In this document: positions 1 to 36,956 of the stretch, piece by piece
How positions within the stretch are numbered: position 1 is the stretch's first letter
Layout: each line of letters opens with the position of its first letter
Virus record (IMG/VR): IMGVR_UViG_3300042924_003329
Location: 1-36,956 of that record
Reading direction: 5' to 3' (one strand)
Length of the DNA: 36,956 nt
Source of the DNA: a virus
Notes under the pieces: generated by a model
The model's database searches: none
The model's input: only the letters and a program-made list of their open reading frames with translations
Told to the model about the DNA's origin: nothing
Position numbers and translations under genes: made by a program

Positions 1-174
1 TCATTTCTTCATCCATAGGCAAGGGCACCTGCCCCTGCTGTACTGTAAGACTATCCATGTGCGGCTGGATAGCCACGCTTTCGAGCTCAGACACGAGAAC
101 CGAGGGCAACGGACGATTGCGAAGGTGATATAGGAATGCCACGTATTGCCGCTCCGACATCGGAATCATCTCCG
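1..174. repeat. Terminal direct repeat, left copy
   Basis: These 174 bases match positions 36783-36956 except at 22 (a, versus g at 36804) and 47 (a, versus c at 36829). The overlap closes the contig into a circle of 36,782 bp. It lies inside a coding region and both differences are synonymous leucine codon changes. This indicates a circular or circularly permuted genome seen as two close variants, rather than a long defined terminal repeat. Confidence 0.9.
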
Positions 175-526
175 AGCCGAAGCAGCCATTGCGTCCAGGA
201 ACACGCTCCGCGATTTCGTTTGTTGCCAGTACGTAGAATGCAGCTGGATGTTTCTCGTATAGGCACAAGTAGCTAGGCAGCCCTGCCATTGTGGCAAGAG
301 TTGCGACTGGCGCGTGCCACCTAAGTACCGTTTCCCTGCCGAACTGCTTCCAGCAGCCTACCGTCTTGTGCTCGACCAGCGTGATTGGCTTCATGTTGTC
401 ATACTCAAGCAGCATGAAGTCGATGTCACTGGCAGGTAGATCGTATCCCCAGCTGCGATGTTTATCGCTGATCCAAGAATCACGCCAACCTGTTGATTCC
501 GTACGAACGCCAAGTGTATTACGCAT
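1..526 (-). CDS. PD-(D/E)XK-like nuclease family protein, 5' part (gene crosses the contig ends)
   Basis: The reading frame starts at ATG 526 behind AGGCGAGG, overlaps the stop of the upstream gene by 8 bases, and runs open to base 1. Across the circle junction it continues to the stop at 36763, giving 181 residues in all. Residues 33-60 carry an arrangement typical of PD-(D/E)XK nucleases: D34/D36-F, then L-x-E-Y (E41), then L-V-E-H-K (E52, K54). The motif G-W-R-D-S-W-I-S-D-K-H-R-S-W-G near residues 13-27 resembles a widespread phage and bacterial family of unknown role. Nuclease activity is inferred from this pattern only. The C-terminal codons overlap one copy of the composite repeat. Confidence 0.75.
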   Translation of the reverse strand, partial: MRNTLGVRTESTGWRDSWISDKHRSWGYDLPASDIDFMLLEYDNMKPITLVEHKTVGCWKQFGRETVLRWHAPVATLATMAGLPSYLCLYEKHPAAFYVLATNEIAERVPGRNGCFGSEMIPMSERQYVAFLYHLRNRPLPSVLVSELESVAIQPHMDSLTVQQGQVPLPMDEEM

Positions 527-989
527 TGGAACCTCGCCTAAGAATAATATCTCCTACGCGTTCAACCTTACCGTCAGATTTCCTTGCTGGTCTATAGATT
601 AGATTCTTCTCTTCTCTTCTCTTCTCTTCTCTCAGCCGTTGCGTGACCGTTGCTGTACCGTTGTCTTCCCGTTGCTGTACGCGCGCTCTTGCACGCTTAG
701 AGCGCTCCGTGGAAGTCGGGTCTACCTGCCAGTCGCGCCACGCTTTGATCGCTATCCGCTTTCCGCGCTTTGCGAGCAATCCGCACGCAATTAGCGCATC
801 AATAGCGCTATGATATTGCGTAGGCAGACACGCTTCCAAGTGCTGGCGCGACTCGAACATCCCGCCAGACCGCACGTACTTTCCTTCTCCGATGATCACC
901 AAGAATGCGTACCTAGTGGTGTCATCTGGCAGTGCGATAATCTTTGGATCTTTATAGAACCTCGCATCGCATTTGAACCATATCGACAT
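519..989 (-). CDS. Phage replication-initiator-like protein (winged-helix N-terminus)
   Basis: This 156-residue protein starts at an ATG behind GGAGGACTC. Residues 1-95 (W-F-K-C-D-A-R-F-Y-K-D-P-K-I, a tyrosine/glycine-rich turn, then a second helical pair) resemble the N-terminal winged-helix domain of phage replisome organisers of the DnaD/O type. A basic, Arg/Glu-rich linker follows, with the REEK-type stretch at about 119-127 encoded by a pentanucleotide repeat, and then a short basic tail. No helicase or helicase loader is visible elsewhere, so this would be the replication initiator that recruits host machinery. The domain assignment comes from sequence feel, not a search. Confidence 0.6.
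   Translation of the reverse strand: MSIWFKCDARFYKDPKIIALPDDTTRYAFLVIIGEGKYVRSGGMFESRQHLEACLPTQYHSAIDALIACGLLAKRGKRIAIKAWRDWQVDPTSTERSKRARARVQQREDNGTATVTQRLREEKRREEKNLIYRPARKSDGKVERVGDIILRRGSNA
607..631 (-). repeat. Pentanucleotide simple sequence repeat (TTCTC)5 inside the replication gene
   Basis: Five perfect TTCTC units on the plus strand lie in frame inside the replication-initiator-like gene and encode the RREEK-type linker. The unit is not a multiple of three, so gain or loss of one unit would shift the frame and change or remove the C-terminal 35 or so residues. Confidence 0.85.
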
Positions 990-1007
990 GAGTCCTCCGC
1001 TTCCTTG

Positions 1008-1877
1008 CTACAACTCGACTCCGCTTAGCGCACGCTTCTCGGCAGCTGCCGACGCACGCTCAGCCTCTTCCTCTGCCGTACCGCACTTTGCCATGTCGGT
1101 TCGGTAATAGCACACGATTGAGATGCGTTCCGCTTCATCATCGTGCAGCTGCATAAGCGTATTCCCATGCCACTGGTGTGCGTCCATAAGCAGCACGTCA
1201 CCGTCCTGCATATCGAATCCGACTCGGTACTCAGGGAAGGTAAAGATACCACCAGAGTAATCGCCTCGGCGCAAGCAGGTGAGATTTGAGAATCCTTCTT
1301 CTAGGTCGCCACTGTCAGTGTGAACTCCTGTCGGGTACGTATTGTTCACGGTGATGGTGGTGAATGGTGTATTCGGCACCACCCAGTCAGGTTTAGTTTC
1401 TAGCACCTTGCGCATCTGCACATCGTATCGGTCAGGCACGTACTGCCTGAACAGATCACCGATGCGTTGAAACAGCGGCAGCAGACCTTCCCACTGCTGC
1501 GTTTCCTTGCCTGTCCATGCCGTTAGTCGGCAGTACATACGCGGCATCTTGGCATCGAACGAACCAATGATCGCCGAAGCAACTGCCTTAGCCGAACTGC
1601 GCTTGCTTCCTTCGCGTGCTACGCGTACCGTTCCGCTCGCGAGCCCACGATTGTTCGTCTCATATGACTTCAGCGAATGCAGCGTATCGTAATACGAAGC
1701 AAGCACATCAGATGGGATCGCTTTAGGTCGGTACACTGCAAGCAGTTTGCCCTCGGGAGAATAAATACGAGCTGGTCCAGTGACCAACACATTGTAGTCA
1801 TCTTCCGTCAGGATCTTCCCTTTCTTTTCTTCAAGTTCCTCTGGCGAGATTCTTGTGCGAACACGGATATCGATCAT
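1008..1877 (-). CDS. TET/JBP-family 2-oxoglutarate/Fe(II) dioxygenase (DNA base oxidation)
   Basis: The 289-residue protein has the core of the TET/JBP nucleic-acid dioxygenases. It has the iron ligands H186 and D188 (G-V-H-T-D-S-G-D), a G-x-F-x-F-P-E-Y-R strand at 210-218, the distal histidine in H-G-N (H237) after L-L-M-D-A-H, and the 2-oxoglutarate-binding arginine R251 in R-I-S-I-V. A Y-C-R-L-T-A-W strand lies upstream at 115-121. Family members oxidise the methyl group of 5-methylcytosine or thymine in DNA. The start ATGA overlaps the stop of the TET-associated glycosyltransferase gene, so the two are translationally coupled and probably act in sequence: hydroxymethyl base, then sugar. 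The substrate base cannot be read from the sequence. I see no C5-cytosine methyltransferase in this genome. Confidence 0.85.
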   Translation of the reverse strand: MIDIRVRTRISPEELEEKKGKILTEDDYNVLVTGPARIYSPEGKLLAVYRPKAIPSDVLASYYDTLHSLKSYETNNRGLASGTVRVAREGSKRSSAKAVASAIIGSFDAKMPRMYCRLTAWTGKETQQWEGLLPLFQRIGDLFRQYVPDRYDVQMRKVLETKPDWVVPNTPFTTITVNNTYPTGVHTDSGDLEEGFSNLTCLRRGDYSGGIFTFPEYRVGFDMQDGDVLLMDAHQWHGNTLMQLHDDEAERISIVCYYRTDMAKCGTAEEEAERASAAAEKRALSGVEL

Positions 1878-2803
1878 TTGAACAGACCTTCCTTTTCTGC
1901 TTCCATTTCTTCTTCGACTTTGCGGATCATTTCGACCCAGCGGTCAAGCGTCACGTCCGTGACCGAAACCGAAAGATCCGCACCTGCCATTATACCTGAT
2001 TCTTTGATACGAAAGAATCCAGGATAAATCCGCATCAGCGTTTCGCAATCGGGAGCTCGGAACGGCAGCCGCTCCTCAGCGGTACCAAGACCACCCTCGA
2101 TGTACGTACTATGCTCGAAGAATCCAAAGTTGTTTAGTACAACCGAACCGAATACCTTGCACACTTCGGCAGAGTTCCGATAGTCTTCCATCGGAATGTT
2201 CTCGTCCCACTTGAAGCGCGAATCTTTTCGCATGATGATAAGGTGACCAGACACGTAGCCGACCCTTCGCCAGTGCTTCAGCCTGAAGAAGTAATTGTCT
2301 ACTACGGCGAACCCACCCATGATCGTATCCTGCGCGTTCATCCTTGCAAGGGTAGAGAAGAATAGTTCACGCCACCGCTTTGCATCGATTTCCGTCTTGA
2401 ACTCTCGCGAGATCGGTGCAAGCATGCGCTCGTCCACTGGCAGCACGACATTTTCGATGCCGTCATACGCTTTAGGCGCAGCGGAGCAGAACTTAATATC
2501 GTCGTCCGCGAATACTACCACTTCGCCTTCATCGAGCTGCTCCCATACCCACTGCATTTGCCTAACCTTGCCAGATCCAGGATACCCTGCGCGCACACCG
2601 CTAACGAACAGCTGTGCTTTGCCGCAGTCCTGAATCAGTTCATACGCATCTTTCGCTTCCTCGTCGTGAACCACCAGCACTTGCGTCATTTCATCGAACG
2701 CTGGCTGCTTTAGCGTTGACACACGCCCAGCCCTGTCGTACGACACAACGACCAATAGCGGCAGCTCCGCATCCGCGCTCCGCGGAATCACACGCTCAGC
2801 CAT
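1874..2803 (-). CDS. TET-associated glycosyltransferase (TAGT-type, GT-A fold)
   Basis: The start chosen is ATG 2803, seven bases after AAGGAG; the longer upstream reading runs through composite repeat copy A. The product has 309 residues. It opens with the beta strand L-L-V-V-V-S-Y-D-R of a GT-A nucleotide-sugar domain and has the metal-binding D-D-D triad at 100-102 (V-V-V-F-A-D-D-D-I-K-F). A G-G-F-A-V-V-D-N-Y segment and a G-H-L-I-I-M strand typical of the acceptor half follow. Family and neighbours match the phage TAGT enzymes known to sit beside TET/JBP dioxygenases and thought to glycosylate the oxidised base. The acceptor here is inferred from the coupled dioxygenase gene. Confidence 0.8.
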   Translation of the reverse strand: MAERVIPRSADAELPLLVVVSYDRAGRVSTLKQPAFDEMTQVLVVHDEEAKDAYELIQDCGKAQLFVSGVRAGYPGSGKVRQMQWVWEQLDEGEVVVFADDDIKFCSAAPKAYDGIENVVLPVDERMLAPISREFKTEIDAKRWRELFFSTLARMNAQDTIMGGFAVVDNYFFRLKHWRRVGYVSGHLIIMRKDSRFKWDENIPMEDYRNSAEVCKVFGSVVLNNFGFFEHSTYIEGGLGTAEERLPFRAPDCETLMRIYPGFFRIKESGIMAGADLSVSVTDVTLDRWVEMIRKVEEEMEAEKEGLFK

Positions 2804-2822
2804 GACGTTCCTCCTTGGAATA

Positions 2823-2880
2823 GCCCATGTATAACCGCACAGGGCTAGTCCTCTGTATTGGCAGGGGCAGGTGCCCCTGC
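2823..2880 (-). repeat. Composite repeat copy A (palindrome, 13-base spacer, CTAG, second hairpin)
   Basis: The palindrome CAGGGGCAGGTGCCCCTG occupies 2862-2879, CTAG is at 2845-2848 exactly 13 bases away, and the second-hairpin core is at 2823-2844 (degenerate, GCCC...GGGC). On the minus strand the order is palindrome, CTAG, hairpin, AAGGAGG and the TAGT start codon. The palindrome encodes the A-P-A-P-A C-terminus of the ParB-like protein, and CTAG supplies its TAG stop. Confidence 0.85.
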
Positions 2881-3597
2881 TGTATTGCCTTCGCTCTGCG
2901 ATGTGCCGATGCCGAGATGTTCCTCGGTATACGCAACGCACGCGAAGATGATTCCCAGAATGCTGCTCTCGCCTAGTTTGGCGCCAACAGTCTTCAATCG
3001 CTTAACGAAGGCAGCGTGCTCATCTGCTTTAATCAGCAGCGGCACTTCCTTCATCGCTGAACGGCTAGCACCAGAGTTATCCGTTGCGCGATTGACATGC
3101 TCCAGTCGTGCGCGCAGCTCCTCCTCTGTTTCGGCGTAGCCTCCCTTGAACTCCTCGTATGGCATAGTGACGGCAGCTGGATCCTGCGCTAGCAAGTCCT
3201 CGTACTCGTCAATAGTCCACAGCGTATCGAACAATCCTGGACCATCCGATAGCAGCGTGAGCGCATCCTTCAGTTTCTCGGTATCGTACGCCGACAGGTC
3301 GCTCGCCTTATTATCAGCGAGCAGGAATCCCATAGCGGTATGGTCGTCCACGTCCACGTAGTTCACCGCAATAGTTTCCCAACCCAGTGCGGAAGCAGCA
3401 CTCCACGTACCATTTCCCGCAATGATGTAGCCTGTCTTGGTTTGAACCACGATCGGCTTCATCTGACCGTACTTCTGAAGCGAACGCTGGATCGCTTCGA
3501 TCTTGTGCTTCCTGATATTCTTAGGGTGCGCTTTGACCGACATGATATCGACCGCCATACCCTGCAACGATGGTGCTATAACTGCTTCGTACTTCAT
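2845..3597 (-). CDS. ParB/Srx-fold nuclease-domain protein
   Basis: This 250-residue protein has an N-terminal ParB-type domain. Residues 23-50 read H-P-K-N-I-R-K-H...I-Q-R-S-L-Q-K-Y-G-Q-x-K-P-I-V-V, followed by G-Y-I-I-A-G-N-G-T-W-S-A-A at 57-69, the variant box II, and L-L-A-D-N-K-A-S-D. No clear helix-turn-helix follows; the C-terminal half is unassigned. Such stand-alone ParB domains occur in phages beside DNA-modification genes, and here it sits directly upstream of the glycosyltransferase and dioxygenase. It may be a nuclease, an NTP-binding accessory or a DNA-targeting factor for the modification enzymes. The last residues are dictated by the composite repeat. Confidence 0.75.
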   Translation of the reverse strand: MKYEAVIAPSLQGMAVDIMSVKAHPKNIRKHKIEAIQRSLQKYGQMKPIVVQTKTGYIIAGNGTWSAASALGWETIAVNYVDVDDHTAMGFLLADNKASDLSAYDTEKLKDALTLLSDGPGLFDTLWTIDEYEDLLAQDPAAVTMPYEEFKGGYAETEEELRARLEHVNRATDNSGASRSAMKEVPLLIKADEHAAFVKRLKTVGAKLGESSILGIIFACVAYTEEHLGIGTSQSEGNTAGAPAPANTED

Positions 3598-3609
3598 GCT
3601 CTCCTCCTA

Positions 3610-4398
3610 TCAGAATGGCAACTCTTCGCCGACTTCATCCGAAGTAAACTTCGGCGGATCAATCGGAAGGTCAATCAGATGTTCAGCCCTTCGCTCCTCC
3701 TTAATCGGATTAGCAGCCAGCCACTTCAGGGATGGCTTATTCCTGCACCAGCCGTTCGCATCCTTCGCTCCGCAAGTATAGAATGCCGCGTACGGCTTAC
3801 CTGCTTTGCTAGTCCCAGCTGGCTTCAATGTCCACGCAACATCATGCTCTGGGCAGTTGCCCTCAGCAACATTCGAAGCGAAACTCATCGCTGCCTTAAG
3901 GATTTGCGCATCGTCGGAACGCGAATCGAACACGCTTCCGTCAACTGGCGCGGGTGGCGCGTACCTGTTTTCACGCACGCTGTTCACTGACTTAGGCGGC
4001 AATGCTGCACGCGGAGCTGGCTCTCCCATGTAGAGATACCGCGCTACGCCGAACAGAGAAGCAGCCCTGCGCAGCGCGTCGGAAGATGCTTCTTTCAACG
4101 ATTCGCCTGAGCCTCCTGTTTCGTATCCGAAATCCATTCGCGTTGCTGACCGACCGTCAGGGAAATGAATCGTCAAAGTGGCGGCAACAGTGTTGCTTTC
4201 ACCGACAGGATGCACGTAGAAATCCCATCCCGCAATACCGAGAACCTGATCCAGCCGCTGCGCGACTGCGCGAGCAGGAACCCACTTCAACTTGAAGCCG
4301 CCATGCCCGACGCGCTCACGCACCAGCTCTGGTGCGAATGGCGCTTCCAATGCTGCGAGAACCGCAGCGTTCGTTTCGTTCTTGTTCGTTCCGTCCAT
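3610..4398 (-). CDS. Rad52-type single-strand annealing protein
   Basis: The 262-residue protein matches the Rad52/22 annealing family in its first 125 residues: L-K-W-V-P-A-R-A-V-A-Q-R-L-D-x-V-L-G near 37-54, then W-D-F, a beta hairpin and the helix E-S-L-K-E-A-S-S-D-A-L-R-R-A-A near 99-113, and F-G-V-A-R-Y-L-Y. A Cys/His cluster (C-P-E-H, Y-T-C, G-W-C) in the C-terminal third looks zinc-binding. The acidic tail ends in E-E-L-P-F, like the SSB C-terminal tip. Next to the YqaJ exonuclease it forms a two-component recombination system. AAGGAGG and composite repeat copy B precede the start. Confidence 0.85.
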   Translation of the reverse strand: MDGTNKNETNAAVLAALEAPFAPELVRERVGHGGFKLKWVPARAVAQRLDQVLGIAGWDFYVHPVGESNTVAATLTIHFPDGRSATRMDFGYETGGSGESLKEASSDALRRAASLFGVARYLYMGEPAPRAALPPKSVNSVRENRYAPPAPVDGSVFDSRSDDAQILKAAMSFASNVAEGNCPEHDVAWTLKPAGTSKAGKPYAAFYTCGAKDANGWCRNKPSLKWLAANPIKEERRAEHLIDLPIDPPKFTSDEVGEELPF

Positions 4399-4413
4399 TG
4401 CTATTCCTCCTTG

Positions 4414-4475
4414 CAGTTAGCCGTGTCTAACGGCACTGCGCTAGTCCTGTATGCAAACAGGGGCAGGTGCCCCTG
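4414..4475 (-). repeat. Composite repeat copy B
   Basis: The perfect 18-bp palindrome is at 4458-4475, a 13-base spacer follows, CTAG is at 4441-4444, and the second hairpin GCCGT-gtcta-ACGGC is at 4420-4434, extended by CAGT/ACTG flanks. On the minus strand it lies just past the exonuclease stop and ends at the AAGGAGG of the Rad52-type gene. Confidence 0.9.
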
Positions 4476-4476
4476 C

Positions 4477-5436
4477 CTATTCGCCTTCGTTCTGTACCTT
4501 GAATCGGAATACGCGCGAACCAGCCTTCTCTTCAGTATGCTTTTTCAATAGCTCCTCGTAGGTGGCTGGATCCCACACGCGCACATAATCGGCTACCTCC
4601 AGCCAGTCTGTCTTGAGCGATGGCTTGTTCTGTTTCCACGTAGCCTGCCATCCACGACCCATAATGCCAACCTTGCTTCCAATCATTTCCTTCAACGCCA
4701 TCGAGATATCCTGCATCTTTTCGCTTGCGAGCCGTTCCTCCTCCGATGCTTCACGGTATTCTATTGCGAGTCGATCCGCTGCCGAATCAGCCAACTCCCA
4801 TTCCTCGCTTTGCTGCGGGTGCAGCTGCGCGAAGTAATCGGAATCGGATCCCGCAACAGCTGGCGCACGACCAGACTTCACGCGCTCCATGAAGTCCTGC
4901 GCCTTACGGAACATCTCCAACTGATACTGGTTCGACGCTTCAACTCGCTCGACGCGGAAGGTTAGCCCTCCGAGTAGTGCAGCTACGTCAACCCAAGGCG
5001 CTCCCGTGATCATCATTTGCCACTGCACTTGCGCCACCACTTCAGGAGGAACAGGATACAGCGACCAACGCGGAGATGAACTCGTCTTGATTTCGAGCAG
5101 TCCGTCTGTTCCGACAATCGTTCGGTCGAGTGATGCCATTGCCCATGGGTATTTCCGCATGCGCACAACACCATTCGACACACGAACCTTCACGCCTTTC
5201 TCCTGCTCGTACCACTTCGCTACCGAATCCTCAAGCAGCACGCCACGATTTGCAGCCGCACCCAGTTTGGGTGGCTGAACATCGCCGCGCTTCTCTGCCC
5301 AGAGTTGGTACGGTGTCTTGTACGGAGAGATGCCCAGAACGGCAGGAATGTCGCTAGCGCCCAGCCCTTCCTTGCGCAGTTTCAGCCACTCCTCGCTGCG
5401 CTGCTCTGCTTTGATGAACTCGTACTGCTTTGGCAT
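4477..5436 (-). CDS. YqaJ/lambda-exonuclease-like recombination nuclease
   Basis: The start at ATG 5436 overlaps the stop of the small gene upstream (TGATG). The 319-residue protein has the YqaJ pattern: R-x-x-E-W-L-K-L-R near 13-21, G-L-G-A-S-D-I-P-A-V-L-G-I-S-P-Y near 24-39, E-D at 69-70, D104, and the catalytic L-L-E-I-K-T-S with E115 and K117. Q-V-Q-W-Q-M-M follows near 136-142. It would degrade one strand of dsDNA ends 5'-3' and hand the single strand to the adjacent Rad52-type protein. A Glu-rich helix near 240-265 could contact a partner. Confidence 0.88.
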   Translation of the reverse strand: MPKQYEFIKAEQRSEEWLKLRKEGLGASDIPAVLGISPYKTPYQLWAEKRGDVQPPKLGAAANRGVLLEDSVAKWYEQEKGVKVRVSNGVVRMRKYPWAMASLDRTIVGTDGLLEIKTSSSPRWSLYPVPPEVVAQVQWQMMITGAPWVDVAALLGGLTFRVERVEASNQYQLEMFRKAQDFMERVKSGRAPAVAGSDSDYFAQLHPQQSEEWELADSAADRLAIEYREASEEERLASEKMQDISMALKEMIGSKVGIMGRGWQATWKQNKPSLKTDWLEVADYVRVWDPATYEELLKKHTEEKAGSRVFRFKVQNEGE

Positions 5437-5597
5437 CAGCCCGCCACCGCAAACAGGAATACCACGAACGCCAGCCCGTAGCACAGCAGCGCGATGTCTG
5501 CTAGCAGCGCGGAGCGCTCAGCCTGTTGCAGCTGTCGGTGGTATCGCGTAGCCACCTGTTGATATACTACTGGACTTCCCTTTCGATTCAGCCTCAT
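5436..5597 (-). CDS. Small single-pass membrane protein, 53 aa
   Basis: This short gene begins at an ATG overlapping the preceding stop (ATGA at 5594-5597) and ends in TGATG shared with the exonuclease start. The first 34 residues are basic and polar (R-L-N-R-K-G, Y-H-R-Q-L-Q-Q). A hydrophobic helix of about 20 residues (A-L-L-C-Y-G-L-A-F-V-V-F-L-F-A-V-A-G) closes the protein. Function is unknown. The tight coupling on both sides supports it as a real gene. Confidence 0.6.
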   Translation of the reverse strand: MRLNRKGSPVVYQQVATRYHRQLQQAERSALLADIALLCYGLAFVVFLFAVAG

Positions 5598-5680
5598 GAC
5601 ATGCTCCCAAGTGCCAGCAACAGCACCATAGCGAGCAGCCCCATGGCAACCGCAGCCGCCTCAGCAATCATTGTCCTCAT
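5594..5680 (-). CDS. Very small hydrophobic protein, 28 aa
   Basis: ATG 5680 follows AAGGAGGAACGATC, a strong ribosome binding site at the end of composite repeat copy C. The peptide is almost entirely one hydrophobic helix (A-V-A-M-G-L-L-A-M-V-L-L-L-A-L-G). It ends in ATGA shared with the next small membrane protein. Both could form a two-component membrane unit. No function is recognised. Confidence 0.55.
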   Translation of the reverse strand: MRTMIAEAAAVAMGLLAMVLLLALGSMS

Positions 5681-5701
5681 GATCGTTCCTCCTTGCATTC
5701 A

Positions 5702-5757
5702 GCCGTGTATAACGGCACTAGACTAGTCGGCAGGTATGGCAGGGGCAACCTCCCCTG
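5702..5757 (-). repeat. Composite repeat copy C
   Basis: The 18-base arm CAGGGGCAACCTCCCCTG is at 5740-5757 and still pairs because both arms changed together (GGCAGGGG/CCCCTGCC). The spacer is 13 bases, CTAG is at 5723-5726, and hairpin GCCGT-gtata-ACGGC is at 5702-5716. CTAG again supplies the stop codon of the upstream gene, and AAGGAGG follows immediately. Confidence 0.9.
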
Positions 5758-5953
5758 CCATATGCCGCTTCGTTGTGTTACGGCGCAGACCTTCTGACTG
5801 CGCTTCTGTGAAGAATGCCGCAGCTCCGCTGACGTCATGCTCTTGGCTCGAGCAGTAGTACTTCCCTGACTGCTCGATCCAATACATAGCGCCATGCCCT
5901 TGCGGGCAGAACGCCAGCTGCTTTCCGCTAGCGGAGCTGCGGACTTTCTTCAT
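5723..5953 (-). CDS. Small Cys/His protein, 76 aa
   Basis: Unrecognised. The peptide has a possible zinc site (F-C-P-Q-G-H near 15-20, Y-Y-C-S-S-Q-E-H near 32-39) and a basic middle. Its C-terminal A-G-E-V-A-P-A-I-P-A-D is encoded by composite repeat copy C. It overlaps the stop of the preceding zinc-ribbon gene by four bases. It belongs to a run of small Cys-rich accessory proteins between the recombination genes and 9.6 kb. Confidence 0.6.
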   Translation of the reverse strand: MKKVRSSASGKQLAFCPQGHGAMYWIEQSGKYYCSSQEHDVSGAAAFFTEAQSEGLRRNTTKRHMAGEVAPAIPAD

Positions 5954-6156
5954 GCGGATGCCTTGCCTGGACCAGCGAGCGCTTGACGTGGATTGCTTCC
6001 ATCAACCATAGCGCCGAACTGAATCATCGCCTCCCAAGTGCCGCACTCGCTGCACACTTTCGTTCGATTATCGAACCTGCTTAGGGCAACGAACGGATAT
6101 TGCATCCGCGACCCGCAGCCCTTGCAGAATTGACGCTTCCGTTCCTGCTTGATCAT
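5950..6156 (-). CDS. Small zinc-ribbon protein, 68 aa
   Basis: Two C-x-x-C knuckles (F-C-K-G-C-G at 10-15 and V-C-S-E-C-G at about 34-39) separated by about 20 residues form a classical zinc ribbon, with a basic N-terminus. The start ATG follows a GAGGAGGACTGTC binding site. Such proteins are common early accessory genes in phages. No specific function is visible. Confidence 0.65.
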   Translation of the reverse strand: MIKQERKRQFCKGCGSRMQYPFVALSRFDNRTKVCSECGTWEAMIQFGAMVDGSNPRQALAGPGKASA

Positions 6157-6174
6157 GACAGTCCTCCTCCTCTG

Positions 6175-6399
6175 TTACTCTGCGTCCGCAGAGCTCTCGC
6201 GCTCGCTGAGTTTATCAGCGAGTCGCTGAATCTTTGCCGCCATGCGACCAGTGAACCCAGACTGACGCGTCAGTTTGTCCGTGATCCACGGATCTGACGC
6301 GGCAACTGTTCGAGCCGCATCGGCGAGTGCACCGCTGGCGCTATTGAGCGCCTCGGCTGCTGCGTTTGCCTCCGCAGCGTTGCTGAACTTAGTAGCCAT
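6175..6399 (-). CDS. Small alanine-rich helical protein, 74 aa
   Basis: The start at ATG 6399 is chosen because GGAGGTAGC precedes it; the longer reading crosses two strong hairpins. The peptide is Ala/Ser/Glu-rich and probably fully helical (N-A-A-E-A-N-A-A-A-E-A-L, then A-A-K-I-Q-R-L-A-D-K-L-S-E-R). No family is recognised. Confidence 0.55.
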   Translation of the reverse strand: MATKFSNAAEANAAAEALNSASGALADAARTVAASDPWITDKLTRQSGFTGRMAAKIQRLADKLSERESSADAE

Positions 6400-6472
6400 G
6401 CTACCTCCTACTGCTTGCGGCATCATGACGGCTCTCGCCGCAGGATCCCATGCCGCACGACCCTGAACTAAT

Positions 6473-6516
6473 GTTCGGCTGGTTGCCCAACCGAACGCCA
6501 CTGGTCTTGCGACCAG
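6473..6516 (-). other. Twin hairpins with GCAA loops in a 138-bp intergenic gap
   Basis: Read on the minus strand, CTGGTC-GCAA-GACCAG (6501-6516) is followed by a ten-pair stem GTTCGGTTGG-GCAA-CCAGCCGAAC (6473-6496, one G-U pair). Both close with a GNRA-type loop. They sit between the stop at 6538 and the start at 6399. No T tract follows, so this looks more like an mRNA stabiliser, processing site or structured leader than a terminator. Confidence 0.7.
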
Positions 6517-6537
6517 CAGCGTAGTCAACTCGCTGCG

Positions 6538-6771
6538 TCAGCATACACTGCACGCAGCATTGTACCCGCTGCGCAGGTACACATCCACGATGCTCCGCGC
6601 CGCAGCCATATCGGCTGCGAACAGGACGGAGCCACCGAAGCGGAATGACTTGACGTAAACGAACAGCTCCGCGGAGCCGTCGGCGCGGAGTTCCTCATAG
6701 ATCTCCCACGCCTTACCGCCCTTACCAGAGCCCTCGGTTCCGCGATCAAGCACTTTCTTGCGGCTATTCAT
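6538..6771 (-). CDS. Small hypothetical protein, 77 aa
   Basis: The start at ATG 6771 overlaps the stop of the upstream zincin gene (ATGA) and follows GGAGGTTCCGCG. The N-terminus is basic (N-S-R-K-K-V-L-D-R), and the centre forms predicted strands (A-E-L-F-V-Y-V-K-S-F-R-F-G-G-S-V-L-F). A helix and two cysteines end it. No family is recognised. Coupling suggests it works with the metalloprotein. Confidence 0.6.
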   Translation of the reverse strand: MNSRKKVLDRGTEGSGKGGKAWEIYEELRADGSAELFVYVKSFRFGGSVLFAADMAAARSIVDVYLRSGYNAACSVC

Positions 6772-7586
6772 CGCGGAACCTCCAATCGCATCACTACCTT
6801 GCCAGTAATCAAACGGACTTCGCCGTTCGGGTAAACTTTCGCGGTAGTTCCGCGTCCCCAAGCGTGAGCGATTGGTTCAGCAAGCGGTTCGCGCACCCAA
6901 TCTTTTTTATCGTTATCGTACCATACCTTCTCGGTAGTCCAAGAGATGCTGTTCGGTCCATACCAATTGATTCGATAGGCACGCGACCAATCGTTTCGTT
7001 CAGCCATCCTGTTCCAAGCATCTTGCGCTGCTTCGCGGTTGAACTTTGCCGCCGCGTCGCGGTTCTCTTGCGAGATATCAGCAACCTCTTGCTTGCGGTT
7101 CTCGCGTCGGCTAGCCTTCCATTGGCGGTACTCCGCAAACTTGCGAACCTTGCGCGCAGCCTTCCCGCTGTTTACTGGATGGTAGCGGTATTCGCTTCGC
7201 CGCGCAGTAGCCGCTTCATCCTTGCTGAGATATCGCGCATACATTTTGAATAGGTTCACGTGAAACTCTACGGAGTGAGAGCATTCGCACGTCAGCCGTC
7301 GCGTCTTGCCTGAATGTTCGCAATAGCCGTCGTACACTTGCGTATGCGAGAGCTCGTGAAGGAAACTAGATTTATCACTGAATTCGATTGTTGTTCCCAT
7401 GAAGTTAACGGAAGCAGTGCCGCCGCGACCAGGATTGCGAGTGATCATCGTGAGATTCGGCGTGCCTTCGTTGCGCAGAACCTTGCGCATGAATGGGAGA
7501 AGCTCCTCGCGCTTCACGCCATCGATAAAGTACTTTCGGACGCTAGTCCCTTTGCGGATTTCCAGTTTGCCCCAAGTCCTCGTCAT
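6768..7586 (-). CDS. Zincin-type metalloprotein (HELSH), 272 aa
   Basis: The start at ATG 7586 is chosen for the AGGAGGAAAAA binding site; a longer reading from 7640 would begin inside the promoter. Residues 75-81 read F-L-H-E-L-S-H, the H-E-x-x-H zinc motif of gluzincin/SprT-like proteases, and a later H-S-V-E-F-H (104-109) could supply the third ligand. C100 and C102 lie nearby. A basic Arg/Lys helical region occupies the middle, and the C-terminus has a W-Y-G-P/W-V-R-E strand pattern. Substrate unknown; host-protein cleavage or DNA-protein crosslink processing are possibilities. The gene has its own promoter and leader hairpin. Confidence 0.65.
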   Translation of the reverse strand: MTRTWGKLEIRKGTSVRKYFIDGVKREELLPFMRKVLRNEGTPNLTMITRNPGRGGTASVNFMGTTIEFSDKSSFLHELSHTQVYDGYCEHSGKTRRLTCECSHSVEFHVNLFKMYARYLSKDEAATARRSEYRYHPVNSGKAARKVRKFAEYRQWKASRRENRKQEVADISQENRDAAAKFNREAAQDAWNRMAERNDWSRAYRINWYGPNSISWTTEKVWYDNDKKDWVREPLAEPIAHAWGRGTTAKVYPNGEVRLITGKVVMRLEVPR

Positions 7587-7605
7587 TTTTTCCTCCTGTC
7601 GGTAC

Positions 7606-7620
7606 CGACCCAGCGGGTCG
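7606..7620 (-). other. Leader hairpin of the HELSH gene
   Basis: CGACCC-agc-GGGTCG forms a six-pair stem between the 7639-7666 promoter and the AGGAGG of the downstream gene. It fits the pattern of a stem-loop near the start of transcripts from this promoter family. Confidence 0.5.
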
Positions 7621-7638
7621 TCCTCAACCAACTCCCTC

Positions 7639-7666
7639 ATTATGCCTGATCTGCTGTATAAAGCAA
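7639..7666 (-). promoter_or_regulatory. Promoter P1 (TTGCTT-16-CATAAT)
   Basis: On the minus strand a -35-like TTGCTT (7661-7666) and a -10-like CATAAT (7639-7644) are 16 bases apart. The inverted repeat TGCT-N6-AGCA overlaps the -35 and spacer. The site lies in the last codons of the upstream glycosylase-like gene and faces the HELSH gene. Confidence 0.65.
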
Positions 7667-8167
7667 GTCGAGTTCGGATTTGGGTCGTACAGCCGTCCCG
7701 ACCGACCCGACCCGACCCGACTTGTCCGTCCAGACCCAGCCGTCAGACTCGACCCAAACATACGGCATGTCATCGCGTTCGCGCCAACCAAACTGACCAT
7801 AGTACGCGGAATCTTTGCGCAATAGATTGCTGCGATGCGATGAATGTAGCGGTTCGTAACCTAGCCATGGCGGAATGTCATATTCCTGCGCAGCGTACGC
7901 AGCATCAAGATGTCCTAGGATTTTTTGACCGCACGTATCCTTGTATCCGCGACGAATCCATTCATCGCAGATAGCGATACCGTACGAGATAAGGTGTACG
8001 CGGTGACCGCGCCACATTTTGGTAGCGGGATGGTTGACCCAGCCGCGACTCTGTCCGTTGAGAGCATTGAGAATCTGCAATGTTTCAACGCGCTGTTTGC
8101 CCAGCCTGCGATAATCTAGGCAGCGAGCTGTTTCCTGATACGAATCATACGGTAAGAACGTCTGCAT
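7640..8167 (-). CDS. Pyrimidine-dimer DNA glycosylase-like protein (MSMEG_6728-type)
   Basis: The start at ATG 8167 follows ATAGGAGGACTTGAT. The 175-residue protein begins M-Q-T-F-L-P-Y-D-S-Y and continues with L-D-Y-R-R-L-G-K-Q-R-V-E-T-L-Q-I-L near 18-34. It then has W-V-N-H-P-A-T-K-M-W-R-G-H and E-W-I-R-R-G-Y. This is the signature of the T4 endonuclease V-related family annotated as pyrimidine dimer glycosylase or MSMEG_6728-like. A role in UV-damage repair is the family expectation; acting on modified phage DNA is another possibility. The C-terminus overlaps promoter P1. Confidence 0.75.
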   Translation of the reverse strand: MQTFLPYDSYQETARCLDYRRLGKQRVETLQILNALNGQSRGWVNHPATKMWRGHRVHLISYGIAICDEWIRRGYKDTCGQKILGHLDAAYAAQEYDIPPWLGYEPLHSSHRSNLLRKDSAYYGQFGWRERDDMPYVWVESDGWVWTDKSGRVGSVGTAVRPKSELDLLYTADQA

Positions 8168-8187
8168 ATCAAGTCCTCCTATATGCT

Positions 8188-8412
8188 TCAGCAATCATAG
8201 CCGTCGTCTGACGGCATTATGCCTGATCGCTTGCCATTAAGCAAGTGATTCTTGTACGTGCTGGCAAAGCAATGCTCGATAGCGTCCATCACTGCGATTG
8301 TACGAAGCGAGCGCCGAACCTTGTATCCGCAAGTGCATTCCGCTTCATATCCGCTAATCGCTCCTGCTTCACTTGGCTGAGTATCTTCGACCTGCTTGAT
8401 TTCGTGTAACAT
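8188..8412 (-). CDS. Small Cys-rich protein, 74 aa
   Basis: ATG 8412 follows AGGAGGACTAGT. The middle reads E-C-T-C-G-Y-K-V-R-R-S near 25-35, with a further cysteine at 48 (E-H-C-F-A), and looks like a small zinc-binding or beta-ribbon protein found in many phages. The last 15 residues are encoded by promoter P2 and its hairpin, so their sequence may reflect DNA-level constraint. No function is recognised. Confidence 0.6.
   Translation of the reverse strand: MLHEIKQVEDTQPSEAGAISGYEAECTCGYKVRRSLRTIAVMDAIEHCFASTYKNHLLNGKRSGIMPSDDGYDC
8200..8215 (-). other. Leader hairpin downstream of promoter P2
   Basis: GCCGTC-agac-GACGGC on the minus strand directly follows the CATAAT of P2, so it would lie at the very 5' end of the transcript, before the AGGAGG of the glycosylase-like gene. 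Confidence 0.6.
8216..8245 (-). promoter_or_regulatory. Promoter P2 (TTGCTT-17-CATAAT) with inverted repeat
   Basis: TTGCTT (8239-8244) and CATAAT (8216-8221) are 17 bases apart on the minus strand. The inverted repeat CTTGC-N6-GCAAG covers 8230-8245. It drives the pyrimidine-dimer-glycosylase-like gene from inside the 3' end of the preceding gene. Confidence 0.7.
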
Positions 8413-8429
8413 ACTAGTCCTCCTGTTGG

Positions 8430-8498
8430 CAGGGAACAATGCCCCTAGCCACATACATAGCTAGCCCAGTGCCGTTAGATACGGTCACTTTCGAGCTC
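8430..8498 (+). repeat. Composite repeat copy D (plus orientation)
   Basis: The degenerate 18-base arm is at 8430-8447, then exactly 13 bases, CTAG at 8461-8464, the hairpin GTG-CCGT-tagat-ACGG-t-CAC, and the tail CTTTCGAGCTC. The copy faces opposite to all genes, between the genes ending at 8485 and starting at 8412. It therefore cannot work there only as a leader RNA of the downstream gene. Confidence 0.85.
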
Positions 8499-8814
8499 CA
8501 TCCTCTGTGCGTCCGTTCGGTACCGTGTCGCAGCTATCGCAGGCTGCGTCGAACATCCAGCCAACCCACGCTGCAGGCAGCCAATCGTTCGGCTTCATTT
8601 CTGGGTTCTGCTTGCGCACCTCCGACACGCAGTCGATGCACTGCGCTGGCGCATATGGACCAGCGAAGCGATATCGGTACAGACCGCTGCCCTTGCGAGC
8701 AGCGATCCGACTCGCTAGTGCGTTCGCCTCTCTCTGCAGCTGCAGCGCCTGCTCGTGGAACAGTTCCTGCTTCTTGTTTTCCTCGATGATTGCAAGATCC
8801 TTGAACTTACCCAT
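8485..8814 (-). CDS. Small zinc-ribbon/coiled-coil protein, 109 aa
   Basis: ATG 8814 follows GGAGGTGCGATA and overlaps the preceding stop (TAATG). The first 40 residues are a charged helix (I-I-E-E-N-K-K-Q-E-L...L-Q-L-Q-R-E-A-N-A-L-A-S-R). The second half has two knuckles, C-I-D-C near 59-62 and C-D-S-C near 92-95. The last codons overlap the tail of composite repeat copy D. Function unknown. Confidence 0.6.
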   Translation of the reverse strand: MGKFKDLAIIEENKKQELFHEQALQLQREANALASRIAARKGSGLYRYRFAGPYAPAQCIDCVSEVRKQNPEMKPNDWLPAAWVGWMFDAACDSCDTVPNGRTEDGARK

Positions 8815-9062
8815 TATCGCACCTCCCTTGACTTGTCAGCCTTCTTGGCACACGCATAGATCTGGACAATATTCTCGAGCGCGTATTCGTGGGACTCGTT
8901 ATTCGAGTTCGCCGCATCTTCGACTGCTTCCGGGATCGATTCGAATGCCGCGATCGCATCGAAATCGCTGCGCGTCGCGATCATTAGATCTGGGCAATAG
9001 AGATCGTGGATCTCTCGCCATCCCGTCGCCTGATTGAGTGCGCTTCCGATATTTTTTCGCAT
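8814..9062 (-). CDS. Small acidic hypothetical protein, 82 aa
   Basis: The start at ATG 9062 is chosen for AGAGGAGGACGAAA. After a basic N-terminus (M-R-K-N-I-G) the peptide is helical and acidic (D-F-D-A-I-A-A-F-E-S-I-P-E-A-V-E-D-A). No family is recognised. It is the first gene after promoter P5 and a 359-bp non-coding stretch. Confidence 0.55.
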   Translation of the reverse strand: MRKNIGSALNQATGWREIHDLYCPDLMIATRSDFDAIAAFESIPEAVEDAANSNNESHEYALENIVQIYACAKKADKSREVR

Positions 9063-9120
9063 TTTCGTCCTCCTCTTGCGCCAGCTGGTCGAATGACCCG
9101 CTTCCTCAGCGCCTGAGTCA

Positions 9121-9149
9121 ATCATGCATCGAAGGTTGTACAAAAGCAA
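9121..9149 (-). promoter_or_regulatory. Promoter P5 (TTGCTT-17-CATGAT)
   Basis: TTGCTT (9144-9149) and CATGAT (9121-9126) are 17 bases apart on the minus strand, matching the other phage promoters. The inverted repeat GGTTG-N8-CAACC overlaps the -35. A short hairpin CTCAG-gcg-CTGAG follows the -10. It faces the small-protein genes starting at 9062. Confidence 0.55.
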
Positions 9150-9227
9150 CCATGGTTTCCGGACTATTTTTGGGAGGAGCTCTCGAGCTCGAGCCGCCTG
9201 AGCCGCCCAACGTCGAGCTCGATCAAA

Positions 9228-9283
9228 CCCATACAGGACGGCACTGGGCTAGGGTTGTACGATGGCAAGGGCAGGTGCCCCTG
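9228..9283 (-). repeat. Composite repeat copy E
   Basis: The 18-base arm CAAGGGCAGGTGCCCCTG is at 9266-9283, 13 bases follow, CTAG is at 9249-9252, and CCCAGTGCCGTCCTGTATGGG (minus strand) is at 9228-9248. The tail continues into the GATCGAGCTCGA palindrome, as in copies D, F and G. Confidence 0.85.
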
Positions 9284-9302
9284 TCTGTACAATCACGGCT
9301 CC

Positions 9303-9339
9303 AATAGTAAATGACCCTCCCGCGTCAGCGGAAGGGTCA
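9303..9339 (-). terminator. Terminator-like hairpin downstream of the metallophosphoesterase group
   Basis: On the minus strand TGACCCTTCCGC-tgac-GCGGGAGGGTCA forms a 12-position stem with one G-U pair (9312-9339), followed by TTTACTATT. The T-rich tail is short, so termination may be partial. Confidence 0.55.
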
Positions 9340-9342
9340 GGC

Positions 9343-9390
9343 GACCCAGAGAGGTGGCAGCGGGAGGCTCGCGCCATGACTCTCTGGGTC
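9343..9390 (-). other. Long structured stem, possible RNA element
   Basis: GACCCAGAGAG (9343-9353) pairs perfectly with CTCTCTGGGTC (9380-9390). Inside it TGGC/GCCA and GCG/CGC extend the stem to a seven-base loop. It stands just downstream of the stop at 9422 and next to the terminator-like hairpin. Together they could form an attenuator or a processed small RNA. Confidence 0.6.
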
Positions 9391-9421
9391 TAGGCTGGAT
9401 CGCCGTGAGGCTACCAGCGTA

Positions 9422-9622
9422 TTATTGGTCTGGGAGTATGTTGTCTTTCGCCATTGCGATGAGCAGCGTGATGCATTCTAGGCATATGGCATTCTCTTCG
9501 CATACGAGATTGCCCATCGAATCGATGCCTAGCGGAGTTGTGTTGAAGGCGTAAACCTTCGACGTGAACTCCTCACAAACTTCGCAGTACTCATTTCTTG
9601 TCGGTTCGTTTAATGTCTTCAA
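9422..9622 (-). CDS. Small zinc-binding protein, 66 aa (TTG start)
   Basis: The frame opens at TTG 9622, inside the end of the metallophosphoesterase gene, and has no in-frame ATG before residue 36. C-E-V-C near 13-16 and C-x6-C-L-E-C near 41-51 suggest a treble-clef or ribbon zinc site. The binding site is weak, so reinitiation after the upstream stop is likely. Start and translation are the uncertain parts. Confidence 0.5.
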   Translation of the reverse strand: MKTLNEPTRNEYCEVCEEFTSKVYAFNTTPLGIDSMGNLVCEENAICLECITLLIAMAKDNILPDQ

Positions 9623-10640
9623 GTCGTACCAGATATTCTGCCGTCACGCCATCCTTGCCGAAAAACAGACACCACTGCGCTGGCGTGCCACTAGCAGCCA
9701 GCCATTCCTGCGCATATCTGTTGCCGCTCTCAATAGAAGGAGAGCCCCAGATAGTATGCGAGCCGTCTGACATCACAAGACGCGCTGGCGTGTGCCAGTG
9801 TCCATAGAATAGGAAGTCGAATGGTGCGACACTGAGATTCCAACCCTGAGCGCGCTTAGCAATAGCGTAGTACGGCAATCCGAATGCGCCTCCGCGGAAC
9901 TGATCGCCGTGAACTAGGAATGCCTTGCCGCTTGGCAGATCATCCGTTTCATACCAGTGTCGTGCGCCTAGCGTGAATGCTTCGCGCCAATCAACACGCG
10001 GCTCGCGAACTAGGTCGCGAGCTACGCGATATGTTATCGCATCTGCATTGCTCTCAGGCGAGTGATCACCGTAGCGACCGAGTCGCCCATGATTTCCAAT
10101 AACATTGCGCACCCGCACCTTCGGAGCAAGCGCCGCCATCTTGCGTACGAAGTCTGCGAGGATCTGCGCCGCTTCGAAGATTTGGACATACAGACCACCA
10201 GACTCCACTTCATACGACTGCGAAGGGAAGATGTTGCCGTCGGACTCGACGATATCGCCTAGCACGTAGATTGCGATCTCTTCAACAGGGTGATCCTGTC
10301 GCTGAATCGCAATCAGCCGTTCAACCTTCTGAGCTAGCAACTCAATACGCTTGCGCGCAATGTCAATACTATACTCACCCGCTCGCGTAGCTCCGAGCTG
10401 CCAGTCGGACAGCACTACCACGCATGTTTCAGCGGATCCCTTGCGCTTGTCTGCTTTTGGCGCAGGAACTGGCGGAATCTTGATAATCGCAGCGGCATCT
10501 CGTGCCGCACGATAGACAGCATCCACCAGCTCCTGCTCGTTGATAGTTTTCTTTGAAAGAGCACGTAGCGCACGATTATGCGCAGCGCGCAGCTCTTCGT
10601 ATGCAGCTGCTTCGGTCAGTGACTTCTCAAGATCACTCAT
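9591..10640 (-). CDS. Calcineurin-like metallophosphoesterase
   Basis: This 349-residue protein has the full metallophosphoesterase motif series: L-S-D-W-Q-L-G near 77-83, L-G-D-I-V-E-S-D-G near 127-135, N-V-I-G-N-H-G-R near 188, V-H-G-D near 245 and Y-G-H-W-H near 285. An N-terminal helical extension of about 70 residues precedes the domain. The substrate may be DNA or a nucleotide: SbcD/Mre11-like and cyclic phosphodiesterase roles both fit. The start overlaps the stop of the HTH protein. Confidence 0.85.
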   Translation of the reverse strand: MSDLEKSLTEAAAYEELRAAHNRALRALSKKTINEQELVDAVYRAARDAAAIIKIPPVPAPKADKRKGSAETCVVVLSDWQLGATRAGEYSIDIARKRIELLAQKVERLIAIQRQDHPVEEIAIYVLGDIVESDGNIFPSQSYEVESGGLYVQIFEAAQILADFVRKMAALAPKVRVRNVIGNHGRLGRYGDHSPESNADAITYRVARDLVREPRVDWREAFTLGARHWYETDDLPSGKAFLVHGDQFRGGAFGLPYYAIAKRAQGWNLSVAPFDFLFYGHWHTPARLVMSDGSHTIWGSPSIESGNRYAQEWLAASGTPAQWCLFFGKDGVTAEYLVRLEDIKRTDKK

Positions 10641-10878
10641 GATTGCACATGCACGCTCGGCGATGATGTCGCGCGAGAGTTCCTTCTGCGATGCGCACTC
10701 CGTACGTGGATTCTATTACTTCACTGAGCATTCTCTTTGAAACTGCTGGATCCCTGAGCGCGGAGAGAAATACGTCGCGGTCTTCACCTTTGATTGTTGA
10801 AAGTAAGATACCCACTCCGCATGGCGTACCTTTATTTTTCTTCCGTGCAGCAACCAGTGCTGCCTCGAGTTTCGACAT
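10633..10878 (-). CDS. Small HTH DNA-binding protein, 81 aa
   Basis: ATG 10878 follows GGAGGCATC. The sequence P-C-G-V-G-I-L-L, then L-R-D-P-A-V-S-K-R-M-L-S-E-V-I...V-R-I-A-E-G-T-L-A-R-H-H-R-R-A-C-M-C fits a small family of phage helix-turn-helix proteins. Their C-terminal recognition helix ends in R-H-H-R-R-x-C-x-C. It could be the regulator of a promoter or repeat family in this genome; no target can be assigned from sequence. Confidence 0.65.
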   Translation of the reverse strand: MSKLEAALVAARKKNKGTPCGVGILLSTIKGEDRDVFLSALRDPAVSKRMLSEVIESTYGVRIAEGTLARHHRRACMCNHE

Positions 10879-10998
10879 GATGCCTCCATATGTCTACTAT
10901 TCCCGCAGCCAACCAAGAGAGCTGGCTTAGTTCTAATCTTGCCCCATTCGATGGGAATCCGCTTGCCCATACGCGCCACCTACTTAGTTGTATGGTTC

Positions 10999-11244
10999 TT
11001 ACTTCTTTGGCTTCGTGCTAAGACCATAACGGTCATTTGAAGGATCGAGATAGGTCTGTAGAACCTGCAATCCTGCGGCGAGTGCGGCGCTCAGAACTGT
11101 GCGGAAGTCACCTCCGGAGATGTCCATTAGCGGGATTCCCAAACCAAGGCTAACGGCGATAGCAGTGCTCAAACCTGTACGAAGAAAGTCAATGATCGCC
11201 TCGTCTACCGAGGTCGTTGCGAGGAATGCTGTAAACTTGCTCAT
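10999..11244 (-). CDS. Holin candidate, 81 aa
   Basis: The start overlaps the endolysin stop (ATGA). Two hydrophobic segments, about 22-42 (G-L-S-T-A-I-A-V-S-L-G-L-G-I-P-L-M) and 50-65 (V-L-S-A-A-L-A-A-G-L-Q-V-L), are followed by a basic tail (L-S-T-K-P-K-K). Size, topology and direct coupling to the endolysin match phage holins of actinobacteriophage type. Confidence 0.7.
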   Translation of the reverse strand: MSKFTAFLATTSVDEAIIDFLRTGLSTAIAVSLGLGIPLMDISGGDFRTVLSAALAAGLQVLQTYLDPSNDRYGLSTKPKK

Positions 11245-11867
11245 AGTTTCTCCTTCTTCGTCACAATGACGATGTGTGATGCAGGCGATCCTGGTTTTCC
11301 GGAGGCGATTGCTTTCAGATCAGCCTCCGTGATTGCCACGGCGAACTGCTCCTTCGGGTGCTTCTCGTCAAAGGTAGGGTCTGCGAACTGGAAGGTCTTG
11401 GCGTCGGCATCGTAGGATGCCGAGGTCATATGCCCATATCCAGCGGCGATCACCTTCGGATCTTTCTTTTGCCAGTAGGACGCCCAGTTCCGATGCCACT
11501 TGGACAGCGCCTGCGCTGGGTAGCCGATCGGTGCCTGCACCCAGACAATCAGGGCAGCGCCAGCCTTAGCCGCTTCCACCGCTTCAGCGAAGGTGTCGGC
11601 TGCACGTGCCTTGCCGCCTAGTTCGCGCACAGTCTTGATAAGGTCAGATAGGCTGGAGCCGTTGTCGCTGACGCCTTGCTTCTCCTTGAAACCAGTGGCG
11701 CGCTCTTTCGCCGCTACGCCGTCGGATGCCTGAAAGTCAGGCGCGTATCCGTTGACATAGGCGACGGCTGCTGCCGCGCTTGAGGGTCCACAATCGTCAA
11801 GCACCGCGCCGACTTTCTTCTGCGCCTCAGCGTCGCTATACAATTGAGATTTGATCCGCATCCTCAA
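11241..11867 (-). CDS. Endolysin, C39-like cysteine peptidase
   Basis: The papain-fold C39-type pattern is clear. C26 lies in D-D-C-G-P-S-S-A-A-A-A, H146 in G-Y-G-H-M-T-S-A, and D163 in F-A-D-P-T-F. An A-L-I-V-W-V-Q-A-P strand lies between. The protein would cut peptidoglycan cross-bridges at lysis. No separate cell-wall-binding domain is seen. The start is TTG 11867 (GGAG eight bases before) or ATG 11861. It overlaps genes on both sides and is directly followed by the holin candidate. Confidence 0.75.
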   Translation of the reverse strand: MRMRIKSQLYSDAEAQKKVGAVLDDCGPSSAAAAVAYVNGYAPDFQASDGVAAKERATGFKEKQGVSDNGSSLSDLIKTVRELGGKARAADTFAEAVEAAKAGAALIVWVQAPIGYPAQALSKWHRNWASYWQKKDPKVIAAGYGHMTSASYDADAKTFQFADPTFDEKHPKEQFAVAITEADLKAIASGKPGSPASHIVIVTKKEKL

Positions 11868-12121
11868 GATGGGTTCTCCTCTTTGATTAGCACCGCGATC
11901 GCGCGAGCTGCCGACTCAAAGCCTAGCGCAGCGCTAATCGGATGACCAGCTGTGCAGCCTTCGCTGTATTCCTTGCCGTCTTCACCCTGCTTCCAGAGCG
12001 TACCGCCGAAGGCACTGTTGTCATCGTTTGGTACAAGTGCAACCCATTCGTTTGGCGCAGTGTCCACGCGAGTCCAGCCCTGCTCGTGGATGTCGTCAAT
12101 GTGATCTTCGCTTCGTGCCAT
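11864..12121 (-). CDS. Small hypothetical protein in the lysis cluster, 85 aa
   Basis: ATG 12121 follows GGAGGGAATA and overlaps the preceding stop. The peptide is acidic and has the motif W-V-A-L-V-P-N-D-D-N-S-A-F-G-G-T-L-W-K. A helix ends it (S-A-A-R-A-I-A-V-L-I-K-E-E). No family is recognised. Its place between a membrane protein and the endolysin suggests a lysis accessory. Confidence 0.6.
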   Translation of the reverse strand: MARSEDHIDDIHEQGWTRVDTAPNEWVALVPNDDNSAFGGTLWKQGEDGKEYSEGCTAGHPISAALGFESAARAIAVLIKEENPS

Positions 12122-12291
12122 TATTCCCTCCATCTCAATGGTCCAGTTGCAATCCATGCAATCGTCAACAGGATAAATAGTGCTGCCATTGTGCTTTGCG
12201 TTTGTCCTTCTGGCAGAACCACTACGGCAAAAAGTAGACCAAGAATAGTCCACGCTCCACCAATAAGATCCAAGATAACATTCTTAAACAT
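12121..12291 (-). CDS. Two-helix membrane protein, 56 aa (second holin/antiholin candidate)
   Basis: The gene starts at ATG 12291, overlapping the upstream TAA, and ends in TAATG shared with the next gene. Two hydrophobic helices (G-A-W-T-I-L-G-L-L-F-A-V-V-V-L-P and M-A-A-L-F-I-L-L-T-I-A-W-I-A-T-G) flank a short polar loop (E-G-Q-T-Q-S-T), with a basic C-terminus. Class II holin topology next to the endolysin supports a holin or antiholin role. Confidence 0.6.
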   Translation of the reverse strand: MFKNVILDLIGGAWTILGLLFAVVVLPEGQTQSTMAALFILLTIAWIATGPLRWRE

Positions 12292-13436
12292 TAGCGGCGA
12301 CCCTTTCTGCTACGCGCGCCCATCTCGCCGCCTCCGCTGCTGCCACCTCCACCGCTCGTACCGCCTGAGCTGCGTGCGGCATTTGCTGCCGCCGCTGCGA
12401 CGCTGGCGATCTGGCTAGAGATGACTGCGACTGCCATTGGTTGCGCTTCTTCTTTTTCGGTTGTGTCAAGATCTTTGCCGATCTCGCCGATTGCTGCGAT
12501 GTCGCCAAGCGCATCTGCAACTGCTTCGACGGCTGCTCCTGCAACTTCTGCTACCGCTTCGACTGCTTCGCCTACATCTGGCAGAGCGGGCTGTGTTGGC
12601 TCAGTAGTAGGAACAGGAGTGGGATCAGGAGAAGCGGTAGGAGGCTCCGACGGCTCTTCTGATGGAGCGGTCGTCGGCTCGGGTGAGGAAGTCTGGTTTG
12701 GCTGCGTTGGTGTAGGTGTTGGTTCATTTGATGGCTCCTCGCTTGGTTCTGGCGTCGGCTCTGGCGTTGGCTCAGGCGACGGCTCAGGCGTGGCTGGTGC
12801 CTCCGTAGGTTGTGGTGTCGGCGTAGGCTCTGGCGTTGGCTCTACGCTCGGCTCTGGGCTCGGCGTAGGTGGCTCTGTCGGAGACGGCTCTACGCTAGGT
12901 TGAGCAGTTAGTGTAGGAGTCGGCTCAGGAGTTGGCTCCGGAGACGGCGTCGGGCTGCCTACGACCCACGTGGTGTTGCTGATCTCCAAGAAGCCAGCGC
13001 CGCAGCAGGAATCGATGCTCATAATGCGGAATCCGAAGATGCCGCCTGCCGTGACATAGACCTCTTGGCTGCCGCTCTGTTGCTTCGGGTCGTAGCCGCC
13101 CTGATTCCAGATAGCAAGGTCAACCCAGCTCTCGTTGAGCAGCATCTGCGCTTGGTCGTAGAACGCACCGTCGGTTGTCCAGTATGACCAGTCGAACGAC
13201 ACCGTCTCGCCAAGCGATGAGTCTGTTGTCAATCCAGTCACCGTGTTCTGCCACGGATAGCCAGGACCAGCGTTGTTGCTGCCTTGAATCAGGATCGTGC
13301 CATCGGTGAGCGTGATCGTGCCGTTGGAATCAATCTGTTGATCCCATTCATCTGCGCTGTCAAGTGCGTAGGCGCTCGCAGCGAACGGCAACAGAGTTGC
13401 CAGTGCCAGCAGGAACGCAAGTGCGCGTTGGCTCAC
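12291..13436 (-). CDS. Secreted Pro/Glu/Thr-rich protein with signal peptide
   Basis: The start is GTG 13436, overlapping the preceding stop. Residues 1-24 are a signal peptide (L-A-F-L-L-A-L-A-T-L-L-P-F-A-A-S-A-Y-A). A beta-rich domain follows to about 160, with W-x-Q-x-I-D, S-F-D-W-S-Y-W-T-T-D, C-C-G-A-G-F and an I-S-N-T-T-W-V-V end. It looks like a carbohydrate- or surface-binding jelly roll. About 125 residues of P-T-P-E-P-T repeats form a wall-spanning stalk. An Ala-rich segment near 290-310 and a Gly/Ser/basic tail end the 381-residue protein. Such architecture is typical of bacterial surface proteins and odd for a phage lysis region. Confidence 0.7.
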   Translation of the reverse strand: MSQRALAFLLALATLLPFAASAYALDSADEWDQQIDSNGTITLTDGTILIQGSNNAGPGYPWQNTVTGLTTDSSLGETVSFDWSYWTTDGAFYDQAQMLLNESWVDLAIWNQGGYDPKQQSGSQEVYVTAGGIFGFRIMSIDSCCGAGFLEISNTTWVVGSPTPSPEPTPEPTPTLTAQPSVEPSPTEPPTPSPEPSVEPTPEPTPTPQPTEAPATPEPSPEPTPEPTPEPSEEPSNEPTPTPTQPNQTSSPEPTTAPSEEPSEPPTASPDPTPVPTTEPTQPALPDVGEAVEAVAEVAGAAVEAVADALGDIAAIGEIGKDLDTTEKEEAQPMAVAVISSQIASVAAAAANAARSSGGTSGGGGSSGGGEMGARSRKGRR

Positions 13437-13615
13437 TTAGCGTTAGATAGCCACGCGGTAAGACCTCCCAGACCGCTGATTCCGAGGAGGGCAATGACGA
13501 ACTTCGCCAATCGATAGGCTCCTCGTGTCTCTGCCATCTCAACGCGCACGCAGGCTAGGTCGGCTTCAATCCGATCCAGTCGCTCTACGATTGAATCAAC
13601 TTGGCTCTTGGTCAT
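13433..13615 (-). CDS. Coiled-coil membrane protein, 60 aa (holin-like)
   Basis: Residues 1-32 form a heptad coiled coil (V-D-S-I-V-E-R-L-D-R-I-E-A-D-L-A-C-V). A C-terminal membrane helix follows (L-A-K-F-V-I-A-L-L-G-I-S-G-L-G-G-L). This architecture resembles XhlA/hemolysin-type phage membrane proteins that help holins. Both ends overlap neighbouring genes by four bases. Confidence 0.65.
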   Translation of the reverse strand: MTKSQVDSIVERLDRIEADLACVRVEMAETRGAYRLAKFVIALLGISGLGGLTAWLSNAK

Positions 13616-13863
13616 TCTGGATCAGCGGGAGTTTCAGGCTCTGTAGTGCGTGATGGGATGCTGACCGTTTCGTCAATCACAGGCGCAACCCACCCTGCGC
13701 GCGCCACAAGAGCGGTTCCGCTCCAGCGGTATTTCGCGTGCGAGTATTTGTACCAATCTGAAGGGATCGCAGATGTTGCAATCTCAATTGCATCAGGGAG
13801 TTCCGCGCCCCAAGTGTAAATCTCGCCAGAATCGTCTGCGCGAATGAACAGTTTGTCTGCCAT
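13612..13863 (-). CDS. Small tail-region protein, 83 aa
   Basis: The start has a GAGAGAAT leader. The sequence L-F-I-R-A-D-D-S-G-E-I-Y-T-W and W-Y-K-Y-S-H-A-K-Y-R-W-S-G-T-A-L-V is beta-rich. A Pro/Glu/Thr tail ends it. It sits between the tail fibre and the lysis genes and is probably a small tail or fibre accessory; no family is recognised. Confidence 0.5.
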   Translation of the reverse strand: MADKLFIRADDSGEIYTWGAELPDAIEIATSAIPSDWYKYSHAKYRWSGTALVARAGWVAPVIDETVSIPSRTTEPETPADPE

Positions 13864-13872
13864 ATTCTCTCC

Positions 13873-15693
13873 TTACGCCATTGTGATTGTGCGCGTTTCA
13901 ACAGTTGCGGTGCCACCGCTTGTAAGGAATGTTGCTGTTCCAAGATTGGTCAGCGTTTGAGTGTTTACACCCCAAGTGTTTGCAACATTCGCAAAGATCG
14001 TAGCAGTTCCAGGAGCAATCAGCGTCATATTCAATCCAAAATAAATATTGCGTTCAAAGTTTCCGCTCAGACCATACGATGCGCCATTTTGCACCTCAAA
14101 ACTATTTGGTGCGTCAAATGATATGATGCCCCAACTTGGCGTGATCATTTGTGGACTTAGTTGACGATACGCCGCAGAGGATGTACCAGCAATCTGTACC
14201 CGCGCAACGCCAGCCAGAGGGTACTGCAACACAGTTCCGCTGAGCGCTTCATTGTTAGTCAAGAAGTGCGTTGCTGAGCCGACGCCAATAAGCGGAGATG
14301 GGGCGTTGTTGCTGGCTGAGTTTCCCGAAGCAAGCAGACCGTGGGGAATCATCGCTGGTCCTACAGATCCAAACTTGCGAACACTGAGGCGCCCATTGCC
14401 GCCGATTGACCATCCTGTTTGCAAGTCGTAATGCTGCTCAACTGGAGCAGCATCATTTCCAGCACCCATAGCAATCATACTTCTAGATCCAGTTGCAATA
14501 TCGTGGATTCGCGCAGCAGCAGTGTGTGGCGTGCGCCACATTACGGTTCCACCAGTACGATCTAGCGCGTAAATGCCGTAGGCGCTTGCTACAAGAATGA
14601 GTGAGTTGACCGAATCCCAGATTGCCCAAATCGGAGTGTCAGACGAGTTGAACAGAGTGTTATCTGCGGTTGATGCGGCAGTGATGCTGGCGCTGCCAAC
14701 AGTATATTTGCAATAACGGTACACGCTGTCTGTGTTTGTAGCGTTTGTGCTTCTACCGAATGCGTGAATAGTCCCAGCAGTTGGCGTTCCAACATTGTCT
14801 GGGACGAATACAGTGGCGCTTGTCCACGCTGGGCGAGTAGACGACGCAGTTCCGAACACGGCAGAATATGCACTTCCGCTCGCATCGTTGACAAGCCAGA
14901 TTGAAACAGTCCCAGCGCCTCCTGTTGTTGCCGTTGCGTGCGCTGTGGTTCGGTAGTCTCCGCCGTACCACGCACCAAGCGTCTGGCTCCAATGTGGGCT
15001 GTTGTCAGCGCTGCTCCCACCACCAAATGGTCCAAGATACTCGGACTGATTCCCAGGAGCAGCAAGGGTAAAAGTCGCAAGAGTCGTGTTCCACGAGTTA
15101 GTCCCTGCGCGCGTAAACTTCCTGAGATAGTTTGTCCAAGTGTTACCGCTGCCAAAATTCTCTTTTACAACAAAAGTAGTTCCAGCAGCGAATCCTGCAC
15201 CGCCAATCTGATCAACGATCGTCGTGCCAGCAGCAACAGGTGAAAGCGAGACGGTGGCAATCGCTGTTGTGTTTCCAATATCCCAAGTGTAGAGCGTACG
15301 AGTTGATGCCGAATAGTTGTTGTGAGTGCTAATGGTCATAAAAGTTGATCCGCCGCAACTAACGCCGATGCTTGCCCCACCAGATCCAGTCGCGTATGCG
15401 AAAGCAGCAGTTCCAGCAGATGCTGTTGAGAATGTCGCTGTTGCCGTGCTAAGCGAAAGCGCGCCGCTGGATGCTACGGCGGCAAATGTTGCGCCGCCTG
15501 ATCCGTTTGCGGTGAGCACCTGACCATTGGTTGCGCCAGTTGTATCAAGCGCCGTTCCGTGAACCTTCTTGCCGTTTTCGGACGCGCCAGTATGCGTATG
15601 CCCTGTGCTGATATCAAGCACATCGCTGCGAAGATTGTTGTATTGCGAGGCTAGCGCGACGCTGCCTGCTGTTACGGTACCGCTGTTTGCCAT
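13873..15693 (-). CDS. Tail fibre/receptor-binding-type protein, 606 aa
   Basis: The N-terminus (A-S-Q-Y-N-N-L-R-S-D-V-L-D-I, then G-H-T-H-T-G and T-N-G-Q-V-L-T-A-N-G-S-G-G-A) is a linker pattern common in environmental phage fibres. The body is low in charge, Ser/Thr/Gly/Ala-rich and strand-forming. It includes a possible propeller-like stretch near 340-470 (I-W-A-I-W-D-S-V-N-S-L-I-L-V-A). A threonine-rich strand ends it. It is last of the tail genes, where host-binding fibres normally lie. Confidence 0.65.
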   Translation of the reverse strand: MANSGTVTAGSVALASQYNNLRSDVLDISTGHTHTGASENGKKVHGTALDTTGATNGQVLTANGSGGATFAAVASSGALSLSTATATFSTASAGTAAFAYATGSGGASIGVSCGGSTFMTISTHNNYSASTRTLYTWDIGNTTAIATVSLSPVAAGTTIVDQIGGAGFAAGTTFVVKENFGSGNTWTNYLRKFTRAGTNSWNTTLATFTLAAPGNQSEYLGPFGGGSSADNSPHWSQTLGAWYGGDYRTTAHATATTGGAGTVSIWLVNDASGSAYSAVFGTASSTRPAWTSATVFVPDNVGTPTAGTIHAFGRSTNATNTDSVYRYCKYTVGSASITAASTADNTLFNSSDTPIWAIWDSVNSLILVASAYGIYALDRTGGTVMWRTPHTAAARIHDIATGSRSMIAMGAGNDAAPVEQHYDLQTGWSIGGNGRLSVRKFGSVGPAMIPHGLLASGNSASNNAPSPLIGVGSATHFLTNNEALSGTVLQYPLAGVARVQIAGTSSAAYRQLSPQMITPSWGIISFDAPNSFEVQNGASYGLSGNFERNIYFGLNMTLIAPGTATIFANVANTWGVNTQTLTNLGTATFLTSGGTATVETRTITMA

Positions 15694-15703
15694 CTAACCC
15701 TCC

Positions 15704-16633
15704 TTAGGCTGTAGTCGTGAGCGACCAGCTCACATTAAGAAGCGAGTTCGGTTCTTTGTAGATTCCCGAACCAGCTGAATAACCAGTAATCGCGAGAAGG
15801 TTGCCGCTTCCATCACGCAAGCCAAACACGTAGAATGTTTCGCCTACCGCTGAAGATAGACCCCAGCTGGCACTCGCTGTAACAGTTCGCGTTGCCCTGC
15901 TGTTCGTCGTGGCAACAGTATCGTACACTGATGGCACTGCCGTAGCAGCGCTGCTCGTGTCAAGACTCCCATTCACCACGAACGCATTGTCAACATAGGC
16001 AGTTGCGGTTCCTGCTGTTCCAGCGACTAGCTGTAGACCGATTCCGCTGAGCGTACTCCACGAGGGAGCGCCAGCCTCGATCGAGAACGAGCTGATAGGA
16101 ACGCGGCAGACCGACCAAGTCGCATCGGCGAAGGTCACGCCAGCTGCTGTTTCCAGCGCGCCCAGTGTGATTCCGTAATACGAAGATGCGTTGCCGCCCG
16201 TGAATAGACGCAGTTGTGAGTCTGTTTTGTTCACTCGACTCACCGTAGTGAATCGAAGCGACAGCTCGATGGAAGATGAAGCAGGAACTGCGGTGCTGCT
16301 GATAGTGGTCGCGTCAAAGACGTACTGCGTACCCGAAGGTGCAGCCTCGATCTTGAATGCGCCAGCTCCCTGTCGGTAGATTGTAGAATCAACAGTGCTA
16401 GTTCCAGTGAATCCAGTCGTAGAGTCAAAGTCATAGATCCTGACACCGCCAGAAGATGCTTGAATATCTGTGACGGTGAGCGTACCTGCTTCGCCGTTAA
16501 GCGCAGCTGCAAGGCGTGTTGCGCCAACCAGCGTGAAGGTATTATGCTGCTCCTGCGAGATTATCGAACCATCAGGTCGCGATAGCGTAGCCGTCACAAT
16601 CCCTGTCGGCTTTACGATGTTTGTATTGAACAT
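15704..16633 (-). CDS. Baseplate/tail tip protein with jelly-roll-like domain, 309 aa
   Basis: The N-terminus (G-I-V-T-A-T-L-S-R-P-D-G-S-I-I-S-Q-E-Q-H-N-T-F-T) resembles small baseplate proteins seen next to fibres. Residues 65-220 read like a concanavalin/CBM jelly roll (S-I-E-L-S-L-R-F-T, Y-Y-G-I-T-L-G-A-L, W-S-V-C-R-V-P-I). The C-terminal strand repeats the small-protein pattern. It is probably a host-surface-binding tail component. Confidence 0.55.
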   Translation of the reverse strand: MFNTNIVKPTGIVTATLSRPDGSIISQEQHNTFTLVGATRLAAALNGEAGTLTVTDIQASSGGVRIYDFDSTTGFTGTSTVDSTIYRQGAGAFKIEAAPSGTQYVFDATTISSTAVPASSSIELSLRFTTVSRVNKTDSQLRLFTGGNASSYYGITLGALETAAGVTFADATWSVCRVPISSFSIEAGAPSWSTLSGIGLQLVAGTAGTATAYVDNAFVVNGSLDTSSAATAVPSVYDTVATTNSRATRTVTASASWGLSSAVGETFYVFGLRDGSGNLLAITGYSAGSGIYKEPNSLLNVSWSLTTTA

Positions 16634-16648
16634 AGCTCTCCCTTCACA

Positions 16649-18457
16649 TTAGCCCCAGACTTGCTCGTCCCAGTTGTTTGTATTCCAAGTTAGTGGAAGT
16701 TCCACAGTTGCGGTGAACGAATCAGACACTGCCTGCACTTCATCTAGCAATAGATTGGATGGCTCGATTGGACCCCACTGTGTGACGCCATCCCATGCTA
16801 GTAATGAATGTGTTGGATCGCCATCCGGAGCCCAATACCATGGACCTTGCGGCTCTGTCGTGCTGATTACGTCAGTGATAGCTGGAATGAAATCACCCAG
16901 CTGCACGCTCGTAGCTCCAGGAAGCGAAGGTAGACCCTCGATGCTGCAGTTGTATCCGTTCTGCGCATTGAATGCCCACTGAATCTGAGATACCTGTTGT
17001 AGGTATGTAATGTTTCGCGCATCATCTTGTACCGCGAATACTTCGCCAGCCTTCAGCGGAATGCCTGGAGCTGACGACATGGACACACGCACGCGGCGAA
17101 CGCTACGGAAATACAGCAAATCCACTGCTCGCTGATATGACACGTCCACGGACGGCAGATACGGGTCTAGGATCCTTTGTTCGAGGATCTGCCCACCGAG
17201 CAAGTCTTGTCCGTCGCCATCGTCAGCCTGAACTGCGTACGGCGAGGACATGCGTGCTGGTTTGCCGACTAGTGTGAAAGCGCGCACGTACACTGGTACG
17301 CTGTTCATGTTGCGGAAGATTACTCGTCCACGATTGCCTTCACCAGTAGCTGTACCACCGAGAGTCATCTCGTAATACAGTTTGCCGTCAAGCGATAGCC
17401 GCGAGGCAGGGTCGCCAGACTCCATAACGATAGCGGTTCCTGCCGTTCCGGAGGAATCAGTGTTTGCGGTAGCGGCTGAAGGATTAGCAGTGCCAGTAGC
17501 CCATACTACTGGCGTGTACTGAATCCAGCGCGTCTGGTCTTGTGCGTTGAACGCAATAGTGACCTGACCTGGAGTGAAGTACGTGCCGACCGATGAGCCT
17601 GTTACTGTGCCTGCAGCTGGAACCTTAATCGGCGTAGTGATCTGCCATACGGTTTCGTCAGAAACAGCGGAGGCGCGATCCTCGTATTCCAGCGTGACGC
17701 GGTTGATTGCCGATGATGTATTGCGCAGTACGCTGATCTCGAACGGGAAGGTTCCTTTGTCTAGTGAAATCAGTGGCGCACGCAGCTCTGCCTCGCGCGT
17801 CGCGTTGTCCGCGAATACCAGCGTGCCGCCATTGTCGACGTAGACACGACCACCCTCTGCGATAGCGAGCAGCCCGAACTCTTCAGACATGCCACCACCG
17901 ACGGCAGCCGCGAACTGCGCAGTGCTGAATGCAGATCCAGCCGTTCGATATTGCGCGGTGCCAAGACCAGCGCGTTCAGCGAGGTTGGCGAATACGCTAT
18001 CTAGCGAAACATCGATGACTGGACCATAGAACGCTGGTGTATCTACGAATCTCGCAGAGATGTCGCTGAGCGCAAGAATGGCAGTGCGCTCGCTATCCTG
18101 CGGCAGCAGCTGTCGGACAACGAACACGCCGATCTGGCGGTAGTTCTCTTGCCCTGCGTAATGGTATCCCAGTGACAACTTGGCACGAACATCGATGAAC
18201 GCACCCTGAATGTATGGATAGATCGGAGAATCATCGTTCTCAGCTGAATATCGCTGAGTCAGATTGTCCAGCGTGATTGTTGCTTCGGCTGGCTGTAGGG
18301 ATCCAGTATTGGCATCGATACTCTCAACACCAGAAGCGTCAATAATATACGGAGATTCGTCGATGTATTCACTGCCGTCCCACGCGATCTCGAGTTTGAT
18401 CAGCGGTCGCTGCTGAGTATCTCCGATGGCGGCAATCAGATTCGAGCTAAATGTCAC
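16649..18457 (-). CDS. Large distal tail/baseplate hub-like protein, 602 aa
   Basis: The protein opens with P-L-I-K-L-E-I-A-W-D-G and a strand-rich domain (A-E-A-T-I-T-L-D-N-L-T-Q-R-Y). A middle part typical of hub/phage late control D-type tail proteins follows (S-L-D-S-V-F-A-N-L-A-E-R-A-G-L, then L-L-A-I-A-E-G-G-R-V-Y-V-D). The end, W-Y-W-A-P-D-G-D-P-T-H-S-L-L-A-W-D-G-V, may link to the fibre. It lies between the tape-measure group and the fibre genes, the expected place for a tail hub. Confidence 0.65.
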   Translation of the reverse strand: MTFSSNLIAAIGDTQQRPLIKLEIAWDGSEYIDESPYIIDASGVESIDANTGSLQPAEATITLDNLTQRYSAENDDSPIYPYIQGAFIDVRAKLSLGYHYAGQENYRQIGVFVVRQLLPQDSERTAILALSDISARFVDTPAFYGPVIDVSLDSVFANLAERAGLGTAQYRTAGSAFSTAQFAAAVGGGMSEEFGLLAIAEGGRVYVDNGGTLVFADNATREAELRAPLISLDKGTFPFEISVLRNTSSAINRVTLEYEDRASAVSDETVWQITTPIKVPAAGTVTGSSVGTYFTPGQVTIAFNAQDQTRWIQYTPVVWATGTANPSAATANTDSSGTAGTAIVMESGDPASRLSLDGKLYYEMTLGGTATGEGNRGRVIFRNMNSVPVYVRAFTLVGKPARMSSPYAVQADDGDGQDLLGGQILEQRILDPYLPSVDVSYQRAVDLLYFRSVRRVRVSMSSAPGIPLKAGEVFAVQDDARNITYLQQVSQIQWAFNAQNGYNCSIEGLPSLPGATSVQLGDFIPAITDVISTTEPQGPWYWAPDGDPTHSLLAWDGVTQWGPIEPSNLLLDEVQAVSDSFTATVELPLTWNTNNWDEQVWG

Positions 18458-18466
18458 GATTGCCTC

Positions 18467-18871
18467 CTAGGTGGTGCGAGCGTCAACCTCGACAAGTACT
18501 ACTGTGAAGTCGGCTCGCGTGGGATCTGGGTATGGAGTTTGCAGATCGGTGATTTCATCGATGCGCACTTCCACTCCGGAACGCGCATCTGTCCATGGAC
18601 CGTCAGTCCACGTGAAGATTCCTGTAGTTTGCGAGTTATTGTTCGACCAGTACATATCCACTAGCGCGTCCCAAGTAGCGATATCGCAATACTCGAAACT
18701 GAGTGCGTATCGGTAGCGATAGCCGATGCTCCACGTCCGGATAGTTCCGTTCGCGGTTATTCGGCTGCCGCCTACACTCTCCCATGTCGCTCGAGTCTGC
18801 GCGCTGCGTGCTGGATGCTGGAATGTGATAGTGGTCGAGCTAGTTGCCAGCGTTGGCTGCGTCAGGCTCAT
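18467..18871 (-). CDS. Small tail protein, 134 aa
   Basis: A beta-rich protein with L-F-Q-H-P-A-R-S-type segments (T-F-Q-H-P-A-R-S-A-Q-T-R-A) and a conserved W-D-A-L-V-D-M-Y-W-S strand near 85-95. It begins immediately after the tape measure gene (overlapping stop/start) and precedes the hub, matching the distal tail component position of lambda-like tails. Confidence 0.6.
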   Translation of the reverse strand: MSLTQPTLATSSTTITFQHPARSAQTRATWESVGGSRITANGTIRTWSIGYRYRYALSFEYCDIATWDALVDMYWSNNNSQTTGIFTWTDGPWTDARSGVEVRIDEITDLQTPYPDPTRADFTVVLVEVDARTT

Positions 18872-21342
18872 ACTGCCATCCTTCTGCTAAGGTTGGGCTG
18901 AATCTTGCGTCGACGTGACAACTCGTCTTCGAGTGCGCCAGCGATACGTCGAGCGAAGTCTTTCGCGTCCTGCGTATTTCCGAGGAATGCACCTGCGCTC
19001 ACGGTAATGTTGATGCCGCCAGCGTTGGCTCCCTGAACGATCATACCTGCGGAGTTCGGAAGGAACAGCTCTGGACCTTTCTCGCCAACCATGAATGCGT
19101 CACCAGCGTTGACTGGACCTCCATACGCACGAACGCCAAAACGAAAGCCAAACTGTCCTGGGAGTGGCATTGCTGGAGTGCTCGGTGGCGTTGGCGGTGT
19201 CGGTGGCTTGGGCTTGGGCTTTGGTGGCGCACCTGGAGTGCCATCAAAGATATTGCCAAGAGTTTGACCAATGCCGCCAAGATTTCGACCAATCATGCCA
19301 AACGGAGAAGCAATGGTTCCAAGAATGTCTCCTAGAGATCCAATGAATCCCAAGGCACTCTTGATATCTCGCAGCGCCTGCGCGAAATCTTGACCAGCCT
19401 TCGCCGCATCTTTGAACGCCTCAGCGAATGAATCAACTACGGGCTGATCAGTCTCAAGTTGCTCCATAAGCAAACCGTGATCATGAGCGGAATCTCGAAC
19501 AGCCTCATTGTTATCTTTTTGAGCTGCTAACTGTGTTTCAAGACCAGCGAGCTGCTGCTCTAACGCAATAAGGAAAGCGTCGTTGCCGCTCTTTACAGCC
19601 GCCTTCTTTTCCTTCTCTCGCTCTAGGCGCTTCTGATGTGCGGCAATCTCTTTGGTTTCTTCCTGAGCGCGGATCGCATCGCGAGCCAGCGCAAGGTTGA
19701 TCTCGATTTGCTTGACCGCTTCAGAGTCACCGTTTGCAATTGCGATCTTGAGCGCGGATTCCTGCTGCTGTTCAATAAGTCGCAGTTCAGCGATATTCTT
19801 GACGAAGTCTTTATCAGAAAGAGCCAGCTCTTGAATCTTCTGAGACAGGTCAATTGCTGACTGAATCTGTTCACGCGCAGAGTCTAGTGCCGCCTGTCGC
19901 TTCGTCTCAGCCTCGAACTTGGCGATTTGTGCGCGTGCGTCAGCAACTGCTTTCTCGTATCGAGTCTGATCTTCTGCGTATTGTTCTACGAGACGCTGTT
20001 CTTTTTCTGCGTATTCTACAGCGATCTGGAACTGTTCGTCAAGATCAGACTCAGCGGCAACCGCGAGATCTCGTTCCGCGCGGAGTGACGCGATCTCTCT
20101 CTGCGACTTGAGTTTCTCATCAGCAGATTCTTGCTCGATATCAGCAAGATCTTCAGCCAGCTCTTTTCGTCGCTCATCTAGTTGGAATTGGCGCTCGGAT
20201 GAATCAAGCCCAGCCAACATCGCATCGAACGCAGTTCTAGCCTGCGAGATTTGAGCTCGCATAACTTCGTTGATCGCATCGCGCTGCTCTTTTAGTTTCG
20301 CGATTTGACGAGTTAGCGCAGCAGTTACCTTAGCAGAACCTCCAGCAGCACCACCAGCTGCTCCTTTGCTATCCTTATATGCTGCAATCTGCCGCTTAAT
20401 GTCAGCGATGTGCAGCTGAAGTCCAGCCCTACTCGTATTGATAGCTGCGCTGCTACCACGAAGGCTGTTGATGAACCCAGATGCGGCATCAGTTGCGCCA
20501 ATCAAGCCAGAGATGAATCCACCGATTGCACCAGTGACAGCAGAAAGAGTCTTGAGCAATCCTTCGCGATTTTCCATTACCCAGTTGCGAATGGCATTCA
20601 CGATGTTAATGATAGATGGCAGAAGTTGATTCGCAAGAGTAATCTGAAGACCATCAACAGTCATTCCGAGAAGGTTGAAGGTGCGTTCTGCATCGTCAGC
20701 AGCCTTCACCGTTTCGTCGCTTAGGACCAGACCCATCTTCTCGAGCTCAGAAGCGGCACTCGCCGCTGCTTCGTCGGACAGTTGCAGATATCCGTGCAAA
20801 GCGAGCGCGCTCTTTCCGAACAGATCAATAGCAAGATTAGTCTTAACTGCGCCATCGCCCATTTGGTTAAATGCACTGCGCGCATTGTCAAGAATGGTTA
20901 CGGTGTCAAGAAGATTTCCGTCGATGTCGCGGATCTTGATCCCTAGCGCATCAAACTTCTCTTCACTTCCTACGATTTCTTTCGATAGAGTTCGAAATGT
21001 GGTGGCAAGTCCTTCAGTTGGAATGCCAAGAATCTTCAGGGTTCCCGCAAGAATGGATGACTGCTCTGCGCTTGCTCCAGTTGCATCGGTAATCTCACGG
21101 ATGGAGGCTGAGTATTCTAGCGCCTTAGGAACAGCCTGCGTGAATAGATCGGTGACTCCTCGGACAGCGTCAAACATAACGCCAGCGAAACGCTGACCAA
21201 TGCCTTGACCAATACCTGTGAAGATATTGTTGACTTGCTTGCCTGCGGACTTGAGCAGGTCAAACTCGCGCTTGACCTGTCGAAATCCTGGAGCAACTGC
21301 AGCCTTGGATTCAATAACGATACTAGCACGATTATCTGCCAC
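18868..21342 (-). CDS. Tape measure protein, 824 aa
   Basis: Translation begins at GTG 21342 behind AAGGAGTAAGA. The protein is long and mostly helical, with hydrophobic stretches near 40-60, 250-290 and 660-690. A strong Glu/Lys/Gln coiled coil spans about 370-620. A Pro-rich linker near 715-735 (P-K-P-K-P-K-P-P-T-P-P) and a Gly-rich globular end follow (A-Y-G-G-P-V-N-A-G-D-A-F-M-V-G-E-K-G-P-E), the usual C-terminus of such proteins. It sets tail length: at about 1.5 A per residue, near 120 nm. It follows the chaperone genes, as in lambda. Confidence 0.9.
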   Translation of the reverse strand: MADNRASIVIESKAAVAPGFRQVKREFDLLKSAGKQVNNIFTGIGQGIGQRFAGVMFDAVRGVTDLFTQAVPKALEYSASIREITDATGASAEQSSILAGTLKILGIPTEGLATTFRTLSKEIVGSEEKFDALGIKIRDIDGNLLDTVTILDNARSAFNQMGDGAVKTNLAIDLFGKSALALHGYLQLSDEAAASAASELEKMGLVLSDETVKAADDAERTFNLLGMTVDGLQITLANQLLPSIINIVNAIRNWVMENREGLLKTLSAVTGAIGGFISGLIGATDAASGFINSLRGSSAAINTSRAGLQLHIADIKRQIAAYKDSKGAAGGAAGGSAKVTAALTRQIAKLKEQRDAINEVMRAQISQARTAFDAMLAGLDSSERQFQLDERRKELAEDLADIEQESADEKLKSQREIASLRAERDLAVAAESDLDEQFQIAVEYAEKEQRLVEQYAEDQTRYEKAVADARAQIAKFEAETKRQAALDSAREQIQSAIDLSQKIQELALSDKDFVKNIAELRLIEQQQESALKIAIANGDSEAVKQIEINLALARDAIRAQEETKEIAAHQKRLEREKEKKAAVKSGNDAFLIALEQQLAGLETQLAAQKDNNEAVRDSAHDHGLLMEQLETDQPVVDSFAEAFKDAAKAGQDFAQALRDIKSALGFIGSLGDILGTIASPFGMIGRNLGGIGQTLGNIFDGTPGAPPKPKPKPPTPPTPPSTPAMPLPGQFGFRFGVRAYGGPVNAGDAFMVGEKGPELFLPNSAGMIVQGANAGGINITVSAGAFLGNTQDAKDFARRIAGALEDELSRRRKIQPNLSRRMAV

Positions 21343-21819
21343 TCTTACTCCTTGCCGATTTCATGCTAGAAGCCTGTGCCTCTGCTTCTATTTTTTGGTA
21401 ATATAGCCCAAGAATAATCCATTCAGGGCTAGATGCATTTTCTAGTTCCCATGGTGGAATGTGCCACCTTCTCGCCAGCGCCTCGAGCGCGTAGTTCATA
21501 GTTACGCGTTGTGGCTTGCCAGAGTTTAGGCTTGCGGCTGCGAGAGCTCTGGAGAGTTGCTGGCGTTCGCTTTTGGGTTCGCGATTTCCGTCTGTTGCGC
21601 AGCCCAACCTTTAAGTAGTGCTAGTGCTGTATCCACATCGCATCCGTCCAGGAATGCGTCTGCGCCTTCACCGAATGGATGATTTACTGCAGAAGCAGCG
21701 AGCAGTTCGATAAGCCCTGCTTCATCGATTTCTCCGCGCTGTACCTGGATGAATTGGCGAGCCGACATCGCACGCATAGTGAACGCCAGCTCGCCAATCT
21801 TTACTTCAAAGTTTCTCAT
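21332..21819 (-). CDS. Tail assembly chaperone frameshift fusion (G-T type)
   Basis: A -1 frameshift at CCCAAAA (21571-21577) joins the first 83 residues of the chaperone to the overlapping frame ending at 21332, giving about 162 residues. The downstream frame has no good start of its own in the overlap. It reads S-E-R-Q-Q-L-S-R-A-L, then M-N-Y-A-L-E-A-L-A-R-R-W-H-I-P-P-W-E-L, the tail-tip half that recruits the tape measure. The slippery codons are read C-CCA-AAA in the zero frame, the canonical arrangement. Confidence 0.8.
21526..21819 (-). CDS. Tail assembly chaperone, unshifted product (G type), 97 aa
   Basis: ATG 21819 follows GGAGGCATC. This small helical protein (M-R-N-F-E-V-K-I-G-E-L-A-F-T-M-R-A-M-S-A-R-Q-F-I) sits just before the tape measure. 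It ends 14 codons after the slippery site. It would coat the tape measure during tail assembly together with a small amount of the frameshifted form. Confidence 0.85.
   Translation of the reverse strand: MRNFEVKIGELAFTMRAMSARQFIQVQRGEIDEAGLIELLAASAVNHPFGEGADAFLDGCDVDTALALLKGWAAQQTEIANPKANASNSPELSQPQA
21571..21577 (-). promoter_or_regulatory. -1 ribosomal frameshift heptamer CCCAAAA
   Basis: The heptamer lies in the overlap of the two chaperone frames, placed as C CCA AAA relative to the zero frame. After slippage both tRNAs re-pair and the ribosome continues in the frame that ends at 21332. Confidence 0.8.
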
Positions 21820-21837
21820 GATGCCTCCTATTCTCTA

Positions 21838-22827
21838 TCAGGAGATAGTGCTTTGATTGTTCTTCAGAACTACTGAGAACGGCACAGTCACGGTGCTTCC
21901 ATCCACGTATGGACGGAGCGTGATTTCCTGAGCTACATTGCCATCAACATCCGTCTGGGTGATTTCGTCAATCACGCCGTAGAAGTCGACAGTCATTTCA
22001 TAGTTTCCAGCACCGAGCGTCGCTCCTGTGGTAACGATACGAATCTTTCGCAGATCCTTCGCTTCCCAAGCGTCGAGCTCGCTGTCATTCTGGAAGTGTC
22101 GCGTCAGCGTGAGGACTGCTTCCGTCTTAGCGGAGCGATCCAGTGCTGCGCCAACAAGCGTGCCGTCAAGACCGTATCGCGTTGCGAAACCATTGGTGAT
22201 CGCAAGCGAAGCGAGCGCGACATTGCTGTCAGCGGTCGTGCCGATCGTGCCAGCAGAAGCATCGATATAAACGATGCTGTTGGCTCCAACCGCATGCTGT
22301 TCGACCGTATCGCTCACACTTGCGCTAAGCGCAGTGCCTTGCGTCATTCCCTTGAATGATACGATACCAGCCTCGAACGTGACTACATCGTCTTTAGCCC
22401 AGCTGATCGTGAGCGCGTTCACCTTGTTGCCCGCAATACGGAACGAAGCAGGAATGCCTGCACCGCCATCCGCCCAAGCGTACTCGAGCGAGAACGATCG
22501 GGTCGTGTCAGCGGTGGATGCAGCGTTGAATGTCCAAGTGTACGGAGCCGAAGCGCCTACGGCAGTAGAGCTGCCGACAGCAGCGTTCAGCCAGAATACA
22601 CCCTGATTGAATGCGAATGGACCAGTCACCGAGAATGCGTTCGTCTCGATACCCTCGTAGACTGCTCGGCTCTGGTTGTATGTTCCGTCGAGATAATCCG
22701 GACGAATCGATGCAATCGTTCGCTCGTGCGTGATTTCTGATCCGTATAGTTTGCGTGTAGCATTGGCGAATGTGCCAGCAGTTGACTCCAATGCTCCTTG
22801 AACTCTCTGAAGTACGCGAGTAGCCAT
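21838..22827 (-). CDS. Major tail (tube) protein, 329 aa
   Basis: The sequence is strand-rich with few charges. It has the tube-like start A-T-R-V-L-Q-R-V-Q-G-A-L-E-S-T-A-G and F-A-F-N-Q-G-V-F-W-L-N-A-A-V-G-S-S near 72-88. Ala/Thr-rich beta repeats follow, and an end that mentions both Y-E-M-T-V-D-F-Y-G-V-I-D-E-I and the E-I-T-L-R-P-Y fold typical of tail tube proteins. Its place before the chaperones is canonical. Confidence 0.8.
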   Translation of the reverse strand: MATRVLQRVQGALESTAGTFANATRKLYGSEITHERTIASIRPDYLDGTYNQSRAVYEGIETNAFSVTGPFAFNQGVFWLNAAVGSSTAVGASAPYTWTFNAASTADTTRSFSLEYAWADGGAGIPASFRIAGNKVNALTISWAKDDVVTFEAGIVSFKGMTQGTALSASVSDTVEQHAVGANSIVYIDASAGTIGTTADSNVALASLAITNGFATRYGLDGTLVGAALDRSAKTEAVLTLTRHFQNDSELDAWEAKDLRKIRIVTTGATLGAGNYEMTVDFYGVIDEITQTDVDGNVAQEITLRPYVDGSTVTVPFSVVLKNNQSTIS

Positions 22828-22830
22828 CTA

Positions 22831-23028
22831 TTACTCCTTATCTTCTGCTTGCTTCGCCGCAGCTGGTGCTGTTGGCTTATCAACTACTTCGACGAACGCG
22901 CCAGTCGCGATGCGCCTGTCTGCTTCGTCACGTGTTACTTCGGCAATCGCCGCCTCGATTCCCGGAATAAACATTCCCGGAACAGGCGCGATCTTGACTA
23001 GCCGTTCATTGCTCTTTGTGTCTTGCAT
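22831..23028 (-). CDS. Small structural-region protein, 65 aa
   Basis: Residues 8-45 (E-R-L-V-K-I-A-P-V-P-G-M-F-I-P-G-I-E-A-A-I-A-E-V) resemble small proteins found between head and tail genes in many siphoviruses. A Pro/Ala/Lys/Glu tail ends it. Function unknown; a neck or tail assembly accessory is the contextual guess. Confidence 0.5.
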   Translation of the reverse strand: MQDTKSNERLVKIAPVPGMFIPGIEAAIAEVTRDEADRRIATGAFVEVVDKPTAPAAAKQAEDKE

Positions 23029-23035
23029 ATGTCTC

Positions 23036-23557
23036 CTATTTCTCTGGTGTCACAGCTGGCTGTCCGTCAATGAACTTCTGCAGCTGTGGACCCAACTGTA
23101 CATCGATCTGTCGCTGCGCCCAATCGAACGCTGGACGAATGAACGGGAATGCTCTCGCTCGTTTTCCAGTATCTCTCCTTGACGAAGTAACAATCTTGTG
23201 CCCAAACTCGATAAGATGCCGATGCGCTCCCCAAGACACAACTTGACGGATATCCCTGCGGAATGCGCGTCGGATGAGTCGCGTCTTGCTCAGCGGAGCG
23301 ATGAAATAACCGATCTCGCTGTATTGTCTACGAATGCGCTTTTGCCGAATCGCAGCATAAAGACCATCAGATGGATGTCGGATTCCGATACCAGCAGCGC
23401 GATAGTTAGCACGCATGCGATCGCGAGTTTGTGCCGCCATTTTTCCTGTGAGTTTGACTAGGAATGTGTTTATCGCTTTATCGCCAAGATTCTTTTCCAT
23501 TTTATCGACCAGCGTGCTTGGCGTAAGATTAATCTGGATGAACTCGCGCTCAGCCAT
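23036..23557 (-). CDS. HK97 gp10-like neck protein, 173 aa
   Basis: The start at ATG 23557 overlaps the upstream stop (TGATG). The basic protein has the gp10-type pattern near 95-130 (R-R-A-F-R-R-D-I-R-Q-V-V-S-W-G-A-H-R-H-L-I-E-F-G-H). It continues with A-F-P-F-I-R-P-A-F-D-W-A near 140-151. These are the hallmarks of the HK97 gp10 family linking head completion to the tail. Confidence 0.75.
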   Translation of the reverse strand: MAEREFIQINLTPSTLVDKMEKNLGDKAINTFLVKLTGKMAAQTRDRMRANYRAAGIGIRHPSDGLYAAIRQKRIRRQYSEIGYFIAPLSKTRLIRRAFRRDIRQVVSWGAHRHLIEFGHKIVTSSRRDTGKRARAFPFIRPAFDWAQRQIDVQLGPQLQKFIDGQPAVTPEK

Positions 23558-24003
23558 CAGGGTGCGATATCCGAAACGACGGATCGCGCACGCACTTCGG
23601 TGCGGAGATCCACAGCTAGCAGATCCTCCTCGCCTCCGTAGGCTACGTCGCCCATAGTCACGCCGACAACCATGCAAGAATACACGCCACTCACGTCGAG
23701 ATTCTGATTGCCTACCGCTGCCTTCACGAGATGGTCGCGCCAAGTGTAGAGTGCCTTCATGCCACGATCCAAACCTGCCGAGCGCGGAATGATGAAGCGT
23801 ACGGTGAATGTGTACAGCTCGTCAATCTGCTTGTTCATCATATAGGAAAGCGTAGAATCTGGTGGCATAATCACGACAGCAGGGAAGGTCGAGATCGCAT
23901 CTGGCATGAATACTGTGGACTGCTTGATCGGATCGTATCCTGTTGGTGGCGTGATTCCGGAGAATCTTGCCGCGAGTGCTGTACCTACTGCATATGTATC
24001 CAT
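23557..24003 (-). CDS. Tail terminator/neck-type protein, 148 aa
   Basis: This protein starts at ATG 24003, coupled to the upstream connector. It has A-L-A-A-R-F, T-F-P-A-V-V-I-M-P-P-D-S-T-L-S-Y and E-L-Y-T-F-T-V-R-F-I-I-P segments. An R-D-H-L-V-K-A-A helix follows. Size and order (connector, this gene, tube group) fit a tail terminator, but gp10 and terminator orders vary between phages. Confidence 0.6.
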   Translation of the reverse strand: MDTYAVGTALAARFSGITPPTGYDPIKQSTVFMPDAISTFPAVVIMPPDSTLSYMMNKQIDELYTFTVRFIIPRSAGLDRGMKALYTWRDHLVKAAVGNQNLDVSGVYSCMVVGVTMGDVAYGGEEDLLAVDLRTEVRARSVVSDIAP

Positions 24004-24602
24004 TAAACAGCCTGCGGAGGCACGCGATATGCGCGCAGCATTTGCTCCACGTCCGGATCCAATCGCGCGAGTAAGCGCATTTGCCCAACCTCAGGCGATC
24101 CCGCGATTCCGAACGGAGTATTCCTTCGGTTGAAGATCCTGCCGCTCTGGATAATGGCTGCTACCTCAACAGGCTTAGGCACGCTCGACCAGCCACGCAC
24201 GCCAACTACCTTCACGCCTCTCGTGACGGTGATCGGGAAGGTGCGCGCTCCCCATGTTGTAGCCTGAATCATATTGTACGGTCGACCTGTTGTGGCAGCA
24301 TTGTACGGCATGAGGGCATAATCTGCGGTTCCCCAAGTAGTTTCGTAATTGCCGTTCGCGTCATCGTCGGCGGTCAGTGAGGACACGCTTACGAAGTCGT
24401 CAATCGGCAATGTGAGGTATTCGTCAGCCTCGTAATATGCCGTCACGGTACCAGCGTTATAGAAGAAGCGTCCTGTGTAGTCATCGATCAAGCGCGATAC
24501 GGACTCGATCACTAGGTCGAGTTGTGAATCGGAATCCGAATCGATGATACCAAGCGCAGCCTTCACAGCTGACCCAGTCGTGTATCCGTTAGTAATCGCC
24601 AT
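24003..24602 (-). CDS. Head-tail connector (gp6-like adaptor), 199 aa
   Basis: The N-terminus (N-G-Y-T-T-G-S-A-V-K-A-A-L-G-I, then L-D-L-V-I-E-S-V-S-R-L-I-D-D-Y-T-G-R-F-F-Y) matches gp6-type adaptors that bind the portal ring. A strand-rich insert and the helix P-V-E-V-A-A-I-I-Q-S-G-R-I-F follow. It comes right before the tail genes. Confidence 0.75.
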   Translation of the reverse strand: MAITNGYTTGSAVKAALGIIDSDSDSQLDLVIESVSRLIDDYTGRFFYNAGTVTAYYEADEYLTLPIDDFVSVSSLTADDDANGNYETTWGTADYALMPYNAATTGRPYNMIQATTWGARTFPITVTRGVKVVGVRGWSSVPKPVEVAAIIQSGRIFNRRNTPFGIAGSPEVGQMRLLARLDPDVEQMLRAYRVPPQAV

Positions 24603-24611
24603 CGCAGCTCC

Positions 24612-25844
24612 TTATTTCTTGTGCTTGGCTGCCCTGCGCTGCTCTCGGTTTAGCGCGGTAGCGGATCCGCTAGTGACGCGCTGTTCGAGCTCTTTCAGAA
24701 TAGGATGCCAGTGTTCTGCGTATACTTTCGTAGTGGTGTATCCAGCCGCGAACGTCACCGCAGCCTCCGATGCCGCCTTAGCCTGTTCAGTTGACTTCAT
24801 TTCGTATGATTCCTCGAGCGCCGCGATGATGCGCTTAACTTCCGGAACCATCCACCAGCCAGTCTGCATTTCGTCCCATTCTGGCTGCCCATCGACTTTC
24901 CATCCGGATCCGACTAGCTCAGGCTGCGCAGTCCAGTTTGTGACGATCACAGGAGTGCCGCATGCCTGTGCTTCGATAGCTGGCACGCCGAATCCCTCGC
25001 CACGCGAAGTCATCAGTAGTACGTCCGCTGCTGTGTATAGTCGAGCCAATACTTCAGACGGCAGCCCTTGCCTAAACTCGAACTGCGGCACGATACGCAC
25101 GCGATCTGCTGGCGCATCAACTGCCTGAAGCAGTCGCTCCAGTTTGACGCCATTCGCCAGACCGAAGAAGTCGGTGTGAAGATAGAGATATGCGTTCGGC
25201 TTCGACTTCGCGAAGGTTGACCACGCGAGCAGCATTTCAGGGAAACACTTGCGGATAGGCGTGATGCCCTTATTCGCGGAGTTGATCATCGTGAGGTGCG
25301 CATCCTCCGGAATGTTTAGATCCTTTCGAATCTCGCTTTCCGTTGGCTTGAAGATATTGTCATTGAAAGAATGCGGAGCGTAGAATAGATTCTCGCGAGA
25401 GATGCCAGCCTTCAGCATTTCATGCTCGCCGAATCGGCTCATCGCGATCGCCCACTTGCCCTTGCCCTTGCGGTCGAACCACGCCTTGACTTCGGCTGGA
25501 ACAACGCTATGATCGATCGGAGTCCAAGAAGCAATCGGAATCTCGTCCCATTGCGGAGACTTGTATACCCACACATCGTAGAGCGTGATGCCGAGTCCAG
25601 GAACCTGCGGATCCTGCGCCATCCACCATGCCATCTGCGCTGGCGTTAGGTCGTTGCTGTATGCGTCCATCCCTTGCTGCATAACGGGAACGCCATTCCA
25701 CTCAAGCGTGGTTCCAGCCAACCCGTAATTAGCCATGATGGCAACCTTGTGTCCGTCGGCTACCAGCCTAGGTACAATCTCCTGTGTCTGCATTCCGTAT
25801 CCCGTAGGCGACCATGGAGCATTCGAAGTCCAACCAATACGCAT
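24612..25844 (-). CDS. GT4-type glycosyltransferase (GT-B fold), 410 aa
   Basis: The N-terminal half starts M-R-I-G-W-T-S-N-A-P-W-S-P-T-G-Y-G, a GT-B acceptor domain. The C-terminal donor domain shows A-D-V-L-L-M-T-S-R-G-E-G-F-G-V-P-A-I-E-A-Q-A-C-G-T-P-V, the E-x7-E signature of family 4. The protein ends in a basic tail (N-R-E-Q-R-R-A-A-K-H-K-K). It sits between major capsid and connectors with its own promoter P4 and leader hairpin, so it is expressed apart from its structural neighbours. It could glycosylate capsid proteins or the modified DNA. Confidence 0.85.
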   Translation of the reverse strand: MRIGWTSNAPWSPTGYGMQTQEIVPRLVADGHKVAIMANYGLAGTTLEWNGVPVMQQGMDAYSNDLTPAQMAWWMAQDPQVPGLGITLYDVWVYKSPQWDEIPIASWTPIDHSVVPAEVKAWFDRKGKGKWAIAMSRFGEHEMLKAGISRENLFYAPHSFNDNIFKPTESEIRKDLNIPEDAHLTMINSANKGITPIRKCFPEMLLAWSTFAKSKPNAYLYLHTDFFGLANGVKLERLLQAVDAPADRVRIVPQFEFRQGLPSEVLARLYTAADVLLMTSRGEGFGVPAIEAQACGTPVIVTNWTAQPELVGSGWKVDGQPEWDEMQTGWWMVPEVKRIIAALEESYEMKSTEQAKAASEAAVTFAAGYTTTKVYAEHWHPILKELEQRVTSGSATALNREQRRAAKHKK

Positions 25845-25856
25845 ATTTGCCTCCCT

Positions 25857-25874
25857 TGACCGAAGAGTCGGTCA
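25857..25874 (-). other. Leader hairpin downstream of promoter P4
   Basis: TGACCGA-ctct-TCGGTCA on the minus strand forms a seven-pair stem overlapping the last base of the -10 and ending just before GGGAGG of the glycosyltransferase gene. Confidence 0.6.
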
Positions 25875-25902
25875 GCATGCCTCGAACCTGCTTATAAAGC
25901 AA
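25874..25902 (-). promoter_or_regulatory. Promoter P4 (TTGCTT-17-CATGCT) with inverted repeat
   Basis: TTGCTT (25897-25902) and CATGCT (25874-25879) are 17 bases apart on the minus strand. The inverted repeat TGCTT-N3-AAGCA covers 25889-25901. It faces the GT4 glycosyltransferase. Confidence 0.65.
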
Positions 25903-25908
25903 GCACCA

Positions 25909-25981
25909 TTTCGAGCTCGAAAGAGCCCGTATCCAGACGCACTGGACTAGCGTTAGAGATATCTGAACGCGAGTGCCCCTG
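25909..25981 (-). repeat. Composite repeat copy F (left arm degraded)
   Basis: CTAG (25947-25950), the 13-base spacer and the 18-base block (25964-25981) keep their distances, but the far arm no longer pairs; instead the block shares bases with the capsid-gene hairpin. The second-hairpin core CCAGTGCGTCTGGATACGG and the TTTCGAGCTCGAAA tail are present. It lies between the capsid hairpin and promoter P4. Confidence 0.8.
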
Positions 25982-26008
25982 CCGCCAGACCGAAGTCTAG
26001 CGGCAGGG
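25977..26008 (-). terminator. Strong UUCG-loop hairpin after the capsid gene
   Basis: CCCTGCCGCTAGAC-ttcg-GTCTGGCGGCAGGG forms a 14-position stem with one G-U pair and a UUCG loop, 27 bases past the capsid stop. No T tract follows, so it may act as a partial terminator, an RNA stabiliser or an expression-level control for the very abundant capsid mRNA. Confidence 0.6.
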
Positions 26009-26034
26009 AGCAACTCTACCCTAGTTAGCTAGGA

Positions 26035-27216
26035 TCAGGTGTTGGCGGAAACCAACACGCGCTGAGCCGTCAGATCTGGCAGGTTTCCATCGAGCGCGTA
26101 TAGCGTTCGGATGGCAATCTGCGCAGCGTTGAAGGCGTACTCGCTTGAGGACGCGACTTCAATCGGCAGCTCGCGGATGTAATAGGACGGAGCGTGAATG
26201 ATCGCAACGGACTTCGACGCAGAAGCGACGGCAGCCATGTGAACATTCTCAACTACGCGGTAGCCGAGCAGCGTATCAGGCTGACCAGCTGCAAGTCCAG
26301 GAACCCAGACTGGCATGCCGTTCGTGTCCTGCATCTTCCGAACCTTCGAAAGAGCAGCACTCGAGAGCTGCCACTGCGTGTTGGCGTTTCGGTAATCCGG
26401 ACCGAGAGCGTAGAGCAACGTCACGAGGTCAAGGCTATCGAAGAAGGTGGACGCAACCGTACCAGCCTTCGTAGCGGTCGACAACTGTGCGTTGGTCGCT
26501 GCGGTGATGAATCCCGTCGGCTGGACAGTACCAGTACCGAGGGTGCATGCCGAACCAGCGAGGAAAGCGATGCTGCGACCCGCAGCCTCACCGACCACTC
26601 GCGTGATATCGAAGCCTGCATCGCGAACCAACTCATTGCTGAGAAGAGTCATCGAGGCAATCTTGTTTGCATACAGCGTGATGCTGCTGATCGTTGGATC
26701 AGCAGGCGAGATGGTCGAACCTTCGCTGACGAAAGTGGTCGCCTGATTCGCCGTCACTCGCGGAACAGTGATGTTCTCGCCAGTGGTTGTGCGGATCTTG
26801 GTGGCACCTTCGTAAACTGGGTTGCCCTGCGAAAGCGCAACGACAACGAAGTCTGCGAACGTCACGGGAACAGTCGCTGAGCCGCTAGCCAGTGCACGAA
26901 TCTCAAACTTACCTGAGCGCTTCTCGCCAGTGGCGATTGCTCGGAGTACGTCTGCATCGTTGTCTGCCTTAACGGACTTCTCGACCTTGAGTGCGCGTTC
27001 AGCGAGTGCGCCGATCTTCTCGGAGCGATCCTCAGCCTCTGCGACCTGATCGATCTTGGTTTTCTTTGACGACATCGAGGTGTTCAACGCATCCCAGCGC
27101 TGCTCCTCCTCTGCGGTCAATTCGCGCTTCTCATCAGCTGCTCGAGCGAGAAGTGACTTAGCCTCTTCCCAATCGTTGCGGTACTGACTATAGAGCGCCT
27201 GAGTTACTTCAGACAT
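26035..27216 (-). CDS. Major capsid protein, HK97 fold
   Basis: The first 100 residues are a charged helical delta domain (E-E-A-K-S-L-L-A-R-A-A-D-E-K-R-E-L-T-A-E-E). After that comes the HK97-type coat: I-R-T-T-T-G-E-N-I-T-V-P-R near 142-154, F-V-S-E-G-S-T-I-S-P near 163-172, R-S-I-A-F-L-A-G-S near 214-222, and the C-terminal A-F-N-A-A-Q-I-A-I-R-T-L. The protease gene lies directly upstream in transcription order. The delta domain is probably removed by that protease near residue 100-110. Confidence 0.9.
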   Translation of the reverse strand: MSEVTQALYSQYRNDWEEAKSLLARAADEKRELTAEEEQRWDALNTSMSSKKTKIDQVAEAEDRSEKIGALAERALKVEKSVKADNDADVLRAIATGEKRSGKFEIRALASGSATVPVTFADFVVVALSQGNPVYEGATKIRTTTGENITVPRVTANQATTFVSEGSTISPADPTISSITLYANKIASMTLLSNELVRDAGFDITRVVGEAAGRSIAFLAGSACTLGTGTVQPTGFITAATNAQLSTATKAGTVASTFFDSLDLVTLLYALGPDYRNANTQWQLSSAALSKVRKMQDTNGMPVWVPGLAAGQPDTLLGYRVVENVHMAAVASASKSVAIIHAPSYYIRELPIEVASSSEYAFNAAQIAIRTLYALDGNLPDLTAQRVLVSANT

Positions 27217-27294
27217 TTCTATCTCCTTGTTTATACTATTTGAACCTATTCGGTGGTACGTCCAGCAGTGGTGCGAATGCCCTCGTGCTGCGCC

Positions 27295-28791
27295 CTAGCG
27301 ATTCGGTTGCTTCATTTCCAACTTAGCAAGCGCTAGTTGGCGTTCTCGCACAGAGAACGGAACCGCACGAATCGCTTCGTCCGATCCTGTTTCCTGCGTG
27401 ACTTCGACAACCACTTTAGGGCTGTCAACATCATCATTTTCACGCAGATCTGGCGCGACCTTGCGGATCGCGAGATCTAGTGTTTCTGCTGCTTCCGCAT
27501 CCGGAGCCCCAGCAAGCAGCGTGTCGAATGCGCGCATAAGTTTCTGCGCATCGATCTCAGTGCGCTGCGAGAGCGCACGAACAGCGCCTAGTCCTACCGT
27601 AGCAGGGTAGGCTGGCTCGTGTCCTGTAAGCAGGCTCACTTCGTGCAGTCGCACATTCGTCAGCTCGCGCACTCCGTCGTCGTTGTATCCGTCACCCTTG
27701 GACGGAACGCTGAAGCCGAAGGACATACCCATCGCAGCTCCGTCGCGTCGCAGCATAGCAGCGAGGTCGGATGCGAACGTCACCTCCGGATTCAGGGATA
27801 CGCGAACCTTAAGTCCGCGATCATCTTCCTGAAGCGAGAGCGTGCCAGTCTTGGTTGATCCGAGGAAGTACTTAGGATCGTGATCCTGAAGTGCCTTCAC
27901 TTCCCATTCTCCCCTGTTAGCAGCAGCAACAGACTTGCTGAATGCTCCAGGACGGATCACTTCGCGGAATGCTAGACCTTCGGACTCAGCGTCGAAGATA
28001 GCGGCATATCCTTCGAAGGTATGTCCGTCGCCTTCCTGCCGAATCTCGGTATGGAACTGCCGATACTCGATAGCCATATTCTTGTTCTCCTTGCGTTCTG
28101 CGTTGTCAGAGATATTCTCTGCCCATCGCTTACCTTCGTCTCCTCCCCACAGTGCCCATGCGATTCTACCATTGCTAGGATATCCATCCTCGCCTTGGCT
28201 GAATCCCTCAGCCTGCTTGTCGACTTCATGTCGCGCGAAGAAACTTACCATTCGTTGTACTGTTTCGAATGGCAGATTTTTGCCATTCACGATATCGCGT
28301 GCTCGAGCAATACCTATTTCAGTGCCGCCGCGACCGAACTCGCTGCGCCAGTCGAGTCCGCGCTGGGCTTCTGCTTTCATGCCAGAAGTAGGAGAATATC
28401 CATCAGGATTAATCGGAGCGCGCTCTTCCTGATCGTCGTCCTCGTCGTCGTCATCGTCCTCGCGCGGCTGCCAAGCGTTGCAGTAATACGCGCCGCTGAC
28501 ATAATCGTCCCAGCGCTCGCACCACGCCTTGTCGCCCTGAATATCGTCTTCGTTGTAGAAGGCGCAGTTGCCGCAGGCGCGACCTTCAGGCACATCCTCG
28601 GCGAGTGCGGGTCGGTAGTTATCTGGCAGTGCGCGCTCGCCTCCTGGTTCGATTTCCTCTGCGAGTGAGAGCGCGACCATTTGGTCGATCGCGTCCTGCT
28701 TGCTGCTGTGGCAGCCTAGCACTTCGCCGTCGCCTTTAATCGTAGCCCAACCTTCGCATCCCTCTGCCGAGTCAGTGATATAGTATGGCAT
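27295..28791 (-). CDS. Prohead protease with N-terminal multidomain extension, 498 aa
   Basis: Residues from about 239 on form the HK97/S78 protease: F-E-G-Y-A-A-I-F-D-A-E-S, A-L-Q-D-H-D with the catalytic histidine, G-M-S-F-G-F with the serine, and L-H-E-V-S-L-L. Three extra units precede it. They are a short repeat-like domain (1-45), a four-cysteine unit (C73, C76, C91, C104; N-C-A-F-Y, A-W-C-E-R-W, Y-Y-C-N-A-W) like high-potential iron-sulfur motifs, and a helical unit (W-R-S-E-F-G-R-G-G...A-W-A-L-W-G-G-D). A second start (ATG 28077 behind AAGGAG) could make the protease alone. Confidence 0.8.
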   Translation of the reverse strand: MPYYITDSAEGCEGWATIKGDGEVLGCHSSKQDAIDQMVALSLAEEIEPGGERALPDNYRPALAEDVPEGRACGNCAFYNEDDIQGDKAWCERWDDYVSGAYYCNAWQPREDDDDDEDDDQEERAPINPDGYSPTSGMKAEAQRGLDWRSEFGRGGTEIGIARARDIVNGKNLPFETVQRMVSFFARHEVDKQAEGFSQGEDGYPSNGRIAWALWGGDEGKRWAENISDNAERKENKNMAIEYRQFHTEIRQEGDGHTFEGYAAIFDAESEGLAFREVIRPGAFSKSVAAANRGEWEVKALQDHDPKYFLGSTKTGTLSLQEDDRGLKVRVSLNPEVTFASDLAAMLRRDGAAMGMSFGFSVPSKGDGYNDDGVRELTNVRLHEVSLLTGHEPAYPATVGLGAVRALSQRTEIDAQKLMRAFDTLLAGAPDAEAAETLDLAIRKVAPDLRENDDVDSPKVVVEVTQETGSDEAIRAVPFSVRERQLALAKLEMKQPNR

Positions 28792-29054
28792 CAGTTAGGT
28801 ACGTAAACCCAATACGAGATCGTGTGCGTCGAAGTGTCGGTGATTCCGTAGATCGCATCATTACGACCAATCTTCAGCGTCACGGTCTGACCTGCTACAA
28901 GATGAAACCCATTGTTCACAGTGACGCCAGATTCACCGATAAACACGTCCTTAGTTTTAGTTTGAAACGTTATCTCACATTTGTCTGAGTTCGTCGCGTC
29001 ATAGATTAGAGTAGCGGCTGTGCCTATCGAAACTTGTCCTGCTACAATGCTCAT
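28791..29054 (-). CDS. Small beta protein, capsid-decoration candidate, 87 aa
   Basis: The peptide is almost all strand and turn (S-I-G-T-A-A-T-L-I-Y-D-A, then L-V-A-G-Q-T-V-T-L-K-I-G-R). It begins M-S-I-V-A-G-Q-V and ends W-V-Y-V-P-N. Small beta proteins in this position, between portal and protease, are often capsid decoration or fibre proteins. No family assignment can be made by eye. Confidence 0.5.
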   Translation of the reverse strand: MSIVAGQVSIGTAATLIYDATNSDKCEITFQTKTKDVFIGESGVTVNNGFHLVAGQTVTLKIGRNDAIYGITDTSTHTISYWVYVPN

Positions 29055-29064
29055 ATTGGCTCCC

Positions 29065-30384
29065 TCATGCAGTCGCGCTTGGTGGCGTGTCGCCAGTGTG
29101 CGCGATATTGATATCGACTAGATTTGCTGCTTGCTCTGGCTCGTATCCAGCCTGTGTTAGCATAGCCGCAATGTCAGCGCGCTGGCGGAGCGACGCAATA
29201 CCTGCGTCTGCTTCGTTCAGCGGCATGCGGTAGGAATCACCAGAATCTATAGGCTGAAGATCTTCGAATCTCCGGATGTCATTGACAGACAGCCATCCTT
29301 CCTGCAGTCCGATGCGATATGTTTCGAATCGATCCTTAGTAGTTCCGCGAAGCAGCGAATCCATAGTGAACTTAACGAATGCGTCCGGAACCAGAATCAG
29401 TGTGCTCAGAGGTCGCTCGATCATCTCAACTAGAGGACGAAGCGTATACTGCACGAACGCGAGGTTCTGTTGTTCTACGCTGGCGTATGAAACAGCGCCA
29501 GCTACCGTACTCTGAATAAGATTTGTTGGCACGCGGAAGATGCGCGCTACCTCTTCAACCGTGAACTGGCGCGAAGCGAGCAGCTGCGCGTCCTCTGGTT
29601 GGAAGGCTAGCGGCTTGAATGTGGCACCGCCAGTGAGCACTCCTGGAGTGTGGATATTGGATCCGGAGTGGTGGCGTGCCCACCCTGACTTCAATGATTC
29701 CGCTTGTTCTTTGGTCAGTTCATTGGGCACCTCGATGATGCCTGTCGGTGTTGAACCTGTTCGGAAGAAATGCGTCGCGTAGTCTTCAAGTGTCAATCCG
29801 AGCGATAGCGTATTGCGGAGCTGTGAGATCGGATTGATTCCACGCATTTCACCAGGAAGCGCAATAAGTGGAATATGCAGGATTGTTTCCTGACCGTAGA
29901 CAATCGGATTGGATCGCTCATCTTGGTATACTTTGTACTTGACAACGCGATCCTCTCGGAAGATGTCGACGCGTCGCGGATCTAGCACGCGCACTTCTAG
30001 CACGCGACCCTGCTCATCTCGCGGTGCGTATAGGAATGCGTTTCCATCCATGAACAACGACACGACTGTTTCGCTGATCACCTGATTGATAGTATATGTT
30101 GGCTCATCTGGAATCGGCGTAACCATCCATGATGGCTTCTGCCCATTGGTTCGGAATGGTCGGCGAATGCCATTCTCGCGGCGATACGAATCGACAGGGA
30201 AAGAAGAAACTACGTCAGCCAGCAGCCGCACGCTTGCGTACGCCGCGCTGAGTCCTAGCGCTGCCTTGCTATCGATTTCCCGTAGCCCCAAGAACGGAAC
30301 CTTATCGAACGCTAATGGCGTAAGGTTCTGCAGGCTGAGCGAGCGCTGCTCTTGTCCTGCGATGATTCGGCGTAGAATGCTCAC
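29065..30384 (-). CDS. Portal protein (HK97 type), 439 aa
   Basis: The start is GTG 30384, overlapping the small membrane gene (GTGA). It has S-A-A-Y-A-S-V-R-L-L-A-D-V-V-S-S-F-P near 45-62 and L-F-M-D-G-N-A-F-L-Y near 109-118. H-I-P-L-I-A-L-P-G-E-M-R-G and S-R-Q-F-T-V-E-E-V-A-R-I-F-R-V-P follow, all typical of HK97 portals. It would form the dodecameric vertex ring. Confidence 0.9.
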   Translation of the reverse strand: MSILRRIIAGQEQRSLSLQNLTPLAFDKVPFLGLREIDSKAALGLSAAYASVRLLADVVSSFPVDSYRRENGIRRPFRTNGQKPSWMVTPIPDEPTYTINQVISETVVSLFMDGNAFLYAPRDEQGRVLEVRVLDPRRVDIFREDRVVKYKVYQDERSNPIVYGQETILHIPLIALPGEMRGINPISQLRNTLSLGLTLEDYATHFFRTGSTPTGIIEVPNELTKEQAESLKSGWARHHSGSNIHTPGVLTGGATFKPLAFQPEDAQLLASRQFTVEEVARIFRVPTNLIQSTVAGAVSYASVEQQNLAFVQYTLRPLVEMIERPLSTLILVPDAFVKFTMDSLLRGTTKDRFETYRIGLQEGWLSVNDIRRFEDLQPIDSGDSYRMPLNEADAGIASLRQRADIAAMLTQAGYEPEQAANLVDINIAHTGDTPPSATA

Positions 30385-30515
30385 TTGTTATCTCCTCGCT
30401 TATATCCAATAGTAATCATGAGCACGCCGAACAGAACTAGCAGACTCATCGGGTCAATAGCCCACAGTCCTACTAGCACGCAAATAGCGCCGATGATTTC
30501 AAGCAGATTACTCAT
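30381..30515 (-). CDS. Small two-helix membrane protein between terminase and portal, 44 aa
   Basis: The gene starts at ATG 30515, overlapping the terminase stop (ATGA), and ends where the portal GTG begins. Two hydrophobic stretches (L-E-I-I-G-A-I-C-V-L-V-G-L-W-A and M-S-L-L-V-L-F-G-V-L-M-I-T-I-G) are followed by Y-K-R-G-D-N-K. Exact coupling on both sides supports a real gene. Function unknown. Confidence 0.65.
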   Translation of the reverse strand: MSNLLEIIGAICVLVGLWAIDPMSLLVLFGVLMITIGYKRGDNK

Positions 30516-32125
30516 AGGCTGATAAACTCCACATTCGGTGTCTTTTCAGGCACTTCGGTAAGCAGACTGCCAGCGCGGCTATATGCCATGATGGCTGCTA
30601 CGATAAGGTCGATCTTCTTGTTCTGCTCGCGTCCTTTACGAATCTGTGTTCCGTGACGCGAAGTATATGGCGTGGCGTTGTCGACGTGTCGCGCTAGGCG
30701 CGAATCACCGTTGTGCTTTAATCGCTTGTTAACAATCGCATCATATAGTGCGGCTGTTGCTGGAACCATGCGAGCAGGACTCTGCGGAAACTCCACGATG
30801 GGCAGACCAGCAGATTCCCATTCTTCCATCGACCGCTGCCACCTGAATGGATCGCAGACGATTTCTCGCACGCGATAGCTACGGAAGATTTCCTCCATGC
30901 GCGCTTCGACTTCTCCGATTGGCACGCGCCAAGAGAGATCATCTAGTGGGCGCTCCCAATGCCCTAGCACAAAGATAGCGCCATCGGCGATGCGGCAGCC
31001 AACGATAGCAGTGCTGTCGTTGCTGAACGATCCGTCGAATGCCACCACGATGTCTTCGTCAGCGCCCAGCTCCAGTGTTGGATCAGCGCACGCATCCCAA
31101 GTGCCAGCTGGCAGGAATGCGGCAGCCGAAGCAGTCCACATGTTGAGGCGCTTCGTCTTGAACTCAGCCTCCGGAGTTCGCTGTTTAGCGCTAAGCAGGT
31201 CGGCGATGTCAAGAATCGCGGGATCGCTTAGCAATCCAGGATTCGCATGCGACCAAAGATCGGGATTGTCGTACGAGTCCTCGTCCGCTTCCCACCACGC
31301 CATCCCAAGCGTAGGGTCATCGTTCTCTCCTGCGATTCGCCGTCGCGCTAGTTGGTACAAGGTATACGCGATGCTGTCAGTTCCTGTCATGTCGACGCGT
31401 GGACCTGCGGTAGTAATCGCGATCATCATTGGCGAGCGTCGCGCGCCCATCGACAAGGACAGCACGTCAAACAGCTCGCGCGATTGCCAAGCGGCTAGCT
31501 CGTCGGCGATGACGAGCGTAGCGCTTAGACCTTCTTTCGTGAATGCCTCACTGGACAATGCACGATACAAGGTACCAGTACGATGGAACTCGATAGCGTC
31601 GCGGTATACGCGAGTCTGCTTTGCGAGTTCTGGTGAAAGATCGATAGCGCGCTTCGCGTGGCTCATGACTAGTTTAGCCTGATCACGGTCGCCAGCTGCG
31701 CTATAGATTTCACCGCCAGAATCGCCGAACAATCCGAAGTACAACGGAAGCGTAGATGCTAGCGCTGTCTTTCCGTTCTTGCGTGCGATCCCTACAAGAA
31801 AGAATCGATGTACGAATGTGTTGTTTTCTTTAACGGCGAATATATGTCTTAGTAGTTCTCGTTGCCAATAACGAAGGAGAAGCGGGTCGCCACTGCGACC
31901 CGCGATGCTGTCTTTCGCAATTGGTACAAGTTCCTCAGCGAAGTCCGCGATGTTATCGCCTAGCGATCGCGCTAGATCCTCAGCGTTTACTGGCGTTAAC
32001 CAGCGCGGTTCCCAGCCTTCTCGCGATGTCGTGCTGCGAATCTCTCGATTGCTGTCTGCGTTTCTACCATTCTTACGCCGAGGCTTGCGCGGTCGGCTGC
32101 CGTTAGACCCAATGTCGCCATCCAT
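30512..32125 (-). CDS. Terminase large subunit, 537 aa
   Basis: The N-terminal ATPase shows a variant Walker A at 114-120 (A-R-K-N-G-K-T) and Walker B at 204-210 (L-V-I-A-D-E-L). The nuclease half has the RNase H-like D364 (V-V-A-F-D-G-S-F), C-D-P-F-R-W and I-D-L-I-V-A-A-I-M-A. It packages DNA with the small subunit. A 130-base overlap with that gene is unusually long; no later ATG precedes the conserved E-P-R-W-L-T-P, so a non-ATG start nearer to it is possible. Confidence 0.93.
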   Translation of the reverse strand: MDGDIGSNGSRPRKPRRKNGRNADSNREIRSTTSREGWEPRWLTPVNAEDLARSLGDNIADFAEELVPIAKDSIAGRSGDPLLLRYWQRELLRHIFAVKENNTFVHRFFLVGIARKNGKTALASTLPLYFGLFGDSGGEIYSAAGDRDQAKLVMSHAKRAIDLSPELAKQTRVYRDAIEFHRTGTLYRALSSEAFTKEGLSATLVIADELAAWQSRELFDVLSLSMGARRSPMMIAITTAGPRVDMTGTDSIAYTLYQLARRRIAGENDDPTLGMAWWEADEDSYDNPDLWSHANPGLLSDPAILDIADLLSAKQRTPEAEFKTKRLNMWTASAAAFLPAGTWDACADPTLELGADEDIVVAFDGSFSNDSTAIVGCRIADGAIFVLGHWERPLDDLSWRVPIGEVEARMEEIFRSYRVREIVCDPFRWQRSMEEWESAGLPIVEFPQSPARMVPATAALYDAIVNKRLKHNGDSRLARHVDNATPYTSRHGTQIRKGREQNKKIDLIVAAIMAYSRAGSLLTEVPEKTPNVEFISL

Positions 32126-32484
32126 TTTCGGATATTGTCCTCCTGCGTTGCGCGCATTCCTACAGCTGGATTAGCGTACGCATATCCATTCTTAGCATAC
32201 ATGATTGGTCCATCTTGTACGATACGCATCTCCAACTCTTGATGGAACTCGATAGCCTTGCATAATAGACGTAGCGCATCACGATCGCTGATAGCGATCC
32301 ATTCTCCTGCGCGTTCTACGATACGTACCCATGCTTCGCGTGCTAGTGGACCTAAATCATCTGGTATATCTGCCTCGCTCACGCGTGGTAGATGATTTGT
32401 TAGTTGTACTACTGGCGTTCTATCTGCTCGCAGTGTTCCGCGTTTCTCTTTTATTTCTGCTGGCAGTTTCTTTGGTCCAGGCAT
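31996..32484 (-). CDS. Terminase small subunit, P27 type, 162 aa
   Basis: ATG 32484 follows TTGGAGGGAGCTGC. The start P-G-P-K-K-L-P-A-E-I-K-E-K-R-G-T-L is the usual P27 opening. L-G-P-L-A-R-E-A-W-V-R-I-V follows, and the end (L-G-L-T-A-A-D-R-A-S-L-G-V) fits as well. It recognises DNA for packaging. It is coded just upstream of, and overlapping, the large subunit. Confidence 0.88.
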   Translation of the reverse strand: MPGPKKLPAEIKEKRGTLRADRTPVVQLTNHLPRVSEADIPDDLGPLAREAWVRIVERAGEWIAISDRDALRLLCKAIEFHQELEMRIVQDGPIMYAKNGYAYANPAVGMRATQEDNIRKWMATLGLTAADRASLGVRMVETQTAIERFAARHREKAGNRAG

Positions 32485-32549
32485 GCAGCTCCCTCCAACC
32501 CCACCCGACCAACTCGACGGAGCATACGTGGTGGGGCGGCATGGGTTCC

Positions 32550-32565
32550 GAGCTCGATCGAGCTC
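32550..32565. repeat. Perfect 16-bp palindrome GAGCTCGATCGAGCTC upstream of TerS
   Basis: This perfect palindrome lies in the 121-bp gap between the HNH stop and the small terminase start. It contains the TCGAGCTC-like core that also ends composite repeat copies D to G. A protein site or an RNA stem are both possible; otherwise I see nothing in this gap. Confidence 0.6.
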
Positions 32566-32605
32566 CAAGATTTCCCGCTCCCCTCCCCTAATCGGCGAAG
32601 GATGT

Positions 32606-32914
32606 TCAGTGTTGTGTTATTTTGCCGTGACAGCTGCGACAAAGAACACGTAGTTGAGATAGTGGCACAATCAGTTCGCCACCTCGCGATAGCGGAACAA
32701 TATGGTCTGCCGTGAGATCTTCGATCGCACCGCACATCTCGCAATATGGTCGCTCGTCACGTACTTGTTTAGATAGTTTGCGCCACGCAGGATCAGCATA
32801 TGGTTTACGTATGCCAGCGTTGCGTTCACGTTGCACTTCCAGTCGGCAGTCATGGCACCTATTGCCATCCTTCGTTCTCATTCCGCAACTAAGACAAGGT
32901 CGAGAGAATCTCAT
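32606..32914 (-). CDS. HNH endonuclease, 102 aa
   Basis: The N-terminus has a zinc ribbon (C7, C10, C20, C23). The nuclease part shows C58-E-x-C61, the D-H pair at 70-71 (T-A-D-H-I-V-P-L-S-R-G-G), and C-R-S-C-H-G-K at the end. HNH proteins beside terminase genes take part in cos cleavage and packaging. The start overlaps the zincin stop (ATGA). Confidence 0.9.
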   Translation of the reverse strand: MRFSRPCLSCGMRTKDGNRCHDCRLEVQRERNAGIRKPYADPAWRKLSKQVRDERPYCEMCGAIEDLTADHIVPLSRGGELIVPLSQLRVLCRSCHGKITQH

Positions 32915-33333
32915 GTCGATCTTATAGTCTTAGTAGTACGAAGCACACGCTTGCGATACTTGCGGTAGTAAGCGGACTGTCCTTTGCCGTAGTTCAGTGC
33001 GATGCTGCGATCAGCGCGCTTACGAACTTCAACAGGCAAGTACTTCTCGTGATACGATAGTAGCAGCTCTGCCCAAGCACGCGTATGCGGCTGGTCAGTG
33101 CCGAGATGGGCTAACTCATGTAGTATTGTGATGCGATCGACAGCACCACAGAAGGTGATGCGCTTCTCATCAAAGTCAGTTTCAGCATCGAAACAGTCGG
33201 GTCGGTGGTAAGGGTGGAAGTCTACCTTCAGCACTTCAATCTCTTCCCTTTTGGCGACACGCTTAAGGAATGCCAGCATCTGCATGCATTTTTCTTTGCG
33301 CGCAGGACTCACGTGTTCCCAATCTATTTCCAT
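32911..33333 (-). CDS. SprT/zincin-like metalloprotein, 140 aa
   Basis: The start at ATG 33333 is chosen for the length and the overlap with the membrane reading frame upstream. I-T-I-L-H-E-L-A-H near 68-76 is the zinc motif (H72, E73, H76), with H83 (D-Q-P-H-T) as a likely third ligand. The C-terminus is strongly basic (Y-R-K-Y-R-K-R-V-L-R-T-T-K). SprT-like proteases act on DNA-protein crosslinks; other roles are possible. It is the first clear protein of the late block. Confidence 0.7.
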   Translation of the reverse strand: MEIDWEHVSPARKEKCMQMLAFLKRVAKREEIEVLKVDFHPYHRPDCFDAETDFDEKRITFCGAVDRITILHELAHLGTDQPHTRAWAELLLSYHEKYLPVEVRKRADRSIALNYGKGQSAYYRKYRKRVLRTTKTIRST

Positions 33334-33539
33334 GTTACCACCAATGAGAGCGCGATGAGGACGCCAATGCCGAACGCGCATATAGCCGTTGTTGAGACAG
33401 GTATCCTCATCGCAGATGTAGTGCTGGTCGAGCGAGAGGAATCGCTCGACCAGCGTGAAGTAGCAATGCGGGAGGACTCACCGCATGCCACAGCAGATAG
33501 TTTGGGTGCGTTATTCAACACACACAACACACGCATCAT
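33324..33539 (-). CDS. Possible small membrane protein, 71 aa
   Basis: The frame begins at ATG 33539, overlapping the stop of the HTH/Cys protein (ATGA), and ends inside the start of the zincin gene. The first 43 residues are Ser/Arg-rich and unusual. The last 25 form one membrane helix (T-A-I-C-A-F-G-I-G-V-L-I-A-L-S-L-V-V). A 13-bp hairpin lies within it. The Ser-rich half has no clear coding feel, so a shorter product from an internal ATG or no product at all remains possible. Confidence 0.4.
   Translation of the reverse strand: MMRVLCVLNNAPKLSAVACGESSRIATSRWSSDSSRSTSTTSAMRIPVSTTAICAFGIGVLIALSLVVTWK
33423..33454. repeat. Perfect 13-bp inverted repeat (hairpin) in the late leader
   Basis: GCTGGTCGAGCGA-gaggaa-TCGCTCGACCAGC is perfect over 13 pairs with a six-base loop. 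It lies between promoter P3 and the first late genes. No T run follows on either strand, so it is not a standard terminator; an operator or an antitermination/processing element fits better. Confidence 0.75.
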
Positions 33540-34138
33540 TCAGACCGATCTGGCGTGCCGAGTCTTCTAGGTCGACGGTAATTATGCCTCATTTGCTTTG
33601 AATAAGCAATCCCCAACGCGCCATGTTGCGGTTCATTCTTGTAGTACCTAGCAACTCGTACAAGTGCCAACAGCAGCAACTGCTTTGCCCTCTCTTGGGA
33701 GATGTTCAGATCTCTTTCCATCCCTCGTATGCCCATCGTTGCACCCTGTTGAGAGCAGATGAGGAGAATCTCCGTGAACATCATGCCGCGTTCGCCCTGT
33801 GCTAGCTTAGCGAGCGCACGACGCATCGGATGTCGGTATCGTACAGTTGGCTTGCGATACTTGCCAGATGATGTTAGCACAGCACCATTAGCATCACGGA
33901 TACCGCACAACTCACATCTTCCTGGATCAGGCTGGTTCTCATGCCTGCATGGTACATCATCATACCGATACTCTATTGCCTCAGGTGACCAGAATAGATA
34001 CTCCTTGAAGGCAGCCGTCCAATCAGGTCGCCCATCGCCACCGAATACTTTCGAACTGTGCAGCTGCATCGGCACAGGATCCTGCTTCTCGATGTACCAG
34101 TCAAGCAGCTCCTTGATGTTTCGGTCGATGTTACTCAT
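33536..34138 (-). CDS. HTH/Cys protein upstream of the late genes (candidate late regulator), 200 aa
   Basis: The second half shows a sigma-region-4-like helix-turn-helix near 137-165 (I-R-G-M-E-R-D-L-N-I-S-Q-E-R-A-K-Q-L-L-L-L-A-L-V-R). Earlier there is a possible zinc knuckle (C-R-H, then C-E-L-C near 63-78). The protein ends in a basic tail encoded by promoter P3. Position and fold recall phage late regulators such as RinA/ArpU that sit just before terminase genes. The role is inferred. Confidence 0.55.
   Translation of the reverse strand: MSNIDRNIKELLDWYIEKQDPVPMQLHSSKVFGGDGRPDWTAAFKEYLFWSPEAIEYRYDDVPCRHENQPDPGRCELCGIRDANGAVLTSSGKYRKPTVRYRHPMRRALAKLAQGERGMMFTEILLICSQQGATMGIRGMERDLNISQERAKQLLLLALVRVARYYKNEPQHGALGIAYSKQMRHNYRRPRRLGTPDRSE
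33581..33610 (-). promoter_or_regulatory. Promoter P3 (TTGCTT-17-CATAAT), late-gene promoter
   Basis: TTGCTT (33604-33609) and CATAAT (33581-33586) are 17 bases apart on the minus strand. The best inverted repeat of the set, TTGCTT-N5-AAGCAA, lies at 33593-33609. It stands in the 3' end of the HTH/Cys gene and faces the terminase and head genes. Confidence 0.7.
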
Positions 34139-34529
34139 AGCGCTTAGTCTCCAGTTTCACGAATTCGTACGGTGAGAATGGGCGCAGCTCGCAGGTGCGG
34201 TATCGGCACGCGACATCGTGACCGACGCAGACCTTACAGAACTTATCGACAGCTGCCTGCATCTTAATCATATACGAGAGTTTGCCCTGAATCGCATCCG
34301 CACCGTCAGTGAGATTCCGCACTTGCTCGAGGTCTGTTGAAGACACAAGGCAGCGATCGTAGTAGCGCATCTTCAGCCATGACGAAGTCACGCCGATGCG
34401 ATGTGCATTCTCGAATAGCTGGTTCAGCGAGATCTTGCGATATCGAGCTAGCTGTTTGCAAGCAGCAACGAACTGCTGGTGGTGTTCGATGTCTGCCCTT
34501 GTCCTATTCTTCACACGATTAGTCTTCAT
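34131..34529 (-). CDS. Small HTH/zinc-type protein, 132 aa
   Basis: The basic N-terminus and helical middle (I-S-L-N-Q-L-F-E-N-A-H-R-I-G-V-T-S-S-W-L-K-M-R) look like a helix-turn-helix. The C-terminus holds C-K-V-C...C-R-Y-R-T-C near 98-112, a likely zinc knuckle. It overlaps genes on both sides, and with the next gene may form a regulatory pair. No family is recognised. Confidence 0.5.
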   Translation of the reverse strand: MKTNRVKNRTRADIEHHQQFVAACKQLARYRKISLNQLFENAHRIGVTSSWLKMRYYDRCLVSSTDLEQVRNLTDGADAIQGKLSYMIKMQAAVDKFCKVCVGHDVACRYRTCELRPFSPYEFVKLETKRYE

Positions 34530-34908
34530 ATACGGTAATGGTTACCTCCGTCACTCCGCGAGCGAGATCGATTCCGAGCGTGTGCCATACGGCAGGTGCT
34601 AGGTCAATCAATCGCTCTCTTCCTCCACCAGCAAGACATTTACACCAATCCACGATCCAAACTACAGCCTGTTTGCCTGTGCGTTCAGAGCGAATCAACA
34701 CTGCTTTAGGTTTCATCTTCCATTTGACGGGAATCAGTTTGCGGAGAGCTGGACCTGCCGCTCCATATAACTTGATACCTGCTCGAGTATACCAGCTGCT
34801 TTGCCCATTCCGTGCCGCATCATACCACGTAGCGATGCCGTTTAGTTTGGCTGGCGGTCGATCACCGAGCCCTGCGATGACAAGTGCTACCGCTAGCACC
34901 GCTGCCAT
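34519..34908 (-). CDS. Exported RlpA-like double-psi beta-barrel protein, 129 aa
   Basis: The start at ATG 34908 overlaps the methyltransferase stop (TGATG). A signal or anchor (A-A-V-L-A-V-A-L-V-I-A-G-L) is followed by the barrel: G-I-A-T-W-Y-D near 24-30, V-D-W-C-K-C near 86-91, and R-L-I-D-L-A-P-A-V-W-H-T-L-G near 99-112. The last segment is the RlpA-like hallmark. RlpA proteins bind or cleave glycan strands of peptidoglycan. It could act on the cell wall at entry, lysis or superinfection exclusion. Confidence 0.7.
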   Translation of the reverse strand: MAAVLAVALVIAGLGDRPPAKLNGIATWYDAARNGQSSWYTRAGIKLYGAAGPALRKLIPVKWKMKPKAVLIRSERTGKQAVVWIVDWCKCLAGGGRERLIDLAPAVWHTLGIDLARGVTEVTITVYED

Positions 34909-35513
34909 CAACCAGCGTCCTCGAGCGACGCAATCGTTGGGTGCGTGGCTGGCTTAGCGTAAACCAGCACCTGATTCTGGAATAGAGTTCCAGGAATCCA
35001 CTTGCGATCGAATAGCGCCTCGATTACTGCTGTTTTCCCTTCTCCTTTGCCGTGATAGTCATCGATGGCGATTAGCGCGCCGATGCGCATATGGTCATAT
35101 ACTTGCTTCAGCTCCTGATAGTGGTGCTCTGCGCTGCCTTTGTGATACGCGTCCATCGAATCAAGGTATAGCAGATCGATATTCTGTTTATTCGGCATCT
35201 CGCGAAGTGCATCCACCGAATCACCGTGAATATATTGCGCGCGATCCGTGAACTTCCGAGCCAAGTCAATAGCAGATTGGTCGAGTTCGCAAGTCACAAC
35301 ATGCCCACCGTACTCACGAGCCATCCAATCCCAGACGCGGGTGCTCTGACCGTCGCCATCCCAGTTATCTGCTTGGCGCATGCTGCCTGTTTCCACTAGG
35401 TAAATCGGACGGCAAAGATTTCCGAGATATTCGTTGACGTGATTAAAGAAATCCCATCGGTTGCTTTGCCCGAGAACTAATTCGAACTTATTTGTGAAAC
35501 GCTGGTTGTTCAT
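34908..35513 (-). CDS. Class I SAM-dependent methyltransferase, 201 aa
   Basis: A Rossmann methyltransferase: L-V-E-T-G-S-M near 39-45, T-C-E-L-D near 74-78, I-H-G-D-S-V-D-A-L near 95-103, and L-L-Y-L-D-S-M-D-A-Y near 114-123. I-D-D-Y-H-G-K-G follows. The second D-D pair fits O-methyltransferases of the TylF/FkbM type, which act on sugars and small molecules. It lacks the P-C-Q and E-N-V motifs of C5-cytosine enzymes. It might methylate the sugar on the modified base, but the target is unknown. Confidence 0.75.
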   Translation of the reverse strand: MNNQRFTNKFELVLGQSNRWDFFNHVNEYLGNLCRPIYLVETGSMRQADNWDGDGQSTRVWDWMAREYGGHVVTCELDQSAIDLARKFTDRAQYIHGDSVDALREMPNKQNIDLLYLDSMDAYHKGSAEHHYQELKQVYDHMRIGALIAIDDYHGKGEGKTAVIEALFDRKWIPGTLFQNQVLVYAKPATHPTIASLEDAG

Positions 35514-35901
35514 TGTCTGCCTCCTGTGCTTCCTTACCGAACCAAGCGACGAAGTCGTCTAGCTCGAGAATGATTAGTGAGCGACGGCGAACTCCTGGAC
35601 CTGGAGCATCGCCAACGACAAGCGCACGCAGCTGGTCACCCTTAACAGGCACCTCCCGCAACCAAATATCCAGCCGTTCAGGATAGGACTTGCCCACCTT
35701 GCACTGAATAGCAATCCAATCGTTAGCCACATCCTGCTTGCCGCCAAACATTCCGACGCGCTTAGCGCCAAGTTTAGCAGCAACCTCACGCTCGTATGCG
35801 TTGCCACGCTGCCTAGCGGTGCGACCGCGACGGCTACGTTCCGCGAGCCCAGGATCTATGGCGTGCTCAGCTGCTCGCTGTTGATCGCGTAGTTTTCCCA
35901 T
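35488..35901 (-). CDS. PD-(D/E)XK resolvase-like nuclease, 137 aa
   Basis: The start at ATG 35901 overlaps the upstream stop (TGATG). R-G-N-A-Y-E-R-E-V-A-A-K-L-G-A leads into F-G-G-K-Q-D-V-A-N-D-W and A-I-Q-C-K-V-G, the E, D and Q-x-K set of Holliday-junction-resolvase-like nucleases. L-I-I-L-E-L-D-D-F near the end is also typical. It probably processes branched DNA before packaging or recombination. Confidence 0.75.
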   Translation of the reverse strand: MGKLRDQQRAAEHAIDPGLAERSRRGRTARQRGNAYEREVAAKLGAKRVGMFGGKQDVANDWIAIQCKVGKSYPERLDIWLREVPVKGDQLRALVVGDAPGPGVRRRSLIILELDDFVAWFGKEAQEADNEQPAFHK

Positions 35902-36215
35902 CAGCTCAAGACCCACGATTCGACAGACGCGAACGCAGATAGATCAGTCCACTTGCCAGTGCCGCGAATAATCCCAAGACCAACAAGTACTTTGAATAGC
36001 GTTTCGTTTTCAGAATAATCCTTTCCCCAGAACTCACCAACTTCGAGTTCCGGATTCTCATCTTTCGGAAGATTGATTGATATCACCGCAACTGGATCAC
36101 GGCTCCACTGCTCTCGAACTAGCACTGCCATGTTGCCATCAGCGTACTGCCCTTTGCATACGACGAGATCCTTGCCGTCGTACGTGAACCTTTGGTGCTC
36201 CTCGTCCATGGTCAT
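35901..36215 (-). CDS. DUF4313-like hypothetical protein, 104 aa
   Basis: ATG 36215 follows AAGGAGGTATTCTC and overlaps the kinase stop (ATGA). The run A-V-I-S-I-N-L-P, E-F-W-G-K-D-Y-S-E-N-E and L-V-G-L-G-I-I resembles phage DUF4313 proteins. Function unknown in that family. Confidence 0.55.
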   Translation of the reverse strand: MTMDEEHQRFTYDGKDLVVCKGQYADGNMAVLVREQWSRDPVAVISINLPKDENPELEVGEFWGKDYSENETLFKVLVGLGIIRGTGKWTDLSAFASVESWVLS

Positions 36216-36766
36216 GAGAATACCTCCTTAGCCACAATGTCGAGCGCTTCCTTCGCGGAGCTCTCGTCAGTGTTAATAACGATATCTGGCTTAGCGTACT
36301 GCCAGTCTGTTTCGGTCACGTCACGCTCTCCTCGCAGCTCTCCGATTCGCTTGGCTCGCGTTTCCCTGCTTGCCCAGAGCAACACGATCCACGTATCGTA
36401 GCGCTTGCGGAAGTATTCGACTTCCCGATCCAACCGAACATCATCGATGACCACAATCGAATCATCGCTCAGTCGCGCGATTTGCGCTTCTGCGGCGCGA
36501 AGCCAGAACATAGGATCGAACTCGCGGAGGGCAGCGCCTACTTCCTGTAGCACTTCCCGCCCTGTGATTTGCCGTTCCACTCCGTACTTAGTTGCCACTT
36601 CGTATTCCCTGTTCTTTTGTACCTCGCCGAAGGAAACAGCAGCCACCGTACGGATCGGTGCGGCGATAGATAGGCGAACTCCCTTTGGGTGCATGCAGAT
36701 CGCTTCTGCCAATGTGGTCTTGCCGCTTCCAGCTGGACCGACGATCGCGATAATACGCTTGCTCAT
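36212..36766 (-). CDS. P-loop deoxynucleoside monophosphate kinase, 184 aa
   Basis: Walker A G-P-A-G-S-G-K-T-T is at residues 10-18. V-V-I-D-D-V-R-L-D-R-E-V-E-Y-F near 108-122 carries the Walker B/Asp of dNMP kinases. It also has L-L-W-A-S-R-E-T-R-A-K-R-I with the lid arginines. It matches T4 gp1-type kinases. It may provide dNTPs for replication, or modified nucleotides if some modification happens before polymerisation. Start follows GAGGAGG and overlaps the nuclease stop (ATGA). Confidence 0.85.
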   Translation of the reverse strand: MSKRIIAIVGPAGSGKTTLAEAICMHPKGVRLSIAAPIRTVAAVSFGEVQKNREYEVATKYGVERQITGREVLQEVGAALREFDPMFWLRAAEAQIARLSDDSIVVIDDVRLDREVEYFRKRYDTWIVLLWASRETRAKRIGELRGERDVTETDWQYAKPDIVINTDESSAKEALDIVAKEVFS

Positions 36767-36956
36767 TCGACCTCCTCGACTATCATTTCTTCATCCATAG
36801 GCAGGGGCACCTGCCCCTGCTGTACTGTCAGACTATCCATGTGCGGCTGGATAGCCACGCTTTCGAGCTCAGACACGAGAACCGAGGGCAACGGACGATT
36901 GCGAAGGTGATATAGGAATGCCACGTATTGCCGCTCCGACATCGGAATCATCTCCG
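36763..36956 (-). CDS. PD-(D/E)XK-like nuclease, 3' part (continues from base 526 across the join)
   Basis: This is the C-terminal third of the gene that starts at 526. Its stop overlaps the kinase start (ATGA at 36763-36766). The last 25 residues (L-T-V-Q-Q-G-Q-V-P-L-P-M-D-E-E) are encoded by composite repeat copy G. The amino acid sequence is identical to the copy at the left end despite two base changes. Confidence 0.75.
   Translation of the reverse strand, partial: EMIPMSERQYVAFLYHLRNRPLPSVLVSELESVAIQPHMDSLTVQQGQVPLPMDEEMIVEEVE
36783..36956. repeat. Terminal direct repeat, right copy
   Basis: This is the match of 1-174, with g at 36804 and c at 36829 instead of a at 22 and a at 47. Both changed bases lie in composite repeat copy G. 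Confidence 0.9.
36802..36870 (+). repeat. Composite repeat copy G (plus orientation, inside a gene)
   Basis: Palindrome CAGGGGCACCTGCCCCTG at 36802-36819, 13 bases, CTAT (for CTAG) at 36833-36836, the hairpin core CATGTGCGGCTGGATAGCCACGC and the TTTCGAGCTC tail lie within the coding end of the nuclease gene. The same copy is seen at 20-88 in the left terminal repeat, with one palindrome mismatch. Confidence 0.75.

Follow-up and report, generated by a model that had tools for sequence, protein, structure and literature searches.

On the minus strand of the DNA analysed here, a HK97-fold major capsid protein gene lay upstream, followed by a GT4-type glycosyltransferase gene (GT4) and then a gp6-like head-tail connector gene. 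The features of this locus were as follows.

24003–24602, minus strand: gp6-like head-tail connector gene (phrog_442, 8.7e-19)
24612–25844, minus strand: GT4-type glycosyltransferase gene, 410 aa, ATG at 25844 (from the ORF, Pfam, PHROG and fold model)
25850–25855, minus strand: Shine-Dalgarno-like GGGAGG, five bases 5′ of the GT4 ATG
25857–25874, minus strand: small 7-bp hairpin, just 5′ of the GT4 Shine-Dalgarno
25899–25984, minus strand: diverged copy (E5) of a dispersed element, in the capsid-GT4 gap, where a promoter (P4) had been proposed
25977–26008, minus strand: capsid hairpin, 14-bp stem and UUCG loop, behind the capsid stop codon
26035–27216, minus strand: HK97-fold major capsid protein gene (PF05065, 6.8e-46)

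The whole stretch (the window) was a record of 36,956 bases, whose ends (1–174 and 36783–36956) formed a 174-base direct repeat with two mismatches. Because its two ends repeat, the window is probably a complete genome of ~36.8 kb.

A reading of the letters alone, made earlier (the sequence-only reading), had placed a GT4 gene between capsid and connector, and the open reading frame, the Pfam and PHROG matches and the flanking genes all agreed with it. The GT4 protein matched PF00534 (Glycos_transf_1) at 7.9e-14, with 52 bits against a curated cut-off of 26.4, and PHROG_2170 at 2.9e-40. E-x7-E is the catalytic motif of retaining GT-B enzymes; E283-x7-E291 and R198-K199 were conserved in the GT4 alignment, E283, R198 and K199 being invariant among 21 sequences and E291 present in at least 90%. 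A GT-B fold was predicted by AlphaFold2 (pLDDT 84, pTM 0.84; 19 aligned sequences), and the model gave 372 matches in the PDB at E ≤ 0.001, of which the top ones were GT-B enzymes. The closest solved folds were MshA, sucrose-phosphate synthase, chlorovirus B736L, WaaG and others. Alignment of upstream regions indicated that GGAGG of the GT4 Shine-Dalgarno was retained among relatives. The enzyme looks intact by sequence and fold model, and its domain, motif and predicted fold place this putative enzyme among the GT4-type retaining GT-B glycosyltransferases.

A glycosyltransferase (GT) profile search of viral contigs confirmed at least 582 relatives, of which 80 were kept. A PF05065 capsid match was present in 49 of 51 records examined. 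Among 32 loci picked for flank length, 31 had a capsid match ending no more than 1.1 kb upstream of the GT, and 30 had a connector 10–3351 bp downstream of it. On the capsid side, a search with the capsid alignment was employed; 80 loci were kept and 75 used, leaving out L148, L158, L161, L162 and L163, where the capsid match was cut. Here the GT followed on the same strand, 72–257 nt after the capsid stop codon, in 72/75 loci, and such co-inheritance with the capsid gene is, by our own criterion, one mark of a virion (capsid) glycosylation system. Two of the three capsid loci lacking a GT left less than 2 kb for one (285 and 1634 nt); L178, the third, had 4,000 nt. Divergence of the capsid protein tracked that of the GT (Spearman 0.85, 31 loci), against a protease control that was loosely chosen and pooled ORFs of unequal length. 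Bacterial genome collections contributed seven relatives, of which five were examined; in L091, L092 and L097 a capsid match stood just upstream of the GT, provided that the contigs match up in the way their coordinates imply. On sequence evidence, capsid gene and GT4 are a two-gene unit maintained throughout a broad group of tailed phages, a linkage that fits any late function. Partial coverage of the literature yielded no printed report of it, and the parts of PMC6811365, PMC10611076 and PMC7771536 that were available contained nothing on it.

The capsid-GT4 gap folded at −90.3 kcal/mol, compared with −63.8 for shuffled sequence (z −6.4). Both hairpins that the sequence-only reading had described there were recovered. 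The capsid hairpin (14 bp, UUCG) was the strongest 50-nt fold on the entire minus strand; the second, which had been attributed to promoter P4, was the 7-bp hairpin at 25857–25874, and was missing from L010 and L012. The capsid hairpin was present in 22/22 capsid-GT gaps that were folded, each beating its shuffles (z −2.4 to −6.4). In a comparison of 11 sequences, both-sided (compensatory) changes occurred at stem pairs 2, 4, 10 and 14, and the last stem pair had three non-pairing cells. The stem was GC-rich, as in an intrinsic terminator; a T-run directly 3′ of it was not found in the window, the sequence there being GCACTCGCG. L178 (5158–9158) kept the capsid gene and the hairpin with no GT match in its 4,000 nt, and so the hairpin is apparently a feature of the capsid gene or its operon rather than of GT4. 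It is a candidate attenuator or mRNA end. ARAGORN detected no tRNA in the gap or anywhere else in the window, and Rfam RNA families gave no match within the window, including the gap.

GT4 had also been credited with a private promoter, P4, in this gap. Scanning for sigma70-like promoters required two hexamers with a 15–19 nt spacer scoring above chance, and the host's promoter type may differ from this. No minus-strand site was detected within 25845–26034. The best hexamer pair in the gap (8/12) was equalled or beaten by 53% of 500 dinucleotide shuffles, and a sigma70 promoter P4 was rejected. L010 and L012, whose GTs were 81% and 69% identical, had no counterpart of the ~125 bp that separate the capsid hairpin from the Shine-Dalgarno in the window, the very stretch that would hold P4. 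Only 19–25 nt separated the hairpin from the start codon in nine relatives (L010, L014–L017, L020 and L022–L024), and therefore a full promoter behind the hairpin does not fit there; this argument covers the space behind the hairpin, a promoter within the capsid gene being a separate possibility.

When the gap was compared with all other parts of the window, a dispersed intergenic element of ~85 bp emerged instead, at seven distinct sites and in both orientations. It was built of two hairpin-forming parts and a CTAG-led core, followed either by a palindrome resembling TCGAGCTCGA or by a Shine-Dalgarno-like sequence. Besides E5 in the gap, the copies were as follows.

2801–2883, minus strand: copy E1, overlapping the start of a TAGT-like ORF (ATG 2803)
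4399–4479, minus strand: copy E2, leader of a Rad52-like gene (ATG 4398)
5684–5762, minus strand: copy E3, with a Shine-Dalgarno-like site after it and no long gene identified
9202–9287, minus strand: copy E4, no gene start within 120 nt
8427–8512, plus strand: copy E6, inverted, upstream of a 74-aa ORF whose start is at 8412 on the minus strand
36798–36881, plus strand: copy E7, inverted, before a dNMP kinase gene (ATG 36766, minus strand)

Copy E7 recurred at 16–99, inside the terminal repeat. E5 was recovered at E 3.2e-9 by a profile made without it from the remaining six copies, and leave-one-out profiles also recovered each of those six. The core pattern, at ≤1 mismatch, occurred five times against 0.2 expected, E5 being too diverged to count among the five. 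Directly after element copies lay the TAGT-like ORF, the Rad52-like gene, the 74-aa ORF and the dNMP kinase gene; two copies (E3 and E4) lacked a convincing gene start. A strong terminator-like hairpin with a T-rich tail (9312–9339, minus strand) adjoined E4.

In the records scanned, only near-identical contigs carried the full element (G001 and G002 pieces, L006 and L008). No copy was detected in G004/G005 pieces, L010, L012, L014, L016–L018, L020, L022 or more distant records, and the relatives without it included those with a 69–81% identical GT. A strict element pattern, stricter than several of the window copies, matched 0 viral contigs, and a 95-base copy used as a query matched no phage record. 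To judge by these scans, the element is lineage-specific among the records covered. The proposal of early-type control of GT4 thereby survived in part: its promoter was at chance level, but it has a real basis since the gap holds a copy of an element common to early-type genes, whose “early” status was taken from gene function. Given this copy, GT4 expression here may not be confined to the late phase.

The ORFs between capsid and connector were then searched for sugar genes in 69 proteins, comprising 67 of 101 such ORFs, chosen mainly by length, and two annotated Mae-JY09 genes. Thirteen of the 69 matched nucleotide-sugar epimerase/dehydratase, nine GT2 and three NTP_transf_3; there were also several O-methyltransferases (including the CmcI type), one GT17 and one sialyltransferase PHROG. 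PHROG_2675, which is labelled DNA methyltransferase, matched 12/69, and its label is doubtful for island proteins because at least one matching protein also resembled a CmcI-type O-methyltransferase. In the window, GT4 stood alone between capsid and connector, without sugar-synthesis genes. A Methyltransf_24 protein matching PHROG_2675 was encoded at 34908–35513 of the window; this may be an O-methyltransferase of sugars that has moved away from the capsid locus.

The linkage to the capsid gene and the neighbouring sugar-synthesis genes favour virion glycosylation over a role on DNA. We consider it reasonably probable that GT4 is a virion glycosyltransferase, most likely of the capsid, normally expressed late with the capsid and here provided with a lineage-specific early-type element. 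The gene, fold, linkage, conserved hairpin, element copy and sugar-gene neighbours on which this is built were computed. For donor and acceptor we infer that GT4, a soluble retaining GT-B enzyme, would move a sugar from a nucleotide-sugar donor onto a virion protein, the most likely acceptor being the major capsid protein, from the gene just upstream. The effects of hairpin and element are likewise inferred. The hairpin most likely would pass part of late transcripts only, or trim or protect capsid mRNA, so that capsid would be plentiful and the enzyme scarce. In many relatives, the genes after GT4 would encode further enzymes making, adding or methylating sugars; the window phage, with GT4 alone at its capsid locus, would draw on a host nucleotide sugar. 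The element copy would have been gained between hairpin and ribosome-binding site in the window lineage, or lost by relatives, and may add earlier GT4 expression.

An unlikely alternative target is a host surface polymer, modified for example to exclude further phages, with the position in the head block due to chance. Some of the solved folds nearest to GT4 are of enzymes that glycosylate small molecules, lipids and polysaccharides, and the sugar-modifying genes of relatives would also suit surface polymers, but the near-invariable spot behind the capsid gene (72/75) is not expected of such an enzyme. We think it improbable that GT4 decorates another virion protein, of the tail or connector, and not the capsid: connector and tail genes do lie directly downstream, and the sugar-gene island sits between capsid and connector, but linkage and co-divergence were tightest with the capsid, as far as the loosely chosen protease control allows.

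TAGT is the name for TET/JBP-associated glycosyltransferases. A TET/JBP dioxygenase was encoded at 1008–1877 of the window (PF12851, 2.3e-25), adjoined by the TAGT-like ORF, whose sole support was PHROG_842 at E 0.0053; where the sequence-only reading had counted two glycosyltransferases in the genome, GT4 was clear and this one weak. The dioxygenase, the TAGT-like ORF (likely start 2803) and a ParB-like gene stood in a row at 1008–3597, a probable DNA base-modification cassette. A pyrimidine dimer DNA glycosylase (PF03013, 2.3e-24) was encoded at 7640–8194. The cassette had no match in the near relatives G004 and G005, whose GT4 was 71–72% identical to that of the window; the TET/JBP, TAGT-like, ParB-like, dNMP kinase and 34908–35513 methyltransferase proteins each lacked a match there. 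A search of 30 GT4 records with the window TET/JBP protein, the window serving as positive control, gave a match in the window only (0/29 others). G004, G010 and G027, with GT4 and no TET/JBP match, are probably complete because their ends repeat (281, 126 and 141 bases). A 25-aa “TAGT” match in G002 was discounted, falling within the overlap of the TAGT-like ORF with the ParB-like gene and upstream of the likely start at 2803; G001 and G002 end before the TAGT-like region.

The reverse test took 42 of 61 TET/JBP records, mainly by length; this GT was absent from 39/42 and present in 3/42, and many of these records were fragments, so that the absences are soft. In the three, the GT was far from TET/JBP and not adjacent to it, GT2-like and CmcI-type O- or FkbM-methyltransferase genes lay near it, and none had a PF05065 capsid match. 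In the window itself, GT4 and TET/JBP were at least ~12 kb apart, even if the genome is circular. A TET/JBP partnership of GT4 was rejected on these counts, and the DNA glycosylation that had been suggested is disfavoured. It is thus very improbable that GT4 glycosylates phage DNA with the TET/JBP and TAGT-like enzymes and is expressed early for that reason, even though the window has both and GT4 shares its upstream element with the TAGT-like ORF and the dNMP kinase gene.

Building on capsid glycosylation as the preferred reading, we tentatively raise a further possibility, which we would not yet back: capsid gene, hairpin and GT4 may form the constant front part of an exchangeable “capsid serotype” locus. 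GT4 would add the first capsid sugar, a variable island (epimerases, GT2, O-methyltransferases and a sialyltransferase-like gene) would build the rest, and the window would be a minimal form with GT4 under an early-type element. If this were true, aquatic phages would change their shell glycans through swaps of island genes.

To our knowledge, few bacterial viruses have documented capsid glycosylation. Retention of the capsid-GT pair in 72/75 loci from an environmental capsid lineage points to glycosylated shells as a possibly common trait of aquatic phages, and one gene beside the capsid gene offers a simple genetic handle for testing this. Lineage-specific gain or loss of the early-type element is a small natural experiment in expression timing.

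Among known systems, the mycobacteriophages Che8 and Rita carry glycans covalently on their major capsid proteins and have phage-encoded glycosyltransferases, according to the part of PMC11256854 available; they share such an enzyme with the window, a likeness by description. In the related mycobacteriophage Maravista, GT genes lie near the genome 3′ end (same part of PMC11256854), whereas that of the window lies behind the capsid gene. Chlorovirus capsid glycans and B736L are treated in PMC4691112, from the available part of which chloroviruses have a glycosylated major capsid protein. B736L (PDB 3oy2) is, like GT4, a viral retaining GT-B enzyme with a matching fold (TM 0.71); unlike GT4, with which it shares 15% identity, it belongs to a eukaryotic large DNA virus, and for it a GDP-sugar donor is suggested only, as far as that part of the source goes.

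The dispersed element resembles the SAS/ESAS of cluster K mycobacteriophages, which, in the part of PMC3203893 available, are repeats, some with inverted arms, 5′ of the translation starts of non-structural genes; in both cases repeats precede non-structural genes within one phage group. Unlike SAS, the element of the window occurs in both orientations, and its sequence is its own. The 13-bp SAS sequence gave six matches in the window at ≤3 mismatches against 6.8 expected, no more than chance, and identity of the element with cluster K SAS was rejected.

A parallel in gene order came from Pontimonas phage phiPsal1 (MG835450), which is mentioned in PMC6106888, its genes not being discussed in the part available. 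Unlike the window, phiPsal1 had no TET/JBP match, had methyltransferase and GT2 genes after its GT, and its gap hairpin ended in a T-run, like an intrinsic terminator. Like the window, it had a hairpin in the capsid-GT gap, and its gene 010, 38% identical, is a GT between capsid and neck genes.

Follow-up and report, generated by a model that had tools for sequence, protein, structure and literature searches.

Families of near-identical promoters are already known in phages, an example being the repeated motifs that we measured in phiC31. This phage, a distant relative of the one described here (terminase 38%), carries at least 8-10 near-identical copies of each of two dispersed motifs, which we take to be its early promoters and its CIR repressor sites. 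In cluster K mycobacteriophages, the SAS and extended SAS are dispersed and tied to start codons, about half of them come with imperfect inverted repeats at variable spacing, and their function is unknown (PMC3203893). T4-type phages carry mobile cassettes termed PeSL (promoter early stem-loop), as far as these are described in PMC4503421, which cites Arbiol 2010 and Comeau 2014. Finally, GafA carries a DUF6456 annotation (PMC9765227) and has a Caulobacter homolog, GafZ. This anti-terminator, which contains a sigma-like helix-turn-helix, is loaded where a palindrome separates the -35 and -10 elements of a late promoter, and a 229-nt untranslated leader follows (PMC11150451).

The window analyzed here (positions 1-36,956 of IMG/VR record IMGVR_UViG_3300042924_003329) is an entire 36.96-kb viral contig, derived from a phage of freshwater origin with a small genome. 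Because its ends form a 174-nt direct terminal repeat with two mismatches, the contig is probably a complete genome. Essentially all genes lie on the minus strand, and the order of transcription round the circle is exonuclease, small genes, and recombination/TET block, then the genes at 33-36 kb, then the terminase block. The succession of terminase, portal, protease, capsid, and glycosyltransferase genes is the same in Pontimonas phage phiPsal1. An actinobacterial host is likely, because the closest named terminase is that of phiPsal1 (46%), followed by those of phiC31-group Streptomyces phages. No DNA match was found in named phages for the first 25 kb of the window or for the dispersed repeat, P3 leader, and P4 intergenic region described below; no Rfam family was matched and no tRNA was found.

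Five minus-strand sites, all on the coding strand, fit the pattern TTGCTT-N16/17-CATNNT. These are P1 (TTGCTTTATACAGCAGATCAGGCATAAT, 7639-7666), with a 16-bp spacer, and P2 (TTGCTTAATGGCAAGCGATCAGGCATAAT, 8216-8244), P3 (TTGCTTATTCAAAGCAAATGAGGCATAAT, 33581-33609), P4 (TTGCTTTATAAGCAGGTTCGAGGCATGCT, 25874-25902), and P5 (TTGCTTTTGTACAACCTTCGATGCATGAT, 9121-9149), each with a 17-bp spacer. They lie at most one base from where the original prediction had placed them (P2 ends at 8244 and P3 at 33609) and, as it had also claimed, P1, P2, and P3 are contained in the 3' codons of upstream genes. By chance, 0.24 such sites would be expected on both strands, and none of 100 dinucleotide shuffles of the window reached five. 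The pattern was picked after the sites had been seen, and independent support from gene-start position, the P3 ortholog, and a weight-matrix scan therefore matters. In a position-weight scan that included the ortholog from relative L009, P1-P5 scored 24-29 and the next independent site scored 12, which is the control level. All five have the elements of a sigma-70-type promoter (-35 TTGNNN, -10 NANNNT, 16-18 bp between them) above chance, and four are found 29-58 nt upstream of an ATG with a strong AGGAGG- or GGGAGG-type ribosome-binding site. P1 serves the gene starting at 7586 (272 aa, HExxH-like), P2 the pyrimidine-dimer glycosylase gene starting at 8167, P4 the GT4 gene starting at 25844, and P5, located after the exonuclease gene, the genes from 9062. 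The proposals that P4 serves GT4 and that P1, P2, and P5 serve early or accessory genes are thus supported. A general promoter scan of the window gave no excess, because the -35 elements of P1-P5 are too far from TTGACA for detection. Taken as predicted phage promoters, P1-P5 are well supported. The TAA stop of the upstream pyrimidine-dimer glycosylase gene (7640-7642) is part of the P1 -10 element (GCATAAT).

A freer motif search yielded two more minus-strand candidates. P6 (TTCTTTCGTATCAAAGAATCAGGTATAAT, 1989-2017) is probably a further family member, with a perfect TATAAT and an 8-bp repeat (GATTCTTT-6-AAAGAATC); the TET/JBP gene begins 111 nt further on, at 1877. P7 (TTGCTGAGGGCAACTGCCCAGAGCATGAT, 3841-3869), perhaps a seventh, lies inside an Erf-like gene and 243 nt before a ParB-like gene. 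Positions 1008-3597 encode in succession a TET/JBP dioxygenase (E 2e-25), a weak match to TET-associated glycosyltransferases, and a ParB-like protein, likely a DNA hypermodification block with P6 before its TET gene. The core of the family is TTGCTT, 16-17 bp, and (C/T)ATNNT, with AGG or GAGG usually just before the -10 element. Within the spacers, P4 and P5 have TTCGAnGCATG in common, whereas P1, P2, and P6 share ATCAGG, and these shared letters fit common descent in each group.

In a database scan, the correct pattern gave 68 matches and a chance control with a spacer two bases longer gave 56. More than one copy among the 68 was found only in the near-identical strains of the window and in one unrelated phage (two contigs). 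This 46-kb phage (G001/G002) has five TTGCYT-N16/17-AGGCATAAT copies on one strand, all without the inverted repeat discussed below, and the four with a clear start are located about 26-35 nt before the ATG. These copies, of the form TTGCYT-N16/17-YAGGCATAAT, are those of contigs L291, L293, and L308 (IMGVR_UViG_3300038315_001610, 3300037195_001941), unrelated phages of 46 kb and 30 kb; the ATGs behind the four with a clear start have no evident Shine-Dalgarno sequence, but a CCCCC run. In these phages we also saw a gene resembling a 5-hmdU kinase and a weak match to TAGT. When bacterial genomes were scanned for the core motif, no host lineage was enriched among the matches listed. P1, P2, and P5 are conserved in near-identical strains only, and their conservation thus says little.

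Between its capsid and GT4 genes, the window has a stretch of about 120 nt (25857-25976, minus strand) that contains P4 and is shared by seven near relatives. This segment is absent from L185 (GT4 81% identical) and L187 (69%), where the capsid-gene hairpin is directly followed by the GT4 ribosome-binding site; in phiPsal1, only 69 nt separate the capsid gene from the gene at the GT4 position. The segment comprises a copy of a dispersed repeat (c5), the promoter, and a stem-loop, in the order GGCAGGG hairpin arm, c5, P4, 6-bp stem-loop, ribosome-binding site. The GGCAGGG arm, which forms the upstream junction, belongs to the hairpin after the major capsid gene (CCCTGCCGC...GCGGCAGGG, approximately 25977-26010, minus strand), and this microhomology is all that marks the junction. 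The P5 region is organized in the same order, with repeat copy c4.

Seven copies of the dispersed repeat were identified, in both orientations, with a GGCAGGGGCACCTGCCCCTGCC hairpin followed by CTAGYCCAGTGCCGTTAGATACGG and, in some copies, TTTCGAGCTCGA. On the minus strand, c1 (2808-2898), c2 (4404-4494), and c3 (5686-5776) directly precede ribosome-binding sites, and c4 (9228-9283) and c5 (25913-25977) lie upstream of P5 and P4, respectively. On the opposite, plus strand are c7 (8428-8498) and c6 (36797-36870), the latter also at 15-88, the same place in the terminal repeat. The repeat was found in the window phage and near-identical strains only, and in none of the other relatives searched with a repeat model. 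Each of the four short 5' UTRs also contains a minus-strand stem-loop (combined p 1.4e-4). It follows the -10 element directly at P2 (GCCGTC-AGAC-GACGGC, 8200-8215, 6-bp stem) and P4 (GACCGA-CTCT-TCGGTC, 25858-25873, 6-bp stem), as it does at P5 (CTCAG-GCG-CTGAG, 9105-9117, 5-bp stem), and comes 18 nt after P1 (CGACCC-GCT-GGGTCG, 7606-7620). The promoter followed directly by a stem-loop, as in PeSL, is therefore seen at P2, P4, and P5, and presence or absence between relatives at one intergenic place is seen at P4, the one site compared. Among 37 other start codons, 10 likewise have a perfect stem of 5 bp or more before them, and 5' stem-loops are thus no hallmark of these promoters.

For P4 at least, the insertion of a promoter-bearing cassette is a better explanation than one coupling regulator. 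At the level of sequence, this cassette reading is demonstrated for P4 alone, and it probably extends to P5, which has a similar make-up. We infer that the change at P4 was a gain; a loss in L185 and L187 is possible, although phiPsal1 is also without the segment. The copying and insertion of promoter units would be the simplest reading of the dispersed repeat, the segment, and the shared spacer letters. In phiPsal1 itself (L450), two 100-nt start-associated copies (26379-26478 and 27694-27793) are 79% identical, with the last half identical up to the ATG, and it is possible that this stretch is also a promoter cassette.

P5 stands where relatives widely keep a promoter of their own: 63 of the 73 contigs with a related exonuclease and enough downstream sequence (35 distinct sequences; L049-L120) have a strong, sigma-70-type TTGAC-N17-19-TANNNT promoter 60-720 nt downstream of it, to which P5 corresponds in the window. 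These promoters are mostly of the TTGACGG-N7-CCGTTA type, with a hyphenated dyad over the -35, and the site looks like a conserved early promoter with an operator. Other dyads found in the search across relatives were mostly coding coincidences. The expectation that the motif would be kept before the same genes in relatives thus held in part: P3 is retained with divergence in L009/L017, whereas L185/L187 lack P4, and most of the exonuclease relatives have another consensus promoter in place of P5.

The promoters were also predicted to carry an inverted repeat over the -35 and spacer, and this is supported, although the arm of P1 is only 4 bp long (TGCT-6-AGCA) and the repeat of P5 is of a different sequence (GGTTG-8-CAACC, 5 bp). 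The arms are TTGCTT-5-AAGCAA in P3 (6 bp), TGCTT-3-AAGCA in P4 (5 bp), and CTTGC-6-GCAAG in P2 (5 bp). Tested one by one against shuffled spacers, the repeats gave p values of 0.25 (P1), 0.09 (P2), 0.03 (P3), 0.03 (P4), and 0.02 (P5), which combine to 9e-4. Repeats with arms of 4 bp or longer occur at five of five family -35 elements and at 22% of all TTGC on the same strand; at 5 bp or more, the figures are four of five and 9.5%. Given the combined p and the excess of arms of 5 bp or more, the repeat overlapping the -35 is probably a genuine feature. It is an addition and not part of the basic promoter, because the unrelated phage has five copies of the core without it.

The original prediction held that a common regulator could couple early, GT4, and late expression, and a single phage or host regulator binding the -35 repeat at all five sites, switching these units together like the phiC31 CIRs, is a rather unlikely reading. 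It would account for the excess of repeats over background and their combined p, for dyad centers that all lie 6.5-9 nt from where the -35 begins, for the 8-bp repeat of different sequence in P6, for the dyad over the -35 of the post-exonuclease promoter in relatives, and for a sigma-4-like helix-turn-helix in the protein encoded at 33536-34138. However, equal half-sites at a fixed spacing in every copy, as in a phiC31 CIR-like dimeric operator, were not found. The loops vary from 3 to 8 nt and the half-site spacing from 5 to 9 nt or more, the dyad center shifts by 1.5 nt among P1-P5, and the arms of P5 and P6 are of other sequence, all of which is unlike a rigid dimer operator. In addition, the repeat at P3 of L009 is no longer than 4 bp and differently spaced (p 0.21), and no repressor or integrase gene was recognized among the proteins searched. 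Of the two regulator candidates proposed, the 10633-10878 protein had no family match. The idea gained support at P3 alone, because the gene at 33536-34138, which adjoins this promoter, encodes a sigma-region-4-like domain directly before it. One coupled regulon over all five sites is possible but unproven.

Equally, one could argue that the promoters resemble each other only through a host sigma consensus and that the repeats arise by chance from TTGC and AT-rich spacers, with neither shared regulation nor a cassette origin. The five repeat-free copies of the core in the unrelated phage and the modest single p values agree with this reading, yet the combined p value, the spacer bases common to P1/P2/P6 and to P4/P5, and the insertion of the P4 segment together with a dispersed repeat make it rather doubtful.

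P3 is where the promoter family meets a candidate regulator. It lies over the end of a 200-aa gene (33536-34138, minus strand) whose product has a sigma-region-4-like helix-turn-helix at its C-terminus and is a candidate for a late regulator or an anti-terminator. The match of this protein to DUF6456 (18.4 bits versus a curated cut-off of 26.3; E 2.4e-3 in the Pfam scan, 3.6e-5 within its own genome) is weak and covers only the end of the profile, and it is missing in the homologs from L013, L052, and L062. Structural neighbors of the protein were sigma region 4 (Z 5.9 and 5.2) and Q21 (Z 5.4 to 4.6), and Z values near 5 are not discriminating; when a distant homolog was modeled as well, Q21 was not among its neighbors and the best Z was 3.8. 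The 33536 protein did not match Phage_antitermQ (PF06530), the lambda-Q-type family being covered by the general Pfam scan, and had no match in named phages or, by sequence, in solved structures. The small gene that precedes it (34131-34529) appears helix-turn-helix-like by eye and has no family match. A palindrome between the -35 and -10 of a late promoter, as in Q/GafZ-type systems, is present in P3 (TTGCTT-5-AAGCAA, overlapping the -35) and weak in L009 (4 bp). The anatomy of the P3 module closely parallels that of the GafZ system, without establishing membership.

As predicted, P3 faces the late block. Its ortholog in the 87% relative L009/L017 (L009:887, TTGCTC-N17-CATACT) is identical at 10 of 12 hexamer and 6 of 17 spacer positions and has the same 17-bp spacing. 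Since L009 does not conserve the ORF that comes immediately after P3 (33324-33539), we re-set the first gene behind the promoter to about 33333, the start suggested by conservation with L009. This gene (32911-33333, minus strand, HExxH motif) is followed by HNH, TerS, TerL, portal, and other late genes. The resulting leader extends 247 nt from the -10 to the next ATG (33334-33580, minus strand) and contains several strong hairpins, such as GCTGGTCGAGCGA-TTCCTC-TCGCTCGACCAGC. Compared with shuffled sequence, its fold has a z of -4.1 in the window and -3.9 in L009. In the two-sequence consensus of 70 pairs, 62 are unchanged, 3 compensatory, 5 one-sided, and none broken, and substitutions affect 11 of 140 paired versus 27 of 123 unpaired columns. 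The leader is thus conserved as a structure in the window and L009. The AAGACTCGGCA sequence, from the stretch after the P3 -10 (33540-33580), recurs in the leader of L052, which is not more stable than shuffled sequence.

The same region could instead be a cos or packaging recognition site, conserved as DNA near the terminase genes, with P3 an ordinary promoter beside it. Such sites are common upstream of HNH/TerS/TerL genes, which is where 33334-33580 lies, and L009 shows no change in the 38-39 nt directly after the P3 -10 (within 33540-33580), not even where the overlapping gene would allow synonymous ones. However, the compensatory and wobble-type changes without a broken pair favor an RNA structure. 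Moreover, L013/L015 have at the same place another promoter (TTGTAA-N17-TATAAT), which carries a repeat of its own, and behind it about 240 nt of structured leader, all of unrelated sequence. We therefore consider the cos reading unlikely.

On balance, we think it more probable than not that the window carries a sigma-70-type promoter family, partly spread by cassette copying, in which P3 was reused as a late promoter under Q/GafZ-like control. P1-P5, and very likely P6, would each open a separate transcription unit, with the core presumably read by the host RNA polymerase and its main sigma factor. P4, and probably P5, would reside in an intergenic cassette of dispersed repeat, promoter, 5' stem-loop, and ribosome-binding site that recombined into place in a PeSL-like manner and so gave an accessory gene its own promoter. 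P3, with its position in the last codons of a sigma-region-4-like gene, the cleanest repeat, and a 247-nt structured leader, would have been put to a second use: the 33536 protein may load at its repeat and allow polymerase to pass the leader and the late-operon hairpins, in a Q/GafZ-like anti-termination. It seems very unlikely that this protein loads at the repeats of all family members, making terminator-resistant units that include cassette-gained accessory genes, which would amount to a Q/GafZ-type anti-termination regulon that, in a phage of a probable actinobacterial host, grew by one gene after another as mobile promoter cassettes were inserted. That the elements are not promoters and act as RNA, with two hairpins around AGGCATAATG in read-through transcripts serving, for instance, processing or translation, is the least credible reading, because what P3 of L009 has retained is the pair of hexamers at 17-bp spacing and not the hairpin, and the core occurs without an upstream hairpin in the unrelated phage, even though P2, P4, and P5 have a hairpin on both sides of the conserved core.

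Lake metagenomes are rich in uncultured freshwater phages of this type, and our analysis supplies concrete candidate start sites, a gene whose promoter would have come with an inserted cassette, and a candidate module for late control made of a regulator gene, a palindromic promoter, and a structured leader. Most of what is interesting here lies in the P4 cassette and the P3 late module, which go beyond what had been noticed before.

Compared with the systems described above, the P4 cassette is most reminiscent of PeSL: both are intergenic units of a sigma-70-type promoter and a stem-loop, present in several copies and inserted before accessory genes. Unlike PeSL, the unit described here resides in a small siphophage-type genome, has other sequences and an extra dispersed repeat before the promoter, and its insertion was seen at one site. 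Like phiC31, the window phage has a family of near-identical dispersed motifs; the sequence is different, and phiC31 has two separate motifs and an annotated sigma factor (gp12), whereas the window has one promoter with an inbuilt repeat and no homolog of gp12 was found in it. The window repeats are also tied to start codons, as are SAS, which copies c1-c3 resemble more than the promoters do; SAS differ in having a core without promoter hexamers and in the location of the 13-bp SAS at the ribosome-binding site (PMC3203893). Finally, the candidate P3 module shares with GafZ/ZBE and the phage Q binding elements a sigma-like helix-turn-helix, a palindrome between the late -35 and -10, a leader of about 230 nt, and late capsid genes (PMC11150451). 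It differs from GafZ/ZBE (PMC11150451) in that the homology of the 33536 protein is below the curated cut-off and the probable host is actinobacterial. If it works like Q or GafZ, this mode of late control would extend to phages of probable actinobacterial hosts.
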